Below are positions 1 through 64,000 of a stretch of 64,000 nt of DNA, in pieces (position 1 is the first letter of the stretch; every line of letters starts with the position of its first letter). A model generated the notes under the pieces. The model saw only the letters and a program-made list of their open reading frames with translations. It searched no databases and was not told the DNA's origin. Source of the DNA: Anadara kagoshimensis (lineage: Eukaryota; Mollusca; Bivalvia; Arcoida; Arcidae); assembly GCA_021292105.1 (NCBI GenBank), contig CM037872.1, positions 14,658,791 to 14,722,790 on the forward strand, in the 5' to 3' direction. A program made the translations under genes and the position numbers.

Positions 1-764
1 TCAGCCCAAAAATGATTCGCTGAGGTCAGTATATCATGTTTGGGCTGACTGTCCGGTCCATAAACTGCTATTTGGCCTACGAGCCCCCTGAAATATTTGT
101 TATATTATACCCAATCTACAAAACTTTCAATATTTTATACGTCATAAATTTTCTTAAGATTCTAATTAAAATATATAAAAAAATAAATAAAGTCGACATA
201 AGCTGAAAATCAATACGTAAATATTACTTACGCAGTAAAAAAATCCCTGTCCAGTGCCTCTATTATGATGTCACAAAAGCGCCAGAACTGTTTACAAGCA
301 CAACTGTCATGTTTTGAAGTTGAGTTTTTCTTCAGCAGTTTTAGGGTTAGTAATGAAACAATGAATATGTTTTGTTATTTTGCTTTTATTAAAAGAATTT
401 GTAACGTCGACTGGTGCACTAAATTCCGAAAACAAAAATACACTAAAGCAGTTACTGGTATAAGAAAACAAAACATAGCACTGTCGTGCTGTTGTACAGC
501 GTAGTTGGGAAAATTGTGTTGTGGCAAGACAGAATATAACCGAAAATTCGGGGGGGGGGGGGGGGGTCGTCGATCTATGCATATAGTCCGACGGATGGTT
601 TTTTTATTTTTTGGAAAAAGAAACAAATTTTTATGTACCAAACCATGTATTGCTGAATTAAATGGTAGAAAAAATTAATTTCATAAATATATGAAAACGA
701 CAATCGGTAATTAAAATTTAAAAAAGTTGTACCCGATCGTTTTGTCATTTCGGATAGAGAGAAA
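1..764. other. Intergenic, no gene seen
   Basis: No supportable gene. A 10-bp inverted pair (TCAGCCCAAA at 1-10 and TTTGGGCTGA at about 40-49) sits at the window edge and may be the cut end of a fold-back element. A run of 17 G lies at 550-566. Short open frames here have no recognisable protein features. Confidence 0.6.
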
Positions 765-880
765 CACAGGGGCCAGTTTCATAATAAAATTTAAAAATAC
801 CCATAAGTATATAAAAAAGAGTACTCTTTTTTATATACTTATGGGTATTTTTAAATTTTATTATGAAACTGGCCCCCGTG
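765..880. mobile_element. 116-bp spacerless palindrome with 8-bp target duplication (hAT-like MITE)
   Basis: Two 58-bp arms (765-822 and 823-880) are reverse complements with essentially one mismatch and no spacer; the centre reads GAGT/ACTC. The termini are CACAGGGGCC and, on the other strand, CACGGGGGCC. The octamer GAGAGAAA occurs immediately on both sides (757-764 and 881-888), as expected for an 8-bp target-site duplication. Eight-bp duplications with CA-starting termini are typical of hAT elements, so I infer a hAT-like miniature element made only of its inverted repeats. It encodes nothing; open frames on both strands read the same palindromic peptide. Confidence 0.8.
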
Positions 881-888
881 GAGAGAAA

Positions 889-2370
889 GTAGAGTTTTGC
901 AGATCCTACCGTCGCTATGAGGGGGTACATTCTAGCGGTTGTATGCATAACTGGATCATTTAGTTGTTTTACCAGTTCCGAGTTTTTACTACCGAATAAT
1001 CTAAAATTTCAATCCCGTTCAATTAAAGGAATCGCAAAATAATTTTCTCAATTTGCTGTTTCTTCAACCACTTCCTAAATGTACGACAGATTGTTGGTGA
1101 CCTAGTTTAACGATGTAAACAAATCGTGATCACGGAAATGCTTTTTTCAAGAAAACATACTACCACATGTTTTTGAGGACAGGTGTCGATATTTTGGAAT
1201 CAGTAAACATTTGTATTATTACACCACATAAATTTTATTTCCTCTGCTTGTGGATGACGTCTGCAGCAGCGCTTATATGAAACCCTGTTCGGAACTGGTA
1301 AAACGACTGTATTTAAAATTTGCATACAACACTGTACGAATTATCTCCCTTTCACGAAAGTAAAATCTAATCGATAAACATTTTAAAATATGACACAATT
1401 GCCTCAACATCAAAATACGTTATCATAACCTTCAAAATAAATTTAAATTTCCGTAGATTTCACGAAGAATTAATTAAACAACCTGCCGTTGCTGTTCATT
1501 TCTTAAAAAGTTATGATTTTACATCGTAGGACGCAAACTTCTCGAACTACTTTTTATTGTAAACATGAGATCAGTTCGCCAAATTGCAGAAATTATTAGA
1601 TGCATCCCGTCGCAATATTTTACTAGATTCTGAAATGTATTCCGAAAATTTATTCCAAATGTGCATATGTAACCAAATGCATTACCCGTCTCAGAATACA
1701 TATCTCACGATAAAACAGATATACTTCTTTCACGCTCATTTACCAGGCGCACTATTTCCAGGTGTACTCATATCTTATAATTTCATAGCAAAGAAGCTCG
1801 ATATCTTGGAAGAAAGCGATACCAATGTACGCGTTCACTTTGTTCACGCTGTACAAAAATAAAAATCTAATTACTCCTAAAACAATATGATTCCTTGAAA
1901 AATGTCTGTATTTTGATAAAACTATTTTATAAGCAAATCTATAAGATACCAGTACATGTACTACACAATTTATAGCCTTCAGAACAATTATAAATAGATA
2001 ATTTATGAAAATTACAACAGTTATACATCCTGTTTAAAAGACCAAGCAAAAATGATATTGGTTTTCATAATTGATGTTATTAATGTTATGCCAGTATTAT
2101 TACAGCTGTCAAGGATAACATTACAAACAAAATTGATATTCAATTAGACAACCCAAGTCAGCTTTACTTGTATCCTTTATCTTAAGGAATACAGTAATGA
2201 TTATCAAGTTTTTTATATATCAAAGCCTTTAGTCTGTGATAGAGGAGTTTACTGGGCCCCTGGCATATCAAGGGAAAACTTGGCCCTTAAAGTATAAAGG
2301 AAAAAATTTAAAACCTCAGGCAAAATCAAACAATAAATAAAATTGCACCTATGAAATACTTCAGAAAAAA
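889..2370. other. Intergenic, no gene seen
   Basis: AT-rich unique-looking sequence. The open frame at 1584-1862 has no recognisable motif and overlaps another on the opposite strand. Nothing else is supportable. Confidence 0.5.
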
Positions 2371-2570
2371 ACAAGTATTAATAGCTTAATCAACAAAAAT
2401 CTGTACAGAAACAAGTATTAATAGCTTAATCAACAAAAATCTGTACAGAAACAAGTATTAATAGCTTAATCAACAAAAATCTGTACAGAGACAAGTATTA
2501 ATAGCTTAATCAACAAAAATCTGTACAGAAACAAGTATTAATAGCTTAATCAACAAAAATCTGTACAGAA
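2371..2570. repeat. 40-bp minisatellite, 5 copies
   Basis: Five tandem 40-bp units beginning ACAAGTATTAATAGC start at 2371, 2411, 2451, 2491 and 2531. They are almost identical (one G for A), so the expansion is recent. Confidence 0.97.
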
Positions 2571-3397
2571 ATATATTTAGGTTAATCTTGTGAAAGTATT
2601 TTATTTCATCATCACATTACTTATAATTAATGATGTTGGAAATTAAATGTCAAAAACATACAGATAGCAAAAATATATAATTGATCAATAATAAGTAAAT
2701 AAAATATAAATAGACTTTGAAAATCTATAAGACATAAAAATCCATAAGAACATGTACATTAATGTTAAACATCTATATTTTAATCATTAGAAAATCAAGC
2801 AACCATAATGTTTCTATGACCATCAATTACTTACACAACTATAAATGTACACACAAAAATTACAAGTAAAGCTGTTAAAAATCTACAGATATCCCTCCAC
2901 TATCAGATATCCACTAAATATATATTTAGAAATCTGGTAATTCATAATGTGATAAATTCTATCATCTGAGAATAAAATGTTCAATAAAATTAATTTTTCA
3001 AAACCAAAATGTCCCTCCCTCTAAAGTAAGCATTTAACATTGACTATTGACCTACTAGTATATTATATTAACCACATGTTATTATGCATCTTTGTTTGAT
3101 GATCATACTCTTAAAACATTAAAATTGGATGCTCTCTTCAAATGAATGAAATTATACATTGTACATGTATATCAAGTTCTTGAATGAACTAAAACAGTAA
3201 TTTTCTATTTTATTTCTTAACTTATCACTTTATGATTGTAGAAATAATAAAAGGCTATATAGGGTTTGTATAGTATCCCTTAATTGACACTTTATTTATT
3301 TGAATTTTTAACAGTCAATTGCCAGACATAGTTTTAAATACTGATACCTATCAACCAAATATTTTTTTAAATGAACTAGAACTGTCTCTGAAAGAGG
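2571..3397. other. Intergenic AT-rich sequence, no gene seen
   Basis: No coding exon, RNA gene or clear element could be supported. It lies downstream of the SOAT stop codon. An AATAAA on the minus strand exists near 3290, but its distance of about 1.4 kb from the stop makes a poly(A) assignment uncertain. Confidence 0.5.
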
Positions 3398-4275
3398 ATA
3401 ATACCCCCCCCCACTCCCAACTATTGATTTGGGGACAAATTGTATGTATGGCCAAATTGTAATGTGAAAAATTCTGTGTATGGAAATGTTAATAATTCAG
3501 CAAAATACATGTGATGAAACTGATAATGGCAGGTGCACATGTTCTTATGATGCTCAATATCTATGCATAGTTTTAAAAAAAATGGATCATATATAATTAA
3601 GTAACTATATAATCCAGCCAAAAAAGGAGGTGCACATGTTCAATGTATATAGAAACATCCTGTAAAGTTTCAGACTTGTTTGTTAAAAGCTGTAAGAGGA
3701 TTTAATTACACAAAATGAGTACCCCTCATATGGAATATTGTTGAAAAATGACAAAGTTCAACTACCCGTAAAATCTGAGAAAAAATAATATAACCCAACC
3801 AAAATAGGAGGTGCACATGTTCAATGTATATGGAAACATCCTGCAAAGTTTCAGACTTCTTGGTTTAAAGCTGTAAGAGGAGTTGATTACACAAAATGGG
3901 TACCCCTCATATCATTGAGGTCAAAGTCAAGGTCACAGTGACCTGAATTTGGTACATGAAACATCAACTTCCCATAATGCATACACATACCAAGTTTGAT
4001 AATCCTAGGTGCTATGGTACAAAAGTTCTGTTCCGGACATGAAAATGCACAAGGTTTTACTATCATAGAGGTCAAAGGTCAAAGTCCAGGTCACAGTGAC
4101 CTAAATTTGGTACATGACACATCGCCTTCCCATGATGCATCCACATACCAAGTTTGATAATCCTAGGTGCTACAGTACAAAAGTTATGTTCCGGACACGA
4201 AGCGGCGGACAGACAGACAGACGGACAAGGTGATTCCTATATACCCCCCAAACTTCCTTTGCGGGGGTATAATAA
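3398..4275. mobile_element. Non-autonomous element with C-run/G-run inverted ends
   Basis: The left end reads ATAATACCCCC (3398) and the right end GGGGGTATAATAAT (about 4263-4276), giving short inverted termini. The interior holds diverged tandem units with GGTGCACATGTTCAATGTAT and AAGTTTCAGACTT, then a section with GACAGACAGACAGACGGAC before the right end. Related units recur at 52262-53050. No protein is encoded. Two perfect GGTCACAGTGACC palindromes lie at 3931-3943 and 4089-4101. Confidence 0.65.
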
Positions 4276-4694
4276 TGCTCAATTTAGTTGAGTTGTTCTA
4301 CGATGTAGAAGAGAATTTAGATAGGTTAAAATAACATCATACTAGTATACCTTATACAATCAAAGAACATAAACAGATGCATGCATGGGCACATACATCC
4401 TTACAATGTCATAAGTTTGGCTGGTTATTGCCAGTTGAGCTAAAAATGAGTTACAATACCAGATAACACAGAAACAAAAAATATCTGTATATAAAAGACT
4501 TAAATAGAGTATAAAATACAACTGTGTGAGAATATAATATATGCTTTATACAACTTTGGTATCAAATATGGGGAAAACATCATAGGTCAAATATGAATAT
4601 GGTAGGTTTTTAAAATAGAGTATCCCTTTCTATGGCACTAATGTATGTTGATGTTTTTAGTTTTGTAAATGTTTATATGTTGCTGATAATTAGT
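4276..4694 (-). other. Probable SOAT 3' UTR and flank
   Basis: Sequence directly downstream (minus strand) of the SOAT stop codon. It is AT-rich. I saw no canonical AATAAA close to the stop, so the transcript end is not assigned. Confidence 0.4.
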
Positions 4695-4778
4695 CTATGC
4701 TGCTACTGTTTTGTTTCGAGATATTCCTTCAAAGTTACAAGTCCATGAACGTGGTATGATGTAATCTAAAAAGTTTTC
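4695..4778 (-). CDS. SOAT last exon
   Basis: Acceptor TTTTATAG precedes GAAAAC. It encodes [14 protein letters not shown], equivalent to the conserved vertebrate PTFLDYVRPRSWTC end, then 13 further residues ([13 protein letters not shown]) and TAG. The tail after PRSWTC is longer than the few residues in human SOAT1. Phase 0 entry matches the exon at 7033-7169. Confidence 0.95.
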   Translation of the reverse strand, partial: ENFLDYIIPRSWTCNFEGISRNKTVAA

Positions 4779-7700
4779 CTATAAAAGACAGAAAAATTAA
4801 TTAAAAATTTATAAATCAAAGCACTGATAGTGCTGAATGTAGGAAACTAGTGATGAAGCCAGGTAAAGCAGGTCGGTGCTCAGTCCAAGGACTGGAAGAT
4901 TTATAAAGAAAATGAATATGGAAGTTCCATGCGTGTAAGTAAGCTCTGTATTATGGCATTGTCAAAGACAATGAGATAATTTACCTGCAAAGATTGTATC
5001 AGATTTTATCTTACAATTAATATGTATTTTGTTTAAATTCATTCATTCTTGAACTGATATAAGGGTGTCTGATATAAAATTCTGTATCAGGCATATGCCT
5101 GATACAAGGTCGCGTGCGTTTGTTCCCGGACTATTTCAGCTTCATGGTAATGAGGTCATCAGATTCCCCTAGATTCTGTCATGTCAAGACAAATGAAAGC
5201 AGTTAAAAACTACAATAAGTTATAAAAAATGTTAATCTTTATTAGAAAATGAAACGGTAAAATGTAATTCTTGGCAATAGCGGTAAGTTGATTTGTATCA
5301 GTACATAATATATTCAGTGTTCCCAAATGACGATTCATCTGTCACAGTAAATGTTCCATTCGTGTGATTTTGAACTGCATGCTGTCAAACGCATAAGTAT
5401 TAATATTGCCATTCCCATTTTCCAAAGATTCAATTGGTTAAAAGCTTATTGATCACACGTTTGATGTCTTAAATGGCGTCCAATGAACTGGCACCCGTCA
5501 ACTGCTATCCGTATTTTATACTGTGATGTTACACACCCCAGATATCCATCCGAAAAAAGAAATAGAACTAACTATGTTTAACTTTAATTAATAATACTAG
5601 AATTTTCCTAAATTTGTAAACATTGTTAGATAAAAATATCATTTAAATCTTATGTAAGTACAGAATTTGTATCAGAGTCGAGTCTTGTTCCCATGACGAT
5701 ATCACGACGAGCTGCTGTCCTGTAGCACATAACTCTGCTGTTACTGCTATTGCAAAGTCATTGCATATATCCAATGCCATAAACAACAGTGTAACAAAAA
5801 AATTGCTATGCCACCATCACCATTAACCAAATATTCCAAATATAAGACAATTTATCATTTACTCTTTTCAGACAGAATCAAATAATAAAACTGATCTTAT
5901 ATTGACTTCTAAACTGATCTAATATTGACTCCTAAACAAATCTTATATTGACTTCTAAACTGATCTAATATTGACTCCTAAACTGATCTATATTGACTTC
6001 TAAACTGATCTAATATTAACTTCTAAACATATCTTATATTGACTTCTAAACTGATCTAATATTGACTCCTAAACAAATCTTATATTGACTTTGAAACTGA
6101 TCTAATATTAACTTCTAAACTGATCTAATATTGACTTCTAAACTGATCTAATATTGACTCCTAAACAAATCTAATATTGACTTTTAAACTGATCTAATAT
6201 TGACTCCTAAACAAATCTAATATTGACTCCTTAAGTAATCTAATATTGACTTTTAAACTGATCTAATATTTACTTCTAAACTGATCTAATATTGACTTTT
6301 AAACTGATCTAATATTGACTCCTAAACTGATCTAATACTGACTTTTAAACTGATCTAATATTGACTTTTAAACTGATCTAATATTGACTTTTAAACTGAT
6401 CTAATGTTGACTTTTAAACTGATCTAATATTGACTCCTAAACTGATCTAATATTGACTTTTAAACTGATCTAATATTGACTCCTAAACTGATCTAATGTT
6501 GACTTTTAAACTGATCTAATATTGACTCCTAAACTGATCTAATATTGACTTTTAAACTGATCTGATACTGACTCCTTAACTGATCTAATACTGACTTTTA
6601 AACAGATCTTATGTTGATCCTTAAGTGATCTAATATTGACTTAAAAACTGATCTAATATTGACTTTTAAACTGATCTAATGTTGACTTTTAATCTGATCT
6701 AATATTGACTCCTAAACTGATCTAATATTGACTTTTAAACTGATCTAATATTGACTCCTAAACTGATCTAATACTGACTTTTAAACTGATCTAATATTGA
6801 CTTTTAAACTGATCTAATACTGACTCCTAAACCCATCTAATACTGACTTTTAAACTGATCTAATATTGACTTTTAAACTGATCTAATATTGACTCCTGAT
6901 CTAATATTGACCTCTAAACTGAACTAATATTGACTTCTAAAAGCATTTGGATTATTTATAAATTGGGACCTAATTGTATGAAAAAGGTGGTTTTCTTGGC
7001 TACTTTATTAACCATCAAAATGATATACTTACAGAGTTTACAGGACAATTTTGTCTGGCATACCATTCCAAACTATACAGACACATTAATAAACCACACC
7101 CTATAAACAGGGATACCCACAGAAATACATTCCAACTCCGTGATACACCTTTCAGAAATATAAATCCAACTGAAATAGATGACAAAGTAAATACAATAAA
7201 CTCCATAAGTCTGATCATGTTCATTTGGAAAAAAATAAGTTATTATTATATCTTTGTTAAAGAAACGTAATGGTTTTCCTTAAACCCAAAGTCAGATCTG
7301 ATAAAGACTTGAAAAAGTTAGTGAATGTTTTATCAAGAATTGGGCATCTTGAAATAAAAACCACTGTTCTATCTTTCAGTTAAGATCTGGAAAACCTATC
7401 TGAAATTTAACAATAAGGCATGGTAAACAGAAAAGCATTACTTACTTGAATAAACAGTAAAATTTTCAACAACTGCAAAAATTGACCACATTGCAATATA
7501 AGTGAAATCGTACTGATCTGGGCATTCAGTCAATCAATATTCTAGTTTGAGGAAGACTGGTTCCACTGTATTTGTATTAAACTTTTATTTCAAAGTATCA
7601 AGCGAGAACAGAAATATTGCAAATGTTGTAGAAGTTGAGCACAGATGAAGCATTGGGCTTGACACTTTTAGAAAGATGCTGCATATATACATATACATAT

Positions 7701-8588
7701 ACATGTTTTCATTGTTGTATACAGCTCAAACATGTATTTGGTATGAATGCTGAATAAATAAATAAAACAAATATTCAGATTTACTAGATACCTAGCATGC
7801 TAAATCTTAACTACATAGAGTAAAACTGGTTATAGTGTGTAAAGACCAATTTTCCATTAAGACCAATCTTTTACAGCTCCTTTGTTTTATATTGCAACTA
7901 AAAAGAATCTTTATATGAAGACAAACTGTCTATTTAGTCTATATTACTGTCTCTTCAGGTTTTAATCTACATCTTGATTGACATCTACCTATGTACAAAG
8001 TGTACATGGAGAACCCTTTACTGTGTACAATAAAATAACACAAGTAGTCAAACAATACTTACATCCAGCTCCCATAAACATCACAAATAATACTGGATAA
8101 AAGAACCCAAAGTTAACAATACTTACATCCAGCTCCCATAAACATCACAAATAATACTGGATAAAAGAACCCAAAGCTAACAATACTTACATCCAGCTCC
8201 CATAAACATCACAAATAATACTGGATAAAAGAACCCAAAGCTAACAATCAGAATGTATTCATGGAATATGGCTGATATTAAAAACACCATTGTCATGGCA
8301 GCCACACGATTCTTTGGTCCTAAAATCTAAAAATAAATGAAACAGAAATATTACAAGAAGCCAAATGAGCCCGATCTGTCACCTGGAGACTTGCAGCACA
8401 GACTTGGTAAAGCCTAATGTACTAACTCTATATTTCAATCTTCAGATTTTAGTTTGTTCAAACAAGTTGTTTTAATGTTTAACTAAATAAAACCTCATTA
8501 TAATAGCCTTTGTTAACAACTTCAATATGGCACACTGCATTACGACACACTTGAAATATTTTTTTTTGACAATTATAGAAAAACAGTT

Positions 8589-8636
<48 letters not shown>

Positions 8637-11600
8637 AAAAACACACACACCATTTCAATATCTGAAATTTTGTGAGTAAGACAGCTATATATAACTGTTT
8701 GTGTAACATGCCACATGTGATTACCTTATAAAAATCTTTGTAAATGTATGTGTACAACCAATCATGTACAACAATATTCCAAGTTCTGTAAAAATTACCA
8801 AATGACGTAGAATTCCACCAGTCCTAAAATAACCAAACATATACATCATACATAATACAGTCTTATTCATGAACAAATGTGTAAAGTAAGGTATAATTAA
8901 TGGATAAATACTGGACTATACTGGAGGATAGCCATATTTCATTTATCAGACGGTTTTTTATGAACAAAGTTGTAAATAATTAACAGAGAGTGATATCTGA
9001 ACCTATAACAAGGAGAAAAAATGCAGGGTCATACCAGGGATGGAACCCAGGACCTCCCTCACTATAGGCAAGTGCTTTAACAAATGAGCTACCAAGACCA
9101 CTACATTCCACCCCGTTATTTTTTTTAGTTTCCCTTCGTTACACATGTAGGAAATCTCACCCAAATTCCTTGGGTTGGACTTTATATGTCCATGTCATTG
9201 CTAGTCCACCATTTACAAGGGCCACACTGTCCACCAAACTAACAGGATGTGAAAGGTGGGGGTGTTCAAAAGTACATTTTAGTACTTGTAAATTCAGAAG
9301 AGATATCAAAATGCAGATAATATAACTAGAAGTCACTTTATTGTAAATATTTAGAACTTTAACAAAAAAATCATTTCTTGCTCTTGCCCGACTGTTTGTT
9401 TTTTAGCGTTTTATAGGACAAAATCATTGGTAATATATAAGAGAAACACAAGTTCACTGTAAATGATATTCTTATAAAATATACATACCTTATAAAACAT
9501 TCTGTCACCAAAACGTAACATTTCTGCAAAGGCATTCAACCAGGAATGTAATATTGCAAAGAAACCTAAAAATCAATAATTATGTGTTAACATTGGGTAA
9601 ACAATATAATCAAAGTCTGATAAAAAGTCAAACAAAATGAGAAGAGTAAGGGCTTGTCAGTGATACTTGTTTGAGATTTTTAAAAATGTTATTGTTTGTT
9701 TTTTTTAAAATCAAATCATTAAATGAGTGGGTTTTTTGTCGTGTTCTCTTTATTATTAAGATGTAGCACATACAGCATACTGCCTTAGTAATGTTATTCC
9801 TATTTGCTGGTAGTTTCCTCTTTTATGAAAAACAGACGTGCTTTCACAATGGCGTTCGCCGCTGTACCACGTAATCAATACCTCTTAACGTTTGTGCGGA
9901 ATGTTTTGGAAAACGTCAATGTCACAGATTCCCGGAATGACGTCGTTTTCGCGGGAAAACGTCATCTCATGTTATTCCATATCAATTGGAAATAAGTGTT
10001 CCGCACAAACGTTAGAGGGTATCACGTGGTACAGTGGCGAACCCCATTCAGATTTCTTATATGTTTCGGGATGGCAGAGTATGAATTTGCCTTTGGCCAG
10101 CTTCACACTCATTTTTGCGTCTGCCATTTGACTTTTGAAAACCAGAATATGTTAGTACTTTTTAATACAAACAAGAGGCCCAATAGGGCCCGTGATGCTA
10201 AACTGGCAGTTACTTTACATATTTTATAAAAAACATGCAAATCTTGTTAAATGGCGTTCCACCTCCTTTCTTCATTTCAACTAGAACCAAACTAGAAAAT
10301 AAATTTACATTCAATTTTGGTCATTTATGTTTTTGCTATTTATAGCAACGGGAGCCACCTTGGATTTTGGCAGATATGCCAGACACAACTTTTGGATCAC
10401 TTTTACTTAAGGGCTTTTCATGCTATATTTAGTTAGAAGTAAACTCAGAGGAAAAAATTTTTGATGAGTTGGTTAAAACAAACACCTTGTATGCTCAATG
10501 TGTAAAAATAGGGTCCGATACCTACTTTCTATATCAAATTGGAGGAATTGAATCTAGATGTAAAGGGGCTAAAAGTGGTATCAAATGTCTACCCTTACTG
10601 TTTTATCAGATGAAAAAAGTATCTGGCCACATGACCTGGGACGGGGCCACCATTTGTATAACATTAGTAAAGGGGTTCCAGCTAATGTGAAATCCCAAAT
10701 ATAAAAGCTTTAGAACATATTCACAGAAGAAGGTTTTCAAGGTTGATTTCCCATGTAAGCCTATGTAAACATATGGCCACTTGGTATGGGGCCAAAAAAT
10801 GGCCCAGGGACCACCATTTGTACCAATGTGGTAAAGGGACTCCAGCTGATAGTAAATGCTAAACATAAAGGCTTTAGGGCTTTCAGTTTAAAAAAAAAAT
10901 TCAAAATTAATTTCCTATAAAAGTCTACAGTATAAGTGCAAAAATGTGCCTTCTATAGTGAGTCCAAATCAGGTCTGGGGGCCACTATTTGTACAAACTT
11001 GGTATAGGGGCTCTAGCTGATACTAAATGCTAAATATCAAAGCTTTAGGCCTAACAGTTTCAGAAAGAAGATTTTCAAAATTGATTTACCATAAAAGTCT
11101 ATATATGCAGAAGTATGGCTCCCTGGAATGGGGCCAAAACTGGTGTGGGGGACTCCAGCTGATATTAAATGCTACTAAATACATGTATAGAAGCTTTAGT
11201 TCTTACAGTTTCAGAAAAGATTTTCAAAATTGATTTCCCATCAATGTCTATATTTGCAGTTGTTTGCCCCCATTGGAGTGGGGCCAAAACTGGTAGGGGG
11301 GCACCATTTGTACAAACTTGGTTAAAGTACTCCAACTGATATTGAATGCTAAATATAAAAGCTTTAGGCCTTACAGTTTCAGAGATGAAGATTTTCAAAC
11401 TCAAAAACTATAAAAATATACAAAAATGTGACCATAAAGGGGCAATAACTCCTAAAGTGTTTGTCAGATATTTATGAAACTTCATACATAGCTAGAATTT
11501 GTCATGCTGATCAATATTTATCTAAATATAGCATTAAATATCTTTGAAAACAGTAAATATACAGGCAAAAACTCAAAGGTCGAAAATCTAGGTCATGATC

Positions 11601-14600
11601 TTTACCTCATTTTGAACGTCATGTCAAGACAACACTAAATCTGAAATTACATCTCATTATCTTTATTAAAAGTCAAGATATAGCAATTCAAATTGGTTTT
11701 CAAAAATTTGCATAATTTGCATAATTTAAAGCCAAAATGCATAAAATTCACGAAATGTACAACCTTCTAGGTTGAGACCATGTAGAATCCAAATATCACA
11801 TCAGTTTTTGCCTCCAATTAATGGTTCTGGAGAAGAAGATTATTTTTGGGTTTTTCTAGTTTTAGTAACAGCAGTGATCTTGGATATCTGATCGTCATGC
11901 TTTAAACAAACTACAGTTACATTCAATAAAGGACCTTCAAAAGCCAATTTGGTTTCAATTGGCCAAGTAGTTTCAGACTTTTTGCTGTTAACAGATGCAT
12001 GCACGCACCCACGCACACATGCATACATTATGCCATTAGCTAATCTGGCTTTAGGCAGTTGAGCTAAAAATGGAAATGGTGAAACGTATATTCTGGAAAC
12101 CCTCTGAAGATCGATTATGATAAAACACAATCAATAATTGCAATTGTGAGGCTTCAACACTCTGCTTATTGGTTCTTTCTGATAATTGGTTCATCACTAA
12201 CCATGATGGTGTAGGGTAGGACATATAGTGGCATACATTTTTGTTGTTGATTACTGACTGTGAATCATGAATGTCAATATAAAGTTTATAATTCCACTTC
12301 TTCTTGGCTTCTAGAGAAATAGAACTATGGTAACTACTGGAAACAACAAGGCATCAGAAGTGATACTAATCCCCTCACAATCAACTTTTGTGTAATAAAG
12401 GGCAATAACTCTGTCAAATTTAGTTTGCCAGTTACAAAACACAAACTTGTCCAAGATATCAACATGATAAAGTGAGAAATTGGAGACATTATCATGATAA
12501 ACTTTTGTATCAAGTTTTATTAATTTCTGTTGAGAAAAAAAGTTGTTAAAGCGCTGACAAGAGTAACATATGTACGTATGCATGGGCCAAATCCTATATT
12601 CCCTCCGAACTTTGTTTTTTGAGGGGATAATAATAAATTTGTTTCAGTCCCCCCTCCCATCCCTGACCAACTTTTAATATTTATATTTTACCTATCATGA
12701 GCACCAGAGTTCCAGGAAGCATAGAACCAAACACTGATAACAGTAATGCTTTAGGTGTTACATGTTCCTCGTTAAAATGTCGGAAGACTGGTACACAGAA
12801 TCTCTCAAATATGTAGTATGTGTAAAACAAACAGGCAGTGACTTGAGCAAAATTACTGACCACATAATTCCAGCGAATTGTAGGTGTCCTGAAATGAATA
12901 AGATAAGCAGTGTTAACAAACCAAATTCTCTCTCTTGAAGAAAATATTTTTAATGTTGGCATTGTCAACTGAAGAGATTTGATTGCTAAATAAATAGTTT
13001 CTTTAAGAAAAAGTATCTTTATTTTCTGCAAATAATGCCATTTCAAGCGAGATATTCTGCGAAGAAATTGATTATCAAATTACAAATAAGCTAAAAATAT
13101 GCATTCTAGTACAACTCTACTGGTACGAATGAGAAAAGGTTAAACCAATTGAGCTTTATCAATATTGTAAAACCAAATATGAATTGAAAATATAATTTGT
13201 TGTGCTTTTGTTACTTACCTTGGATAAGAGTCTCTATAAATCAATGATGGACAGAAGAGGAAATACAAATATTTAGAGAAGTCAGGAACGAGTGAATCAT
13301 CTGTATTGACATCTGTATTGACATCATCATCTGTAAAATGTTATAGAAAATGGTAATAACACAACAGTTCAGGTGTAACAATCAGTTCTATCTCAAAAGC
13401 AAGTTTATGAACATTCATAATTAAATAAATCCAAAGTACACATTAATAAGTTATACATTTTATAAATTGTTATTGAGCTAAGAATGGTGCTACTTAACAA
13501 TAGCTGTCAGACTCACCTGTAATAGTGCTACTTAACAATAGCTGTCAGACTCACCTGTAATAGTGCTACTTAACAATAGCTGTCAGACTCACCTGTAATA
13601 GTGCTACTTAACAATAGCTGTCAGACTCACCTGTAATAGTGCTACTTAACAATAGCTGTCAGACTCACCTGTAATAGTGCTACTTAACAATAGCTGTCAG
13701 ACTCACCTGTAATAGCTGTCAGACTTGCATGTAATGGTGCTACTAAAACAAGAGCTGTCAGACTTGCATGTAATAGTGCTTATTAACAAGAGCTGTCAGA
13801 CTGGCTTGTAAATCAAATCCATCAAAAACACTTCATATCTATTAAAAAGTTTAACACTGCAGTTTAATGCCAACAATAAAAATCCAGGGGCATCAGTAAT
13901 ATATGTGTTAGATATTGCCAATGTAATATTTACCTTTTTTACTTTTCCCATAAGAAAGAACTCTAGTTACATTTTCTCTCACAAATGAATGCACTTTCAT
14001 ACCCAGCCTCATCTACAAAAATAAACAATATATCATTAGCAGGTACCAGCCTCATCTACAAAAATAAACAATATATCATTAGCAGGTACCAGCCTCATCT
14101 ACAAAAATAAACAATATATCATTAGCAGGTAATCTCATTGGTCATATTCTAATTTTTCGAAGGAAAATTATGAAATCATTTCTTCTGACAAATATGAGAC
14201 AATTCTTCCACACACACACACACACACACACACCACACACACACACACCACATATATATATATATAATAATGTTCCAAAAGATCTATATATATATATATA
14301 ATAATGTTCCAAAAGATCTATATATATATACATTGTATAATAATGTTCCAAAAGATCTATATATATATAATAATGTTCCAAAAGATCTATATATATATAA
14401 TAATGTTCCAAAAGATCTATATATATATATATAATAATTTTCCAAAAGATCTATATATATATATATAATAATGTTCCAAAAGATCTATATATATATATAT
14501 ATAATAATGTTCCAAAAGATCTATATATATATATAATAATGTTCCAAAAGATCTATATATATATATATATAATAATGTTCCAAAAGATCTATATATATAT

Positions 14601-17600
14601 ATAATAATGTTCCAAAAGATCTATATATATATATAATAATGTTCCAAAAGATCTATATATATATATATAATAATGTTCCAAAAGATCTATATATATATAA
14701 TAATGTTCCAAAAGATCTATATATATATATATAATAATGTTCCAAAAGATCTATATATATATATATAATGTTCCAAAAGATCTATATATATATATATAAT
14801 AATGTTCCAAAAGATCTATATATATATATATAATAATGTTCCAAAAGATCTATATATATATATAATAATGTTCCAAAAGACCTATATATATATATAATAA
14901 TGTTCCAAAAGATCTATATATATATATATATAATAATGTTCCAAAAGATCCTATTTTCAATGTTTAAAAAATCTAGAATAATGTGTTTTAGATTATGCTG
15001 CTTTCCTTTATGGTGAGTGTGTGTGTGTGTGTGAGTGTGTGTGTGTGTGTGTGTGTGAGTGTGTGTGTGTGTGAGTGTGTGTGTTCCTAACTTTGTGTGT
15101 TCCATTTCATGCAGCAGATACATTTATGTGCATGATGCTTTACCTGTTCAGTTGTTATAATACAAGCAGAAGCAGGAGGAAGAACATGCTCCATCACATA
15201 ATACAAAGGCAAAACTAAAAATCCCACTTGGTACCCCACAAACACAGCAAGGGCTATCCAGTCAAGCCAGCCTAAAATAAACAGAAAAAAATACAGGTAT
15301 AATGTATTGAATAAAATCTCTGATATACTACAAAATTACAATATGTTACCCAGTGTCATATTGATAATTATGAATTAAGTCTCCCACCTGGCACCACACA
15401 ATGTCAGAGACTTATTGTCCTTATTCCATTTACCCAGTGTCATATTGATAATTATGAATTAAGTCTCCCACCTGGCACCACACTATGTCAGAGACTTATT
15501 GTCCTTATTCCATTTACCCAGTGTCATATTGATAATTATGAATGAAGTCTCCCACCTGGCACCACACTATGTCAGAGACTTATTGTCCTTATTCCATTTA
15601 CCCAGTGTCATATTGATAATTATGAATTAAGTCTCCCACCTGGCACTACACTCTGTGTCAGAGACTTATTGTCCTTATTCCATTTACCCAGTGTTATATT
15701 GATAATTATGAAATAAGTCTCCCACCTGGCACCACACTCTGTGTCAGAGACTTATTGTCCTTATTCCATTTACCCAGTGTTATATTGATAATTATGAAAT
15801 AAGTCTCCCACCTGGCACCACACTATGTGTTAGACCTTATTGTCCTTATTCCATTTACCCAGTGTCATATTGATAATTATGAATGAAGTCTCCCACCTGG
15901 CACCACACTATGTCAGAGACTTATTGTCCTTATTCCATTTACCCAGTGTCATATTGATAATTATGAATTAAGTCTCCCACCTGGCACTACACTCTGTGTC
16001 AGAGACTTATTGTCCTTATTCCATTTACCCAGTGTTATATTGATAATTATGAAATAAGTCTCCCACCTGGCACCACACTATGTGTCGGAGACTTATTGTC
16101 CTTATTCCATTTACCCAGTGTTATATTGATAATTATGAAATAAGTCTCCCACCTGGCACCACACTATGTGTTAGACCTTATTGTCCTTATTCCATTTACC
16201 CAGTGTCATATTGATAATTATGAATTAAGTCTCCCACCTGGCACTACACTATGTGTCAGAGACTTATTGTCCTTATTCCATTTACCCAGTGTCATATTGA
16301 TAATTATGAATTAAGTCTCCCACCTGGCACCACACTATGTGTCGGAGACTTATTGTCCTTATTCCATTTACCCAGTGTTATATTGATAATTATGAAATAA
16401 GTCTCCCACCTGGCACCACACTCTGTGTCAGAGACTTATTGTCCTTATTCCATTTACCCAGTGTCATATTGATAATTATGAATTAAGTCTCCCACCTGGC
16501 ACTACACTATGTGTCAGAGACTTATTGTCCTTATTCCATTTACCCAGTGTCATATTGATAATTATGAATTAAGTCTCCCACCTGGCACTACACTATGTGT
16601 CAGAGACTTATTGTCCTTATTCCATTTACCCAGTGTCATATTGATAATTATGAATTAAGTCTCCCACCTGGCACCACACTATGTGTCAGAGACTTATTGT
16701 CCTTATTCCATTTACCCAGTGTCATATTGATAATTATGAATTAAGTCTCCCACCTTGCACCACACTATGTGTCAGAGACTTATTGTCCTTATTCCATTTA
16801 CCCAGTGTTATATTGATAATTATGAATGAAGTCTCCCACCTGGCACCACACTATGTGTTAGAGACTTATTGTCCTTATTCCATTTACCCAGTGTCATATT
16901 GATAATTATGAATGAAGTCTCCCACCTGGCACCACACTATGTGTTAGACCTTATTGTCCTTATTCCATTTACCCAGTGTCATATTGATAATTATGAATTA
17001 AGTCTCCCACCTTGCACCACACTATGTGTCAGAGACTTATTGTCCTTATTCCATTTACCCAGTGTTATATTGATAATTATGAATGAAGTCTCCCACCTGG
17101 CACCACACTATGTGTTAGAGACTTATTGTCCTTATTCCATTTACCCAGTGTCATATTGATAATTATGAATGAAGTCTCCCACCTGGCACCACACTATGTG
17201 TTAGAGACTTATTGTCCTTATTCCATTTACCCAGTGTTATATTGATAATTATGAATTAAGTCTCCCACCTGGCACCACACTATGTGTTAGAGACTTATTG
17301 TCCTTATTCCATTTACCCAGTGTCATATTGATAATTATGAATTAAGTCTCCCACCTTGCACCACACTATGTGTCAGAGACTTATTGTCCTTATTCCATTT
17401 ACCCAGTGTCATATTGATAATTATGAATTAAGTCTCCCACCTGGCACCACACTATGTCAGAGACTTATTGTCCTTATTCCATTTACCCAGTGTCATATTG
17501 ATAATTATGAATTAAGTCTCCCACCTTGCACTACACTATGTGTCAGAGACTTATTGTCCTTATTCCATTTACCCAGTGTTATATTGATAATTATGAATGA

Positions 17601-20600
17601 AGTCTCCCACCTGGCACCACACTATGTTAGACCTTATTGTCCTTATTCCATTTACCCAGTGTTATATTGATAATTATGAATTAAGTCTCCCACCTGGCAC
17701 TACACTCTGTGTCAGAGACTTATTGTCCTTATTCCATTTACCCAGTGTCATATTGATAATTATGAATGAAGTCTCCCACCTGGCACACACTATGTGTCGG
17801 AGACTTATTGTCCTTATTCCATTTACCCAGTGTCATATTGATAATTATGAATTAAGTCTCCCACCTGGCACCACACTATGTGTTAGAGACTTATTGTCCT
17901 TATTCCATTTACCCAGTGTCATATTGATAATTATGAATTAAGTCTCCCACCTTGCACCACACTATGTGTCAGAGACTTATTGTCCTTATTCCATTTACCC
18001 AGTGTCATATTGATAATTATGAATTAAGTCTCCCACCTGGCACCACACTATGTGTCAGAGACTTATTGTCCTTATTCCATTTACCCAGTGTCATATTGAT
18101 AATTATGAATTAAGTCTCCCACCTGGCACCACACTATGTGTCAGAGACTTACTGTCCTTATTCCATTTTCTTCAGGCTTGTCTGCCCTTTTTCTCAGTGA
18201 TGCCTTATTCAATCTCAACGATACTTAATAGCAGCAATGTAATAACCATGTAGATATGCAATCAGCATTAAAAATTTCCAACATGGCTGCCATTACCATG
18301 GAAACAGGAGGTGGGAGACCTCCTTCATTCTAGTTTACTGACACTTCGGCAAATAAACAAGTGGAAAAATACAGGAATATTTAAAGGATAGTGACAATTT
18401 AATTTATCATCAAGTTACTGTAGGTCTGAAAGCAATTTAACCACACAGGCACCATGGCTTTTTGAATTTGAAAAGATGAGTAAAAAATCATCATTAAGTA
18501 TATATCATACGATTTCTTCATGCTGTTTATTCTCTTGTAGCTGCTAGAACTGTCCAACATGCTCTTTGACCAGTCTCCTGTTGGTTGCCCATTGGTAAAA
18601 CATGGGAAGACAATAGTAAGAATATTTAAAGGTCATTTTGTCCAAGTGGTAAAACATGGAAAGACAATAGTAAAAACACTTGAAAAGTGGTAAAACATGG
18701 GAAGACAATAGTAAGAAAACTTAAAGATCATTTTGTTCAAGTGGTAAAATAGTGAAAACAATAGTAAGAACACTTGAAGATCATTTTGTCCTAGTGGTAA
18801 AACATGGGAAGACAATAGTAAGAACACTTGAAAATCAATTTGTCCAACAGGTAAAACATGTGAAGACAATGGTAAGAACACTTGAAGATCATTTTGTCCA
18901 AGAACATGGGACGACAATAGTAAAAAAACTTAAAGATCATTTTGTCCAAGTGGAAAACATGGAAGACAATAGTAAGAAAACTTGAAAATCATTTAGTCCA
19001 AGTGGTAAAACATGTGAAGACAATAGTAAGAACACTTGAAGATCATTTTGTCCAAGTGGTAAAACATGGGAAGACAATAGTAAGAGTATTTGGAGATCTT
19101 TTTGTCCAAGTGGTAAAACATGGGAAGACAATACTAAGAGTATTTGGAGATCATTTTGTCCAAGTGGTAAAACATGGGAAGACAATAGTAAGAAAACTTA
19201 AAGATCATTTTGTCCAAGAGGTAAAACATGAGAAGACAATAGTAAGAGTATTTGAAGATCATTTTGTCCAAGTGGTAAAACATAGGATGACAATAGTAAG
19301 AACACTAAAAGATCATTTTGTCCAAGTGGTAAAACATGGGACGACAATAGTAAGAACAACTGAAGATCATTTTGTCCAAGTAGAAAAACATGGGACGACA
19401 ATAGTAAGAACACTTAAAGATCATTTTGTCCAAGTAGTAAAACATGGGAAGACAATAGTAAAAACACTTAAAGATCATTTTGTCCAAGTAGTAAAACATG
19501 GGAAGACAATAAAAACACTGAAAGATAATTTTGTCCAAGTGGTAAAACATGGGAAGACAATAGTAAGAACACTCGAAGATCATTTTGTCCAAGTGGTAAA
19601 ACATGGGAAGACAATAGTAAAAACACTTGAAGATCATTTTGTCCAAGTGGTAAAACATGAGAAGACAATAGTAAGAAAGCTTAAAGATAATTTTGTCCAA
19701 GTAGTAAAACATGGGAAGACAATAGTAAGAACACTTGAAGATCATTTTGTCCAAGTGGTAAAACATGAGAAGACAATAGCAAGAAAGAATAAAGATAATT
19801 TTGTCCAAGTAGTAAAACATAGGAAGACAATAGTAAGAACATTTAAAGATCATTTTGTCCAAGTAGAAAAACATGGGACGACAATAGTAAGAACACTTAA
19901 AGATAATTTTGTCCATGTAGTAAAACATGGGAAGACAGTAGTAAAAACACTTAAAGATCATTTTGTCCAAGTGGTAAAACATGGGAAGACAGTAGTAAGA
20001 ACACTTAAACATCATTTTGTCTAAGTAGTAAAACATGGGAAGACAATAGTACAAACACTTGAAGATCATTTTGTCCAAGTGGTAAAACATGAAAAGACAA
20101 TAGTAAGAAAGCTTAAAGATAATTTTGTCCAAGTAGTAAAACATAGGAAGACAATAGTAAGAACATTTAAAGATCATTTTGTCCAAGTAGAAAAACATGG
20201 GACGACAATAGTAAGAACAACTGAAGATCATTTTGTCCAAGTAGAAAAACATGGGACGACAATAGTAAAAACACTTAAACATCATATTGTCCAAGTAGTA
20301 AAACATGGGAAGACAATAGTAAAAACACTTAAAGATCATTTTGTCCAAGTGGTAAAACATGGGAAGACAGTAGTAAGAACACTGGAAGATCATTTTGTCC
20401 AAGTAGAAAAACATGGGACGACAATAGTACGAAAACTTAAAGATCATTTTGTCCAAGTAGTAAAACATTGGAAGACAATAGTAAAAAAACTTAAAACATC
20501 ATTTTGTCCAAGTAGTAAAACATGGGAAGACAATAGTAAAAACACTGGAAGATCATTTTGTCCAAGTGGTAAAACATGGGAAGACAGTAGTAAGAACACT

Positions 20601-23600
20601 GGAAGATCATTTTGTCCAAGTAGAAAAACATGGGAAGACAGTAGTAAGAAAACTTAAAGATCATTTTGTCCAAGTTGTAAAACATGGAAAGACAATAGTA
20701 AAAACACTTGAAGATCATTTTGTCCAAGTGGTAAAACATGGGAAGACAGTAGTAAGAAAACTTAAAGATAATTTTGTCCTAGTGGTAAAACATGGGACGA
20801 CAATAGTAAGAACAACTGAAGATCATTTTGTCCAAGTAGAAAAACATGGGACGACAATAGTAAGAACACTTAAAGATCATTTTGTCCAAGTAGTAAAACA
20901 TGGGAAGACAATAGTAAAAACACTTAAACATCATTTTATCCAAGTAGTAAAACATGGGAAGACAATAGTAAAAACACTTAAAGATCATTTTGTCCAAGTG
21001 GTAAAACATGGGAAGACAATAGTAAGAACACTCGAAGATCATTTTGTCCAAGTGGTAAAATATGGGACGACAATAGTAAAAACACTTGAAGATCATTTTG
21101 TCCAAGTGGTAAAACATGAGAAGACAATAGTAAGAAAGCTTAAAGATAATTTTGTCCAAGTAGTAAAACATGGGAAGACAATAGTAAAAACACTTGAAGA
21201 TCATTTTGTCCAAGTGGTAAAACATGAGAAGACAATAGTAAGAAAGCTTAAAGATAATTTTGTCCAAGTAGTAAAACATAGGAAGACAATAGTAGGAACA
21301 TTTAAAGATCATTTTGTCCAAGTAGAAAAACATGGGACGACAATAGTAAAACTGAAGATCATTTTGTCCAAGTAGAAAAACATGGGACGACAATAGTAAG
21401 AACACTTAAAGATCATTTTGTCCAAGTAGAAAAACATGGGACGACAATAGTAAAAACACTTAAAGATCATTTTGTCCAAGTGGTAAAACATGGAAAGACA
21501 GTAGTAAGAACACTGGAAGATCATTTTGTCCAAGAGGTAAAACATGGGAAGAAAATAGTAAGAAAACTTAAAGATCATTTTGTCCAAGTGGTAAAACATG
21601 GGACGACAATAGTAAGACCAACTGAAGATCATTTTGTCCAAGTAGAAAAACATGGGAGACAATAGTAAAAACACTTAAAGATCATTTTGTCCAAGTAGTA
21701 AAACATGGGAAGACAATAGTAAAAACTTAAAGATCATTTTGTCCAAGTAGTAAAACATGGGAAGACAATAGTAAAAACACTTAAAGATCATTTTGTCCAA
21801 GTGGTAAAACATGGGAAGACAGTAGTAAGAACACTAAAGATCATTTTGTCCAAGTAGAAAAACATGGGAAGACAATAGTACGAAAACTTAAAGATCATTT
21901 TGTCCAAGTAGTAAAACATGGAAGACAATAGTAAAACACTTAAATCATTTTGTCCAAGTAGTAAAACATGGGAAGACAATAGTAAAAACACTTAAAGATC
22001 ATTTTGTCCAAGTAAAACATGGGAAGACAGTAGTAAGAACAACTGAAGATCATTTTGTCCAAGTAGAAAAACATGGGAAGACAGTAGTAAGAAAACTTAA
22101 AGATCATTTTGTCCAAGTGGTAAAACATGGGAAGACAGTAGTAAGAACACTGGAAGATCATTTTGTCCAAGTAGTAAAACATGGGAAGACAGTAGTAAGA
22201 AAACTTAAAGATCATTTTGTCCAAGTGGTAAAACATGGGACGACAATAGTAAGAACAACTGAAGATCATTTTGTCCAAGTAGAAAAACATGGGACGACAA
22301 TAGTAAGAACACTTAAAGATCATTTTGTCCAAGTAGTAAAACATGGGAAGACAATAGTAAAAACACTTAAACATCATTTTGTCCAAGTAGTAAAACATGG
22401 GAAGACAATAGTAAAAACACTTAAAGATCATTTTGTCCAAGTGGTAAAACATGGGAAGACAATAGTAAGAACACTCGAAGATCATTTTGTCCAAGTGGTA
22501 AAATATGGGACGACAATAGTAAAACACTGAAGATCATTTTGTCCAAGTGGTAAAACATGAGAGACAATAGTAAGAAAGATTAAAGATAATTTTGTCCAAG
22601 TAGTAAAACATGGGAAGACAATAGTAAAAACACTTGAAGATCATTTTGTCCAAGTAGTAAAACATAGGAAGACAATAGTAAGAACATTTAAAGATCATTT
22701 TGTCCAAGTAGAAAAACATGGGACGACAATAGTAAGAACACTTAAAGATAATTTTGTCCAAGTAGTAAAACATGGGAAGACAATAGTAAAAACACTTAAA
22801 GATCATTTTGTCCAAGTAGTAAAACATGGGAAGACAATAGTAAAAACACTTAAAGATCATTTTGTGCAAGTGGTAAAACATGGGAAGACACATAGTAAGG
22901 GTATTTGAAGATCATTTTGTCCAAGTGGTAAAACATGGGAAGACAATAGTAAGAACACTCGAAGATCATTTTGTGCAAGTGGTAAAACATGGGAAGACAA
23001 TAGTAAGAACACTTGAAGATCATTTTGTTCTAGTGGTAAAACATGGGAAGACAGTAGTAAGAACACTTGAAGATCATTTTGTTCTAGTGGTAAAACATGG
23101 GAAGACAATAGTAAGAAAGCTTGAAAATCATTTTGTCCAAGTGGTAAAACATGGGAAGACAGTAGTATGAAAACTTGAAGATCATTTTGTCCAAGTGGTT
23201 AAACATGGAACGACAGTAGTAAGAACACTGGAAGATCATTTTGTCCAAGTAGAAAAACATGGGACGACAATAGTACGAAAACTTAAAGATCATTTTGTCC
23301 AAGTAGTAAAACATGGGAAGACAATAGTAAAAACACTTAAACATCATTTTGTCCAAGTAGTAAAACATGGGAAGACAATAGTAAAAACACTTAAAGATCA
23401 TTTTGTCCAAGTGGTAAAACATGGGAAGACAGTAGTAAGAACAACTGAAGATCATTTTGTCCAAGTAGAAAAACATGGGACGACAATAGTAAGAACACTT
23501 GAAGATCATTTTGTCCAAGTGGTAAAACAAGGTAAGACGACTTGAAGATCATTTTGTCCAAGGTCTTTTAATGGCCAGTAATAACAAGAGGCCCATGGGC

Positions 23601-26600
23601 CTTAACCCTCACCTGAGGCTGAGCACATATCTCATGCAGAGGTTCAATGGTCAATGACATTAATAAAAAAGAATGTCAAAATTTACAGCAGTAAGGGCCA
23701 GTAATATGCAAGTATTTTTGCAAATTAATTATAAGAATTATTATATAAGAATGCTACATATAACATATCTAAAGTGTAGCTACAATATATTATTTATAAA
23801 CAGCTAAAACATGTATATATCAAAATGATCGTTAGGCCAATACCTACAATATTCTAATATACATGCCAATACAAAAAGTTTATAGTTTTTGAGATAATTA
23901 ACCATTTCAGAATTTGTTTGCATCTATGACCTTCATTCATATATCAAAATGATCACTGTGCAAATGCCTACAATATTCTAATATACATGCCTATACAAAA
24001 AGTTTATAGTTTTTGAGATAATTAACCATTTAAATATTTGTTTGTGTCTATGACCTTGACCTTTGAACCTATGACCTTAATTCATATATAAAAATGATCA
24101 TTAGGCCAATACCTACAATATTCTAATATACATGCCAATACAAAAAGTTTATAGTTTTTGAGATAATTAACCATTTAAGTATTCGTTGGCGTCTATGACC
24201 TTGACCGTTGAGCCTATGACCTTCATTCATATATCAAAATGATCGTTGTGCAAATGCCTTAAATATTCTTATATACATGCCTATACAAAAAGTTTAGTCT
24301 TTGAGATAATTAACCATTTAAGTATTTGTTCGCATCTATGACCTTGAAGTTTGAACCCATGACCTTCATTCATATATCAAAATGATCATTAGGCTAATAG
24401 CTACAATATTCTCATATACATGCTTATACAAAAGTTTATAGTTTTCAAGATACAGTTGAATCTCGTTATCTTGAACTCGGATATCTCGAACTACCGGATA
24501 TCTCAAACTTTTTTAAAAAGTCCGAACAGAGTTGTTCTTTATTAAACCAAAATCACTCCGGTTATCTCAAACTCGGATATCTAGAATTATCAGATATGTC
24601 GAACAATATTTTCGTCCCCTTGAATGAAAATCCTAGGAAAATTACACTCGTTAACTTGAACAAAAAATTTAGGAAAATTAAATTTGTTAACTTGAACAAA
24701 CAAGAGGCCCATGGGCCTGATACGCTCACCTGATAACTAATGGCTAGCTGATAGATTTAAAGAAAACATAAACACTTAACCCCAATGACTTTTTTCTTTA
24801 CATCAAAATGATCATTGTATCAATACCTACAACATTCTAATATACATGCCTATACAAAACATTTATAGTTTTCAAGATAATTAACCATTTCAGTATTGTT
24901 TTGCATCTGTGACCTTGACCTTTGAACCCATGACCTTTTTCTATACATCAAAATGATTGTTGTATTAATACCTACAACATTCTAATATACATGCCTATAC
25001 AAAAAGTTCATAGTTTTCGAGATAATTAACCATTTTGGTATTGTTTTCGCATCGGTGACCTTGACCTTTGAACCTATGACCTTTTTCTATACATCAAAAT
25101 GATCGTTGTATCAATACCTACAACATTCTAATATACATGCCTATAAAAAAAGTTTATAGTTTTCAAGATAATTAACCATTTCCGTATTGTTTCACATCTG
25201 TGACCTTGACCTTTGAACCCATGACATTAATCTATACATCAAAATGATCGTTGTAGCAATACCTACAACATTCTAATGTATATGACTATACAAAAAGTTT
25301 ATAGTTTTCGAGATAATAATTATAATCAGAGGTAAAAAAAATTAGGTCATGACCTTCACAATTGACCTTGACCTCATTTTGAAGATACTAACAAGAAGAT
25401 GTCAAAACTGAAAACCCCATGTCATTATCCGGTCAAATAGTCAAGTTATAACAATTTGAAGCTATTTTCCGATTTTTTCAAAATTAAACGCAAAAACGCG
25501 TAACCTATTATTTGTCCGAATTTCACAAAATGAACAAACTATGGGCTTAAGACCCTAGAGAAGCCAAATATCACATCAGATTTTTTCTCCAATCAATACT
25601 TTCGGAGAAGAAGATTTTTTAAGATTTTTGCACCCCTAGGTCACCTTGACCTAGTTATGGTAGCCATGGCAACGCCACAAACAAATCTGAATTGCACCGG
25701 CCCATATATACTTCTCACCAAGTTTCATTGAAATCTGCCAAGTACTTTCAGAGGAGAAGTCGAAAATGTGTGTTAACGACGCACGCACACACGCATGCAC
25801 ACACGCACGCACACACGCTGCACCATATCATAAGCTCACATGACCTTTGGTCAGGTGAGCTAAAAATTTAGGAAAATTAAATATGTTAACTCGAACAAAA
25901 AGTTTTGGAAAATCAAATTTGTCAACGCCTACAGATTTTTTGGTAGAAAAAACACATTCCGACATAAATAAAATATTTGAATGTCAGCCTTGTGTTGATT
26001 TTAAAATTACAACATTGCACTGACCTCCCAATTTCCTTAAGCCCCTAATTATTATCCCTTACATAAGCAATCAAACCATCAAGGAGATTAGCAGGTGTTA
26101 TAATTACTGCCAAGCTGAACATGGCTGCCGAAAGCGTGTGATGTGAACATTACTCAATACAACCAGTAGCTTGGGGTGATTAAAGTACACAAAGCGAAAC
26201 TGGTATTGAGACCAAAGCGGACTCCACTATTTGTCGGCTAATAACAATAGCGCAATCAGTTATTGACAGATTTAACATATCTAAATTGGATTTGATTGAC
26301 AACATTGTAGCTGAAAAGATGTATTTTATATTTCACGTTTAATTTTTAAGTAAACGATAATAGTAGCTGGAAAGTAGCACAAATATAATGCACTTGTAAA
26401 CTTAGACGGCTGTTTACTGATTCACTTGGTATGAATAAAATTGTACTTGAATACGATCTCACAGTACTTAAAAACGAACATTGTTGACACTATTTTGTAA
26501 CCAACTTGCTTCTCATGTTTAAAACAGATGTAGCGGCATCGGTAAATACTGAGAATTTTGTCGACATTGGCATTTCATAAGGCTACTAGATCTATATGAC

Positions 26601-29600
26601 TATTTCATAGTTTCGTATATTTATGTCGAACTATGTTACAGATAATCTCCCGATTTTTTATATACTACATTCTCAATTATAAATACAAATAATAAATAAT
26701 GCAGTTTTTATATATCATGTTTGAATACATACGATATAGAAGAAGCGACTTCCGGTAGGCGTGTACGAGTTACTTCCCCTTTGTTGCTGTTTTTAACATC
26801 AGTTATCTCGAACTCCGGATAAGTCGAACTTTTTGCATTTCCCCGTCGAGTTCGAGATAATGAGATTCAACTGTTTATTGACAAATACATTAATTTTAGC
26901 TATTTCACAATTAAGTACCTTGCCATTTCCCCATTTTGGCCCCCACAGTTACGATTTGTGCAAATCTGAAACTAGGTGCCCTAAGAATGTTTCACATGAA
27001 ATATCTAAGCTATATCTCTTGTAAGTTCAGAGGAGATAATTTTTAAAGATTTTCACAATTTCCCCCTTTATGGGGCCCCAAGGGGACATAATCCTTTCAT
27101 TTGTGCAAATCTGAAAGCCCCTTAACCAGACTTCATTACTGCCAAATATCATCCAATTTGGCTTTGTAGTTTTGGAAAAGTTGATTAAAATGTGAAAAGT
27201 TTACACACGACTGACGACGCACGACGGACGAAGATAAATAGCAATAGCTAACCAGAGGCTCAGGATGAGCCTGTATCGCTCACCTGACTAAAATGCTTTT
27301 AAAGCAAATTTGTATATATGCTTTTCCAATAGGGTCAAACTGTAAAGTTTGATTCAATTTGCTTCACTAGCTTCAGAGGAGATAGCATATATATGCTTTT
27401 CCCATAGGGTCCAATATTAAACTATCTTCTGCGCTGGCGGCCATGTTTTTTTTGGCGGATCAGAAAAATTTTGGCAATCTAAGTAAAGGACATTCTTTAC
27501 ATCATTTCTGTAAAGTTTGGTTAAATTCGCTTCAGTCATTTCTGAGGAGATAGCCAAAAATTCGTTTTTCCCATAGGGTCCAATGTTAAACTATCTTCTG
27601 CGCTGGCGGCCATGTTTTTAGGCGGATCAGAAAAATTTTGGAAATCTTTGTGAAGGACCTCCAATACATCATTTCTATAAAGTTTGGTTAAGTTTCCTTC
27701 AGTAGTTTCAGAGGAGATAGCCAAAATGTGTTTTTCCCATAGGGTCCCATGTTAAACTATGTTCCCCGCTGGCAGCCATGTTTTTAGGCGGATCAGAAAA
27801 ATTTCGGCAATCTTTGCAAAAGACCTTCCATACATCATTCCTGTAAAGTTAAATTGAATTTGCTTCAGTCGTTTCAGAGGAGATAGCCAAAATGTGCGTT
27901 TTCCCATAGGGCCCAATGTTAAACTTTGTTTGGCCCTGGCGGCCATTTTTTTTGGCGGATCAGAAAAATTTGGGCAATCTTAGTAAATGACCTTACATAC
28001 ATTATTCCTGTAAAGTTTGGTTCAAATTAGCTCAGCGGTTTTAAAGAAGATAGCAAAAATATGCTTTTCCCATAGGGTCCAATGTTAAACTATCTTCTGC
28101 GCTGGCGGCCATGTTTTTTGACGGATCAGAAAAATTTTGGCAATCCAAATAAAGGACCTTCCTTACACCATTCCTGTAAAGTTTGGTTAAATTTGCTTCA
28201 GTCATTTCTGAGGAAATCGTTAAAAATGCATTTTTCCCATAGGGTCCAATGTTAAACTATCTTCTGTGCTGGCAGCCATGTTTTTTGGCGGATCAAAAAA
28301 ATTTCGGCAATCTAAGTAAAGGACCTTCCATACATCATTCCTGTAAAGTTTGGTTAAAATTGCTCCAGTGGTGTCAGAGGAGATAGTCAAAATGTGAAAA
28401 GTTTACGGACGGACGACAGACGACGGACGACGACGACGGACGACGGACGACGGACGACAGACGACGACGGACGCAAAGTGATGGCAAAAGCTCACATGGC
28501 CTTTGGCCAGGTGAGCTAAAAATGTAAATAATAATAATGTTACTTGATTTCTCTGGCAGGTGTCCTGCAGCTGGTTATCCAGTAGTAAAACATAAGTAAA
28601 CAATAACAAGGATACTTACTGACTTTTCCAGGTTTCCTGTTGGTTGCCCAGTAGTAGAAACATGGGTAGACAACAATAAGGGTACTCAGCTGCATACACA
28701 CCCATAATGCCATTACTTTGGGAAACTTCCCCAATGCCCATTGCATCAAGTGGAAATCTAAATTCAATCTGAGAAAAATGGAAATAATATAACACTGTAA
28801 ATAACATTTGAACTTACTTATGAATTGTAGTGTAATAGAAAACTGAAATGGCAAATGTGAATAAAGTAAATATTGATAAAAAACTGTATTCTTGTAGTAA
28901 AACATAGCACTCGGAGCTGATCTACAATGTAGTTACAAATATGTTGTGAAAGGAAAGAAAGGGAAGATAATATAACACTGTAAATGACATTTGAACTTAC
29001 TTATGAATTGTAGTGTAATAGAAAACTGAAATGGCAAATGTGAATAAAGTAAATATTGATAAAAAACTATATTTTTTTGTAGTAAAACATAGCAATCAGA
29101 GCTGATCTACAATGTAGTTACAAATATGTTGTGAAAGGGAAGAAAATTGAAATCTTTCCCTTTCGCTTAAGTAAGCTGATCAAATTAAATTATTGCTCAA
29201 AAGGGGCCTGTAATGCTCAAATGGCAAAATTTTGACTATTTTGCATAATTTGCTAAAATTGGGTCAATGAAAAATTTCCTTGCAAAAACTTGTCATATAT
29301 GTTAAACAGCAAGGTATTTACTTTCTATATTTCAAATATGAAAAGAATTGGTGAAAAACTGAATGCACAATAGCCATTTGAGTAATTTTGCTATTTATAG
29401 TAATGGCAGCCATCTTGGATTTTGTACCGGGTCTCCTTCAAACTTTGATCTACTCCACCTAGGGACCCTCGACACAAAATTTGGTTTCAATTGGCCCAGT
29501 GGTTTCTGAGAAGAAGATTTTTAAAGAATTGGCTAAAAATCTGACCTCATTTGCATAATTTGTTAAAATTAGGTCAATGAAAAAATGGCTAGGTGTAAGT

Positions 29601-32600
29601 TTTTTATTTCAAATTTGAAGAAAATCAGTGGAAAATTGAATGTACACTGGCCATTTTAGTGATTTTACTATTTATAGTAATAGTGGACATGATTGATTTT
29701 GTACCGGGTCGCCTTGTACAAACTTTGATCTACTCCACCTAGGGACCGTCCATACCAATTTTGGTTTCAACTGGCCCCATGTTTTCATAGGAGAAGATCA
29801 AAATTTACACATGCCCACATATACCCACAGACCAACGCATGCTTCACCATGCCATTAACTCAGCTGGCTATAGCCACCTGATAAATAATGGCTAGCTGAT
29901 ACATTTCAAGAAAACATAAATACTGTTCATAATAGTAATGATTTGAGGCTTTTACAGATAATTAATCATTTCAGTATTCTTTTGCATCTGTGACCTTGAC
30001 CTTTGAACCCATGACCTTCACCTATATATCACAATGATCATTGTATCAATACCTACAATATTCTATTATAAATGCCTATACAAAATGTTAATACCATAGT
30101 TTTCAAGATAATTTACAATTTTAGCATTCTTTCACATCTGTGACCTTGATCTTTGAACCCATGATTTTAATCGATCATTACATCAATACCAATAAAATTT
30201 TAATATACATGCCTATACAAAATGTTTATAGTTTTCCAGAAAATAAATAAAATCTGAAAGGTCAAAAATTGGGACATGACCTTCACAACTGACCATGATC
30301 CCATTTCCAAGGTAATTCCAAAAATATGTCAAAACTGAAAACCCCATGTCATTATCTGATCAAATAGTCGAGTTATAACAATTTGAAGTTATTTTACGAC
30401 TTTTAAAAATTAAATGCTAAATTGTGTAACCTATTTTTTGTCTGATTTTCATGAAACGACAAACTATAGGCTTAAGACCCTAGAAAAGCCAAATATCACA
30501 TTTTTTCTCCAATCATCTGTTTTGGAGAAGAAGATTTTTTAAAGATTTTTGCACCTTGATCAAGTTATGGTAGCCATGGCAACAAAATGAACAAATCTGA
30601 ATTGCACTTGCCCATATATACTTCTGACGAAGTTTCATTGAAATATGTCTGGTAGTTTCGGAGAAAAAGTCAAAAATAGGTGTTAACTATGCTGTGATGC
30701 ACCTACATACACACCATAAGCTGGGGGGGGGGGGGGGGGGTACAGGGCCGTTGATATTTAAGGCCTTCTAACATACCCACCTTCCTTCATTGATGATGTC
30801 ATATACAATAGTGTTTAAACTAAACACTATAAGTATAGCAACAAATATATGGAAAATGGTCTTTACATGGGAAATCTCAAACAAATCTCTGCAAATATAG
30901 GAAAAAAAGACTTCTATTAACATTTTAATATTTGAGATCTTAGTTAGAAATTATATATACTACATTTTCTAAAATACATTGGTTAGGTAACCCAAAGTTA
31001 TTATTTTGTTAGTGTATTTATTTGTTGTTGCTTTGAATTTAAAAACTTAAACACTTGGAAAACTATACATGCAGAGTTATCTAAGATTAAATGTATATAA
31101 AAGATGAATTAACAATGTACAATTCCTTCTTGTGGTCAGTGTAGTGGAACTTCTACGATGAACAATTCCTTCCTTCTTGTGGTCAGTGTAGTGGAACTTC
31201 TATAATGACAATTCCTTCTTGTGGTCAGTGTAGTGGAACTTCTATAATGAACAATTCCTTCTTGTGGTCAGTGTAGTGGAACTTCTATAATGAACAATTC
31301 CTTCTTGTGGTCAGTGTAGTGGAACATGTACAATTCCTTCTTGTGGTCAGTGTAGTGGAACTTCTACAATGTACAATTCCTTCTTGTGGTCAGTGTAGTG
31401 GAACTTCTACAATGTACAATTCCTTCTTGTGGTCAGTGTAGTGGAACTTCTACAATGAACAATTCCTTCCTTCTTGTGGTCAGTGTAGTGGAACTTCTAT
31501 AATGAACAATTCCTTCTTGTGGTCAGTGTAGTGGAACTTCTACAATGAACAATTCCTTCTTGTGGTCAGTGTAGTGGAACTTCTATAATGAACAATTCCT
31601 TCTTGTGGTCAGTGTAGTGGAACTTCTACAATGAACAATTCCTTCCTTCTTGTGGTCAGTGTAGTGGAACTTCTATAATGAACAATTCCTTCTTGTGGTC
31701 AGTGTAGTGGAACTTCTATAATGAACAATTCCTTCTTGTGGCCAGTGTAGTGGAACTTCTATGATGAACAATTCCTTCTTGTGGCCAGTGTAGTGGAACT
31801 TCTACAATGAACAATTCCTTCTTGTGGTCAGTGTAGTGGAACTTCTACAATGAACAATTCCTTCTTGTGGTCAGTGTAGTGGAACTTCTACAATGAACAA
31901 TTCCTTCTTGTGGTCAGTGTAGTGGAACTTCTACAATGTACAATTCCTTCTTGTGGTCAGTGTAGTGGAACTTCTATAATGAACAATTCCTTCTTGTGGT
32001 CAGTGTAGTGGAACTTCTACGATGTACAATTCCTTCTTGTGGTCAGTGTAGTGGAACTTCTACGATGAACAATTCCTTCTTGTGGTCAGTGTAGTGGAAC
32101 TTCTATAATGAACAATTCCTTCTTGTGGTCAGTGTAGTGGAACTTCTACAATGTACAATTCCTTCTTGTGGTCAGTGTAATGGAACTTCTACAATGAACA
32201 ATTCCTTCTTGTGGTCAGTGTAGTGGAACTTCTACAATGAACAATTCCTTCTTGTGGTCAGTGTAGTGGAACTTCTACAATGTACAATTCCTTCTTGTGG
32301 TCAGTGTAGTGGAACTTCTACAATGTACAATTCCTTCTTGTGGTCAGTGTAGTGGAACTTCTACAATGTACAATTCCTTCTTGTGGTCAGTGTAGTGGAA
32401 CTTCTACAATGTACAATTCCTTCTTGTGGTCAGTGTAGTGGAACTTCTACAATGTACAATTCCTTCTTGTGGTCAGTGTAGTGGAACTTCTACAATGAAC
32501 AATTCCTTCTTGTGGTCAGTGTAATGGAACTTCTACAATGTACAATTCCTTCTTGTGGTCAGTGTAGTGGAACTTCTACAATGTACAATTCCTTCTTGTG

Positions 32601-34929
32601 GTCAGTGTAGTGGAACTTCTACAATGTACAATTCCTTCTTGTGGTCAGTGTAGTGGAACTTCTACAATGTACAATTCCTTCTTGTGGTCAGTGTAGGAAC
32701 TTCTACAATGTACAAGTCCTTCTTGTGGTCAGTGTAGTGGAACTTCTACAATGTACAATTCCTTCTTGTGGTCAGTGTAGTGGAACTTCTACAATGAACA
32801 ATTCCTTCTTGTGGTCAGTGTAGTGGAACTTCTACAATGAACAATTCCTTCTTGTGGTCAGTGTAGTGGAACTTCTACAATGTACAATTCCTTCTTGTGG
32901 TCAGTGTAGTGGAACTTCTACAATGTACAATTCCTTCTTGTGGTCAGTGTAGTGGAACTTCTACAATGTACAATTCCTTCTTGTGGTCAGTGTAGTGGAA
33001 CTTCTACAATGTACAATTCCTTCTTGTGGTCAGTGTAGTGGAACTTCTACAATGAACAATTCCTTCTTGTGGTCAGTGTAGTGGAACTTCTACAATGTAT
33101 AATTCCTTCTTGTGGTCAGTGTAGTGGAACTTCTACAATGTACAATTCCTTCTTGTGGTCAGTGTAGTGGAACTTCTACAATGTACAATTCCTTCTTGTG
33201 GTCAGTGTAGTGGAACTTCTACAATGTACAAGTCCTTCTTGTGGTCAGTGTAGTGGAACTTCTACAATGTACAAGTCCTTCTTGTGGTCAGTGTAGTGGA
33301 ACTTCTACAATGTACAATTCCTTCTTGTGGTCAGTGTAGTGGAACTTCTACAATGTACAATTCCTTCTTGTGGTCAGTGTAGTGGAACTTCTACAATGTA
33401 CAATTCCTTCTTGTGGTCAGTGTAGTGGAACTTCTACAATGTACAATTCCTTCTTGTGGTCAGTGTAGTGAACTTCTACAATGTACAATTCCTTCTTGTG
33501 GTCAGTGTAGTGGAACTTCTACAATGTACAATTCCTTCTTGTGGTCAGTGTAGTGGAACTTCTACAATGTACAATTCCTTCTTGTGGTCAGTGTAGTGGA
33601 ACTTCTACAATGTACAATTCCTTCTTGTGGTCAGTGTAGTGGAACTTCTACAATGTACAATTCCTTCTTGTGGTCAGTGTAGTGGAATTTCTACAATGTA
33701 CAATTCCTTCTTGTGGTCAGTGTAGTGGAACTTCTACAATGAACAATTCCTTCTTGTGGTCAGTGTAGTGGAACTTCTACAATGTACAATTCCTTCTTGT
33801 GGTCAGTGTAGTGGAACTTCTACAATGTACAATTCCTTCTTGTGGTCAGTGTAGTGGAACTTCTACAATGTACAATTCCTTCTTGTGGTCAGTGTAGTGG
33901 AACTTCTACAATGTACAATTCCTTCTTGTGGTCAGTGTAGTGGAACTTCTACAATGTACAATTCCTTCTTGTGGTCAGTGTAGTGGAACTTCTACAATGT
34001 ACAATTCCTTCTTGTGGTCAGTGTAGTGGAACTTCTACAATGTACAATTCCTTCTTGTGGTCAGTGTAGTGGAACTTCTACAATGTACAATTCCTTCTTG
34101 TGGTCAGTGTAGTGGAACTTCTACAATGTACAATTCCTTCTTGTGGTCAGTGTAGTGGAACTTCTACAATGTACAATTCCTTTTGTGGTCAGTGTAGTGG
34201 AACTTCTACAATGTACAATTCCTTCTTGTGGTCAGTGTAGTGGAACTTCTACAATGTACAATTCCTTCTTGTGGTCAGTGTAGTGGAACTTCTACAATGT
34301 ACAATTCCTTCTTGTGGTCAGTGTAGTGGAACTTCTACAATGTACAATTCCTTCTTGTGGTCAGTGTAGTGGAACTTCTACAATGTACAATTCCTTCTTG
34401 TGGTCAGTGTAGTGGAACTTCTACAATGTACAATTCCTTCTTGTGGTCAGTGTAGTGGAACTTCTATAATGTACAATTCCTTCTTGTGGTCTGTGTAGTG
34501 GAACTTCTACAATGTACAATTCCTTCTTGTGGTCAGTATAGTGGAACTTCTACAATGTACAATTCCTTCTTGTGGTCTGTGTTTTAATGTTGTTGTTATA
34601 TAGCATCTTATATAAATTAAAAGATGCTAGCAATCTGAGTTTGTTAATTTTACATGTAGTTATGTAGGGAAGGATCTATTGACTACAAGGATAATACTAA
34701 TTCAGCCTACAGACTACAGCAAAGGAAATGGGTATAAATTTTAGTTGATTTATTGTTTGGTTGCTAAATTAAAAAAAAAAAACAACTTAGTTCAACTCAG
34801 TTTGTATAAATGTAATCATGTTACTAAATAAGAGTACTGGTACAGTACTAAAACATTTTGACTTACGTGAGAACAGATCTTCTATTTATAAATTCTTTAT
34901 CAGGTAATTCACCAAGCTTTTTCTTTTTA
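4695..34929 (-). CDS. Sterol O-acyltransferase (SOAT/ACAT), 12 confident exons, N-terminus incomplete
   Basis: ER multipass enzyme of the MBOAT family that transfers a fatty acyl group from acyl-CoA to cholesterol to make cholesteryl esters. The twelve exons are 34929-34867, 30888-30781, 28768-28620, 15271-15144, 14012-13934, 13330-13219, 12888-12692, 9565-9489, 8823-8725, 8326-8191, 7169-7033 and 4778-4695. All introns are GT...AG, every junction keeps phase, and together they give about 455 residues plus a stop. The order of landmarks matches vertebrate SOAT1: [88 protein letters not shown] (catalytic His), EWYARQNCP and PRSWTC. Vertebrate SOAT proteins run about 520-550 residues, so some N-terminus is missing here. 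SOAT1 versus SOAT2 type is not decided. Confidence 0.97.
4813..5050 (+). repeat. Hairpin terminus shared with the 4-kb elements
   Basis: TCAAAGCACTGATAGTGCTG (from about 4815) matches the left end of the large elements at 36395 and 50160 (TCAAAGCAC, loop, GGTGCTGA). The following sequence differs, so this is a related or deleted copy lying in the last SOAT intron. Its right end is not determined. Confidence 0.5.
5051..5884. other. Intron sequence with a 24-bp perfect palindrome
   Basis: Last SOAT intron. A 24-bp perfect palindrome occupies 5083-5106 (half-site TGTATCAGGCAT). Motifs such as GTATCAGAGTCGAGTC near 5670 recur in the fold-back at 44121-44281, so this is probably a related, diverged mobile element. 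No coding sequence. Confidence 0.55.
5885..6945. repeat. 23-bp minisatellite, about 46 copies
   Basis: Tandem array of ACTGATCTAATATTGACTT plus TTAA/CCTAA variants, period 23 bp. Units differ mainly in a CTCC/CTTT/CTTC segment and in ATACTG/ATATTG/ATGTTG. It lies in the SOAT intron just downstream (transcriptionally) of the exon at 7033-7169. Confidence 0.97.
7033..7169 (-). CDS. SOAT exon with EWYARQNCP
   Basis: Acceptor CTATTTCAG precedes TTGGATTT, donor GTAAGT. Phase 1 entry (T from the previous exon + TT). It encodes [16 protein letters not shown], a hydrophobic membrane segment ([14 protein letters not shown]) and [15 protein letters not shown], matching the vertebrate [20 protein letters not shown] and QEWYARQHCP region. 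Confidence 0.97.
7225..8050. other. SOAT intron, nothing further seen
   Basis: Intron between the exons at 7033-7169 and 8191-8326. AT-rich with no recognisable element; a few TACATA dinucleotide-like steps lie near 7684-7705. Confidence 0.6.
8051..8248. repeat. 64-bp triplication of a SOAT exon 3' end plus splice donor
   Basis: Three units start at 8051, 8115 and 8179. On the minus strand each holds 52 nt of the HEY exon 3' end (from AGCTTTGGGTTC to GGAGCTGGAT) followed by GTAAGTATTGTT. The transcriptionally first unit (8179-8242) is the real exon edge; the other two lie inside the intron with intact donors. Reading past the first donor gives Cys-Lys-Tyr-Cys and then TAG. Confidence 0.97.
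8191..8326 (-). CDS. SOAT catalytic exon (HEY)
   Basis: Acceptor TTTTTAG precedes ATTTTAGGACC; an alternative AG seven bases later would break the phase. It encodes [30 protein letters not shown] and [13 protein letters not shown]. The His in FHEY corresponds to the catalytic His of human SOAT1 (VVHEY). Exit phase is 1 (T). Its 3' 52 nt are tandemly repeated into the following intron. Confidence 0.98.
8593..8650. repeat. CA microsatellite
   Basis: (CA)n about 8594-8634, interrupted by AAAA and continued by CACACACACC, in the SOAT intron. Confidence 0.95.
8725..8823 (-). CDS. SOAT exon with DWWNSTS
   Basis: Acceptor ATTTTAG precedes GACTGG, donor GTAATC; 99 nt, phase 0 on both sides. It encodes [19 protein letters not shown] and [14 protein letters not shown]. 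With the preceding exon it completes the FYKDWWN signature of the ACAT/DGAT branch of MBOAT enzymes, implicated in acyl-CoA binding. Confidence 0.98.
9028..9110 (-). repeat. tRNA-derived SINE-like segment
   Basis: The minus strand carries TGGTAGCTCATTTGTTAAAG (A-box-like), and about 45 nt later CTGGGTTCCATCCC (B-box-like). No acceptor stem or folded tRNA is apparent, so this is a tRNA-derived SINE or relic rather than a tRNA gene. It lies in a SOAT intron. Confidence 0.6.
9489..9565 (-). CDS. SOAT exon with [14 protein letters not shown]
   Basis: Acceptor GATTTTTAG precedes GTTTCTTT, donor GTATGT; 77 nt entering in phase 1 and leaving in phase 0. It encodes [19 protein letters not shown] followed by DRMFYK, nearly identical to the vertebrate [19 protein letters not shown] and DRMFYK. 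Confidence 0.98.
9854..10042. mobile_element. About 190-bp MITE with 45-bp terminal inverted repeats
   Basis: The left arm begins GTTCGCCGCTGTACCACG and ends near GTTTGTGCGGAA (about 9903). The right arm is its reverse complement from TTCCGCACAAACGTT (about 9998) to GTGGTACAGTGGCGAAC. The interior holds a second, smaller palindrome (ATGACGT, TTTTC, GAAAACGTCAT). It encodes nothing and lies in a SOAT intron. The target duplication is not clear. Confidence 0.7.
10171..12075. mobile_element. Long non-coding element, ACAAGAGGCCC type, with about 170-bp internal repeats
   Basis: It opens ACAAGAGGCCCAATAGGGCC (self-complementary GGCCC/GGGCC) and closes near GGCAGTTGAGCTAAAAATGG. The interior has about five diverged tandem units of roughly 170 bp, recognisable by CACCATTTGTACAAACTTGG, CTTTAGG, ACAGTTTCAGA and GGGGCCAAAA. 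There is no open frame of note. It lies in the SOAT intron between the exons at 9489 and 12692. Confidence 0.75.
12076..12691. other. SOAT intron, repeat remnants
   Basis: Contains a tail ending CCTCCGAACTTTGTTTTTTGAGGGGATAATAATAA (12601-12635), a hairpin end resembling the CCTTTGCGGGGGTATAATAA end of the element at 3398-4275. No exon seen. Confidence 0.45.
12692..12888 (-). CDS. SOAT exon with YIFERFCVP
   Basis: Acceptor CATTTCAG precedes GACACC, donor GTAAAA; 197 nt with entry phase 2 and exit phase 1. It encodes [35 protein letters not shown], an [14 protein letters not shown] stretch and [11 protein letters not shown]. This matches the vertebrate segment with PTVRWGYVAMKFAQV, YYIFERLCAPLFR and SILPGVLIL, including two membrane helices. 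Confidence 0.98.
13219..13330 (-). CDS. SOAT exon with YRDSYPR
   Basis: Acceptor TTTTACAG precedes ATGATG, donor GTAAGT; 112 nt with entry phase 1 and exit phase 2. It encodes an acidic linker [14 protein letters not shown] followed by [20 protein letters not shown] and SYPR. The linker contains a 12-bp in-frame tandem duplication (GATGTCAATACA twice) in the variable loop where vertebrates have KEKSSTVPIPTV. Confidence 0.97.
13484..13800. repeat. 38-bp minisatellite carrying six consensus splice donors
   Basis: Units of 38 bp (TAGTGCTACTTAACAATAGC then TGTCAGACTCACCTGTAA) repeat from about 13484. On the minus strand six units read ATTACAGGTGAGTCTG, a perfect CAG/GTGAGT donor, starting at plus positions 13511, 13549, 13587, 13625, 13663 and 13701. 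Later units decay to TTGCATGTAA. The array lies in the intron directly downstream of the exon at 13934-14012. Confidence 0.95.
13934..14012 (-). CDS. SOAT exon with HSFVRENV
   Basis: Acceptor TTTTTGTAG precedes ATGAGG, donor AAG/GTAAAT; 79 nt with entry phase 0 and exit phase 1. It encodes [20 protein letters not shown] then YGKSKK, matching the vertebrate [15 protein letters not shown]. Its acceptor and first 11 nt are duplicated upstream. Confidence 0.97.
14002..14130. repeat. 43-bp triplication of a SOAT acceptor plus exon start
   Basis: Three units of 43 bp start at 14002, 14045 and 14088. Each contains, on the minus strand, TATTTTTGTAG followed by ATGAGGCTGG, so the real 3' splice site (14012/14013) is repeated at 14055/14056 and 14098/14099. 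Use of the next upstream acceptor adds 43 nt and shifts the frame to a TAG within the exon. Confidence 0.96.
14205..14945. repeat. CA and AT microsatellite plus 30-36-bp array
   Basis: CA repeats at 14209-14250 are followed by about 20 units of (AT)n joined to AATAATGTTCCAAAAGATCT, ending near 14945. The AT run varies in length between units, so the period varies from about 30 to 36 bp. SOAT intron. Confidence 0.95.
15016..15083. repeat. GT microsatellite
   Basis: (GT)n interrupted by GAGT steps, SOAT intron, about 60 nt before the exon at 15144-15271 on the plus strand. Confidence 0.95.
15144..15271 (-). CDS. SOAT exon with LPPAS
   Basis: Acceptor TTATTTTAG precedes GCTGGC, donor CAG/GTAAAG; 128 nt with entry phase 1 and exit phase 0. 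It encodes [20 protein letters not shown] (one or two membrane spans), then [19 protein letters not shown] and TTEQ, matching the vertebrate YTLPPASRFIIIFEQ. Confidence 0.96.
15345..18165. repeat. 86-bp minisatellite, about 33 copies
   Basis: Each unit runs TTACCCAGTGTCATATTGAT, AATTATGAATTAAGTCTCCC, ACCTGGCACCACACTATGTG, TCAGAGACTTATTGTCCTTA, TTCCAT (86 bp; some units lack TG and are 84 bp). Variants such as GTGTTAGACC and AATGAAG recur in blocks, indicating multi-unit duplications. The period is not a multiple of three. It fills the first part of the 13.3-kb SOAT intron. Confidence 0.98.
18166..18539. other. SOAT intron spacer between two arrays
   Basis: Unique-looking AT-rich sequence; no exon or element recognised. 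Confidence 0.5.
18540..18625 (-). pseudogene. Partial duplicate of the SOAT exon 28620-28768
   Basis: On the minus strand the sequence ATTGTCTTCCCATGTTTTAC, then CAATGGGCAACCAACAGGA closely matches the exon at 28620-28768 (TTGTTGTCTACCCATGTTTC, TACTACTGGGCAACCAACAGGA). After CAACAGGAGACTGG it diverges. It directly abuts the 54-bp array, whose unit continues the same exon-like sequence. The reading frame is shifted, so it looks like a dead exon copy rather than an alternative exon. Confidence 0.7.
18595..23560. repeat. 54-bp minisatellite, about 90 copies, open on both strands
   Basis: Unit: AAAACATGGGAAGACAATAG, TAAGAACACTTAAAGATCAT, TTTGTCCAAGTAGT. Because 54 is divisible by three, long frames are open on both strands: plus 18942-20024 (18-residue unit [18 protein letters not shown]) and minus 19305-20468 (unit [18 protein letters not shown]). 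Neither has a start, signal or domain supporting a real protein; many indels end the frames. The minus-strand unit resembles the SOAT exon at 28620-28768. Multi-unit blocks recur about 1.44-1.46 kb apart (19335, 20791, 22234). Confidence 0.97.
24453..26873. mobile_element. 2.4-kb inverted-repeat element, pogo/Tc1-like, no transposase
   Basis: The left terminus CAGTTGAATCTCGTTATCTT and, read from the right end on the minus strand, CAGTTGAATCTCATTATCTC form terminal inverted repeats. A TA precedes the left end; the right flank TTTATTG compared with the uninterrupted TATATTG suggests a decayed TA duplication. Subterminal repeats of about 30 bp (TTAACTTGAACAAAAAATTT) lie inside. TA targets and CAG-type ends point to the Tc1/mariner-pogo group. 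No transposase frame is visible, and another element is nested within. Confidence 0.75.
24699..25865. mobile_element. Inner ACAAGAGGCCC element nested in the inverted-repeat element
   Basis: It begins CAAGAGGCCCATGGGCCTGA and ends ACCTTTGGTCAGGTGAGCTA; CTCACCTGA near the start pairs with TCAGGTGAG at the end. The flanks (CTTGAACAAA on the left, AAATTTAGGAAAATTAAAT on the right) are halves of a 30-bp repeat that is intact just upstream at 24651-24690, proving insertion. Internal modules carry TGACCTTGACCTTTGAACC. Confidence 0.8.
27251..28520. mobile_element. Second element with about 165-bp internal repeats
   Basis: It opens ACCAGAGGCTCAGGATGAGC and closes GGCCTTTGGCCAGGTGAGCT. About seven tandem units carry CCCATAGGGTCCAATGTTAA, CTGGCGGCCATGTTTTTTGG, CGGATCAGAAAAATTTTGG and CCTGTAAAGTTTGGTTAAAT. 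A GACGACGGACGACGG tract precedes the end. Same architecture as the ACAAGAGGCCC elements, non-coding, in the SOAT intron. Confidence 0.75.
28560..28619 (-). repeat. Partial tandem copy of the SOAT exon within its downstream intron
   Basis: On the minus strand CCTTGTTATTGTTTACTTAT, GTTTTACTACTGGATAACCA repeats, 68 nt later, the exon segment CCTTATTGTTGTCTACCCAT, GTTTCTACTACTGGGCAACC. In translation the exon part [15 protein letters not shown] is echoed as [16 protein letters not shown]. It is a second, local duplicate of the same exon segment that seeded the 54-bp array. Confidence 0.75.
28620..28768 (-). CDS. SOAT exon with ALGKFPKV
   Basis: Acceptor TTTCTCAG precedes ATTGAA, donor GTCA/GTAAGT; 149 nt with entry phase 2 and exit phase 1. 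It encodes [37 protein letters not shown] and [12 protein letters not shown], matching the vertebrate LVLEFSLLSYAFGKFP, STFSVPYF and HWATG segment. The upstream join AG+A gives the Arg of INEGR. Confidence 0.96.
28780..29140. repeat. 183-bp direct duplication
   Basis: The block beginning AACACTGTAAATAACATTTG at 28791 recurs at 28974 with few differences, through GTAGTTACAAATATGTTGTG. Two copies only, in the intron just upstream of the exon at 28620-28768. Confidence 0.9.
29190..30720. mobile_element. One or two diverged ACAAGAGGCCC-type elements
   Basis: 29200-29885 holds two units with ACTATTTATAGTAATGG(C), TTTGTACCGGGTC and TTTGATCTACTCCACCTAGG, closing near CATTAACTCAGCTGGCTATA. 29885-30720 holds the CTGTGACCTTGACCTTTGAA modules and a closing CATACACACCATAAGCT. 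No coding frame. A 18-G run follows at 30723-30740. SOAT intron. Confidence 0.65.
30781..30888 (-). CDS. SOAT exon with HVKTIFHIF
   Basis: Acceptor TATTTGCAG precedes AGATTTG, donor GAAG/GTGGGT; 108 nt with entry and exit phase 2. It encodes [35 protein letters not shown], which follows the first membrane helix of vertebrate SOAT1 (DHIRTIYHMFIALLIL, DYIDEGR) residue by residue. Confidence 0.97.
31108..34580. repeat. 43-bp minisatellite, about 80 copies
   Basis: Unit: ACAATTCCTTCTTGTGGTCA, GTGTAGTGGAACTTCTACAA, TGT. The left third (to about 32280) mixes TGAAC/TGTAC, ATAAT/ACAAT/ACGAT and TTCCTTCCTT variants; the right two thirds are nearly uniform. It fills the intron between the exons at 30781 and 34867. 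Confidence 0.98.
34867..34929 (-). CDS. SOAT exon with FINRRSVL
   Basis: Acceptor TTTGTTTCAG precedes TAAAAAG, donor CTCAC/GTAAGT; 63 nt with entry and exit phase 2. It encodes [20 protein letters not shown] and shares the Thr codon with the next exon, matching vertebrate [20 protein letters not shown]. This is the most N-terminal exon I can assign with confidence. Confidence 0.93.
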
Positions 34930-36394
34930 CTGAAACAAATGTAAGATTTTATTGTAAGTTGAAAAAACAAATTAACAAATTTTCAACAGCACCAATTCTG
35001 TTTGTACAAGGTGACCTACAAACAAAGTTTACCATACATATTTTTTTCTTGTATTTTATAGATATACATGTACATGGTGCATTTTTAAGCCTTTAGATAA
35101 AGCTTTATATCTGTTAAAACAAGCTTTATGATGTTTCTAATCAGAAATCACTACAAATTTTTGTGACATTCCTGCAAACACTAAGCTATTTCAAAAGAAT
35201 TTGTTTTTGATATTAACTCCATTAACACTGATTAGTTCATTCTTTGTTTAAATTAGCGTGTAGTTAACTCACCTCATTTCAAATTCATTACTTTACTTTG
35301 ATGCATGTAAACTTAATTTCATTTCTTTTAAATATGTTCATGCCGTAGTCCAACTATTTATTTAGTATATAGTTGTTAATTGTTTAAATTCTGTCTGTAT
35401 AACAGGTTGACTAAAGTTTGAATTGTGACTTAGTATTATAACAATCAGGCATCAAGTCTCAAACAACATGCAGATATATCACTGTGACATATAAGCCCAC
35501 AAAGAGTGATCAGGAAATATTAAGTATTTAATCTAAACGGTTTAAAAATAAACAAAGATTCGTGCAAAAGTGTCAGTTATTGTGCATTTTTAGATTGAAA
35601 CAGAAAATGATAAATAAACTATTACATTCTACCACTCGTTCCCTCCCCCCTTCTCTCTCTCTCTCTCTCATCAGGTGTACTTTATCAGGGTACAACAGAA
35701 AGACAAGCACCTGCAAATTAAATATAAATGTAAAAACAAAAAATTCAAGAATTACAAGTAAACATCAAATAATTTCCAATAAGTATTTTTATAATGTACA
35801 TCATTTTCATAACAGGCTAATATAGTGAAAAGATGGGGAGAGTAAAATGATACAAATAAAATGCATTTGTGTACAATCTGACTGACATCATTAGACCTAT
35901 ACAGAATTATGATTAAAAAGATTGTAATGTCAGAATAGAAGAGGTAACATAATAAATATTTTATATTTTAGTGTGGTAAATTTATAAAGGATAAATGTGG
36001 CAGTATGAAGGATTATTTTGACACAAATGAAATGTTTATTAGTACAAATGTAGGAGGGCGATCGTGATGTTAAGGAACAATAGATACATGTGCAGACTTT
36101 GTTGAGTACTGGTAAGCAAAAGAAAATTAAATATATTTATTTCATTCAACAATAAGATATTTTGTCTGTGAGGCCTAAGTTCATCATTCATTATTTTTCC
36201 TGAAAATCTACTTAATTAAACAAAATATAAAAGATTTGAAAAGAGATTTATGTACCATTTACCCATACACAACTAAATAAAAAAAATATTAGGCTAAAAC
36301 AAAAGTTATAACAGAAAAATAAGATACTAGTCTATAAACTAAAAATATAACTTATATAATTCAATATAAGTTTGATTTGTATGAAAATATCAAA
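34930..36394. other. Intron or upstream sequence, no gene seen
   Basis: AT-rich. A CT microsatellite lies at about 35646-35669. A good donor-like ATGAG/GTGAGT on the minus strand near 35274 has no convincing exon in front of it. Open frames such as 35562-35825 show no protein signature. Confidence 0.5.
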
Positions 36395-39300
36395 TCAAAG
36401 CACCGGTGGTGCTGACCAAACAGGGAAATTGGATCTTGATCTTACAACAAATAAACTGCATTGTCTGCAATTTCAAAGTACCCAATCAAAGAAAGGCAAA
36501 TAATTTTAACATCAGTCCAAGATGTTGTTCTAATTTCTTCTCCAAGTGCATCTCAAAGACCAAAATAACAAACTTTTAAATATTTTAAACATGAGAGTAT
36601 AGATTATAAAGTCATTAATTTTAATGAGATGACATGAACTGTCACTGTTGAGTCAGACCAGTGTTCCAGCCAGGATTTCAAAAGGGTAGGGTGTTGTTGT
36701 AACAATGGTCACCTGAGATTAAGGTCAACCAGCTTAGCAAACTTATTAGAGCTTGAAGGTAAGTCAAGTTTTGCTTTGCAAACATAGTTAAGGTCACTAC
36801 AACCTTGAATATAGGTCAAGGTCAACCAGTTTCCCAAAATTGGTAGAACTTTTTGTTCTGATGCCATAAGAAGTTTCAAGTTCCAAGGCCTTTTGGTTGA
36901 TAAGAAGAGGTTTTCAGGTTTCACTTCATTAGGCCACTGTGACCTTGAATGTAGGTCAAAGTCATTCACTTCACAAACTTGGAAAAGCTTCATGTCCTGA
37001 TGCTATATTTGAAGTTTCAAGCTGTATGTGAAGTTTCAAGCAACAATGTCTTTTAGTTCATGACAAAAAGATGTTTCAAGTCTTTACTTTTAATAACTGT
37101 GACCTTGAAAGTAGGTCAAGGTCTACCAGCTTTGCAAATTCAGTAAAGTGTTATGTCCTGATTCTATATATGAAGTTTCACCATCCTAGTCATTTCCGCT
37201 CGTGACAAAAATTGTTTTTAATTTAACTACTTAAGATCACCATGACCTTGAATATAGGTCAAGATAAACTAGCTTCCAATACCGTAAATCGGGAAATTTT
37301 GGCATCAGGATAATTTGGCGGTTTTCTTCCAAAATGTGGATGTTTAATTTTGGTGTGTTTAAATTTGGCACTTCGCTAAATAAGGTGTTTTATTTTTGGC
37401 ATTTCACTGAATAAAATGTTCACAAACAGCCACAAGACAACGAATTATGCTCATTGAAAACCAGAAGTGTTGTTATTTATAAATTAGAAAATGAAATGGA
37501 ATGCACTATTAAGCCTTCCGGGTTTCATAAAATAACGATAATACAAATTGAAATACCGATGTATCGGTATATACTATATATGCAAAGACAAAAGAACTGC
37601 ATAAGGGGACAGTTCATTAATAATGAAACAATTACGAAGCGCGTAATAGTTAGTTTTCAACACCCCACGTGGAACCTCTATAATAACAAACCTCACCCTT
37701 GACCGACACTCATTATGGCTTCCGTAATCAACACATTTTACAATTAAACAAACACGCGTTTAAAGAAACTTAAGATGATTCTGACTGGGGAAACCAAAGA
37801 AATAGACACGCGACTACTTAAGTCCATAGGTATTTACTGATTAATAAACAATCACCTGATTAGATGACAGGTAAACACGCGGTAAGGACAATATCGTAGG
37901 ATATACTTAGTGAAGTCGGGTAGGGTTTTAAAGACCAGCAGACAGACTAGCGCTAGTTTACTTTTGTCGGACCGAAAACTGATTTGTCCGTTTATATTCC
38001 TGTTGTAAAATTGAAAATGTCCGAAAACAAAATAATGTCCGACTGGTGATTTTTCACGTCGGTCAAAATAAATTTACATCGGACAAGTCCGGCAAATATG
38101 ACCGTTTTTTCGCAAAGTTAAGATTAAAGTGCTCTATTACGGAACATCAATTTTCAGGTAAATATTGGCATTTCTTTTTTTAGAATATGTATTATTTTGG
38201 TGTGTTTAATTTTGGCACTTTTAAGTTGTGTGCCAAATAAACCAAACTTAAACTACAGCCGAAATTTCCCGATTTACGGTACTTGGTAGACCTTTTTCAT
38301 TTCCGGCTCTTAAGCCTTTGGGTTGATGAAAAGAAGACATTAAGGTTTAAGTACTTTTGGTCACTGTGACCTTGAAAGTAGGTCAACATTAATCAGCTTT
38401 GCTACCGACTAGACCTTCTTGTTCTGGTAGCATATAAAGTTTCAAGTGCCTAGGCCTTTCAATTCATGACAGATATTTCAAAGTTATTCTACTAGCTTAC
38501 TATGACCTTGAATATAGGTCAAGGTCAACCAGCTTTACAAATTTTTGTTCTGATGCTAAATGAGGTTGAAAGTTACTGTGGCCTTGAATGTAGGTCAAGA
38601 TCAACCAGCTTTGCAAACTTAGTAAAGTTTTATTTCCTGGTGCTTTATACATGTATATGGAGTTTCAAGCTGTTTTTACTTCTTTAGGTCAATGTGGCCT
38701 AAAATGTAGGTCAATGTCAACCAATTTTATAAACATGGTAGTCTTTTTTGTCCTGGTGTTATATATAAAGTTTTAAGGTCATAGTCCTTTTGGTTCATGA
38801 CAGAATGTATAAAGGCCTTGTTGCTTTAGGTCACTGTGACCTTAAATGTAATCAAGATCAACAACCTTTTCAAACTTGGTAGACCTTTTTGTCCTAATGC
38901 AATATATGAAGTTTCAAGCTCATGTGCCTTTTGGTTAAAGCTCATATGCCTTTTGGTTCATGAAAAGAAGATGTTTAAAGGTTTTGTTACTTTAAGTCAC
39001 TGTGACCTTGAATGTAGGTCAAGGTAAACTAATGTTCACAAACTTGAAAGGGCTTTGCCCAAGAAACATCCATATCCACTTTCACTAGCAAGTGTTAACT
39101 GGTTCTGGAGAAGAAGTTTAAAATGTTTATGGTGCAGGTAGCACAACAAACAATTATCTCACTATAGGTCACCTTCAGGTTTTCGCTCGGGTGACCTTAA
39201 AAAGACAATTTTACACATGGAAAGGGACTGTCTATTTTTTTAATATCCCCATGGGGAGGAGGGGTTATGTTTAAAATGAAAAATAAACTTGCAAAATTGA

Positions 39301-40795
39301 TTGTTACATATTACATGTTAATTTTATAATTTCAAATGAACCGTGATAATATATATTTTTAAACTGTTCCAAAAATTTAAAAATAATACTAAAAGAAAAA
39401 TTATTAATGAAAAGGGAATATAAATCAATATGATATACTTTATTCAAAGTGTATTTTATCTTACATTCATCAAAGAGAAATGTGTGCATGCTCAATCAAT
39501 GCAAATAAAATGGGCAAATAGTTACTTCCCTTTAAGGCATCTATATTTAAACTGTCTACTGGAAATACTAATTCAATTATTTATTGTTTACTTATTGATA
39601 TTTAGTTACCTTATTAAAACAATCTCAATAAATATCTGAGTGTCAGCATTGATCTACTACATCAACGGTGCTCTAGAAATCGGAAGAACTTCAGAAAGCA
39701 CAATAACTTCTGTTTTGTTGTATTTTCACACATGGTCACATTTGTACATTTTACGTGAAATAAAATAAATGGCTTCATGAAAAGAAATTAAGGGTTGTAG
39801 AAACCATGAATTTAAGTCCTGAAAACAACTTTAATTGGATATTCACTGTAAAAACGATCTAATAAGGATTTACAAGGTGAATACAATTTTATATGAAAGT
39901 TTTCAAATATCATTTTTTCAGTTCTTTTGTTTGGATTTAAATTTTTGTTCTTTCTTGTCAATTTATTTTATTGATTAAAACTAAACAATTGAAAATAGTA
40001 TTTAAATGATATTGATGATGAAGTTGTCTGTCCTCGGAGACTTGGTGAGAAATGGAGTGTGTGACTGAAATCGGGACGGAAATTCAGAATTATGTTGCAG
40101 ACTTCCAAGAATAAGGCATGCCGTTTTGATATTTAACTCATAACTGAAAGGGACAGGGATAGGGTGTCATCATCATTTTGGAAGAGGCAAGATTGTACTG
40201 GATTAAAAAGGGCTACACTATGTGAATACATTTGAGCTGGGGCACCAGGTGTCAAATGCAGACATGCCCCCAAATGCATGGCTAATTTGCATACGAACTA
40301 CGATATCAATATACACAAGTCACAAACAATTCATCAACAAAGCTAACGAACTTGTAAATAAACTTCTTTTTTTCAATTTTGTATAACCTTTTTATGAAAT
40401 TATACGTATTGTCATGCATTCGCTACTGGCTACTGGCAAACTGACAAGAATGAATTTTACCCATGAAAGCCGGAAAATCCTTGTGTCATATCATGTAATG
40501 AACCAGGTCTGGATATCCCAAATACGAAATATTATTGTGCTGCACTGATACACACTTGCAATAGAAAAATATAAACTAACATTGGCCTATACCAACGAGG
40601 ACCTCTCTTACCACTTGAACACTAAAATACTCCTCGCAGTCAACACAATTCACTTTTATTACATCTGGACATTAAAGCATCTAATGAACTATTTATTTCT
40701 CAAACAGATAAAAGTCAAGAGTAGTTGTATGGTGAATTGCTGATTTTTCAAGCCCTATGCCAATACTTCCAGGGAAGTAACTTCCCTGTTCGTAA
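36395..40795 (+). mobile_element. Large non-coding Helitron-like element, copy A
   Basis: Starts TCAAAGCACCGGTGGTGCTG (a terminal hairpin) and ends with the hairpin CAGGGAAGTAACTTCCCTG followed by TTCGTAA. Aligns with copy B at 50160-54223 for nearly its whole length. Units of about 150 bp (36700-39060) carry GTGACCTTGAA, GTAGGTCAAGGTCAACCAGC and TATGAAGTTTCAAG. The right part (39250-40790) is non-repetitive but shared with copy B. No protein. TC start, 3' hairpin and lack of terminal inverted repeats suggest a non-autonomous Helitron-like element; the end is GTAA instead of CTRR and the 3' flank is A, so this is an inference. Confidence 0.65.
37282..38279. mobile_element. 998-bp TA-flanked inverted-repeat element (mariner-like MITE)
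   Basis: Terminal inverted repeats CCGTAAATCGGGAAATTT at both ends, flanked by TA (37280-37281 and 38280-38281). The paralogous copy B has the empty site (CTTCCAATACTAGGTAGACC near 51092-51111), confirming insertion at a single TA. Subterminal repeats TTTAATTTTGG and TTTGGCA occur at both ends. An open frame at 37454-37702 has no transposase motif. TA duplication places it with Tc1/mariner elements. Confidence 0.88.
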
Positions 40796-41033
40796 AAATA
40801 AAATTTTATCAAAACACTTTGTTACTTTATTATTTCATAAGACTAAAGAATTTTAGTTCAAGTTGACTGAGACATTTCAGTTCAAGTTAACAAACAATAA
40901 TTTCATTGAATTTTCATCCAGGAGACCTAGAAATTAGTTCGACTAATCTGAATATTGGAGATATCTAAGTTTCAGATAACAGAACTTGTTTTGGTTAAAT
41001 AAAGAGCAACTCATTCTGGAGGACTTTTAAACA

Positions 41034-41977
41034 AGAGCCCCATAGGCTTATACATGCTTATACAAAAAGTTTATAGTTTTCCAGATAATTAACCATTTCA
41101 GTATTTATTTGCATCTGTGACTTTGGCCTTTGAACCCATGATCTCAATCTATATATCAAAATCACTGTTAGTCTAATATGAACAATATTCTGATATGCAT
41201 GCCTATACAAAATGTTGATAGATTACCAGATAATTAACTATTTTGGTATTTGTTTGCATCTGTGACCTTGATCTTTGAACCAATGACCTTGATCTATAAA
41301 TCAAAATGATGTTTAGGCCAATACATACACTATTCTAATACACATGCAATTAAATACAAAATGTTAATAGTTTTCCAGATTAATAACCATTTCGGTATTT
41401 CTTTGCATCTGTGACCTTGACCTTTGAACCAATGACCTTTGCATTTACATCAAAATGTCCATAAGGCCAATACTACAATATTCTAATATATATGCCTATA
41501 CAAAAAGTTTACAGTTTTCCAGATAATTAACCATTTTGGTATTTGTTTCCATCTGTGACCTTGACCTTTGATCCTTTGACCATCATCTATATATCAAAAT
41601 GACTGTTAAGCCAAAACATACAATATTCTAATATTGATAGTTTCAAGATATATCGACAAATATAATAGTAATTTAAGCAATTTTCCCCTCAAGAACCTTG
41701 CCATTTCCCATTTTGAGCCCTACAGTTACATTTGTGCAAATCTGAAACTAGGTATCCGAAGCTATGTATCTTGTATTTTCAGATGAGAAGATTTTTAAAG
41801 ATTTTAACTATTTACTATGGGTCCCCAAGGGGAGGTAACTCTGTAAGCCCTACACCCAGTCATGATTGTTAATAAATTTCATCAAGTTTGGCCTGGTAGT
41901 TAAAATGTGAAATGTTAACAGACGACAGAAGATGCACAACAGATGGTGAACACTTGCAATAGCTCAGGTGAGCTAAA
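41034..41977 (+). mobile_element. Short ACAAGAG-type element
   Basis: Opens ACAAGAGCCCCATAGGCTTA and closes TAGCTCAGGTGAGCTAAAAA. Four modules of about 150 bp carry TGTGACCTTGACCTTTGAAC and AGTTTATAGTTTTCCAGATA. Non-coding. Confidence 0.75.
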
Positions 41978-42720
41978 AAGTTAAACTTATCTGGAAATAT
42001 GAGATATTGGTGTTCAAGATAAAGATATTCACCTGTATATGCCTATACTAAATTTTATACTTTCGAAATAACCATTTTCGTATTGTTTTGTATCTTTAAC
42101 CTTGACCTTTGAACCCATGATGTTTATCTACATGTCAAAATGATCGTCATATCAATACCTACAATATTCCAATATACAAAAAGTTAATAGTTTTTAAGAT
42201 AATTAATAAAAGTACAAAGGTAAAAAATAAGGTCAGGACCTTGTCCTTTGACCTTGACTTTGACCTCATTTTGAAGTTAATTACAAGTAAATGTCAAAAC
42301 TGAAAACCCCATGTCCTATTCAAATAATTAAGATATCAACAATTTAAACCTATTTTATGATTTTTTCAAAATTAAATGCAACAACGCACAACCAATTTTT
42401 AATTCAAATTTCATGGAATGAATAAACTATAGGCTTAGGACCATAGAGAAGCCAAATATGTTTTTTTTTCCAATCATTGGTTTCAGAAAAGAAAATTCTT
42501 TAAGATTTTAGTACCCCTGGGTCACCTTGACCTAGTTAGTCATGGCAACGCCAGGAATAAAATCTGAATTGCACTTGCCCATATATACTTCTGACCAAGT
42601 TTCATTGAAATCTGTCCAGTAGTAGAAGTTGAAAATAGGTGTTACAACAAACACACACAGGCATGTACCCACATACACACGCTGTACTACAGGGGTTGAA
42701 ACATCTTTGTCTCTTAAGGA
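41978..42720. mobile_element. Truncated relative of the ACAAGAG elements
   Basis: Contains TATGCCTATACTAAATTTTA, CTTGACCTTTGAACCCATGA, AACTGAAAACCCCATGTC and GTCACCTTGACCTAGTTA in the same order as 24870-25860, and a CACACACAGGCATG-type tail. Its 5' end is missing. No gene. Confidence 0.6.
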
Positions 42721-42960
42721 TTTTTTCAGGACATTTTGGGACAAAATACTCGGAATTAAACTAGGATAAACTGATCATCATCAACACATAAACATGTTTG
42801 TTTTAAATGATAAAGTTATTTATATATAGTATTATACATACACCAACAGAATTTATCTCTACACATGTCTAACAATTGTAAAAGTACAGTACATCTCAAT
42901 TTTTATGCAAAAGCAATTTTGAATTTTTGCACTTGAAACTGAAAACAGTGTTTATTTTAC

Positions 42961-42994
42961 AGAATCTGTGTGTTGGTTCCCTCTTCCATTTTAT
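42961..42994 (-). CDS. Candidate SOAT micro-exon 2
   Basis: Acceptor TTTCTTTGTGTAG precedes ATAAAATGGAAG; donor GTAAAA. Encodes DKMEEGTNTQI plus a split Leu. Entry phase 1 and exit phase 2 exactly bridge the candidate first exon (44587-44623) and the confident exon at 34867-34929. There is no conserved motif and the donor is weak, so the support is phase only. Confidence 0.3.
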
Positions 42995-43047
42995 CTACAC
43001 AAAGAAAACTTATTCTATATCCAGCAAAATAAATTATCTAATTATCT

Positions 43048-43267
43048 AAATATGGTTATCATCCACAGCTGAAAAAAGAAACCAAATATGGTTATCATCC
43101 AAAGCTGAAAAAAGAAACCAAATATGGTTATCATCCATAGCTGAAAAAAAGAAACCAAATATGGTTATCATCCATAGCTGAAAAAAAGAAACCAAATATG
43201 GTTATCATCCATAGCTGAAAAAAAGAAACCAAATATGGTTATCATCCATAGCTGAAAAAAAGAAACC
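43048..43267. repeat. 37-bp minisatellite with acceptor-like core, 6 copies
   Basis: Unit AAATATGGTTATCATCCATA, GCTGAAAAAAAGAAACC (36-37 bp) with TATGGTTATCATCC starting at 43051, 43087, 43123, 43160, 43197 and 43234. On the minus strand each unit reads GGTTTCTTTTTTTCAG, a strong 3' splice-site-like signal, then CTATGGATGATAACC. It lies 54-273 nt before the candidate exon at 42961-42994 in the direction of transcription. Confidence 0.95.
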
Positions 43268-44120
43268 GAGATTTTATATCACAAGAGTTATCAAATAAAA
43301 AGTGCAAATGATGATTTCATTTTATGTATATTATTAATGTTTCAAGCTCTTGTTAAGCATGGTTAAAAAAAGCTAAAATATTGTTACTATGGTAACCAAT
43401 ATCATGCAATCTACATAATACTTATAATACATACTAGTTGTTATTTTCCATGCAGCTGAAAATGTGTACATTAATAATATTAATTACTATGGAAATCAAA
43501 ACACATCAATACTGGTGCACACTTATTGTAAAAACACTAAAAAATAATATCTAAATAAACAATAACTTTTTCTAAAAGTGGAAAGCCTTTCATGAAAATC
43601 AGCTCACAGTAAAGTGTCAATATGACAAATATACCCCTGTTTCATTTATGATAGATTAATTGAATGGGGTTTACTCTCCCACTCAACTTTTCAAAGATTT
43701 TTAGTTCTGTGACCTTGACCTTGATGACCTAAATTTTGAATGTGCCACATCCTCTTTCCATACTATATATCTTTTGTTCTTATCACTTTGATACCTCTTT
43801 TTATCTAACATTTGATTAGTTTTTTCTATTTGATTTGACGAAATACAAGTTTTATAGAACACGTATGATACAGAATCTTGTATCACTACACTGTGGCGAT
43901 ACAAAATTGGCGATAAAGTACACTTGTACTTTTAGTTGGATTTCTTGTTGTGACATCATCTGGTAATCTCCGATTTGTGAAATGTAAATAATGATGTCAT
44001 TACTACAGAACATACGTCATAACATAGTTCAGTGGTTTTCTGTGGTAAAATGTAATTTTTTCACACAAAGTATTGTGTTTTATTTTTTTAAATAGCCTAA
44101 TTGGAAATGTTAGATAAAAA
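43268..44120. other. Upstream/intron sequence with repeat remnants
   Basis: Contains CTGTGACCTTGACCTTGATG near 43708 (recurring at 44341) and a GTATCACTACACTGTGGCGATAC stretch near 43882-43904 that resembles the fold-back just to the right. No exon seen. Confidence 0.45.
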
Positions 44121-44281
44121 TATCATATACACAGTGTGTATGTACAACCCTTCGTATCAGGTCGAGTCCTTTTTGTTGTAGTCGTATCACTACGAGGCAA
44201 GCGCAACTCGAAGTGATAAGACTACGAAAAAAGGACTCGACCTGATACGAAGGGTTGTACATACACACTGTGTATATGATA
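44121..44281. repeat. 161-bp fold-back with 54-bp perfect arms
   Basis: 44121-44174 and 44228-44281 are perfect reverse complements (outer ends TATCATATACACAGTGTG; inner portion GTATCAGGTCGAGTCCTTTT). About 20 further nt pair imperfectly, leaving a loop near GAGGCAAGCGCAACTCG. Related GTATCAGAGTCGAGTC sequence occurs near 5672. Probably a miniature fold-back transposon; target duplication not identified. Confidence 0.85.
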
Positions 44282-44586
44282 TGTATTTATACAAAAGAAC
44301 TGAAATAGTGAAAAAGTTAAATTTTTCAAAGTTTTTATGGTCCTGTGACCTTGACCTTGATGACCTAAATTTGGTACGCAACACATCCTCTTTCCATACT
44401 GTATATCTTTTGGTAATATCATTTTGATATCACTTTTGAAACAAAAGTTATAGAACGGAAACAGATTCTGGGTTTATGTACACAGGTACATGGGAAATAC
44501 TATATGCCATGGCCATATTTATGGCGGGGGGCATAAAAAATAATATGATTTTATTGTTCTTGGCATTGACATCAACCTTGTGTTAC
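44282..44586. other. Short repeat remnant
   Basis: Carries GTGACCTTGACCTTGATGAC and GGTACGCAACACATCCTCTT, similar to 43708-43760. No exon seen. Confidence 0.4.
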
Positions 44587-44623
44587 CTGTGGACTCTTCT
44601 ACCACAGTCATATCAGCTGCCAT
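44587..44623 (-). CDS. Candidate SOAT first coding exon
   Basis: Minus-strand ATGGCAGCTGATATGACTGT opens MAADMTVVEEST and runs into a GTAACA donor with exit phase 1, which fits the candidate exon at 42961-42994. With both, the coding sequence would total 1440 nt (479 residues). There is no independent evidence for expression or conservation. The true N-terminus could lie elsewhere. Confidence 0.28.
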
Positions 44624-45340
44624 AAAAAATCAACATTGTAAATCTCTTAAGGGAGAGTATTTTCTGTTGCTTCCCAATCTGTTTAAATTATTGTGATTTC
44701 CTGGAACAATTCCATGTCAGTGAGTTGATAAAATGGTACTAGAACTTTTATAATATTCTATGAAAATGATGTAATTTTGACTGTCAGAACCAGGGTGACT
44801 CTGACATTAAGTTGTTTTATCCTAACAAATAAGAAAAACCCATCTTGGGTCCAAAAATTCACCAAAAGGGGATATATAAAGGATCATAGATGACTCAGTG
44901 CTTAATATTAAAGAGGTATGACGGGTTTGATGGGATTTAGTCCTAAATGGACTGTTTTGGTTTTTGAAAAATAAAAATCCAAATATTCTTGCACTTAAAT
45001 AATAAAGCAGCAGTATTTTATGTGGACTTTCAGATTTTGACTCAAACAAAGGTCTATTTCACTGGTATATTTCTTAATAACCTCATCTTTGTGCTATATT
45101 ATGCTTAAATATGAAAAATTAGGGGGTTTTCCCATCTTTGATAATTATTTTCAAAGTGTTCTCCTCGGAAGACCATTTTTTACGTTATTGTTTCTGAAAA
45201 TATTTTCAAAATGCAATCATTACGAGTTTTCAAACAATTAGTCCTCTTAGGAGAAAATGGTCAATTTTTGAAAATTAGGGAAAATTAAAACTGATCACTG
45301 CACATATAACTAATGTTGCATTTTAACACGGCTGGCACTA
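44624..45340. other. No gene seen
   Basis: AT-rich sequence. AAAGAGGTATGACGGGTTTGAT at about 44911 has an inverted match near 61450-61475, so part of it belongs to a dispersed repeat. Confidence 0.4.
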
Positions 45341-45345
45341 ATTGC

Positions 45346-45420
45346 TGTGGTTAGCTCGGTGGGTAGAGAGGAGGCTTTGCAACCTGTACGGCATGGGTTC
45401 AAAACCCATCCGGATATCTT
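45346..45420 (+). repeat. tRNA-derived SINE-like segment
   Basis: GTGGTTAGCTCGGTGGGTAGAG (A box) lies 5' of GCATGGGTTCAAAACCCATC, which carries a perfect B box. The would-be acceptor stems (GCTGTGG and GGATATC) do not pair, so it is a SINE head or pseudo-tRNA, not an intact tRNA. Confidence 0.6.
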
Positions 45421-47580
45421 TTCATTTTCTTCTTATTATTATTTTTTTATTTTTATCTTTATAAAATAATATTGTTAAATTTTTCCTTTACAAAATATTC
45501 GTCAGTAGCACGATCAGGTGCACAATTGAATAAATAGCGTCATGTTGGGAAAAGATGGTGTATATTATCCCAAATTTAAAAGTATAATATGGAAAGTTTT
45601 ATATCATTAGAAAGGGAAAAATGTGCTCTTTTTAATGTGCATTTAGATAATAAATTTACTGGGTGAAATATTTTAATAATCGCGAATCTTTGCTGAAAAA
45701 CGCGTCAAAACTCCGTGTAACCCGTTACAAGTACTATGCGTGATTTCGAGAGTGTTTGGGACCAGTGAAGAAAATATTGAGTTAAATACCCTGATCAGAG
45801 GTTTCTAAAATGAAGGAGTTGCCTAGCAACAATACCATCGGCTGCAAAGAAAATATACAGGGACGGGATACCTTTTTGTCAGGTAAATGTAATGTCACAA
45901 AGTGTGTAACCTTTGAGTACAAGGAACGTATATGGCGTTTTTAAATGTACGTTTTTATTCAATGCATAATCAAATAAGACAGATTTATGCAATCATTATC
46001 AGTGCATGTCCCAAGCTATAATCTGTGCAAGTTTCACCATGAAACTGTCACTATTAGTGTTGCAATCCTCTTTTTTGCAAGTAAAACCGCTTTGTAACCA
46101 TGGCGTTTTTCTCCATGTATTCGGTGTAACCCGCTACGCATTACCTGCACCAAACAAACTATTATTTAAGTTCATGCTTCATATTCTGGAATTTAAATAT
46201 TTATAAGCTTCTCTTTTTCGTTACATAAAAATTTCAAGATGTTTTCCACCTTAAAAAATTTTGTAAAGCAAAATAGCGCAGACAACCTATGTGTAACCAT
46301 AGTTAAATTTGGTCAATCTGTGCCATAACGTAATGTTTGGCAGTGGTTGACTTATCAACAAGTGGGCGTAAAAATAATGCAAACATTTTTAATTCGCGAA
46401 ATAAATAGCTATTCTTCTATCATAATAAAGTGTATTTATTTCTTGATAAAATGATATATTTTTTATTAAAAATTATCAACAAAATTAGAGAAAATGCCCG
46501 TTTGAACCCCAGCAAGTTTTTAATTCTGATAACATTTTCGACGTCATTCTAATATTCTTGCTTACAGTTACTCAAAATTGTAGGCTCACTTTCTTTCGCA
46601 ATTTAATGATCATCTTTTCTTTTTCAAAACTCAAATTCTGTCACCAGAAAGTGCATGTCCTGTACTAAAGTTTCATGTAAAACATATGGTTTATAACCTC
46701 ACTATATTCCGACAATCAGAAAAACTCCAGGTAAAGCCATTTTTTTGGCAAAAAATTGACGTGAATATAATTACGTTAAAACTGACATGACAATTTAACT
46801 GTCACATTTACTATGTGCTTCGAATGCATGACATTTAGAAAGAAGTTAGCATTTAGATATACAATACAGCACTTTAATAACCAAAATTTAATATTTATAC
46901 ACTTTAATAGCCAACATTAAAGGAACAGCCTGCTTTGTTTACATATAATGAGTAGTGTCCCTTGAGTTGCCGATTACAAAATATTTTATTTCATGATTTA
47001 AATTCTGCGTTGTTTCCATAATTTATTACAAATATTTTAGTATACGTTTTTAATATAGTTATTTTACATTTATTATTGCAATGATATTTATAAAAGAAAG
47101 CTCTGTAAAATTAAAAAAAAAAAGATTTATTGAAACCACCAAAATTATATTTTTAACATGTAAAAATATATATAAATCAAAGAATGTCAGTCGAATTTGG
47201 TCTTCGAGGCAATAATCGAGTGCCAATGCCGATGGTTTTCTCCAGTGTGTTTTTGGCATTCCAGAACTTACAACCTCGATAGAAGTGAAAAATAAATCTT
47301 GGTAAGGATGTAGAGAACAGAAAATTAAATAGACGGACTGTTAAGAAAATATGATCATGATGTATTTGCACAATATATGTATAATTTCTCATTTAACCCT
47401 ATACAATATTTAAAGTAAATGATTCAAGAAAATCACGTATGTAGCAGAATTGCACAAACTGCACAGCCTGTGGCGTATATATGGAATTTGAATTGGTTAA
47501 GATGTTTAAGGTCGTATCGCATTAGGAATTGGTAATAATTTCACGTATTGGTCTAACACAAGTTCATGCAAGTATTTCTG
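45421..47580. other. No gene seen
   Basis: AT-rich sequence without recognisable exon. GTAGCACGATCAGGTGCACA near 45496 is the reverse complement of sequence at about 57848-57867, indicating a dispersed repeat. Frames at 46006-46206 and 47059-47392 are unsupported. Confidence 0.45.
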
Positions 47581-47584
47581 ATCT

Positions 47585-47740
47585 ACTTTGTACTACGTGC
47601 ACTTATGGCGAGTGGTAGGGCACTCGCGATGCCCCAAAATGTCATAGAAAAAAAAACATTACAGTCCACCCAGTCCATTATAGTTGTGTTTTGACAGCTA
47701 ATGCCTTAACCACCCGGGCACTGCGGCCCAAAATTTAATA
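47585..47740. repeat. tRNA-related fragments
   Basis: The minus strand of 47690-47732 reads GGCCGCAGTGCCCGGGTGGT, TAAGGCATTAGC, like the 5' half (A-box region) of a tRNA-Ser/Leu type. GGCGAGTGGTAGGGCACTCGCGATGCC (47605-47631) is similar on the plus strand. No complete tRNA is formed. Confidence 0.45.
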
Positions 47741-47777
47741 ATGCGATTTACCACCTGACAATCTGATCATGATTTTA

Positions 47778-47850
47778 TTTAGCTTTGCGGTAACATGCTC
47801 GCCTATCATCCTGAAGGGCCGGGTTCGAATCCGAGCCAGGGATTACCTCC
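47778..47850 (+). repeat. tRNA-derived SINE-like segment
   Basis: TTAGCTTTGCGGTAACATGC (A-box-like) is followed by CCGGGTTCGAATCCGAGCC, with a perfect B box GGTTCGAATCC. The acceptor stem is not apparent. Likely a tRNA-derived SINE. Confidence 0.55.
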
Positions 47851-48229
47851 CACCAGTGTGAACTTATATTGACAATAAGCTAATTGCGAAGTTGCAGAAA
47901 TGTATACATACATTGTAAAAAATGAAAATAAAGGAAAAGATTCTAAAATGAGCGAAGTGCCTCAAAAAGTTTGTGTCGCAACATTGACCTGTTCGCTTGA
48001 CCTTTAATTTAAAAAAAATTTTCACGAACCAATGCAGTTAACACTGTTAACAAGTCTAACACAAGTCTAAACACTAAGTGTATATTTCGTCTACATTATG
48101 GGGAAGACTAGTTTAAACACAATCAATAATCGGGGCTTTAAGACAGTAAGGAATATGTTGAAAATAATTAAAGTTATATGCTATCTGAGCCAGTAAATGC
48201 GTTGTGTATGTATTGACTGTGAATCTTAA

Positions 48230-48367
48230 ACCCACCCATGTACTGGGTTGACTCTCCTATATGAATATTCCTAATGAAAGGTTAGGCGGACAGGTCAGTG
48301 TTGTTTGCCTATAAAACCTTGTACACATTTAATTTCTTAAATATTTTTCCATCTATTTGCAGCAAAA
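48230..48367 (+). promoter_or_regulatory. Possible promoter and leader of the transposase-like gene
   Basis: CCTATAAAACC at about 48309 resembles a TATA box about 55-60 nt before the initiator ATG at 48368. ATCTATTTGCAG just before CAAAAATG could instead be a splice acceptor, which would place the true start upstream. Confidence 0.25.
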
Positions 48368-48472
48368 ATGTCATCTAGCGAGAAAAGAAAGTCGTATAGA
48401 GAGATAGAGAGAAATAAATCAAAAGAAAAGGCATTAAAATAGTACACCAAAAACAAAGAAAATATAAATAAA

Positions 48473-49336
48473 CAAGAGCACCGCCGAGCGGAGCATTATA
48501 CGCCCGTGTTATATTGATCGAGTAGTACTATTTACTGAGAAGTATAAGTACAACTAGGATATATGTATGTAAAAATATATTACCAACTCCGTGTTCGGGC
48601 CATAACTCGTAACCCAAAAAAGTTGTAATTCAAATTTGCACGAGATATTACCATGATTAAGGTGTAACTGTATAACAAATTTCATTTAAATCCATGTTTG
48701 TATTGTCTACTGAATGGAATACAAACCACATGGTCATACATACAAAAATATCTAAGTTAAAAAAGGGGCATAACTCCTCCAAAAATAATCTGAAAAAGTT
48801 GTAATTCGAACTTGCACCAGATATTAACATCGTAAATGTGTATACCAAATGTATAACAAATTTCATTTAAATCCATGTTTGTATTGTCTACTGAATGGAA
48901 TACAAACCACATGGTCATACATACAAAAATTTCTAAGTTAAAAAAGGGGCATAACTCCTCCAAAAATAATCTGAAAAAGTTGTAATTCGAACTTGCACCA
49001 GATATTAACATCGTAAATGTGTATACCAAATTTCATTTGAATCCATAAATAGTTGTAGGCTCTAATGATCGGAAACCACATGGTCATACATACAAAAATT
49101 TCTAAGTTAAAAAAGGGGCATAACTCCTCCAAAAATAATCCGAAAAAGTTGTAATTCGAACTTGCACATGGTATTACCATGGTAAAGCTGTATACCAAAT
49201 TTCATTTGAATCCATAAATGTTTGTAGTCTCTATTGAACGGAATACAAATTGTTAACAGATGCCCGCCCGGATGCCCGCCCGCCTGGACGGACAGCACCG
49301 TAACATAATACGTCCCGTCATATGACGGGCGTATAA
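48473..49336. mobile_element. Element with about 180-bp internal repeats inserted in the transposase-like gene
   Basis: Opens ACAAGAGCACCGCCGAGCGG and TTATACGCCCG (48494), and closes CGGGCGTATAA (about 49326-49336), an inverted match. Three to four tandem units carry GGGGCATAACTCCTCC, AAAAAGTTGTAATTCGAACT, CAAATTTCATTT and CACATGGTCATACATAC. It separates the N-terminal coding remnant from the rest of the gene. Confidence 0.75.
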
Positions 49337-49337
49337 A

Positions 49338-50159
49338 AAAAGAGAGAAAAACGTCAACAAGAGAAGATGAAAGGCAGTCAAAAGAGGGATAGGGCAGAGT
49401 ATATGAAAGAATATAGACAAAAACAAAAACGAAAAGAATGGAAAATGCAAAAAAGGTTTCTAAGTGGCGCCAGAATAAAAATTCGGAACCATTAGACATC
49501 ACAAATGATGATACCCCTGGTCCTACCAATAAAGCATTTAATAATAGAATGGCCAAAGCACACGCTGTGCAGAGAGTTAAACAGTCTATTTCTGCTTTAA
49601 ATCCTGAGCAAAGGAGTGAGGTAATGATGTCCGTGTTAAATTCATTAAGTCCAATAGCAACAAAAACAAGAAAGATATTAGAGAAACAGAGTATTGTATC
49701 TACAGCGAAAAGTAAAACAGAACTTGACACGGCAAAGGCATTGATCAAAGACATATCTGAAGGGCTACAACACACATCTGGAAAGGGAACACAATCCAAA
49801 AACAAAAGGTTATATGTTTCGGCCAAAATGTCAAAAACCAGAGATTACAAAAGAAAGTATCAGAAAACCTAGGCATAAATAGAAAAATCATCTCTTCTGG
49901 AATCAAACAACGTGAAAAATTTTGAATGGCGAGGCAAATGCTTGGGAATTTACAAAAAGAAAATCAAGGAAAGACAAGGTAGATGATAAAACAAAACACA
50001 AGGTATATCAATTTTGGAAAAAAAACAGCACACCTATTAATGATTTAAAGAAAAAAATTCGCGGTAGAAATCATTATGTAGAACATTCAAAATATATATT
50101 GACAAAATCTCAAACTGAAATTTATTTAGATTTCGTGAAAGAAAATCCAAATTTAAAAA
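49338..50159 (+). pseudogene. Transposase-like gene, N-terminal half
   Basis: Reads EKRQQEKMKGSQKRDRAEYM in one frame to about 49452, then in the next frame SKWRQNKNSEPLDITNDD to KRKYQKT (stop about 49870), then ENLGINRKIISSGIKQREKF, then a further +1 shift into NGEANAWEFTKRKSRKDK and HYVEHSKYILTKSQTEIYLD, breaking off at NPNLKI where copy B of the 4-kb element begins. It is basic overall, as expected for a DNA-binding N-terminus. Confidence 0.65.
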
Positions 50160-53100
50160 TCAAAGCACTGATGGTGCTGACCGAACAGGGAAATTGGATC
50201 TTGATCCTACTATAAATAAACTGCATTGTTTGTAATTTCAAAGTATTCATTCAAAGAAAGGCAATTAAATTTTAACATCAGTCCCAGATATTGTTCTAAT
50301 TTCTTCTCCAAATGCTTCCCAAGGACCAAAATAACGAACTTTTAAATATTTTAAACATGTGAATATAGATTATAAAGGCATTAAAGTTAATAAGATGATA
50401 TGAACTGTCACTGTTGAGTCAGACCAGTGTTCCAGCCAGGATTTCAAAAAGCTGTTGCAACAATGGTCACCTGAGATTAAGGTCAACCAACTTAGTAGAT
50501 CTTGAAGGTAGCGCAAGGTCAATTAACTTCATAAACAAAGTAGAACTGGTACTATATATCAAATTAAAAGCCTTAATGGTTTTTTATTAAATGAAAAAAG
50601 ACGCGTTTTAAAGTTTTGCATACTTCTTAAGGTCACTACAACCTTGAATATAGGTCAAGATCAACCAGTTTCCCATTATTGGTAGAACTTTTTGTTCTGA
50701 TGAAGTTTCAAGCTCCAAGGCCTTTTGGTTGTTGACAAGATGTTTTCAGGTTTCATTTCATTAGGTCCTTCAATGTAGGTATAGGTAATTCACTTCACAA
50801 ACTTGGAAAAGCTTCATGTCCTGATGCTGCATGAGAAGTTTTAAGCTGTATGTGAAGTTTCAAGCGACAAAGCCTTTTAGTTCATAACAAAAAATGTTTC
50901 AAGTCTTTATTTTTGGCAACTGTGACCTTGAAAGTAGGTCAAGGTCTACCAGATTTGCAAATTTTGTAAAGCTTTATGTCCTGATTCTTTATATGAAGTT
51001 TGACCATTCTAGTCATTTCTGTTCTTGACAAAGTATTATAGTTTAACTTTTACTTAAGGTCACCATGACCTTGAATATAGGTCAAGATAAACTAGCTTCC
51101 AATACTAGGTAGACCTTTTTTGTTTCCCGCTCATAGGCCTTTGGGTTCATGAAATGAAGACATTAAGTTCTTACATTAAGTTCTTACTACTTTAGGTCAC
51201 TTTGACCTTGAAAGTAGGTCAACATCAATCAGCTTTGCAACCTACTAGAGGTTCTTGTTCTGGAATCATATATGAAGTCCAAAGTGCCTAGGCCTTTTAA
51301 TGCATGGCTATAAGATCTTTCAATGTTATTTAACTAAGTTACTATGACCTTGAATATAGGTCAAGGTCAACCAGCTTTGCAAACTTAGTAAAAACTTTAT
51401 CCCCTGATGCTATATACATGTATATGAAGTTTCAAGCTCCTAGACCTTTCAATACATGACAAGAAGATTTTTACTTCTTTAGGTGAATGTGACCTTAAAT
51501 GTAGGTCACGGTCAACCAATTTTGCAAACTTTGTGGTCTTTTTTGTCCTAATGCTATATATAAAGTTTCAAGGTCAGTCCTTTTGGTTCATGACAAGATG
51601 TTTAAAGGTCTTGTTATTTTAGGTCACAGTGACCTTAAATGTAGGTCAAGGTCAACCACTTTTACAAAGTTGGAAGACCTTTTTGTCCTGATGCAATATA
51701 TGAAGTTTCAAGCTCATATCTCCTTTGGTTCATCCTTATATCCTTTTTGGTTCATGACAAGATCTTTAAGGTTTTGTTACTTTAGGTTACTGTGACCTTG
51801 AATATAGGTCAAGGTCAACCAATTTTCACAAACTTAAAAGGACTTTGCCCAAGGAACATCCATATCCACTTTCACAATCAATGGTTAACTGGTTCTGGAG
51901 AAGTTGAAAATGTTTATGATGCAGGCAGCACAACAGATAAAGAACTTCCACTATAGGTCACCTTCAGGAGGTTGCTCGGGTGACCTAAAAAGGCAATTTT
52001 ACACATGGAAAGGGACTGTTTATTTTCTAATATCCCAATAGGTGGAAGGGGTTATGTTTAAAATGTAAAATGAACTTGCAAAATTGATTATTACATTTTA
52101 CATGTTATTTTTACCATTTCAAATGATCGATGATAATATTTTATATTTTTTATTGTTCCAAAAATTAAAAAAAAATACTTAAAGAAAAATTATTTATGAA
52201 AAGGGAATATAAATCAATTGGTGTACTTTATTCAAAGTGTATTTTATCTTACATTCATCAAATAAAATGGGTCAAAGACTCGATGGTTTGGGTTGCCATT
52301 AAGTTAGGTGCACATCTTTGATAAACTTTTGATATATACAGTACATAGTAACTAAGTTTCAAAGTCTGGAAAAATGTGGAAAAATCTTGAAATATTTCCA
52401 TAAATTCAGGTGCACATCTTTAATATATATATATATAAACATTCTGTGAAGTTTCAATGTTTTTGGTTGAAAACTGTAAGAGGAGTGAGTTCACAAAGTA
52501 GATACCCCCATTCAAATACTTGCTAAAAATTAATTAAGTTTCAAAGACTGGAAAAATGTGGAAAAATCTTGAAATATTTCCATAAATTCAGGTGCACATC
52601 TTTAATATATATATATATAAACATTCTGTGAAGTTTCAATGTTTTTGGTTGAAAACTGTAAGAGGGGTGAGTTCACAAAGTAGATACCCCCATTCAAATA
52701 CTTGCTAAAAATTAATTAAGTTTCAAAGACTGGAAAAATGTGGAAAAATCTTGAAATATTTCCATAAAGTCAGGTGCACATCTTTAATATATATATATAT
52801 AAACATTCTGTGAAGTTTCAAGGCTTTTGGTTGAAAACTGTAAGAGTAGTGAGTTCACAAAGTAGATACCCCATTCAAATACTTGCTAAAAAGTAACTAA
52901 GTTTCAAAGTCTGGAAAAATGGGAAAAAAATCTTGAAATATTTCCATAAAGTCAGGTGCTCATCCTCAATATATATAGAAACATCCTGTGAAGTTTCAAG
53001 GTTTTTGGTTAAAAACTGTAAGAGGAGTTGAGTTCACAAAATCGGCCCTTAGTTACTGTTCTACTACACCAATGGGGCTCTAAAAATCGGAAGAACTTAA

Positions 53101-54223
53101 GAAAGCACAACGTTTTAGTTTTCCTGCATGTCCAGAGTTCACATCATATTTGTTCATTTTATGTGAAATAAAGTAATATGGCTTTATGAAAAGAAATTAA
53201 GGGTTGTAAAAACCATGGATTAAACTACTGACAACTTTAATCGGATATCCACTGTAAAAACGATCTGCTAATAAGGATTTACAAGGTAAATAAATTTTAT
53301 CTGAATGTTTTAAAACATCGTTTTTTTAGTTCTTTTGTTTAGATTTTGATTTCAAGTTGTTCTTTCTCGTCGATTTATTTTTTTGATTCAAACTATAGAA
53401 CTGGAAATAGTATTTAAATGAACATTGATCATGAAATTATCTGTCTTCGGAGACATATGGCACGTGAGAAGTGGAGTGTGTGCGGAAGATCGGAAGTATG
53501 TAGCAGAGATTCGAGAATAAAGCATGTCGTTTTGATATTTAACTGATAACTGAAATGTACAGGGTGTCATGATCATTTTAAAAGGGACAATGGTGTACTG
53601 GACTAAAATGGTCAGTCGCTACACTATGTGAATACATAATAAGCTTGGGCATTGGGTGTCAAACGCAGGCATGCCCCCAAACACATGGCTAATTTGCATA
53701 CGAACTACGGTATCGATATAGCCTACACGAGTCACAAATAATTTATCAACAAAGCCAATGAACTTGTAAATAAACTTCTTTTTTTCAGTTTCGTATCACT
53801 TTTTGGGAATAATCTTTGATTTCTACTTTTTTGTCATGCATTCGCTACCGGCAAACTGACAGGAAGGAATTTTAATACCAAATGAAAGCGGGAAAATCCT
53901 CGTGACGTATCAAGTAATGAATATTAATGAACCAGGTCGGGATATCCCAAAAACAAAATATTATTGCGCCGCACTGATACACACTTGCAAATTATACAAA
54001 AATAAAAACTAACACCGGCCTTTACCAACGAGGACCTCTCTTACTACTTGGATACTAAAATACTCTTTGCAGTCAACACAATTCACTTTAATTACATCTT
54101 GACATTAAAGCATCTAACGAACTATTTCATTTCTCGAACGGATAAGTCAGAGTAGTTGTTTGGTGAATCGCTTTTAAGCCCTACGCCAATACTTCCAGGG
54201 AAGTAGTCCTTCCCTGTTCGTAA
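50160..54223 (+). mobile_element. Large non-coding Helitron-like element, copy B
   Basis: Starts TCAAAGCACTGATGGTGCTG and ends at hairpin CAGGGAAGTAGTCCTTCCCTG plus TTCGTAA; the left flank is A and the right flank T. Removing 50160-54223 restores one open frame in the host gene (LKI joined to KQRMFEKLRP), so the boundaries are supported to the base or nearly so. Repeats of about 145 bp with GTGACCTTGAA and TAGGTCAAGGTCAACCA fill 50440-51850. It lacks the TA-flanked element of copy A but has extra units at 52262-53050. Confidence 0.75.
52262..53050. repeat. About 180-bp tandem units inside copy B
   Basis: Four units carry AGGTGCACATCTTTAATATA, AACATTCTGTGAAGTTTCAA, GGTTGAAAACTGTAAGAG and GTTCACAAAGTAGATACCCC. 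They resemble the interior of the element at 3398-4275. Copy A has unrelated sequence at this position, so this is an insertion or replacement. Confidence 0.75.
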
Positions 54224-55978
54224 TAAAACAGCGTATGTTCGAAAAGCTCCGACCTTTTTATATCAAGCCCGCAAGGAAGCGTGATAGGTTAACCTGCCTT
54301 TGTAAGACCCATGTTGAGACACATGTTATTTAGATGTGCCAAAGCGTACAGAACCGGTTTAAATACATCTGACTATGGTGTATGGTCAAGCCTACAGGAT
54401 CTTGTACGGAAGACACTCTGCGCACCCGGAGAAGATGGCAACTACAGAATAGAATGCCTTGAAAGAAAATGTCATCAATGTGGTGTCAATTGCTTAAAAT
54501 TAAGTCCACTGGAGGAAATCAAAGAAACTGAAACAGACAAGTTTATTACTTGGCAAAAATACCAATATGTCAACACAGGCAAAAAAGATAAATCTGGACA
54601 GCAATTAAAGAGACTTGACCTAGCTAATATTTCCTTGCCGCCAGGGTTCATGTGGGAATATTTAAAAGAGAAACTGCAATGGTACCCAATGCATCAGTTC
54701 CAAGCTCGATGGCAGAGAGAACAGTTAGATAATATAACAGAGAAGTTACCACAGGGTTATGTGTTGTTAATTCATGATTTTTCGGAGGATTTTAAGTGCG
54801 ATAATCAAGATGAAACACAGTCAGAGTTTTTCTCAAAAACTGACATTTCTGTTCACGTGTCGGTGCTGTTCCGCCATGCAGTATTAGAATATGATGGAAC
54901 TGATAGTACAGACGCCAACCCAGAGTTAATAAAGGAGTAAATTTTTGGCATATGTGAAACATAATCCCATGACAATAACATTGTGCACAAAATGCGGTAT
55001 AACATCATTCAAGATCATCTAAAGGAGAAACTTCATTATCCTTTGCAATTTGTTCATGAATTCACGGATGGGTGCTCACAACAGTACAAATCAAGACACT
55101 GCATGGGGGATGCAAGCATGTCACAGGAAGATTTTCAGATTCCAACACAACAAAAATTTTTCGAAACATCTCACAGAAAAGGAGAACAAGACGCAGCTGG
55201 AAGTCATGTAAAACATAAAGTTTCAATGGCTCTCATTCGAAGAGAAATCCGGATAAGGTCAGCACGGGATCTTTATCATTTTTTGACCAATAAATTTAAA
55301 TACCCGGCAATGTCTACATTTAAATCTAGAACAGAAAGTGTTCAATTTAAAGAAAGAATTTTCTACTTCGTTTCAACAAATGACATTAACGAGAAGAGGA
55401 CAGAGAGATTTTTTAAGTCTGTGAAGGATAATAGATCTATACATAGTGTAGTATCTCAGGAACCAGGCAAACTTTTAGTTCGTAAAAGAACATGCTACTG
55501 CAACATGTGCATCGATGGCATGTATGATGAGTGTCTTCATAAGGATGTTTTTGGTCCCTGGAAGTCCGAAACAATGCTACCTGACACGGTTAATAGAAAA
55601 AGCAACGATTTGGAAACCGTGCCTGTAGAAGTAAATGTAGAAGCATTATTATTTACCGAGAGTATTGTGGCTGTTTGTAACCAAACCGATCAAATTGATG
55701 AATTTTTTTTAATCAAAGTCACAAAAGAGCCATATGTTAGTGAAAGTTCTGGATCAAATGACTTTGGACACACATATAATATCGGTGATACAGTCGTTGA
55801 CGGTATTCGGTATAAATGTAAAAATGTATTCACACAGCTGTACAATCTTGATCCAAAGAAGAAGACACACATTTTTAAATTTAATGATATTATTTACATT
55901 TGCCCTGACCTAAAAGGCAATTCAAGACTTAAACTTCCATTTCATGTTTTCGATGAAATAGTTGACAGTTCATTTTAA
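54224..55978 (+). pseudogene. Transposase-like gene, catalytic and C-terminal part
   Basis: After the insertion: KQRMFEKLRPFYIKPARKRD, RLTCLCKTHVE, a frameshift, then 54311-54940 with CHQCGVNC, DLANISLPPGFMWEY, HQFQARWQREQLDNI and LIHDFSEDF. Two in-frame TAA codons (54938 and 54962) interrupt before 54983-55978, in the same frame: VHEFTDGCSQQYKSRHCMGD, FFETSHRKGEQDAAGSHVKH, RFFKSVKDNRSIHSVVSQ, CYCNMCIDGMYDEC and a C-terminal GDTVVDGIRYKCKNV segment. Putative catalytic acids are Asp of HDFS and Asp of TDG; the third residue is uncertain. Confidence 0.7.
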
Positions 55979-56310
55979 AAGTACTTGACTTTTGAACTCG
56001 TTGTTAGTTATGAATTACATGTTAATTACAGTGTTAAGTTTACAGTACTAGAGTTGAGTTGAGTAATGGTGTTTAACGTCTTAGTCAAGAAAATTTCACT
56101 TATATTGAGACATCACCAGCTATAGGCAAAGAAATTTTGTCTGTGCGTTGCTCTTATGGCATTATGCAGCACAGTTCTTTATCGTGCTAAGCCCACCGTT
56201 AGACAGGAACTTGTTTATTTTAAGTTCCCAACCGAAATAACCGTGACTTTCATTTTGTAATGCCAAGTGCTTGGCAAAAGAACAGTCACTAAACACTTTC
56301 AAGTGTTGTA
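55979..56310. other. No gene seen
   Basis: Flank of the transposase-like gene. Terminal inverted repeats of that element could not be identified here or before 48230. Confidence 0.4.
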
Positions 56311-56317
56311 TCAGACC

Positions 56318-56390
56318 CGGTCGAGGTTCAAACCCAGGATATCCCACTTACGGAACGAAAACTACCAACTGAGCTACCGCAGTGGTTCTT
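56318..56390 (-). repeat. tRNA-derived SINE-like segment
   Basis: The minus strand reads GCGGTAGCTCAGTTGGTAGT (perfect A box) and, about 30 nt on, CCTGGGTTTGAACCTCGACC (B-box-like). The acceptor ends do not pair. Probably a tRNA-derived SINE. Confidence 0.6.
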
Positions 56391-56399
56391 ATAGCATTA

Positions 56400-57092
56400 G
56401 ACGGTCCTTTCAGAAAACAATTCTTCATCAGAAGTGCTCCGGTCAAAATTATGAAACAAATTTTTTTCCAGGGGATGAAAACGTATCCAATGGATCAAAA
56501 TATATTTAACCAATTTTAGCCAAGGATATACTTAGCATGCGGAAATTTACTTTTAGTTTTTTAGAATTTTTATATTTAAGCAATCAGCAAATTTAGACAA
56601 TAGTATACTGACAATACAGAAGTATTGCCCAAGTTTTTTTATCCTCGGGGAAACATCCACCAGCAGAGATATAGACTCCGTGATTTAAATTATACATATA
56701 CAAAATTTTATCAAGTTAGTTGTTGTTTACCAGATTGGAAACGCAAAAGAATATAATGCATAATTGATTTTTTATTACTTTGAAACTACTGTAAACGTAT
56801 TGAATTTCGCGTGCATTTAGACATATCCGCGTTGTTAAATTTTCATGTTGTTTTGAAATATGCACTATAACAAAATAAGCATAATATAAATTCTGCGCGA
56901 AACAAACCTCCGAAAGCGAAAATAGGTACACCGCGAAAATAAGTACGTATACAGTATTATAATTATTTCAATTAGCATCGCGTACTTTAGCAACCATTGT
57001 GCCCAGACATAACTGAAAAGAGAATTTTAAGTACAAACTTAATCACTTCATCATTCCATTTTAGTAATTCATGTACATATTTAATTATTGAA
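56400..57092. other. No gene seen
   Basis: AT-rich; no exon, RNA or clear element recognised. Confidence 0.4.
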
Positions 57093-57530
57093 CGAGTTTA
57101 ATAAATTTCATATTAAACCCTCACGAGTCTAAGATTCTATATATCACATAACTCAAAATACCGAGGCATAATGACATGTACATATTATTTGATGCCATAT
57201 AGAAACAGACGATTTCTATCTAGGTCAGACAAATCACCTCCAAATTAACTGCGCAAGTAAGAATATAGTTCTATTTAGTTATAGAAATAGTAAATTAATC
57301 ACCTAGAAAAAAAAGACAATCAGTATGTAAGTTGAAATCATAATATTTTTCCGAATGCATCAAAATTATTTTTCAAAGAATCGGAAAGTCATCAAAAGTC
57401 TAAATATAAACAACAGACTGACACAGTTTTTATATGACGTCATTAGGCACGGCCACTACGTAAATCAGAAGCGTGATAACTGATTACGTCACAATCAAGT
57501 GATATTACATGGGTACCTGTGTAATACGAA
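57093..57530. repeat. Dispersed repeat, copy 1
   Basis: GAGTTTAATAAATTTCATAT through TTATATGACGTCATTAGG and CTACGTAAAT matches 61485-61860 in the same orientation with moderate divergence (shared TATATATCACATAACT and GCCATATAGAAACAG). Non-coding; termini not defined. Confidence 0.7.
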
Positions 57531-58361
57531 AAATATGACACCGTTTAATTCCATCAATAAACAGGAGGGTTATGTGATATATCTTTATTTCAACTACTAG
57601 TATTCTGCAATAAAAGTATTTTAATCAAAATATTATAAAATAATATTGTCATCAACTGATGTAAAGTCATTAAAATTTATTTTATTTTATTAACCAAAAG
57701 AAAATGAATTCATTCAACTAAGAAATTCAAAGTACAAGTGACCTTATATAGTTATAATGCGTATTATTCAAGAAAAATTACTCTTAAAATTTCGTTCTCT
57801 GAAACGTCACATGATAAAATTTGACGTTATTTTGACATTACGCAATTGTGCACCTGATCGTGCTACTGACGATTAGTTTGTAAAAAATTAGCATTTTCTT
57901 CTAAAACACTACTAGCAGATCAAGCCAGGTTACATTTTTATATAATAAATCTACACACATCACCTGTGAATTCTTAGTGAAGTGTGATGTTACTTTATTG
58001 TTCTAGTATTTCTGTTTAATGTAAAAAGATGAATCAAAGTACTGAAAGTACTAAAATTCGCGAAAGATTAGAAAGACAGGGAGTTCAGTGTCTCCATCAA
58101 TGTAGTGTCAGGTATATGAAGTTGTCAGGTAACTGAAAGGAGGTTGTTATGTTCACCTTGCATTGCTCCCAACACAACATAGCGGGTTCATGTAGTGTGC
58201 AATGTGCAGACTATGAGCATGGGGCTGTTTTAATATTCACACATTGGACCAATATTAAGGATTCATGTAGGAAATAGTTCAATCCGAATAAATGCATGTA
58301 TGGAACCATCAAGGATGGTCAAAGTTACTTCCATCGTCATGGAGACCCTAATATTAAACAA
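57531..58361. other. No gene; repeat ends
   Basis: Contains the inverted counterpart (57846-57870) of the 45496 motif, and at about 58034 TCAAAGTACTGAAAGTACT, a diverged version of the hairpin terminus of the 4-kb elements. No coding sequence. Confidence 0.45.
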
Positions 58362-59683
58362 GAGGTCCATGAGCCTTAATGCTCACATGCAGTTGAGTAC
58401 ATATCTCATGCAGAGGTTCAATGGTCATTGACATTAATTAAAGAGAATGTCCAAATAAATTTTCAGCAGTAAGGGCCAATTATATGTAAGGATTTTTTGC
58501 AAATGTATTATAACATAACTAGTCATAAGAGTGCTACATATAATATATCTGAAATCTAGCTACAATATATTGTTTATAAACAACTAAAAAGGTAAAGAAA
58601 AATTTGAACCCATGACCTTAATCTAAATATCGCAATGAATATTAGGTCAATACCTACAATTTAGAAGCCTATACAAAAAGTTTATAGTTTTTGAGATAAT
58701 CAACCATGTCAGTATTTGTTTGCATCAGTGACCTTGACTTTTAAACTCATGTCCTTCATTCATATATCAAAATGATCGTTGGGCCAATACCTACAATATT
58801 TTAACATATATGCCTATACAAAAAGTTTATAGTTTTTAAGACAATTAATCATTTCAGTATTCATTTGCATCTATAACCTTGACCATTAGACCTATGACCT
58901 ACATTCATATATCAAAATGAACATTGTGTAAATGCCTATAACATTCTGATATACATGCCTATAGAGAAAGTTTATCATTTTTGAGATAATTCACCATTTC
59001 AGTATTTGTTTGCATCTATGACCTTGACCTTTGAACCTTTGACCTTCGTTCATATATGGAAATGACCGTAAGGCAAATGCCTACAATATTCTAATATACA
59101 TGCCTACACAAAGAGTTCAAAGTTTTTGAGATAATTAACCATTTCAGTATTCGTTTACATCTATGACCTTGACCTTTGAACTTATGACCTCTATTCATAT
59201 ATCAAAATGACCGTTGTGCAAATGCCTACAGTATTCCAATACACATGATGATGATGCCCATACAAAAAGCTTATAGTTTTCAAATATATTGACAAATACA
59301 TTAATTTTGCAATTTCCCCCTCAAGTACCTTGCCATTATCTCATTTTGGCCCCTAAAGCTACAATATGTGCAAATCTAAAACTAGGTGCCCATAGTATTT
59401 TACATGAAATATCTAAGTTATATCTCTTGTAGGTTCAGATCAGATGATTTTTAAAGATTTTCACAAATTTCCCCTTTATGGGGCCCCAAGGGGACATAAT
59501 CCTTGCATTTGTGCAAATCTGAAAACCCCTTACTTGACCATTACTGTCAAATATCATCCAATTTGGCTCTGTAGTTTTGGAAGAATTGATAAAAAATGTG
59601 AAAAGTTTATACATGACGCACATCGGACGAAGATAGATGGCAATTGCACATCTGAGCCTTTGGCTCAGGTGAGCTAAAAAGTT
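58362..59683 (+). mobile_element. Complete ACAAGAGG element
   Basis: Opens ACAAGAGGTCCATGAGCCTT and closes TGAGCCTTTGGCTCAGGTGA, GCTAAAAA. About five 150-bp modules hold CAGTATTTGTTTGCATCTAT, GACCTTGACCTTTGAAC and AAAAAGTTTATAGTTTTTGA. It is the best uninterrupted reference for the split copy at 23584-27247. A short second copy of the closing hairpin follows at 59685-59747. Confidence 0.8.
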
Positions 59684-59747
59684 TATACAACATGGATGAA
59701 GATAGATGACAATTGTTCATCTGAGCCTTTGGCTCAGGTGAGCTAAT

Positions 59748-60090
59748 AAGCTTCTGATATCTTTCATGTCATAATTGAGGATATTTTTTAAATAAATTAA
59801 TAACTTGAAAAAATTAACTATTATTTTATTATTATTTATATCACCAGAGTTGTGTTTTAAGAATTCGATAATTTTTGGAAGACTTTTTATTCCCGAGACC
59901 AGCATAATTTTAGTAAATCTTGTAAACAACAATTTTTTCAATCGGGTGGCCGTTAGGATCCCCGCTGACTGGGTTTGACAGGTGACCCCTCTACAAAGGT
60001 TCTGTACATGATAAAAATGTAGTTGACAGATGACCACTCTACAAAGTGATCGCTATCCCAGATTTCACTCTAATCAATTTATAATTTTTT
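59748..60090. other. No gene seen
   Basis: AT-rich; contains an 11-bp echo, TTGACAGGTGACC and TTGACAGATGACC about 45 nt apart. The frame at 59717-60037 (minus) has no supportable protein features. Confidence 0.35.
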
Positions 60091-60092
60091 AA

Positions 60093-60242
60093 GGATGACT
60101 TCACGGAATGCTTTGAAAAACGGGAAAAGCAGTATGATAGCACAAAATTCCAAAATTTTTGTCTTAATATGGGGAGACTCCTCACATCAGCAGGGATTGA
60201 GCTTAACTTTTCGATGAGCCATACAATGAACTGTCAAGAGTG
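60093..60242 (+). pseudogene. Possible isolated exon or coding remnant, unrecognised
   Basis: After TTTTTTAAG the plus strand reads DDFTECFEKREKQYDSTKFQ, NFCLNMGRLLTSAGIELNFS with protein-like composition, ending near MSHTMNCQE and TGA. The 5' edge looks like an acceptor. I do not recognise the family. It could be a remnant of a mobile-element gene. Confidence 0.25.
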
Positions 60243-60501
60243 ATGGTTGATCTGAATATATCAGGCATATACATTTGGATTATTCTATCCCTTGCTTTAC
60301 TTTTCGATATTCAACATCTGCAATTACATTGACGAATGGTTTTGCAGAAAATGTTGATCTATAGGTACTGCCAATGTCAATGACTGTATAATTTTGGCAG
60401 ATTTTAATTTATTAGCAGGAACTTGTTTTGCATTACTAAAGGCTTGGGCCTGTTTGTGAGATTCAGAAATGTCATGTTTATTTACACTGTCAAGTTTATA
60501 A

Positions 60502-60723
60502 CTAGTGCAACCCTCGGTAAATACAGATTTTTTTCCTGTCGAACTCTACACAATCGGCACACTTCATTCCGTCCTGCGTATCATACAACCAAGGCCTGCC
60601 ATCTTCCAATGGCTTTGTAAATGCTCCGATGCGTTTGGACTTATCATACTCTTGATAGTACTTTCGTTTTTCCGCAGGTCCTTGTTTAGCCTTTGGAGTC
60701 GATGCTCCTAAAAATTTCCACAT
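60502..60723 (-). CDS. Possible first exon of a hAT-derived / KIAA1586-like zinc-finger protein
   Basis: Starts ATG in CTGCCATGTGG and encodes MWKFLGASTPKAKQGPAEKR, KYYQEYDKSKRIGAFTKPLE, then DGRPWLYDTQDGMKCADCVE. A Lys/Arg-rich stretch followed by RPWLxYD...GMxCxxC is the layout of the N-terminal finger in ZNF862/KIAA1586-like, transposase-derived proteins. The frame continues only a few residues to a stop, so a donor such as TCT/GTATTT near 60523-60530 or truncation is needed. No further exons were identified downstream. Confidence 0.35.
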   Translation of the reverse strand: MWKFLGASTPKAKQGPAEKRKYYQEYDKSKRIGAFTKPLEDGRPWLYDTQDGMKCADCVEFDRKKICIYRGLH

Positions 60724-61484
60724 GGCAGAAAGCCGGAAGTATCATTTTATACATAAATATCAGAAAAGGAAACGAAATGGCACCGTATTTGAATTCCGGT
60801 CGGAACACCGGTCCATTTACACTTGGTAACTATATGATACCCATTTTTCAATTTTACTATTATTGTCGCCAGTCAGAAATATAAACAGGAAATCGGTAAA
60901 CGGATCGGAATGTCAAAATACACCGAACTGAAAATTCTAATCGCCACCTGGCAGCCCTGGGCGACCTGTGTATGATACATTTATCGCCCAGAGCGAAAAA
61001 CTGGGCGCCCGTTAATCTCAATCCCTGATCGGGAGGGTTGGCAGGTATGATAAAGCGGAGAATATAGTTGGGGCGGAAAATATTAATATTGGGGCGAAAC
61101 GTCCATAACCCGCATTCAAAATTTGAGTTATCTACCTTTATTTCAACTTTGAACCTACATACGAGAGAGAGTTGATTATCTGTAACGGAAGAATATTCGG
61201 GTTGAGAAATCTGCATGTAACAGCTAAATTCGAGAATGATCAAGATCATTCGCGAATAAAAATGAAGATTATGGATGTTAAGATTTGATCAATATCTTCG
61301 GCTCTTAAAGGAAAAACAAGTTTTCAAAAACGAAGCACTTGTTTTTCATAGACCCGGTCTAATTATAGAATGCAAAATCCTTAGGTCTTTAAAAATACAT
61401 TGTTACGTCATTCATCTGTTCAAGCAGGGGACAATGTAAAAACTTAAAAGCGCCTATCAAACCCGTCATACCTCTTTATTAAAT
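60724..61484. other. No gene assigned
   Basis: The minus frame 60860-61249 stays open for 129 codons but shows no family I recognise. AACCCGTCATACCTCTTTATT near 61458 is inverted relative to 44911. Confidence 0.35.
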
Positions 61485-61860
61485 GAGTTTAATAAATTTC
61501 ATATTAAATCCTCACAAGTCTAAGTTTCTATATATCACATAACTTAAAATATCAAGACACAACCAAAGGTACATGTTATTTTATGCCATATAGAAACAGC
61601 TAATTTCTATCTAATGAAGACAATTCCCCTCCAAATAAATCTGCAAGTAGGTCTTATTAGTTTTAGTGGAAGTTATTAATCGCTTAAAATAAAAAAGAGA
61701 ACAAGCTGTATGCTAGTTGAAAATTCATAATTTTTTCCTTATTTTAAACATGATTACATCCAAAAGAAATGAAAATTCTTAAGAAGCCTAAAAATGGACA
61801 TCAACAGTCTTCATATGATGTCACAAGGCCCTGTCCCTACGTAAATGATGTCATCGTGTT
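61485..61860. repeat. Dispersed repeat, copy 2
   Basis: Direct copy of 57093-57530: GAGTTTAATAAATTTCATAT, TCTATATATCACATAACTTA and CATATGATGTCACAAGGCCC. Non-coding. Confidence 0.7.
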
Positions 61861-62373
61861 TACATCAACTGAGATCATGAGTAGCTGTGAGAGTCACTGT
61901 TAGATTCAGCAATTGACTTATAAATGCATTTTTTGGTGGCAACTTGGATTGATAGATGTGTACTTGGAAATTACTAACCAACACTGTGCACAGAAAAAAT
62001 TCTGTGATCCACCCAAAACACAGGATGACAACTTGAAGATTTCATTGACGTGGTCGATCACTGTTGTCAGTGTTGATGTCCATTGATTTAAGTTTGGATA
62101 ATGTGAAGTATCTCCAAGATTGGCCGTTGAAGTTAAAGGTTTTGGATTAATTTTGTGTGTTTTACCCGGGAAATCTATTTATGGTGACCATGATTGATGT
62201 GACTACTATGCATTGCACGACAAAATGTTTTGAAATTTAGATCTACTGGTAAATGATTTGGTTGACACATTACTACTGAGTATAATCCCTCTACACAAAT
62301 TTGTGATTACTGTGATTTGTGGCCAGTTTCTATAAATGTTTTACATCTCTTCCAAGAATGTGTTTTTTCAATC
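61861..62373. other. No gene seen
   Basis: Unique-looking AT-rich sequence before the 42-bp array; nothing supportable. Confidence 0.4.
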
Positions 62374-63131
62374 ACATAAAGTATAATAACACAAATCCCT
62401 CTATCTTGTTTCATTACATAAAGTATCACAACACAAATCCCTCTATCTTGTTTCATTACATAAAGTATCACAACACAAATCCTTCTATCTTGTTTCATTA
62501 CATAAAGTATCACAACACAAATCCCTCTATCTTGTTTCATTACATAAAGTATCACAACACAAATCCCTCTATCTTGTTTCATTACATAAAGTATCACAAC
62601 ACAAATCCCTCTATCTTGTTTCATTACATAAAGTATCATAACACAAATCCCTCTATCTTGTTTCATTACATAAAGTATCACAACACAAATCCCTCTATCT
62701 TGTTTCATTACATAAAGTATCACAACACAAATCCCTCTATCTTGTTTCATTACATAAAGTATCATAACACAAATCCCTCTATCTTGTTTCATTACATAAA
62801 GTATCATAACACAAATCCCTCTATCTTGTTTCATTACATAAAGTATCATAACACAAATCCCTCTATCTTGTTTCATTACATAAAGTATCACAACACAAAT
62901 CCCCCTATCTTGTTTCATTACATAAAGTATCACAACACAAATCCCTCTATCTTGTTTCATTACATAAAGTATCACAACACAAATCCCTCTATTTTGTTTC
63001 ATTACATAAAGTATCATAACACAAATCCCTCTATCTTGTTTCATTACATAAAGTATCACAACACAAATCCCTCTATCTTGTTTCATTACATAAAGTATCA
63101 CAACACAAATCCCTCTATTTTGTTTCATTAA
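62374..63131. repeat. 42-bp minisatellite, 18 copies, open on both strands
   Basis: Unit: ACATAAAGTATCACAACACA, AATCCCTCTATCTTGTTTCA, TT. Since 42 is divisible by three, frames are open on both strands (plus 14-residue unit HYIKYHNTNPSILF; minus MKQDRGICVVILYV). The copies are almost identical, differing mainly in ACAAC/ATAAC. No evidence of a real protein. Confidence 0.97.
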
Positions 63132-64000
63132 ATAAGCTTAGAACTGTCAGAAATTTATAAATAATAATTTAGAACATAAGCATTTGTTTAACGATACATA
63201 TATTATTACAAAGCTTCAAGCCATTCTTAAATCAAATTTTAATTTAAGATGTAAGATCTCCTGTACCTATATGCTGATATAAGGCCTGTCACTTTTATAT
63301 GTGTACATGTTACCATTTCATGTTAAGCTCATAAACCTTTACAAATTTTCAAACCATTAACACAATGATGTTATTACTGCCCCTTAAAACAACCCCTAAT
63401 TATGTCCCTTTTAATTAATTTGGGGTTCTTTTGATAAATTACTAGGCTTGCATCACCGCTTATAAAACAAGGTGTTCAGAGAACACTATCCCCCTACAAA
63501 TGTGAACATCAGTGAATTCCATACAAGGTGAAATATGTTTTAAGGAACACTGGTTGTTAAATAAGTGGGGTGGTTTGGCCATTTAATAGATTGAAAACCA
63601 CAACAAAGAATTAAACAATTAGGCTATAAATACACCTTATTTGCATACTTCATAAATATTACACAAACTAAAAATTTAATGAAAAACGTATTACATATGT
63701 TTTATTTCCTATGTTTAAAATTCTGACGAAATTGGTACATAAATATGGCTGTAATGGTCATTTATTAATTTTGCTATTTACAGTTAAATATGGCTGTAAT
63801 GGTCATTTATCAGTTTTGCTATTTATAGTAACAGTGGCCATCTTAGATATACTACAAGGTTCCTACAGACATATGGACTCCAAATTTAAGGACTTTTTAT
63901 GGTATTTTTAAGGGTCTTCTTTGCAAATTTAAGGCCTTATCAAAGAGACAATTGTAGCAAAAAATATTGGTGCAAAGGCAATTTAATAAATAAAACAATT
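63132..64000. other. No gene; element remnant
   Basis: TATGGCTGTAATGGTCATTT occurs twice 45 bp apart (63744 and 63789) followed by TTTTGCTATTTATAGTAACA, which resembles 29665-29690 and 10331-10345. This is probably part of an ACAAGAGGCCC-type element running off the window. Confidence 0.5.

Follow-up and report, generated by a model that had tools for sequence, protein, structure and literature searches.

For most satellite and minisatellite units, the origin can no longer be traced. An intron of a sterol O-acyltransferase (SOAT) gene of the bivalve Anadara kagoshimensis contains a 54-bp unit repeated about 90 times, and a coding exon of the same gene has an edge that resembles it. Did the array arise from this exon, and if so, how did the two come to lie apart? 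Here, we analyse the 64,000-nucleotide stretch containing the locus (the window) and argue that the array very probably grew in place from the 3′ edge of the exon, as a tract running exon–B–B3–array–A that was later split by mobile DNA. The features concerned are, in window coordinates:

15144-15271, minus strand: next SOAT exon
18573-18620, minus strand: copy A, at the far array edge, with the exon tail still present
18600-23559, minus strand: tandem array, about 90 copies of a 54-bp unit, in which blocks of 27 units recur (Tandem Repeats Finder and direct parse)
23583-28522, no strand assigned: dispersed mobile DNA comprising HINE/pearl-like elements, in which an inverted-repeat element is nested, identified by repeated matches elsewhere in the genome
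28524-28545, minus strand: copy B3, a third copy shortened by a mobile element
28546-28617, minus strand: copy B, first tandem duplicate of the exon edge (hand alignment)
28614-28619, minus strand: splice donor GTAAGT of exon C, at the exon/copy B junction (sequence and frame of the spliced model)
28620-28768, minus strand: SOAT coding exon C, 149 bp, source of the repeat
30781-30888, minus strand: previous SOAT exon

The host gene and its intronic array

Joined in a spliced model, the previous exon, exon C and the next exon form a single open frame. Together with further SOAT exons, they encode a peptide that aligns with human SOAT1 (E 2.3e-101), and the joined exon peptides match the Pfam domain MBOAT. 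As a possible second SOAT gene for comparison, the assembly offers two further matches, both weak, on C19. Exon C and its donor are intact. The portion that recurs is the 3′ edge of the exon (28617-28687), and the exon segment behind the repeat aligns in frame with human SOAT1. Upstream of exon C, a AATATAACACTGTAAAT... stretch occurs twice, at 28786 and 28969, 183 bp apart. The locus is AT-rich (33% GC), and the array lies in the 13.3-kb intron between exon C and the next exon (28619 to 15272).

Tandem Repeats Finder describes the array as 90.4 copies of period 54 with 88% matches (18685-23538). Direct parsing of 18540-23570 anchors 92 units, from 23559 down to 18643, spaced by exactly 54 bp in 75 of 91 cases; both counts agree with the minus-strand array of about 90 units that a first-pass annotation had placed inside the SOAT gene. 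Pairs of units are on average 88% identical, and the ends of the array are more diverged from the consensus (identities of 0.907 and 0.880) than its middle (0.934). Blocks recur most strongly at a lag of 27 units, and stretches of 9 and 6 units reach about 98% identity, a pattern that may reflect later duplication of 27-unit blocks. Units close to either end resemble the exon no more than the others do (p 0.76 and 0.71). In searches of the assembly behind our genome-wide counts (1.115 Gb, 36 contigs), the listed matches of the unit all sit at the SOAT locus (46/46 and 91/91, counts that are lower bounds). Because the repeat is found at this one locus only, on those lower-bound counts, the array is an intronic minisatellite-type array; 'satellite', the term first applied to it, is too strong.

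Most likely, the array is an inert by-product. The copies look non-coding, judging by their sequence: 13 of the 92 unit lengths are not multiples of three and break the frame, for which reason we rejected a coding role for the array's long open reading frames (up to 397 codons). The unit folds no better than its shuffles (z -0.48), and the donor motif GTAAGT is absent from the array; the intron stretch searched has it twice, counting the true donor. The frame, fold and donor checks thus give no sign of function, and any effect on the SOAT gene would act through intron length. A C5 match that begins inside the array edge was also rejected, as its flank is unrelated when read at the locus.

Several other tandem arrays are found in the window. 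The same intron holds an 86-bp array (33 copies, 95% matches, 15346-18168) that ends about 75 bp before the acceptor of the next exon, and a 43-bp array of about 81 copies (31112-34582) lies just upstream of the previous SOAT exon. Arrays with units of 23-42 bp also occur at 5888-6941, 13483-13811, 14252-14950 (with a 34-bp unit at 14252), 43048-43267 and 62366-63135. Long open reading frames at 49107-49872 and 54293-55978 comprise one of 245 codons on the minus strand and three of 151, 215 and 337 codons on the plus strand; the latter three have no Pfam match.

Likeness of the unit to the exon edge

The check suggested by the first-pass annotation was an alignment of unit and exon against shuffled sequence. 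The 54-bp consensus scores 50 against the exon and copy B, compared with a best of 38 in 5000 dinucleotide shuffles of the unit and 33 in 5000 shuffles of the exon region. Against the exon part alone, it scores 42, with a best of 30 in 5000 shuffles. When the consensus is scanned over the window outside the array, it scores highest at the exon (39) and next highest at copy B (36), both above the best score of 200 shuffled units (34). All copies, including A, B, B3 and the array, have the same orientation as exon C. These results support the proposal that the exon edge was duplicated locally in tandem and that the array is descended from it. Nine other arrays in the window, a set that leaves out the 34-bp array at 14252 and the arrays of longer period, were scanned in the same way: none outscores every one of its 200 shuffles, and two pass the 95% level only. 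For the 86-bp array, the best window match (34, to 145-bp repeats of mobile elements) exceeds the 95% shuffle level and stays below the best shuffle (38), and the 43-bp array has no window match above its shuffles.

A screen for similar events in chicken used blastn-short with a cut-off of 42.1 bits, set on shuffled chicken introns (PMC12954441). At these settings, the SOAT intron gives 26 matches of at least 20 bases, all 26 in the array region; copy B is not found. The best match reaches 38.2 bits, and 100 shuffles of the intron reach at most 20.3. That this score falls below 42.1, and that the likeness involves only about 36 of the unit's bases, with about 18 having no exon counterpart, could be taken to mean that exon and array resemble each other by chance and are unrelated. 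We consider this highly improbable and, as far as shuffles can do so, already refuted: the alignment score is reached by none of 5000 shuffles in either set, the exon ranks first and its neighbour copy B second among all places in 64 kb, and copy A carries the match on through the exon tail.

The about 18 of 54 unit bases outside the exon-like part have no demonstrated source. Compared with the junction of exon and donor, the unit is equalled by 261 of 5000 shuffles in its consensus form and by 1113 and 164 in two other forms; for the B–B3 junction, between 1475 and 3353 of 5000 shuffles do as well, and for a free local search, 4931 of 5000. By eye, it is appealing to read the unit as a 72-bp exon-edge repeat that lost 18 bases and took another 18 from the donor region. 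Because the shuffle tests are non-significant, this derivation is a guess only, and we do not adopt it.

A probable path from exon edge to split tract

Exon C, B and B3 form a direct tandem with periods of 70 and 72 bp. A partial copy beside the exon had been noted at 28560-28619, together with a 68-bp duplication of the exon edge. The copy is indeed there, as copy B, the second-best match of the unit in the window, and so is the duplication; the length needs correction, as the segment recurs at 70 to 72 bp. Copy B3 matches the start of B at 18 of 22 positions, ungapped and 72 bp further on. None of 115,530 control positions on both strands (with the 54-bp array, 14200-15090 and 28500-28700 left out) reaches 18, the best being 16. 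The B-side flank matches B or the exon better than most shuffles (19 and 34 of 5000 equally good), and B3 ends one to five bases from the mobile element. On the array side, the other half of the split copy is non-significant (2022 of 5000 shuffles equally good). When the joined copy is matched to the exon, flank shuffles do as well in 42 of 5000 cases and window stretches, with arrays counted among them, in 667 of 5000. As B3 is in phase and abuts the element, the tract once continued into the place that the element occupies.

At the far edge of the array, an earlier reported match at 18567-18615 running through the exon tail is recovered as copy A, which is 85.7% identical to the exon over 49 bp (54.5 bits, with a best of 29.2 in 100 shuffled introns). 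By hand alignment, identities to the exon are 38/47 for A, 38/47 for B and 34/45 for the unit; the exon-edge copies are thus about 81% identical to the exon, or about 19% different. A one-base deletion relative to the exon, which would break its frame, is common to A, B and the unit. Over the 46 usable columns of the four-way hand alignment, three pair A with the unit and none support the other two pairings. Private columns number 4 for the exon (the deletion included), 5 for B, 4 for the unit and 3 for A. Because the exon has no more of these than the others, only the deletion has a known direction. The exon's in-frame splicing and its in-frame alignment with human SOAT1 indicate that it is the ancestor of the copies; in other words, the frame and conservation of a coding exon fix the direction of copying.

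Similarity and phase show a first step in which tandem duplication carried the exon edge, along with its splice donor, into the intron with a 70-72 bp period, giving B and B3. The motif AGTA, a weak match of four bases, opens the exon segment and recurs where exon and B meet. The tract may then have extended down the intron and given rise to a shortened 54-bp derivative, with about 36 exon-like bases and without the tail. Either unequal exchange or replication slippage could have brought this derivative to about 90 units, with copy A keeping the tail. In what was probably the last step, after the duplication of blocks, mobile elements entered the tract a little way into B3, so that 4.94 kb came to separate the array from the copies beside the exon.

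The insertions themselves are seen in the 4.94 kb between B3 and the array (23583-28522), which are tiled by sequence found elsewhere in the genome. The tiles are given below with their identity to the best other copy among the matches listed (for 23790-24452 and 25862-26273, at least one other copy is among these matches):

23582-23800: 96%
23790-24452: 86%
24450-24703: 97%
24692-25317: 95%
25310-25866: 97%
25862-26273: 92%
26230-26400: 96%
26350-26874: 90%
26876-27248: 94%
26876-27339: 87%
27343-27400: 90%
27380-28400: 99%
28380-28524: 97%

Element ends were fixed on twenty other copies, ten per end. At the array side, AACAAGAG starts from 23583 in 10/10 copies; at the exon side, GTGAGCTAA starts from 28511 in 10/10, with further As in 8/10. 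HINE/pearl-like elements feature subterminal inverted repeats, internal tandem repeats, a microsatellite and a 3′ palindrome (PMC7492417), and all four are found in 23583-28522: the inverted repeats CTCACCTGA (at 23608, 24725 and 27279) and CAGGTGAG (at 25852 and 28508), internal arrays, a GACG-rich microsatellite and a palindrome read by eye. At 24452-26874, an inverted-repeat element (CAGTTGAATCTC ... GAGATTCAACTG, also read by eye) is nested in a HINE-like element and has another one inside it, at 24699-25866; many copies match the end of the inverted-repeat element at 97% identity. The HINE-like element at 27250-28522 has a 167-bp internal array and looks like the product of a recent burst, since 27380-28400 has full-length identities of 96-99% to at least 39 other copies.

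Among the matches listed, the element adjoining B3 is 99% identical to its best other copies over 1021 bp, and the array-side element end is 96% identical to its best. The exon-edge copies, at about 81% identity to the exon, are far more diverged; on this comparison, duplication likely came first and insertion later, with identity to the nearest element copy serving as a rough clock only and the exon side being under selection. As the 4.94-kb gap is inserted mobile DNA, copy B and the array would have been about 60 bp apart before the insertions, with B3 occupying some of that distance. The 'second copy 10 kb away' of the first-pass annotation is therefore unnecessary, given also that B3 is in phase.

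That earlier idea can be put more fully: after a local exon-edge duplication, a separate copy was carried 10 kb down the intron and amplified there. Copy A keeps an exon tail that is changed in B and might therefore have been copied from the exon independently. We nevertheless find this scenario unlikely, as inserted mobile DNA, including an element 99% identical to its relatives, explains the gap, the in-phase B3 implies that the tract continued beyond B, and A, B and the unit have the one-base deletion in common. Alternatively, the exon edge could have formed a small circle that was amplified by rolling-circle replication and re-inserted into the same intron. This would yield a regular array with the tail at one edge only, as found. 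It would also require re-insertion in the same intron and the same orientation and, with mobile DNA discounted, at a distance of about 60 bp from the tandem copies, and the in-phase B3 needs no circle; we judge it quite improbable. Growth in place followed by splitting thus remains our preferred reading, and at this one locus one can still see the source exon, its first duplicate, a third copy cut short, the derivative that was amplified and an insertion that later split the tract.

Comparison with known repeat systems

In exon stuttering, described in chicken, a lateral part of an exon and its splice site are copied in tandem through the adjacent intron, leaving the exon intact; the repeats are imperfect and the introns rich in tandem arrays (PMC12954441, Hron et al. 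2026). The SOAT locus is alike in each of these respects: a lateral exon part and its donor are repeated in tandem into the intron, the exon is unaltered, the repeats are imperfect and the intron is rich in tandem arrays. In the wording of that definition, exon C, B and B3 form the tandem, with the array and copy A in the same intron, and the segment ends at the donor, although the SOAT copies have lost it. The differences are several. The best SOAT match (38.2 bits) stays below the 42.1 bits of the chicken screen, a threshold set for another genome. Of the 236 chicken stuttering introns reported, 190 are on the mostly GC-rich dot chromosomes and 36 on macrochromosomes (PMC12954441), whereas the SOAT locus is AT-rich. 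Moreover, unlike what is described for chicken, the SOAT exon edge gave a shortened derivative that grew into a regular, block-repeated array of 90 units, and the tract was split by mobile DNA. The chicken report also describes extensive length variation among individuals and includes a passing, unpublished remark on gerbil; in the open-licence literature searched, the term exon stuttering occurs in that one paper, and we found no invertebrate case. The SOAT array therefore resembles, or works like, chicken exon stuttering and is best called a variant of that process instead of a full member, because of the 42.1-bit cut-off.

Two other systems offer partial parallels. Pacific oyster HINE (Helentron) elements carry satellite-like repeats (PMC7492417); here too, tandem arrays occur in a bivalve genome and HINE-type elements adjoin the SOAT array, but the 54-bp array itself lies outside any such element and is found at one locus only.

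Minisatellites can also be born from local unique DNA via slippage between short direct repeats. The SOAT array is likewise of local origin from flanking unique sequence, with weak AGTA repeats; it differs in having a coding exon edge as its source and in the amplification of a unit shorter than the first duplicate.

If our reading is correct, a shortened derivative of an exon edge has become a regular 90-unit array in an AT-rich bivalve genome, extending a process described in birds. The AT-richness of the locus argues against GC-richness being required. Whether the multiplication of exon edges into introns is a general route to new tandem-repeat families, not peculiar to GC-rich bird microchromosomes, is to us an evenly balanced question. 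The SOAT case suggests a simple screen for it, in which exon edges are compared with their adjacent introns in other genomes.
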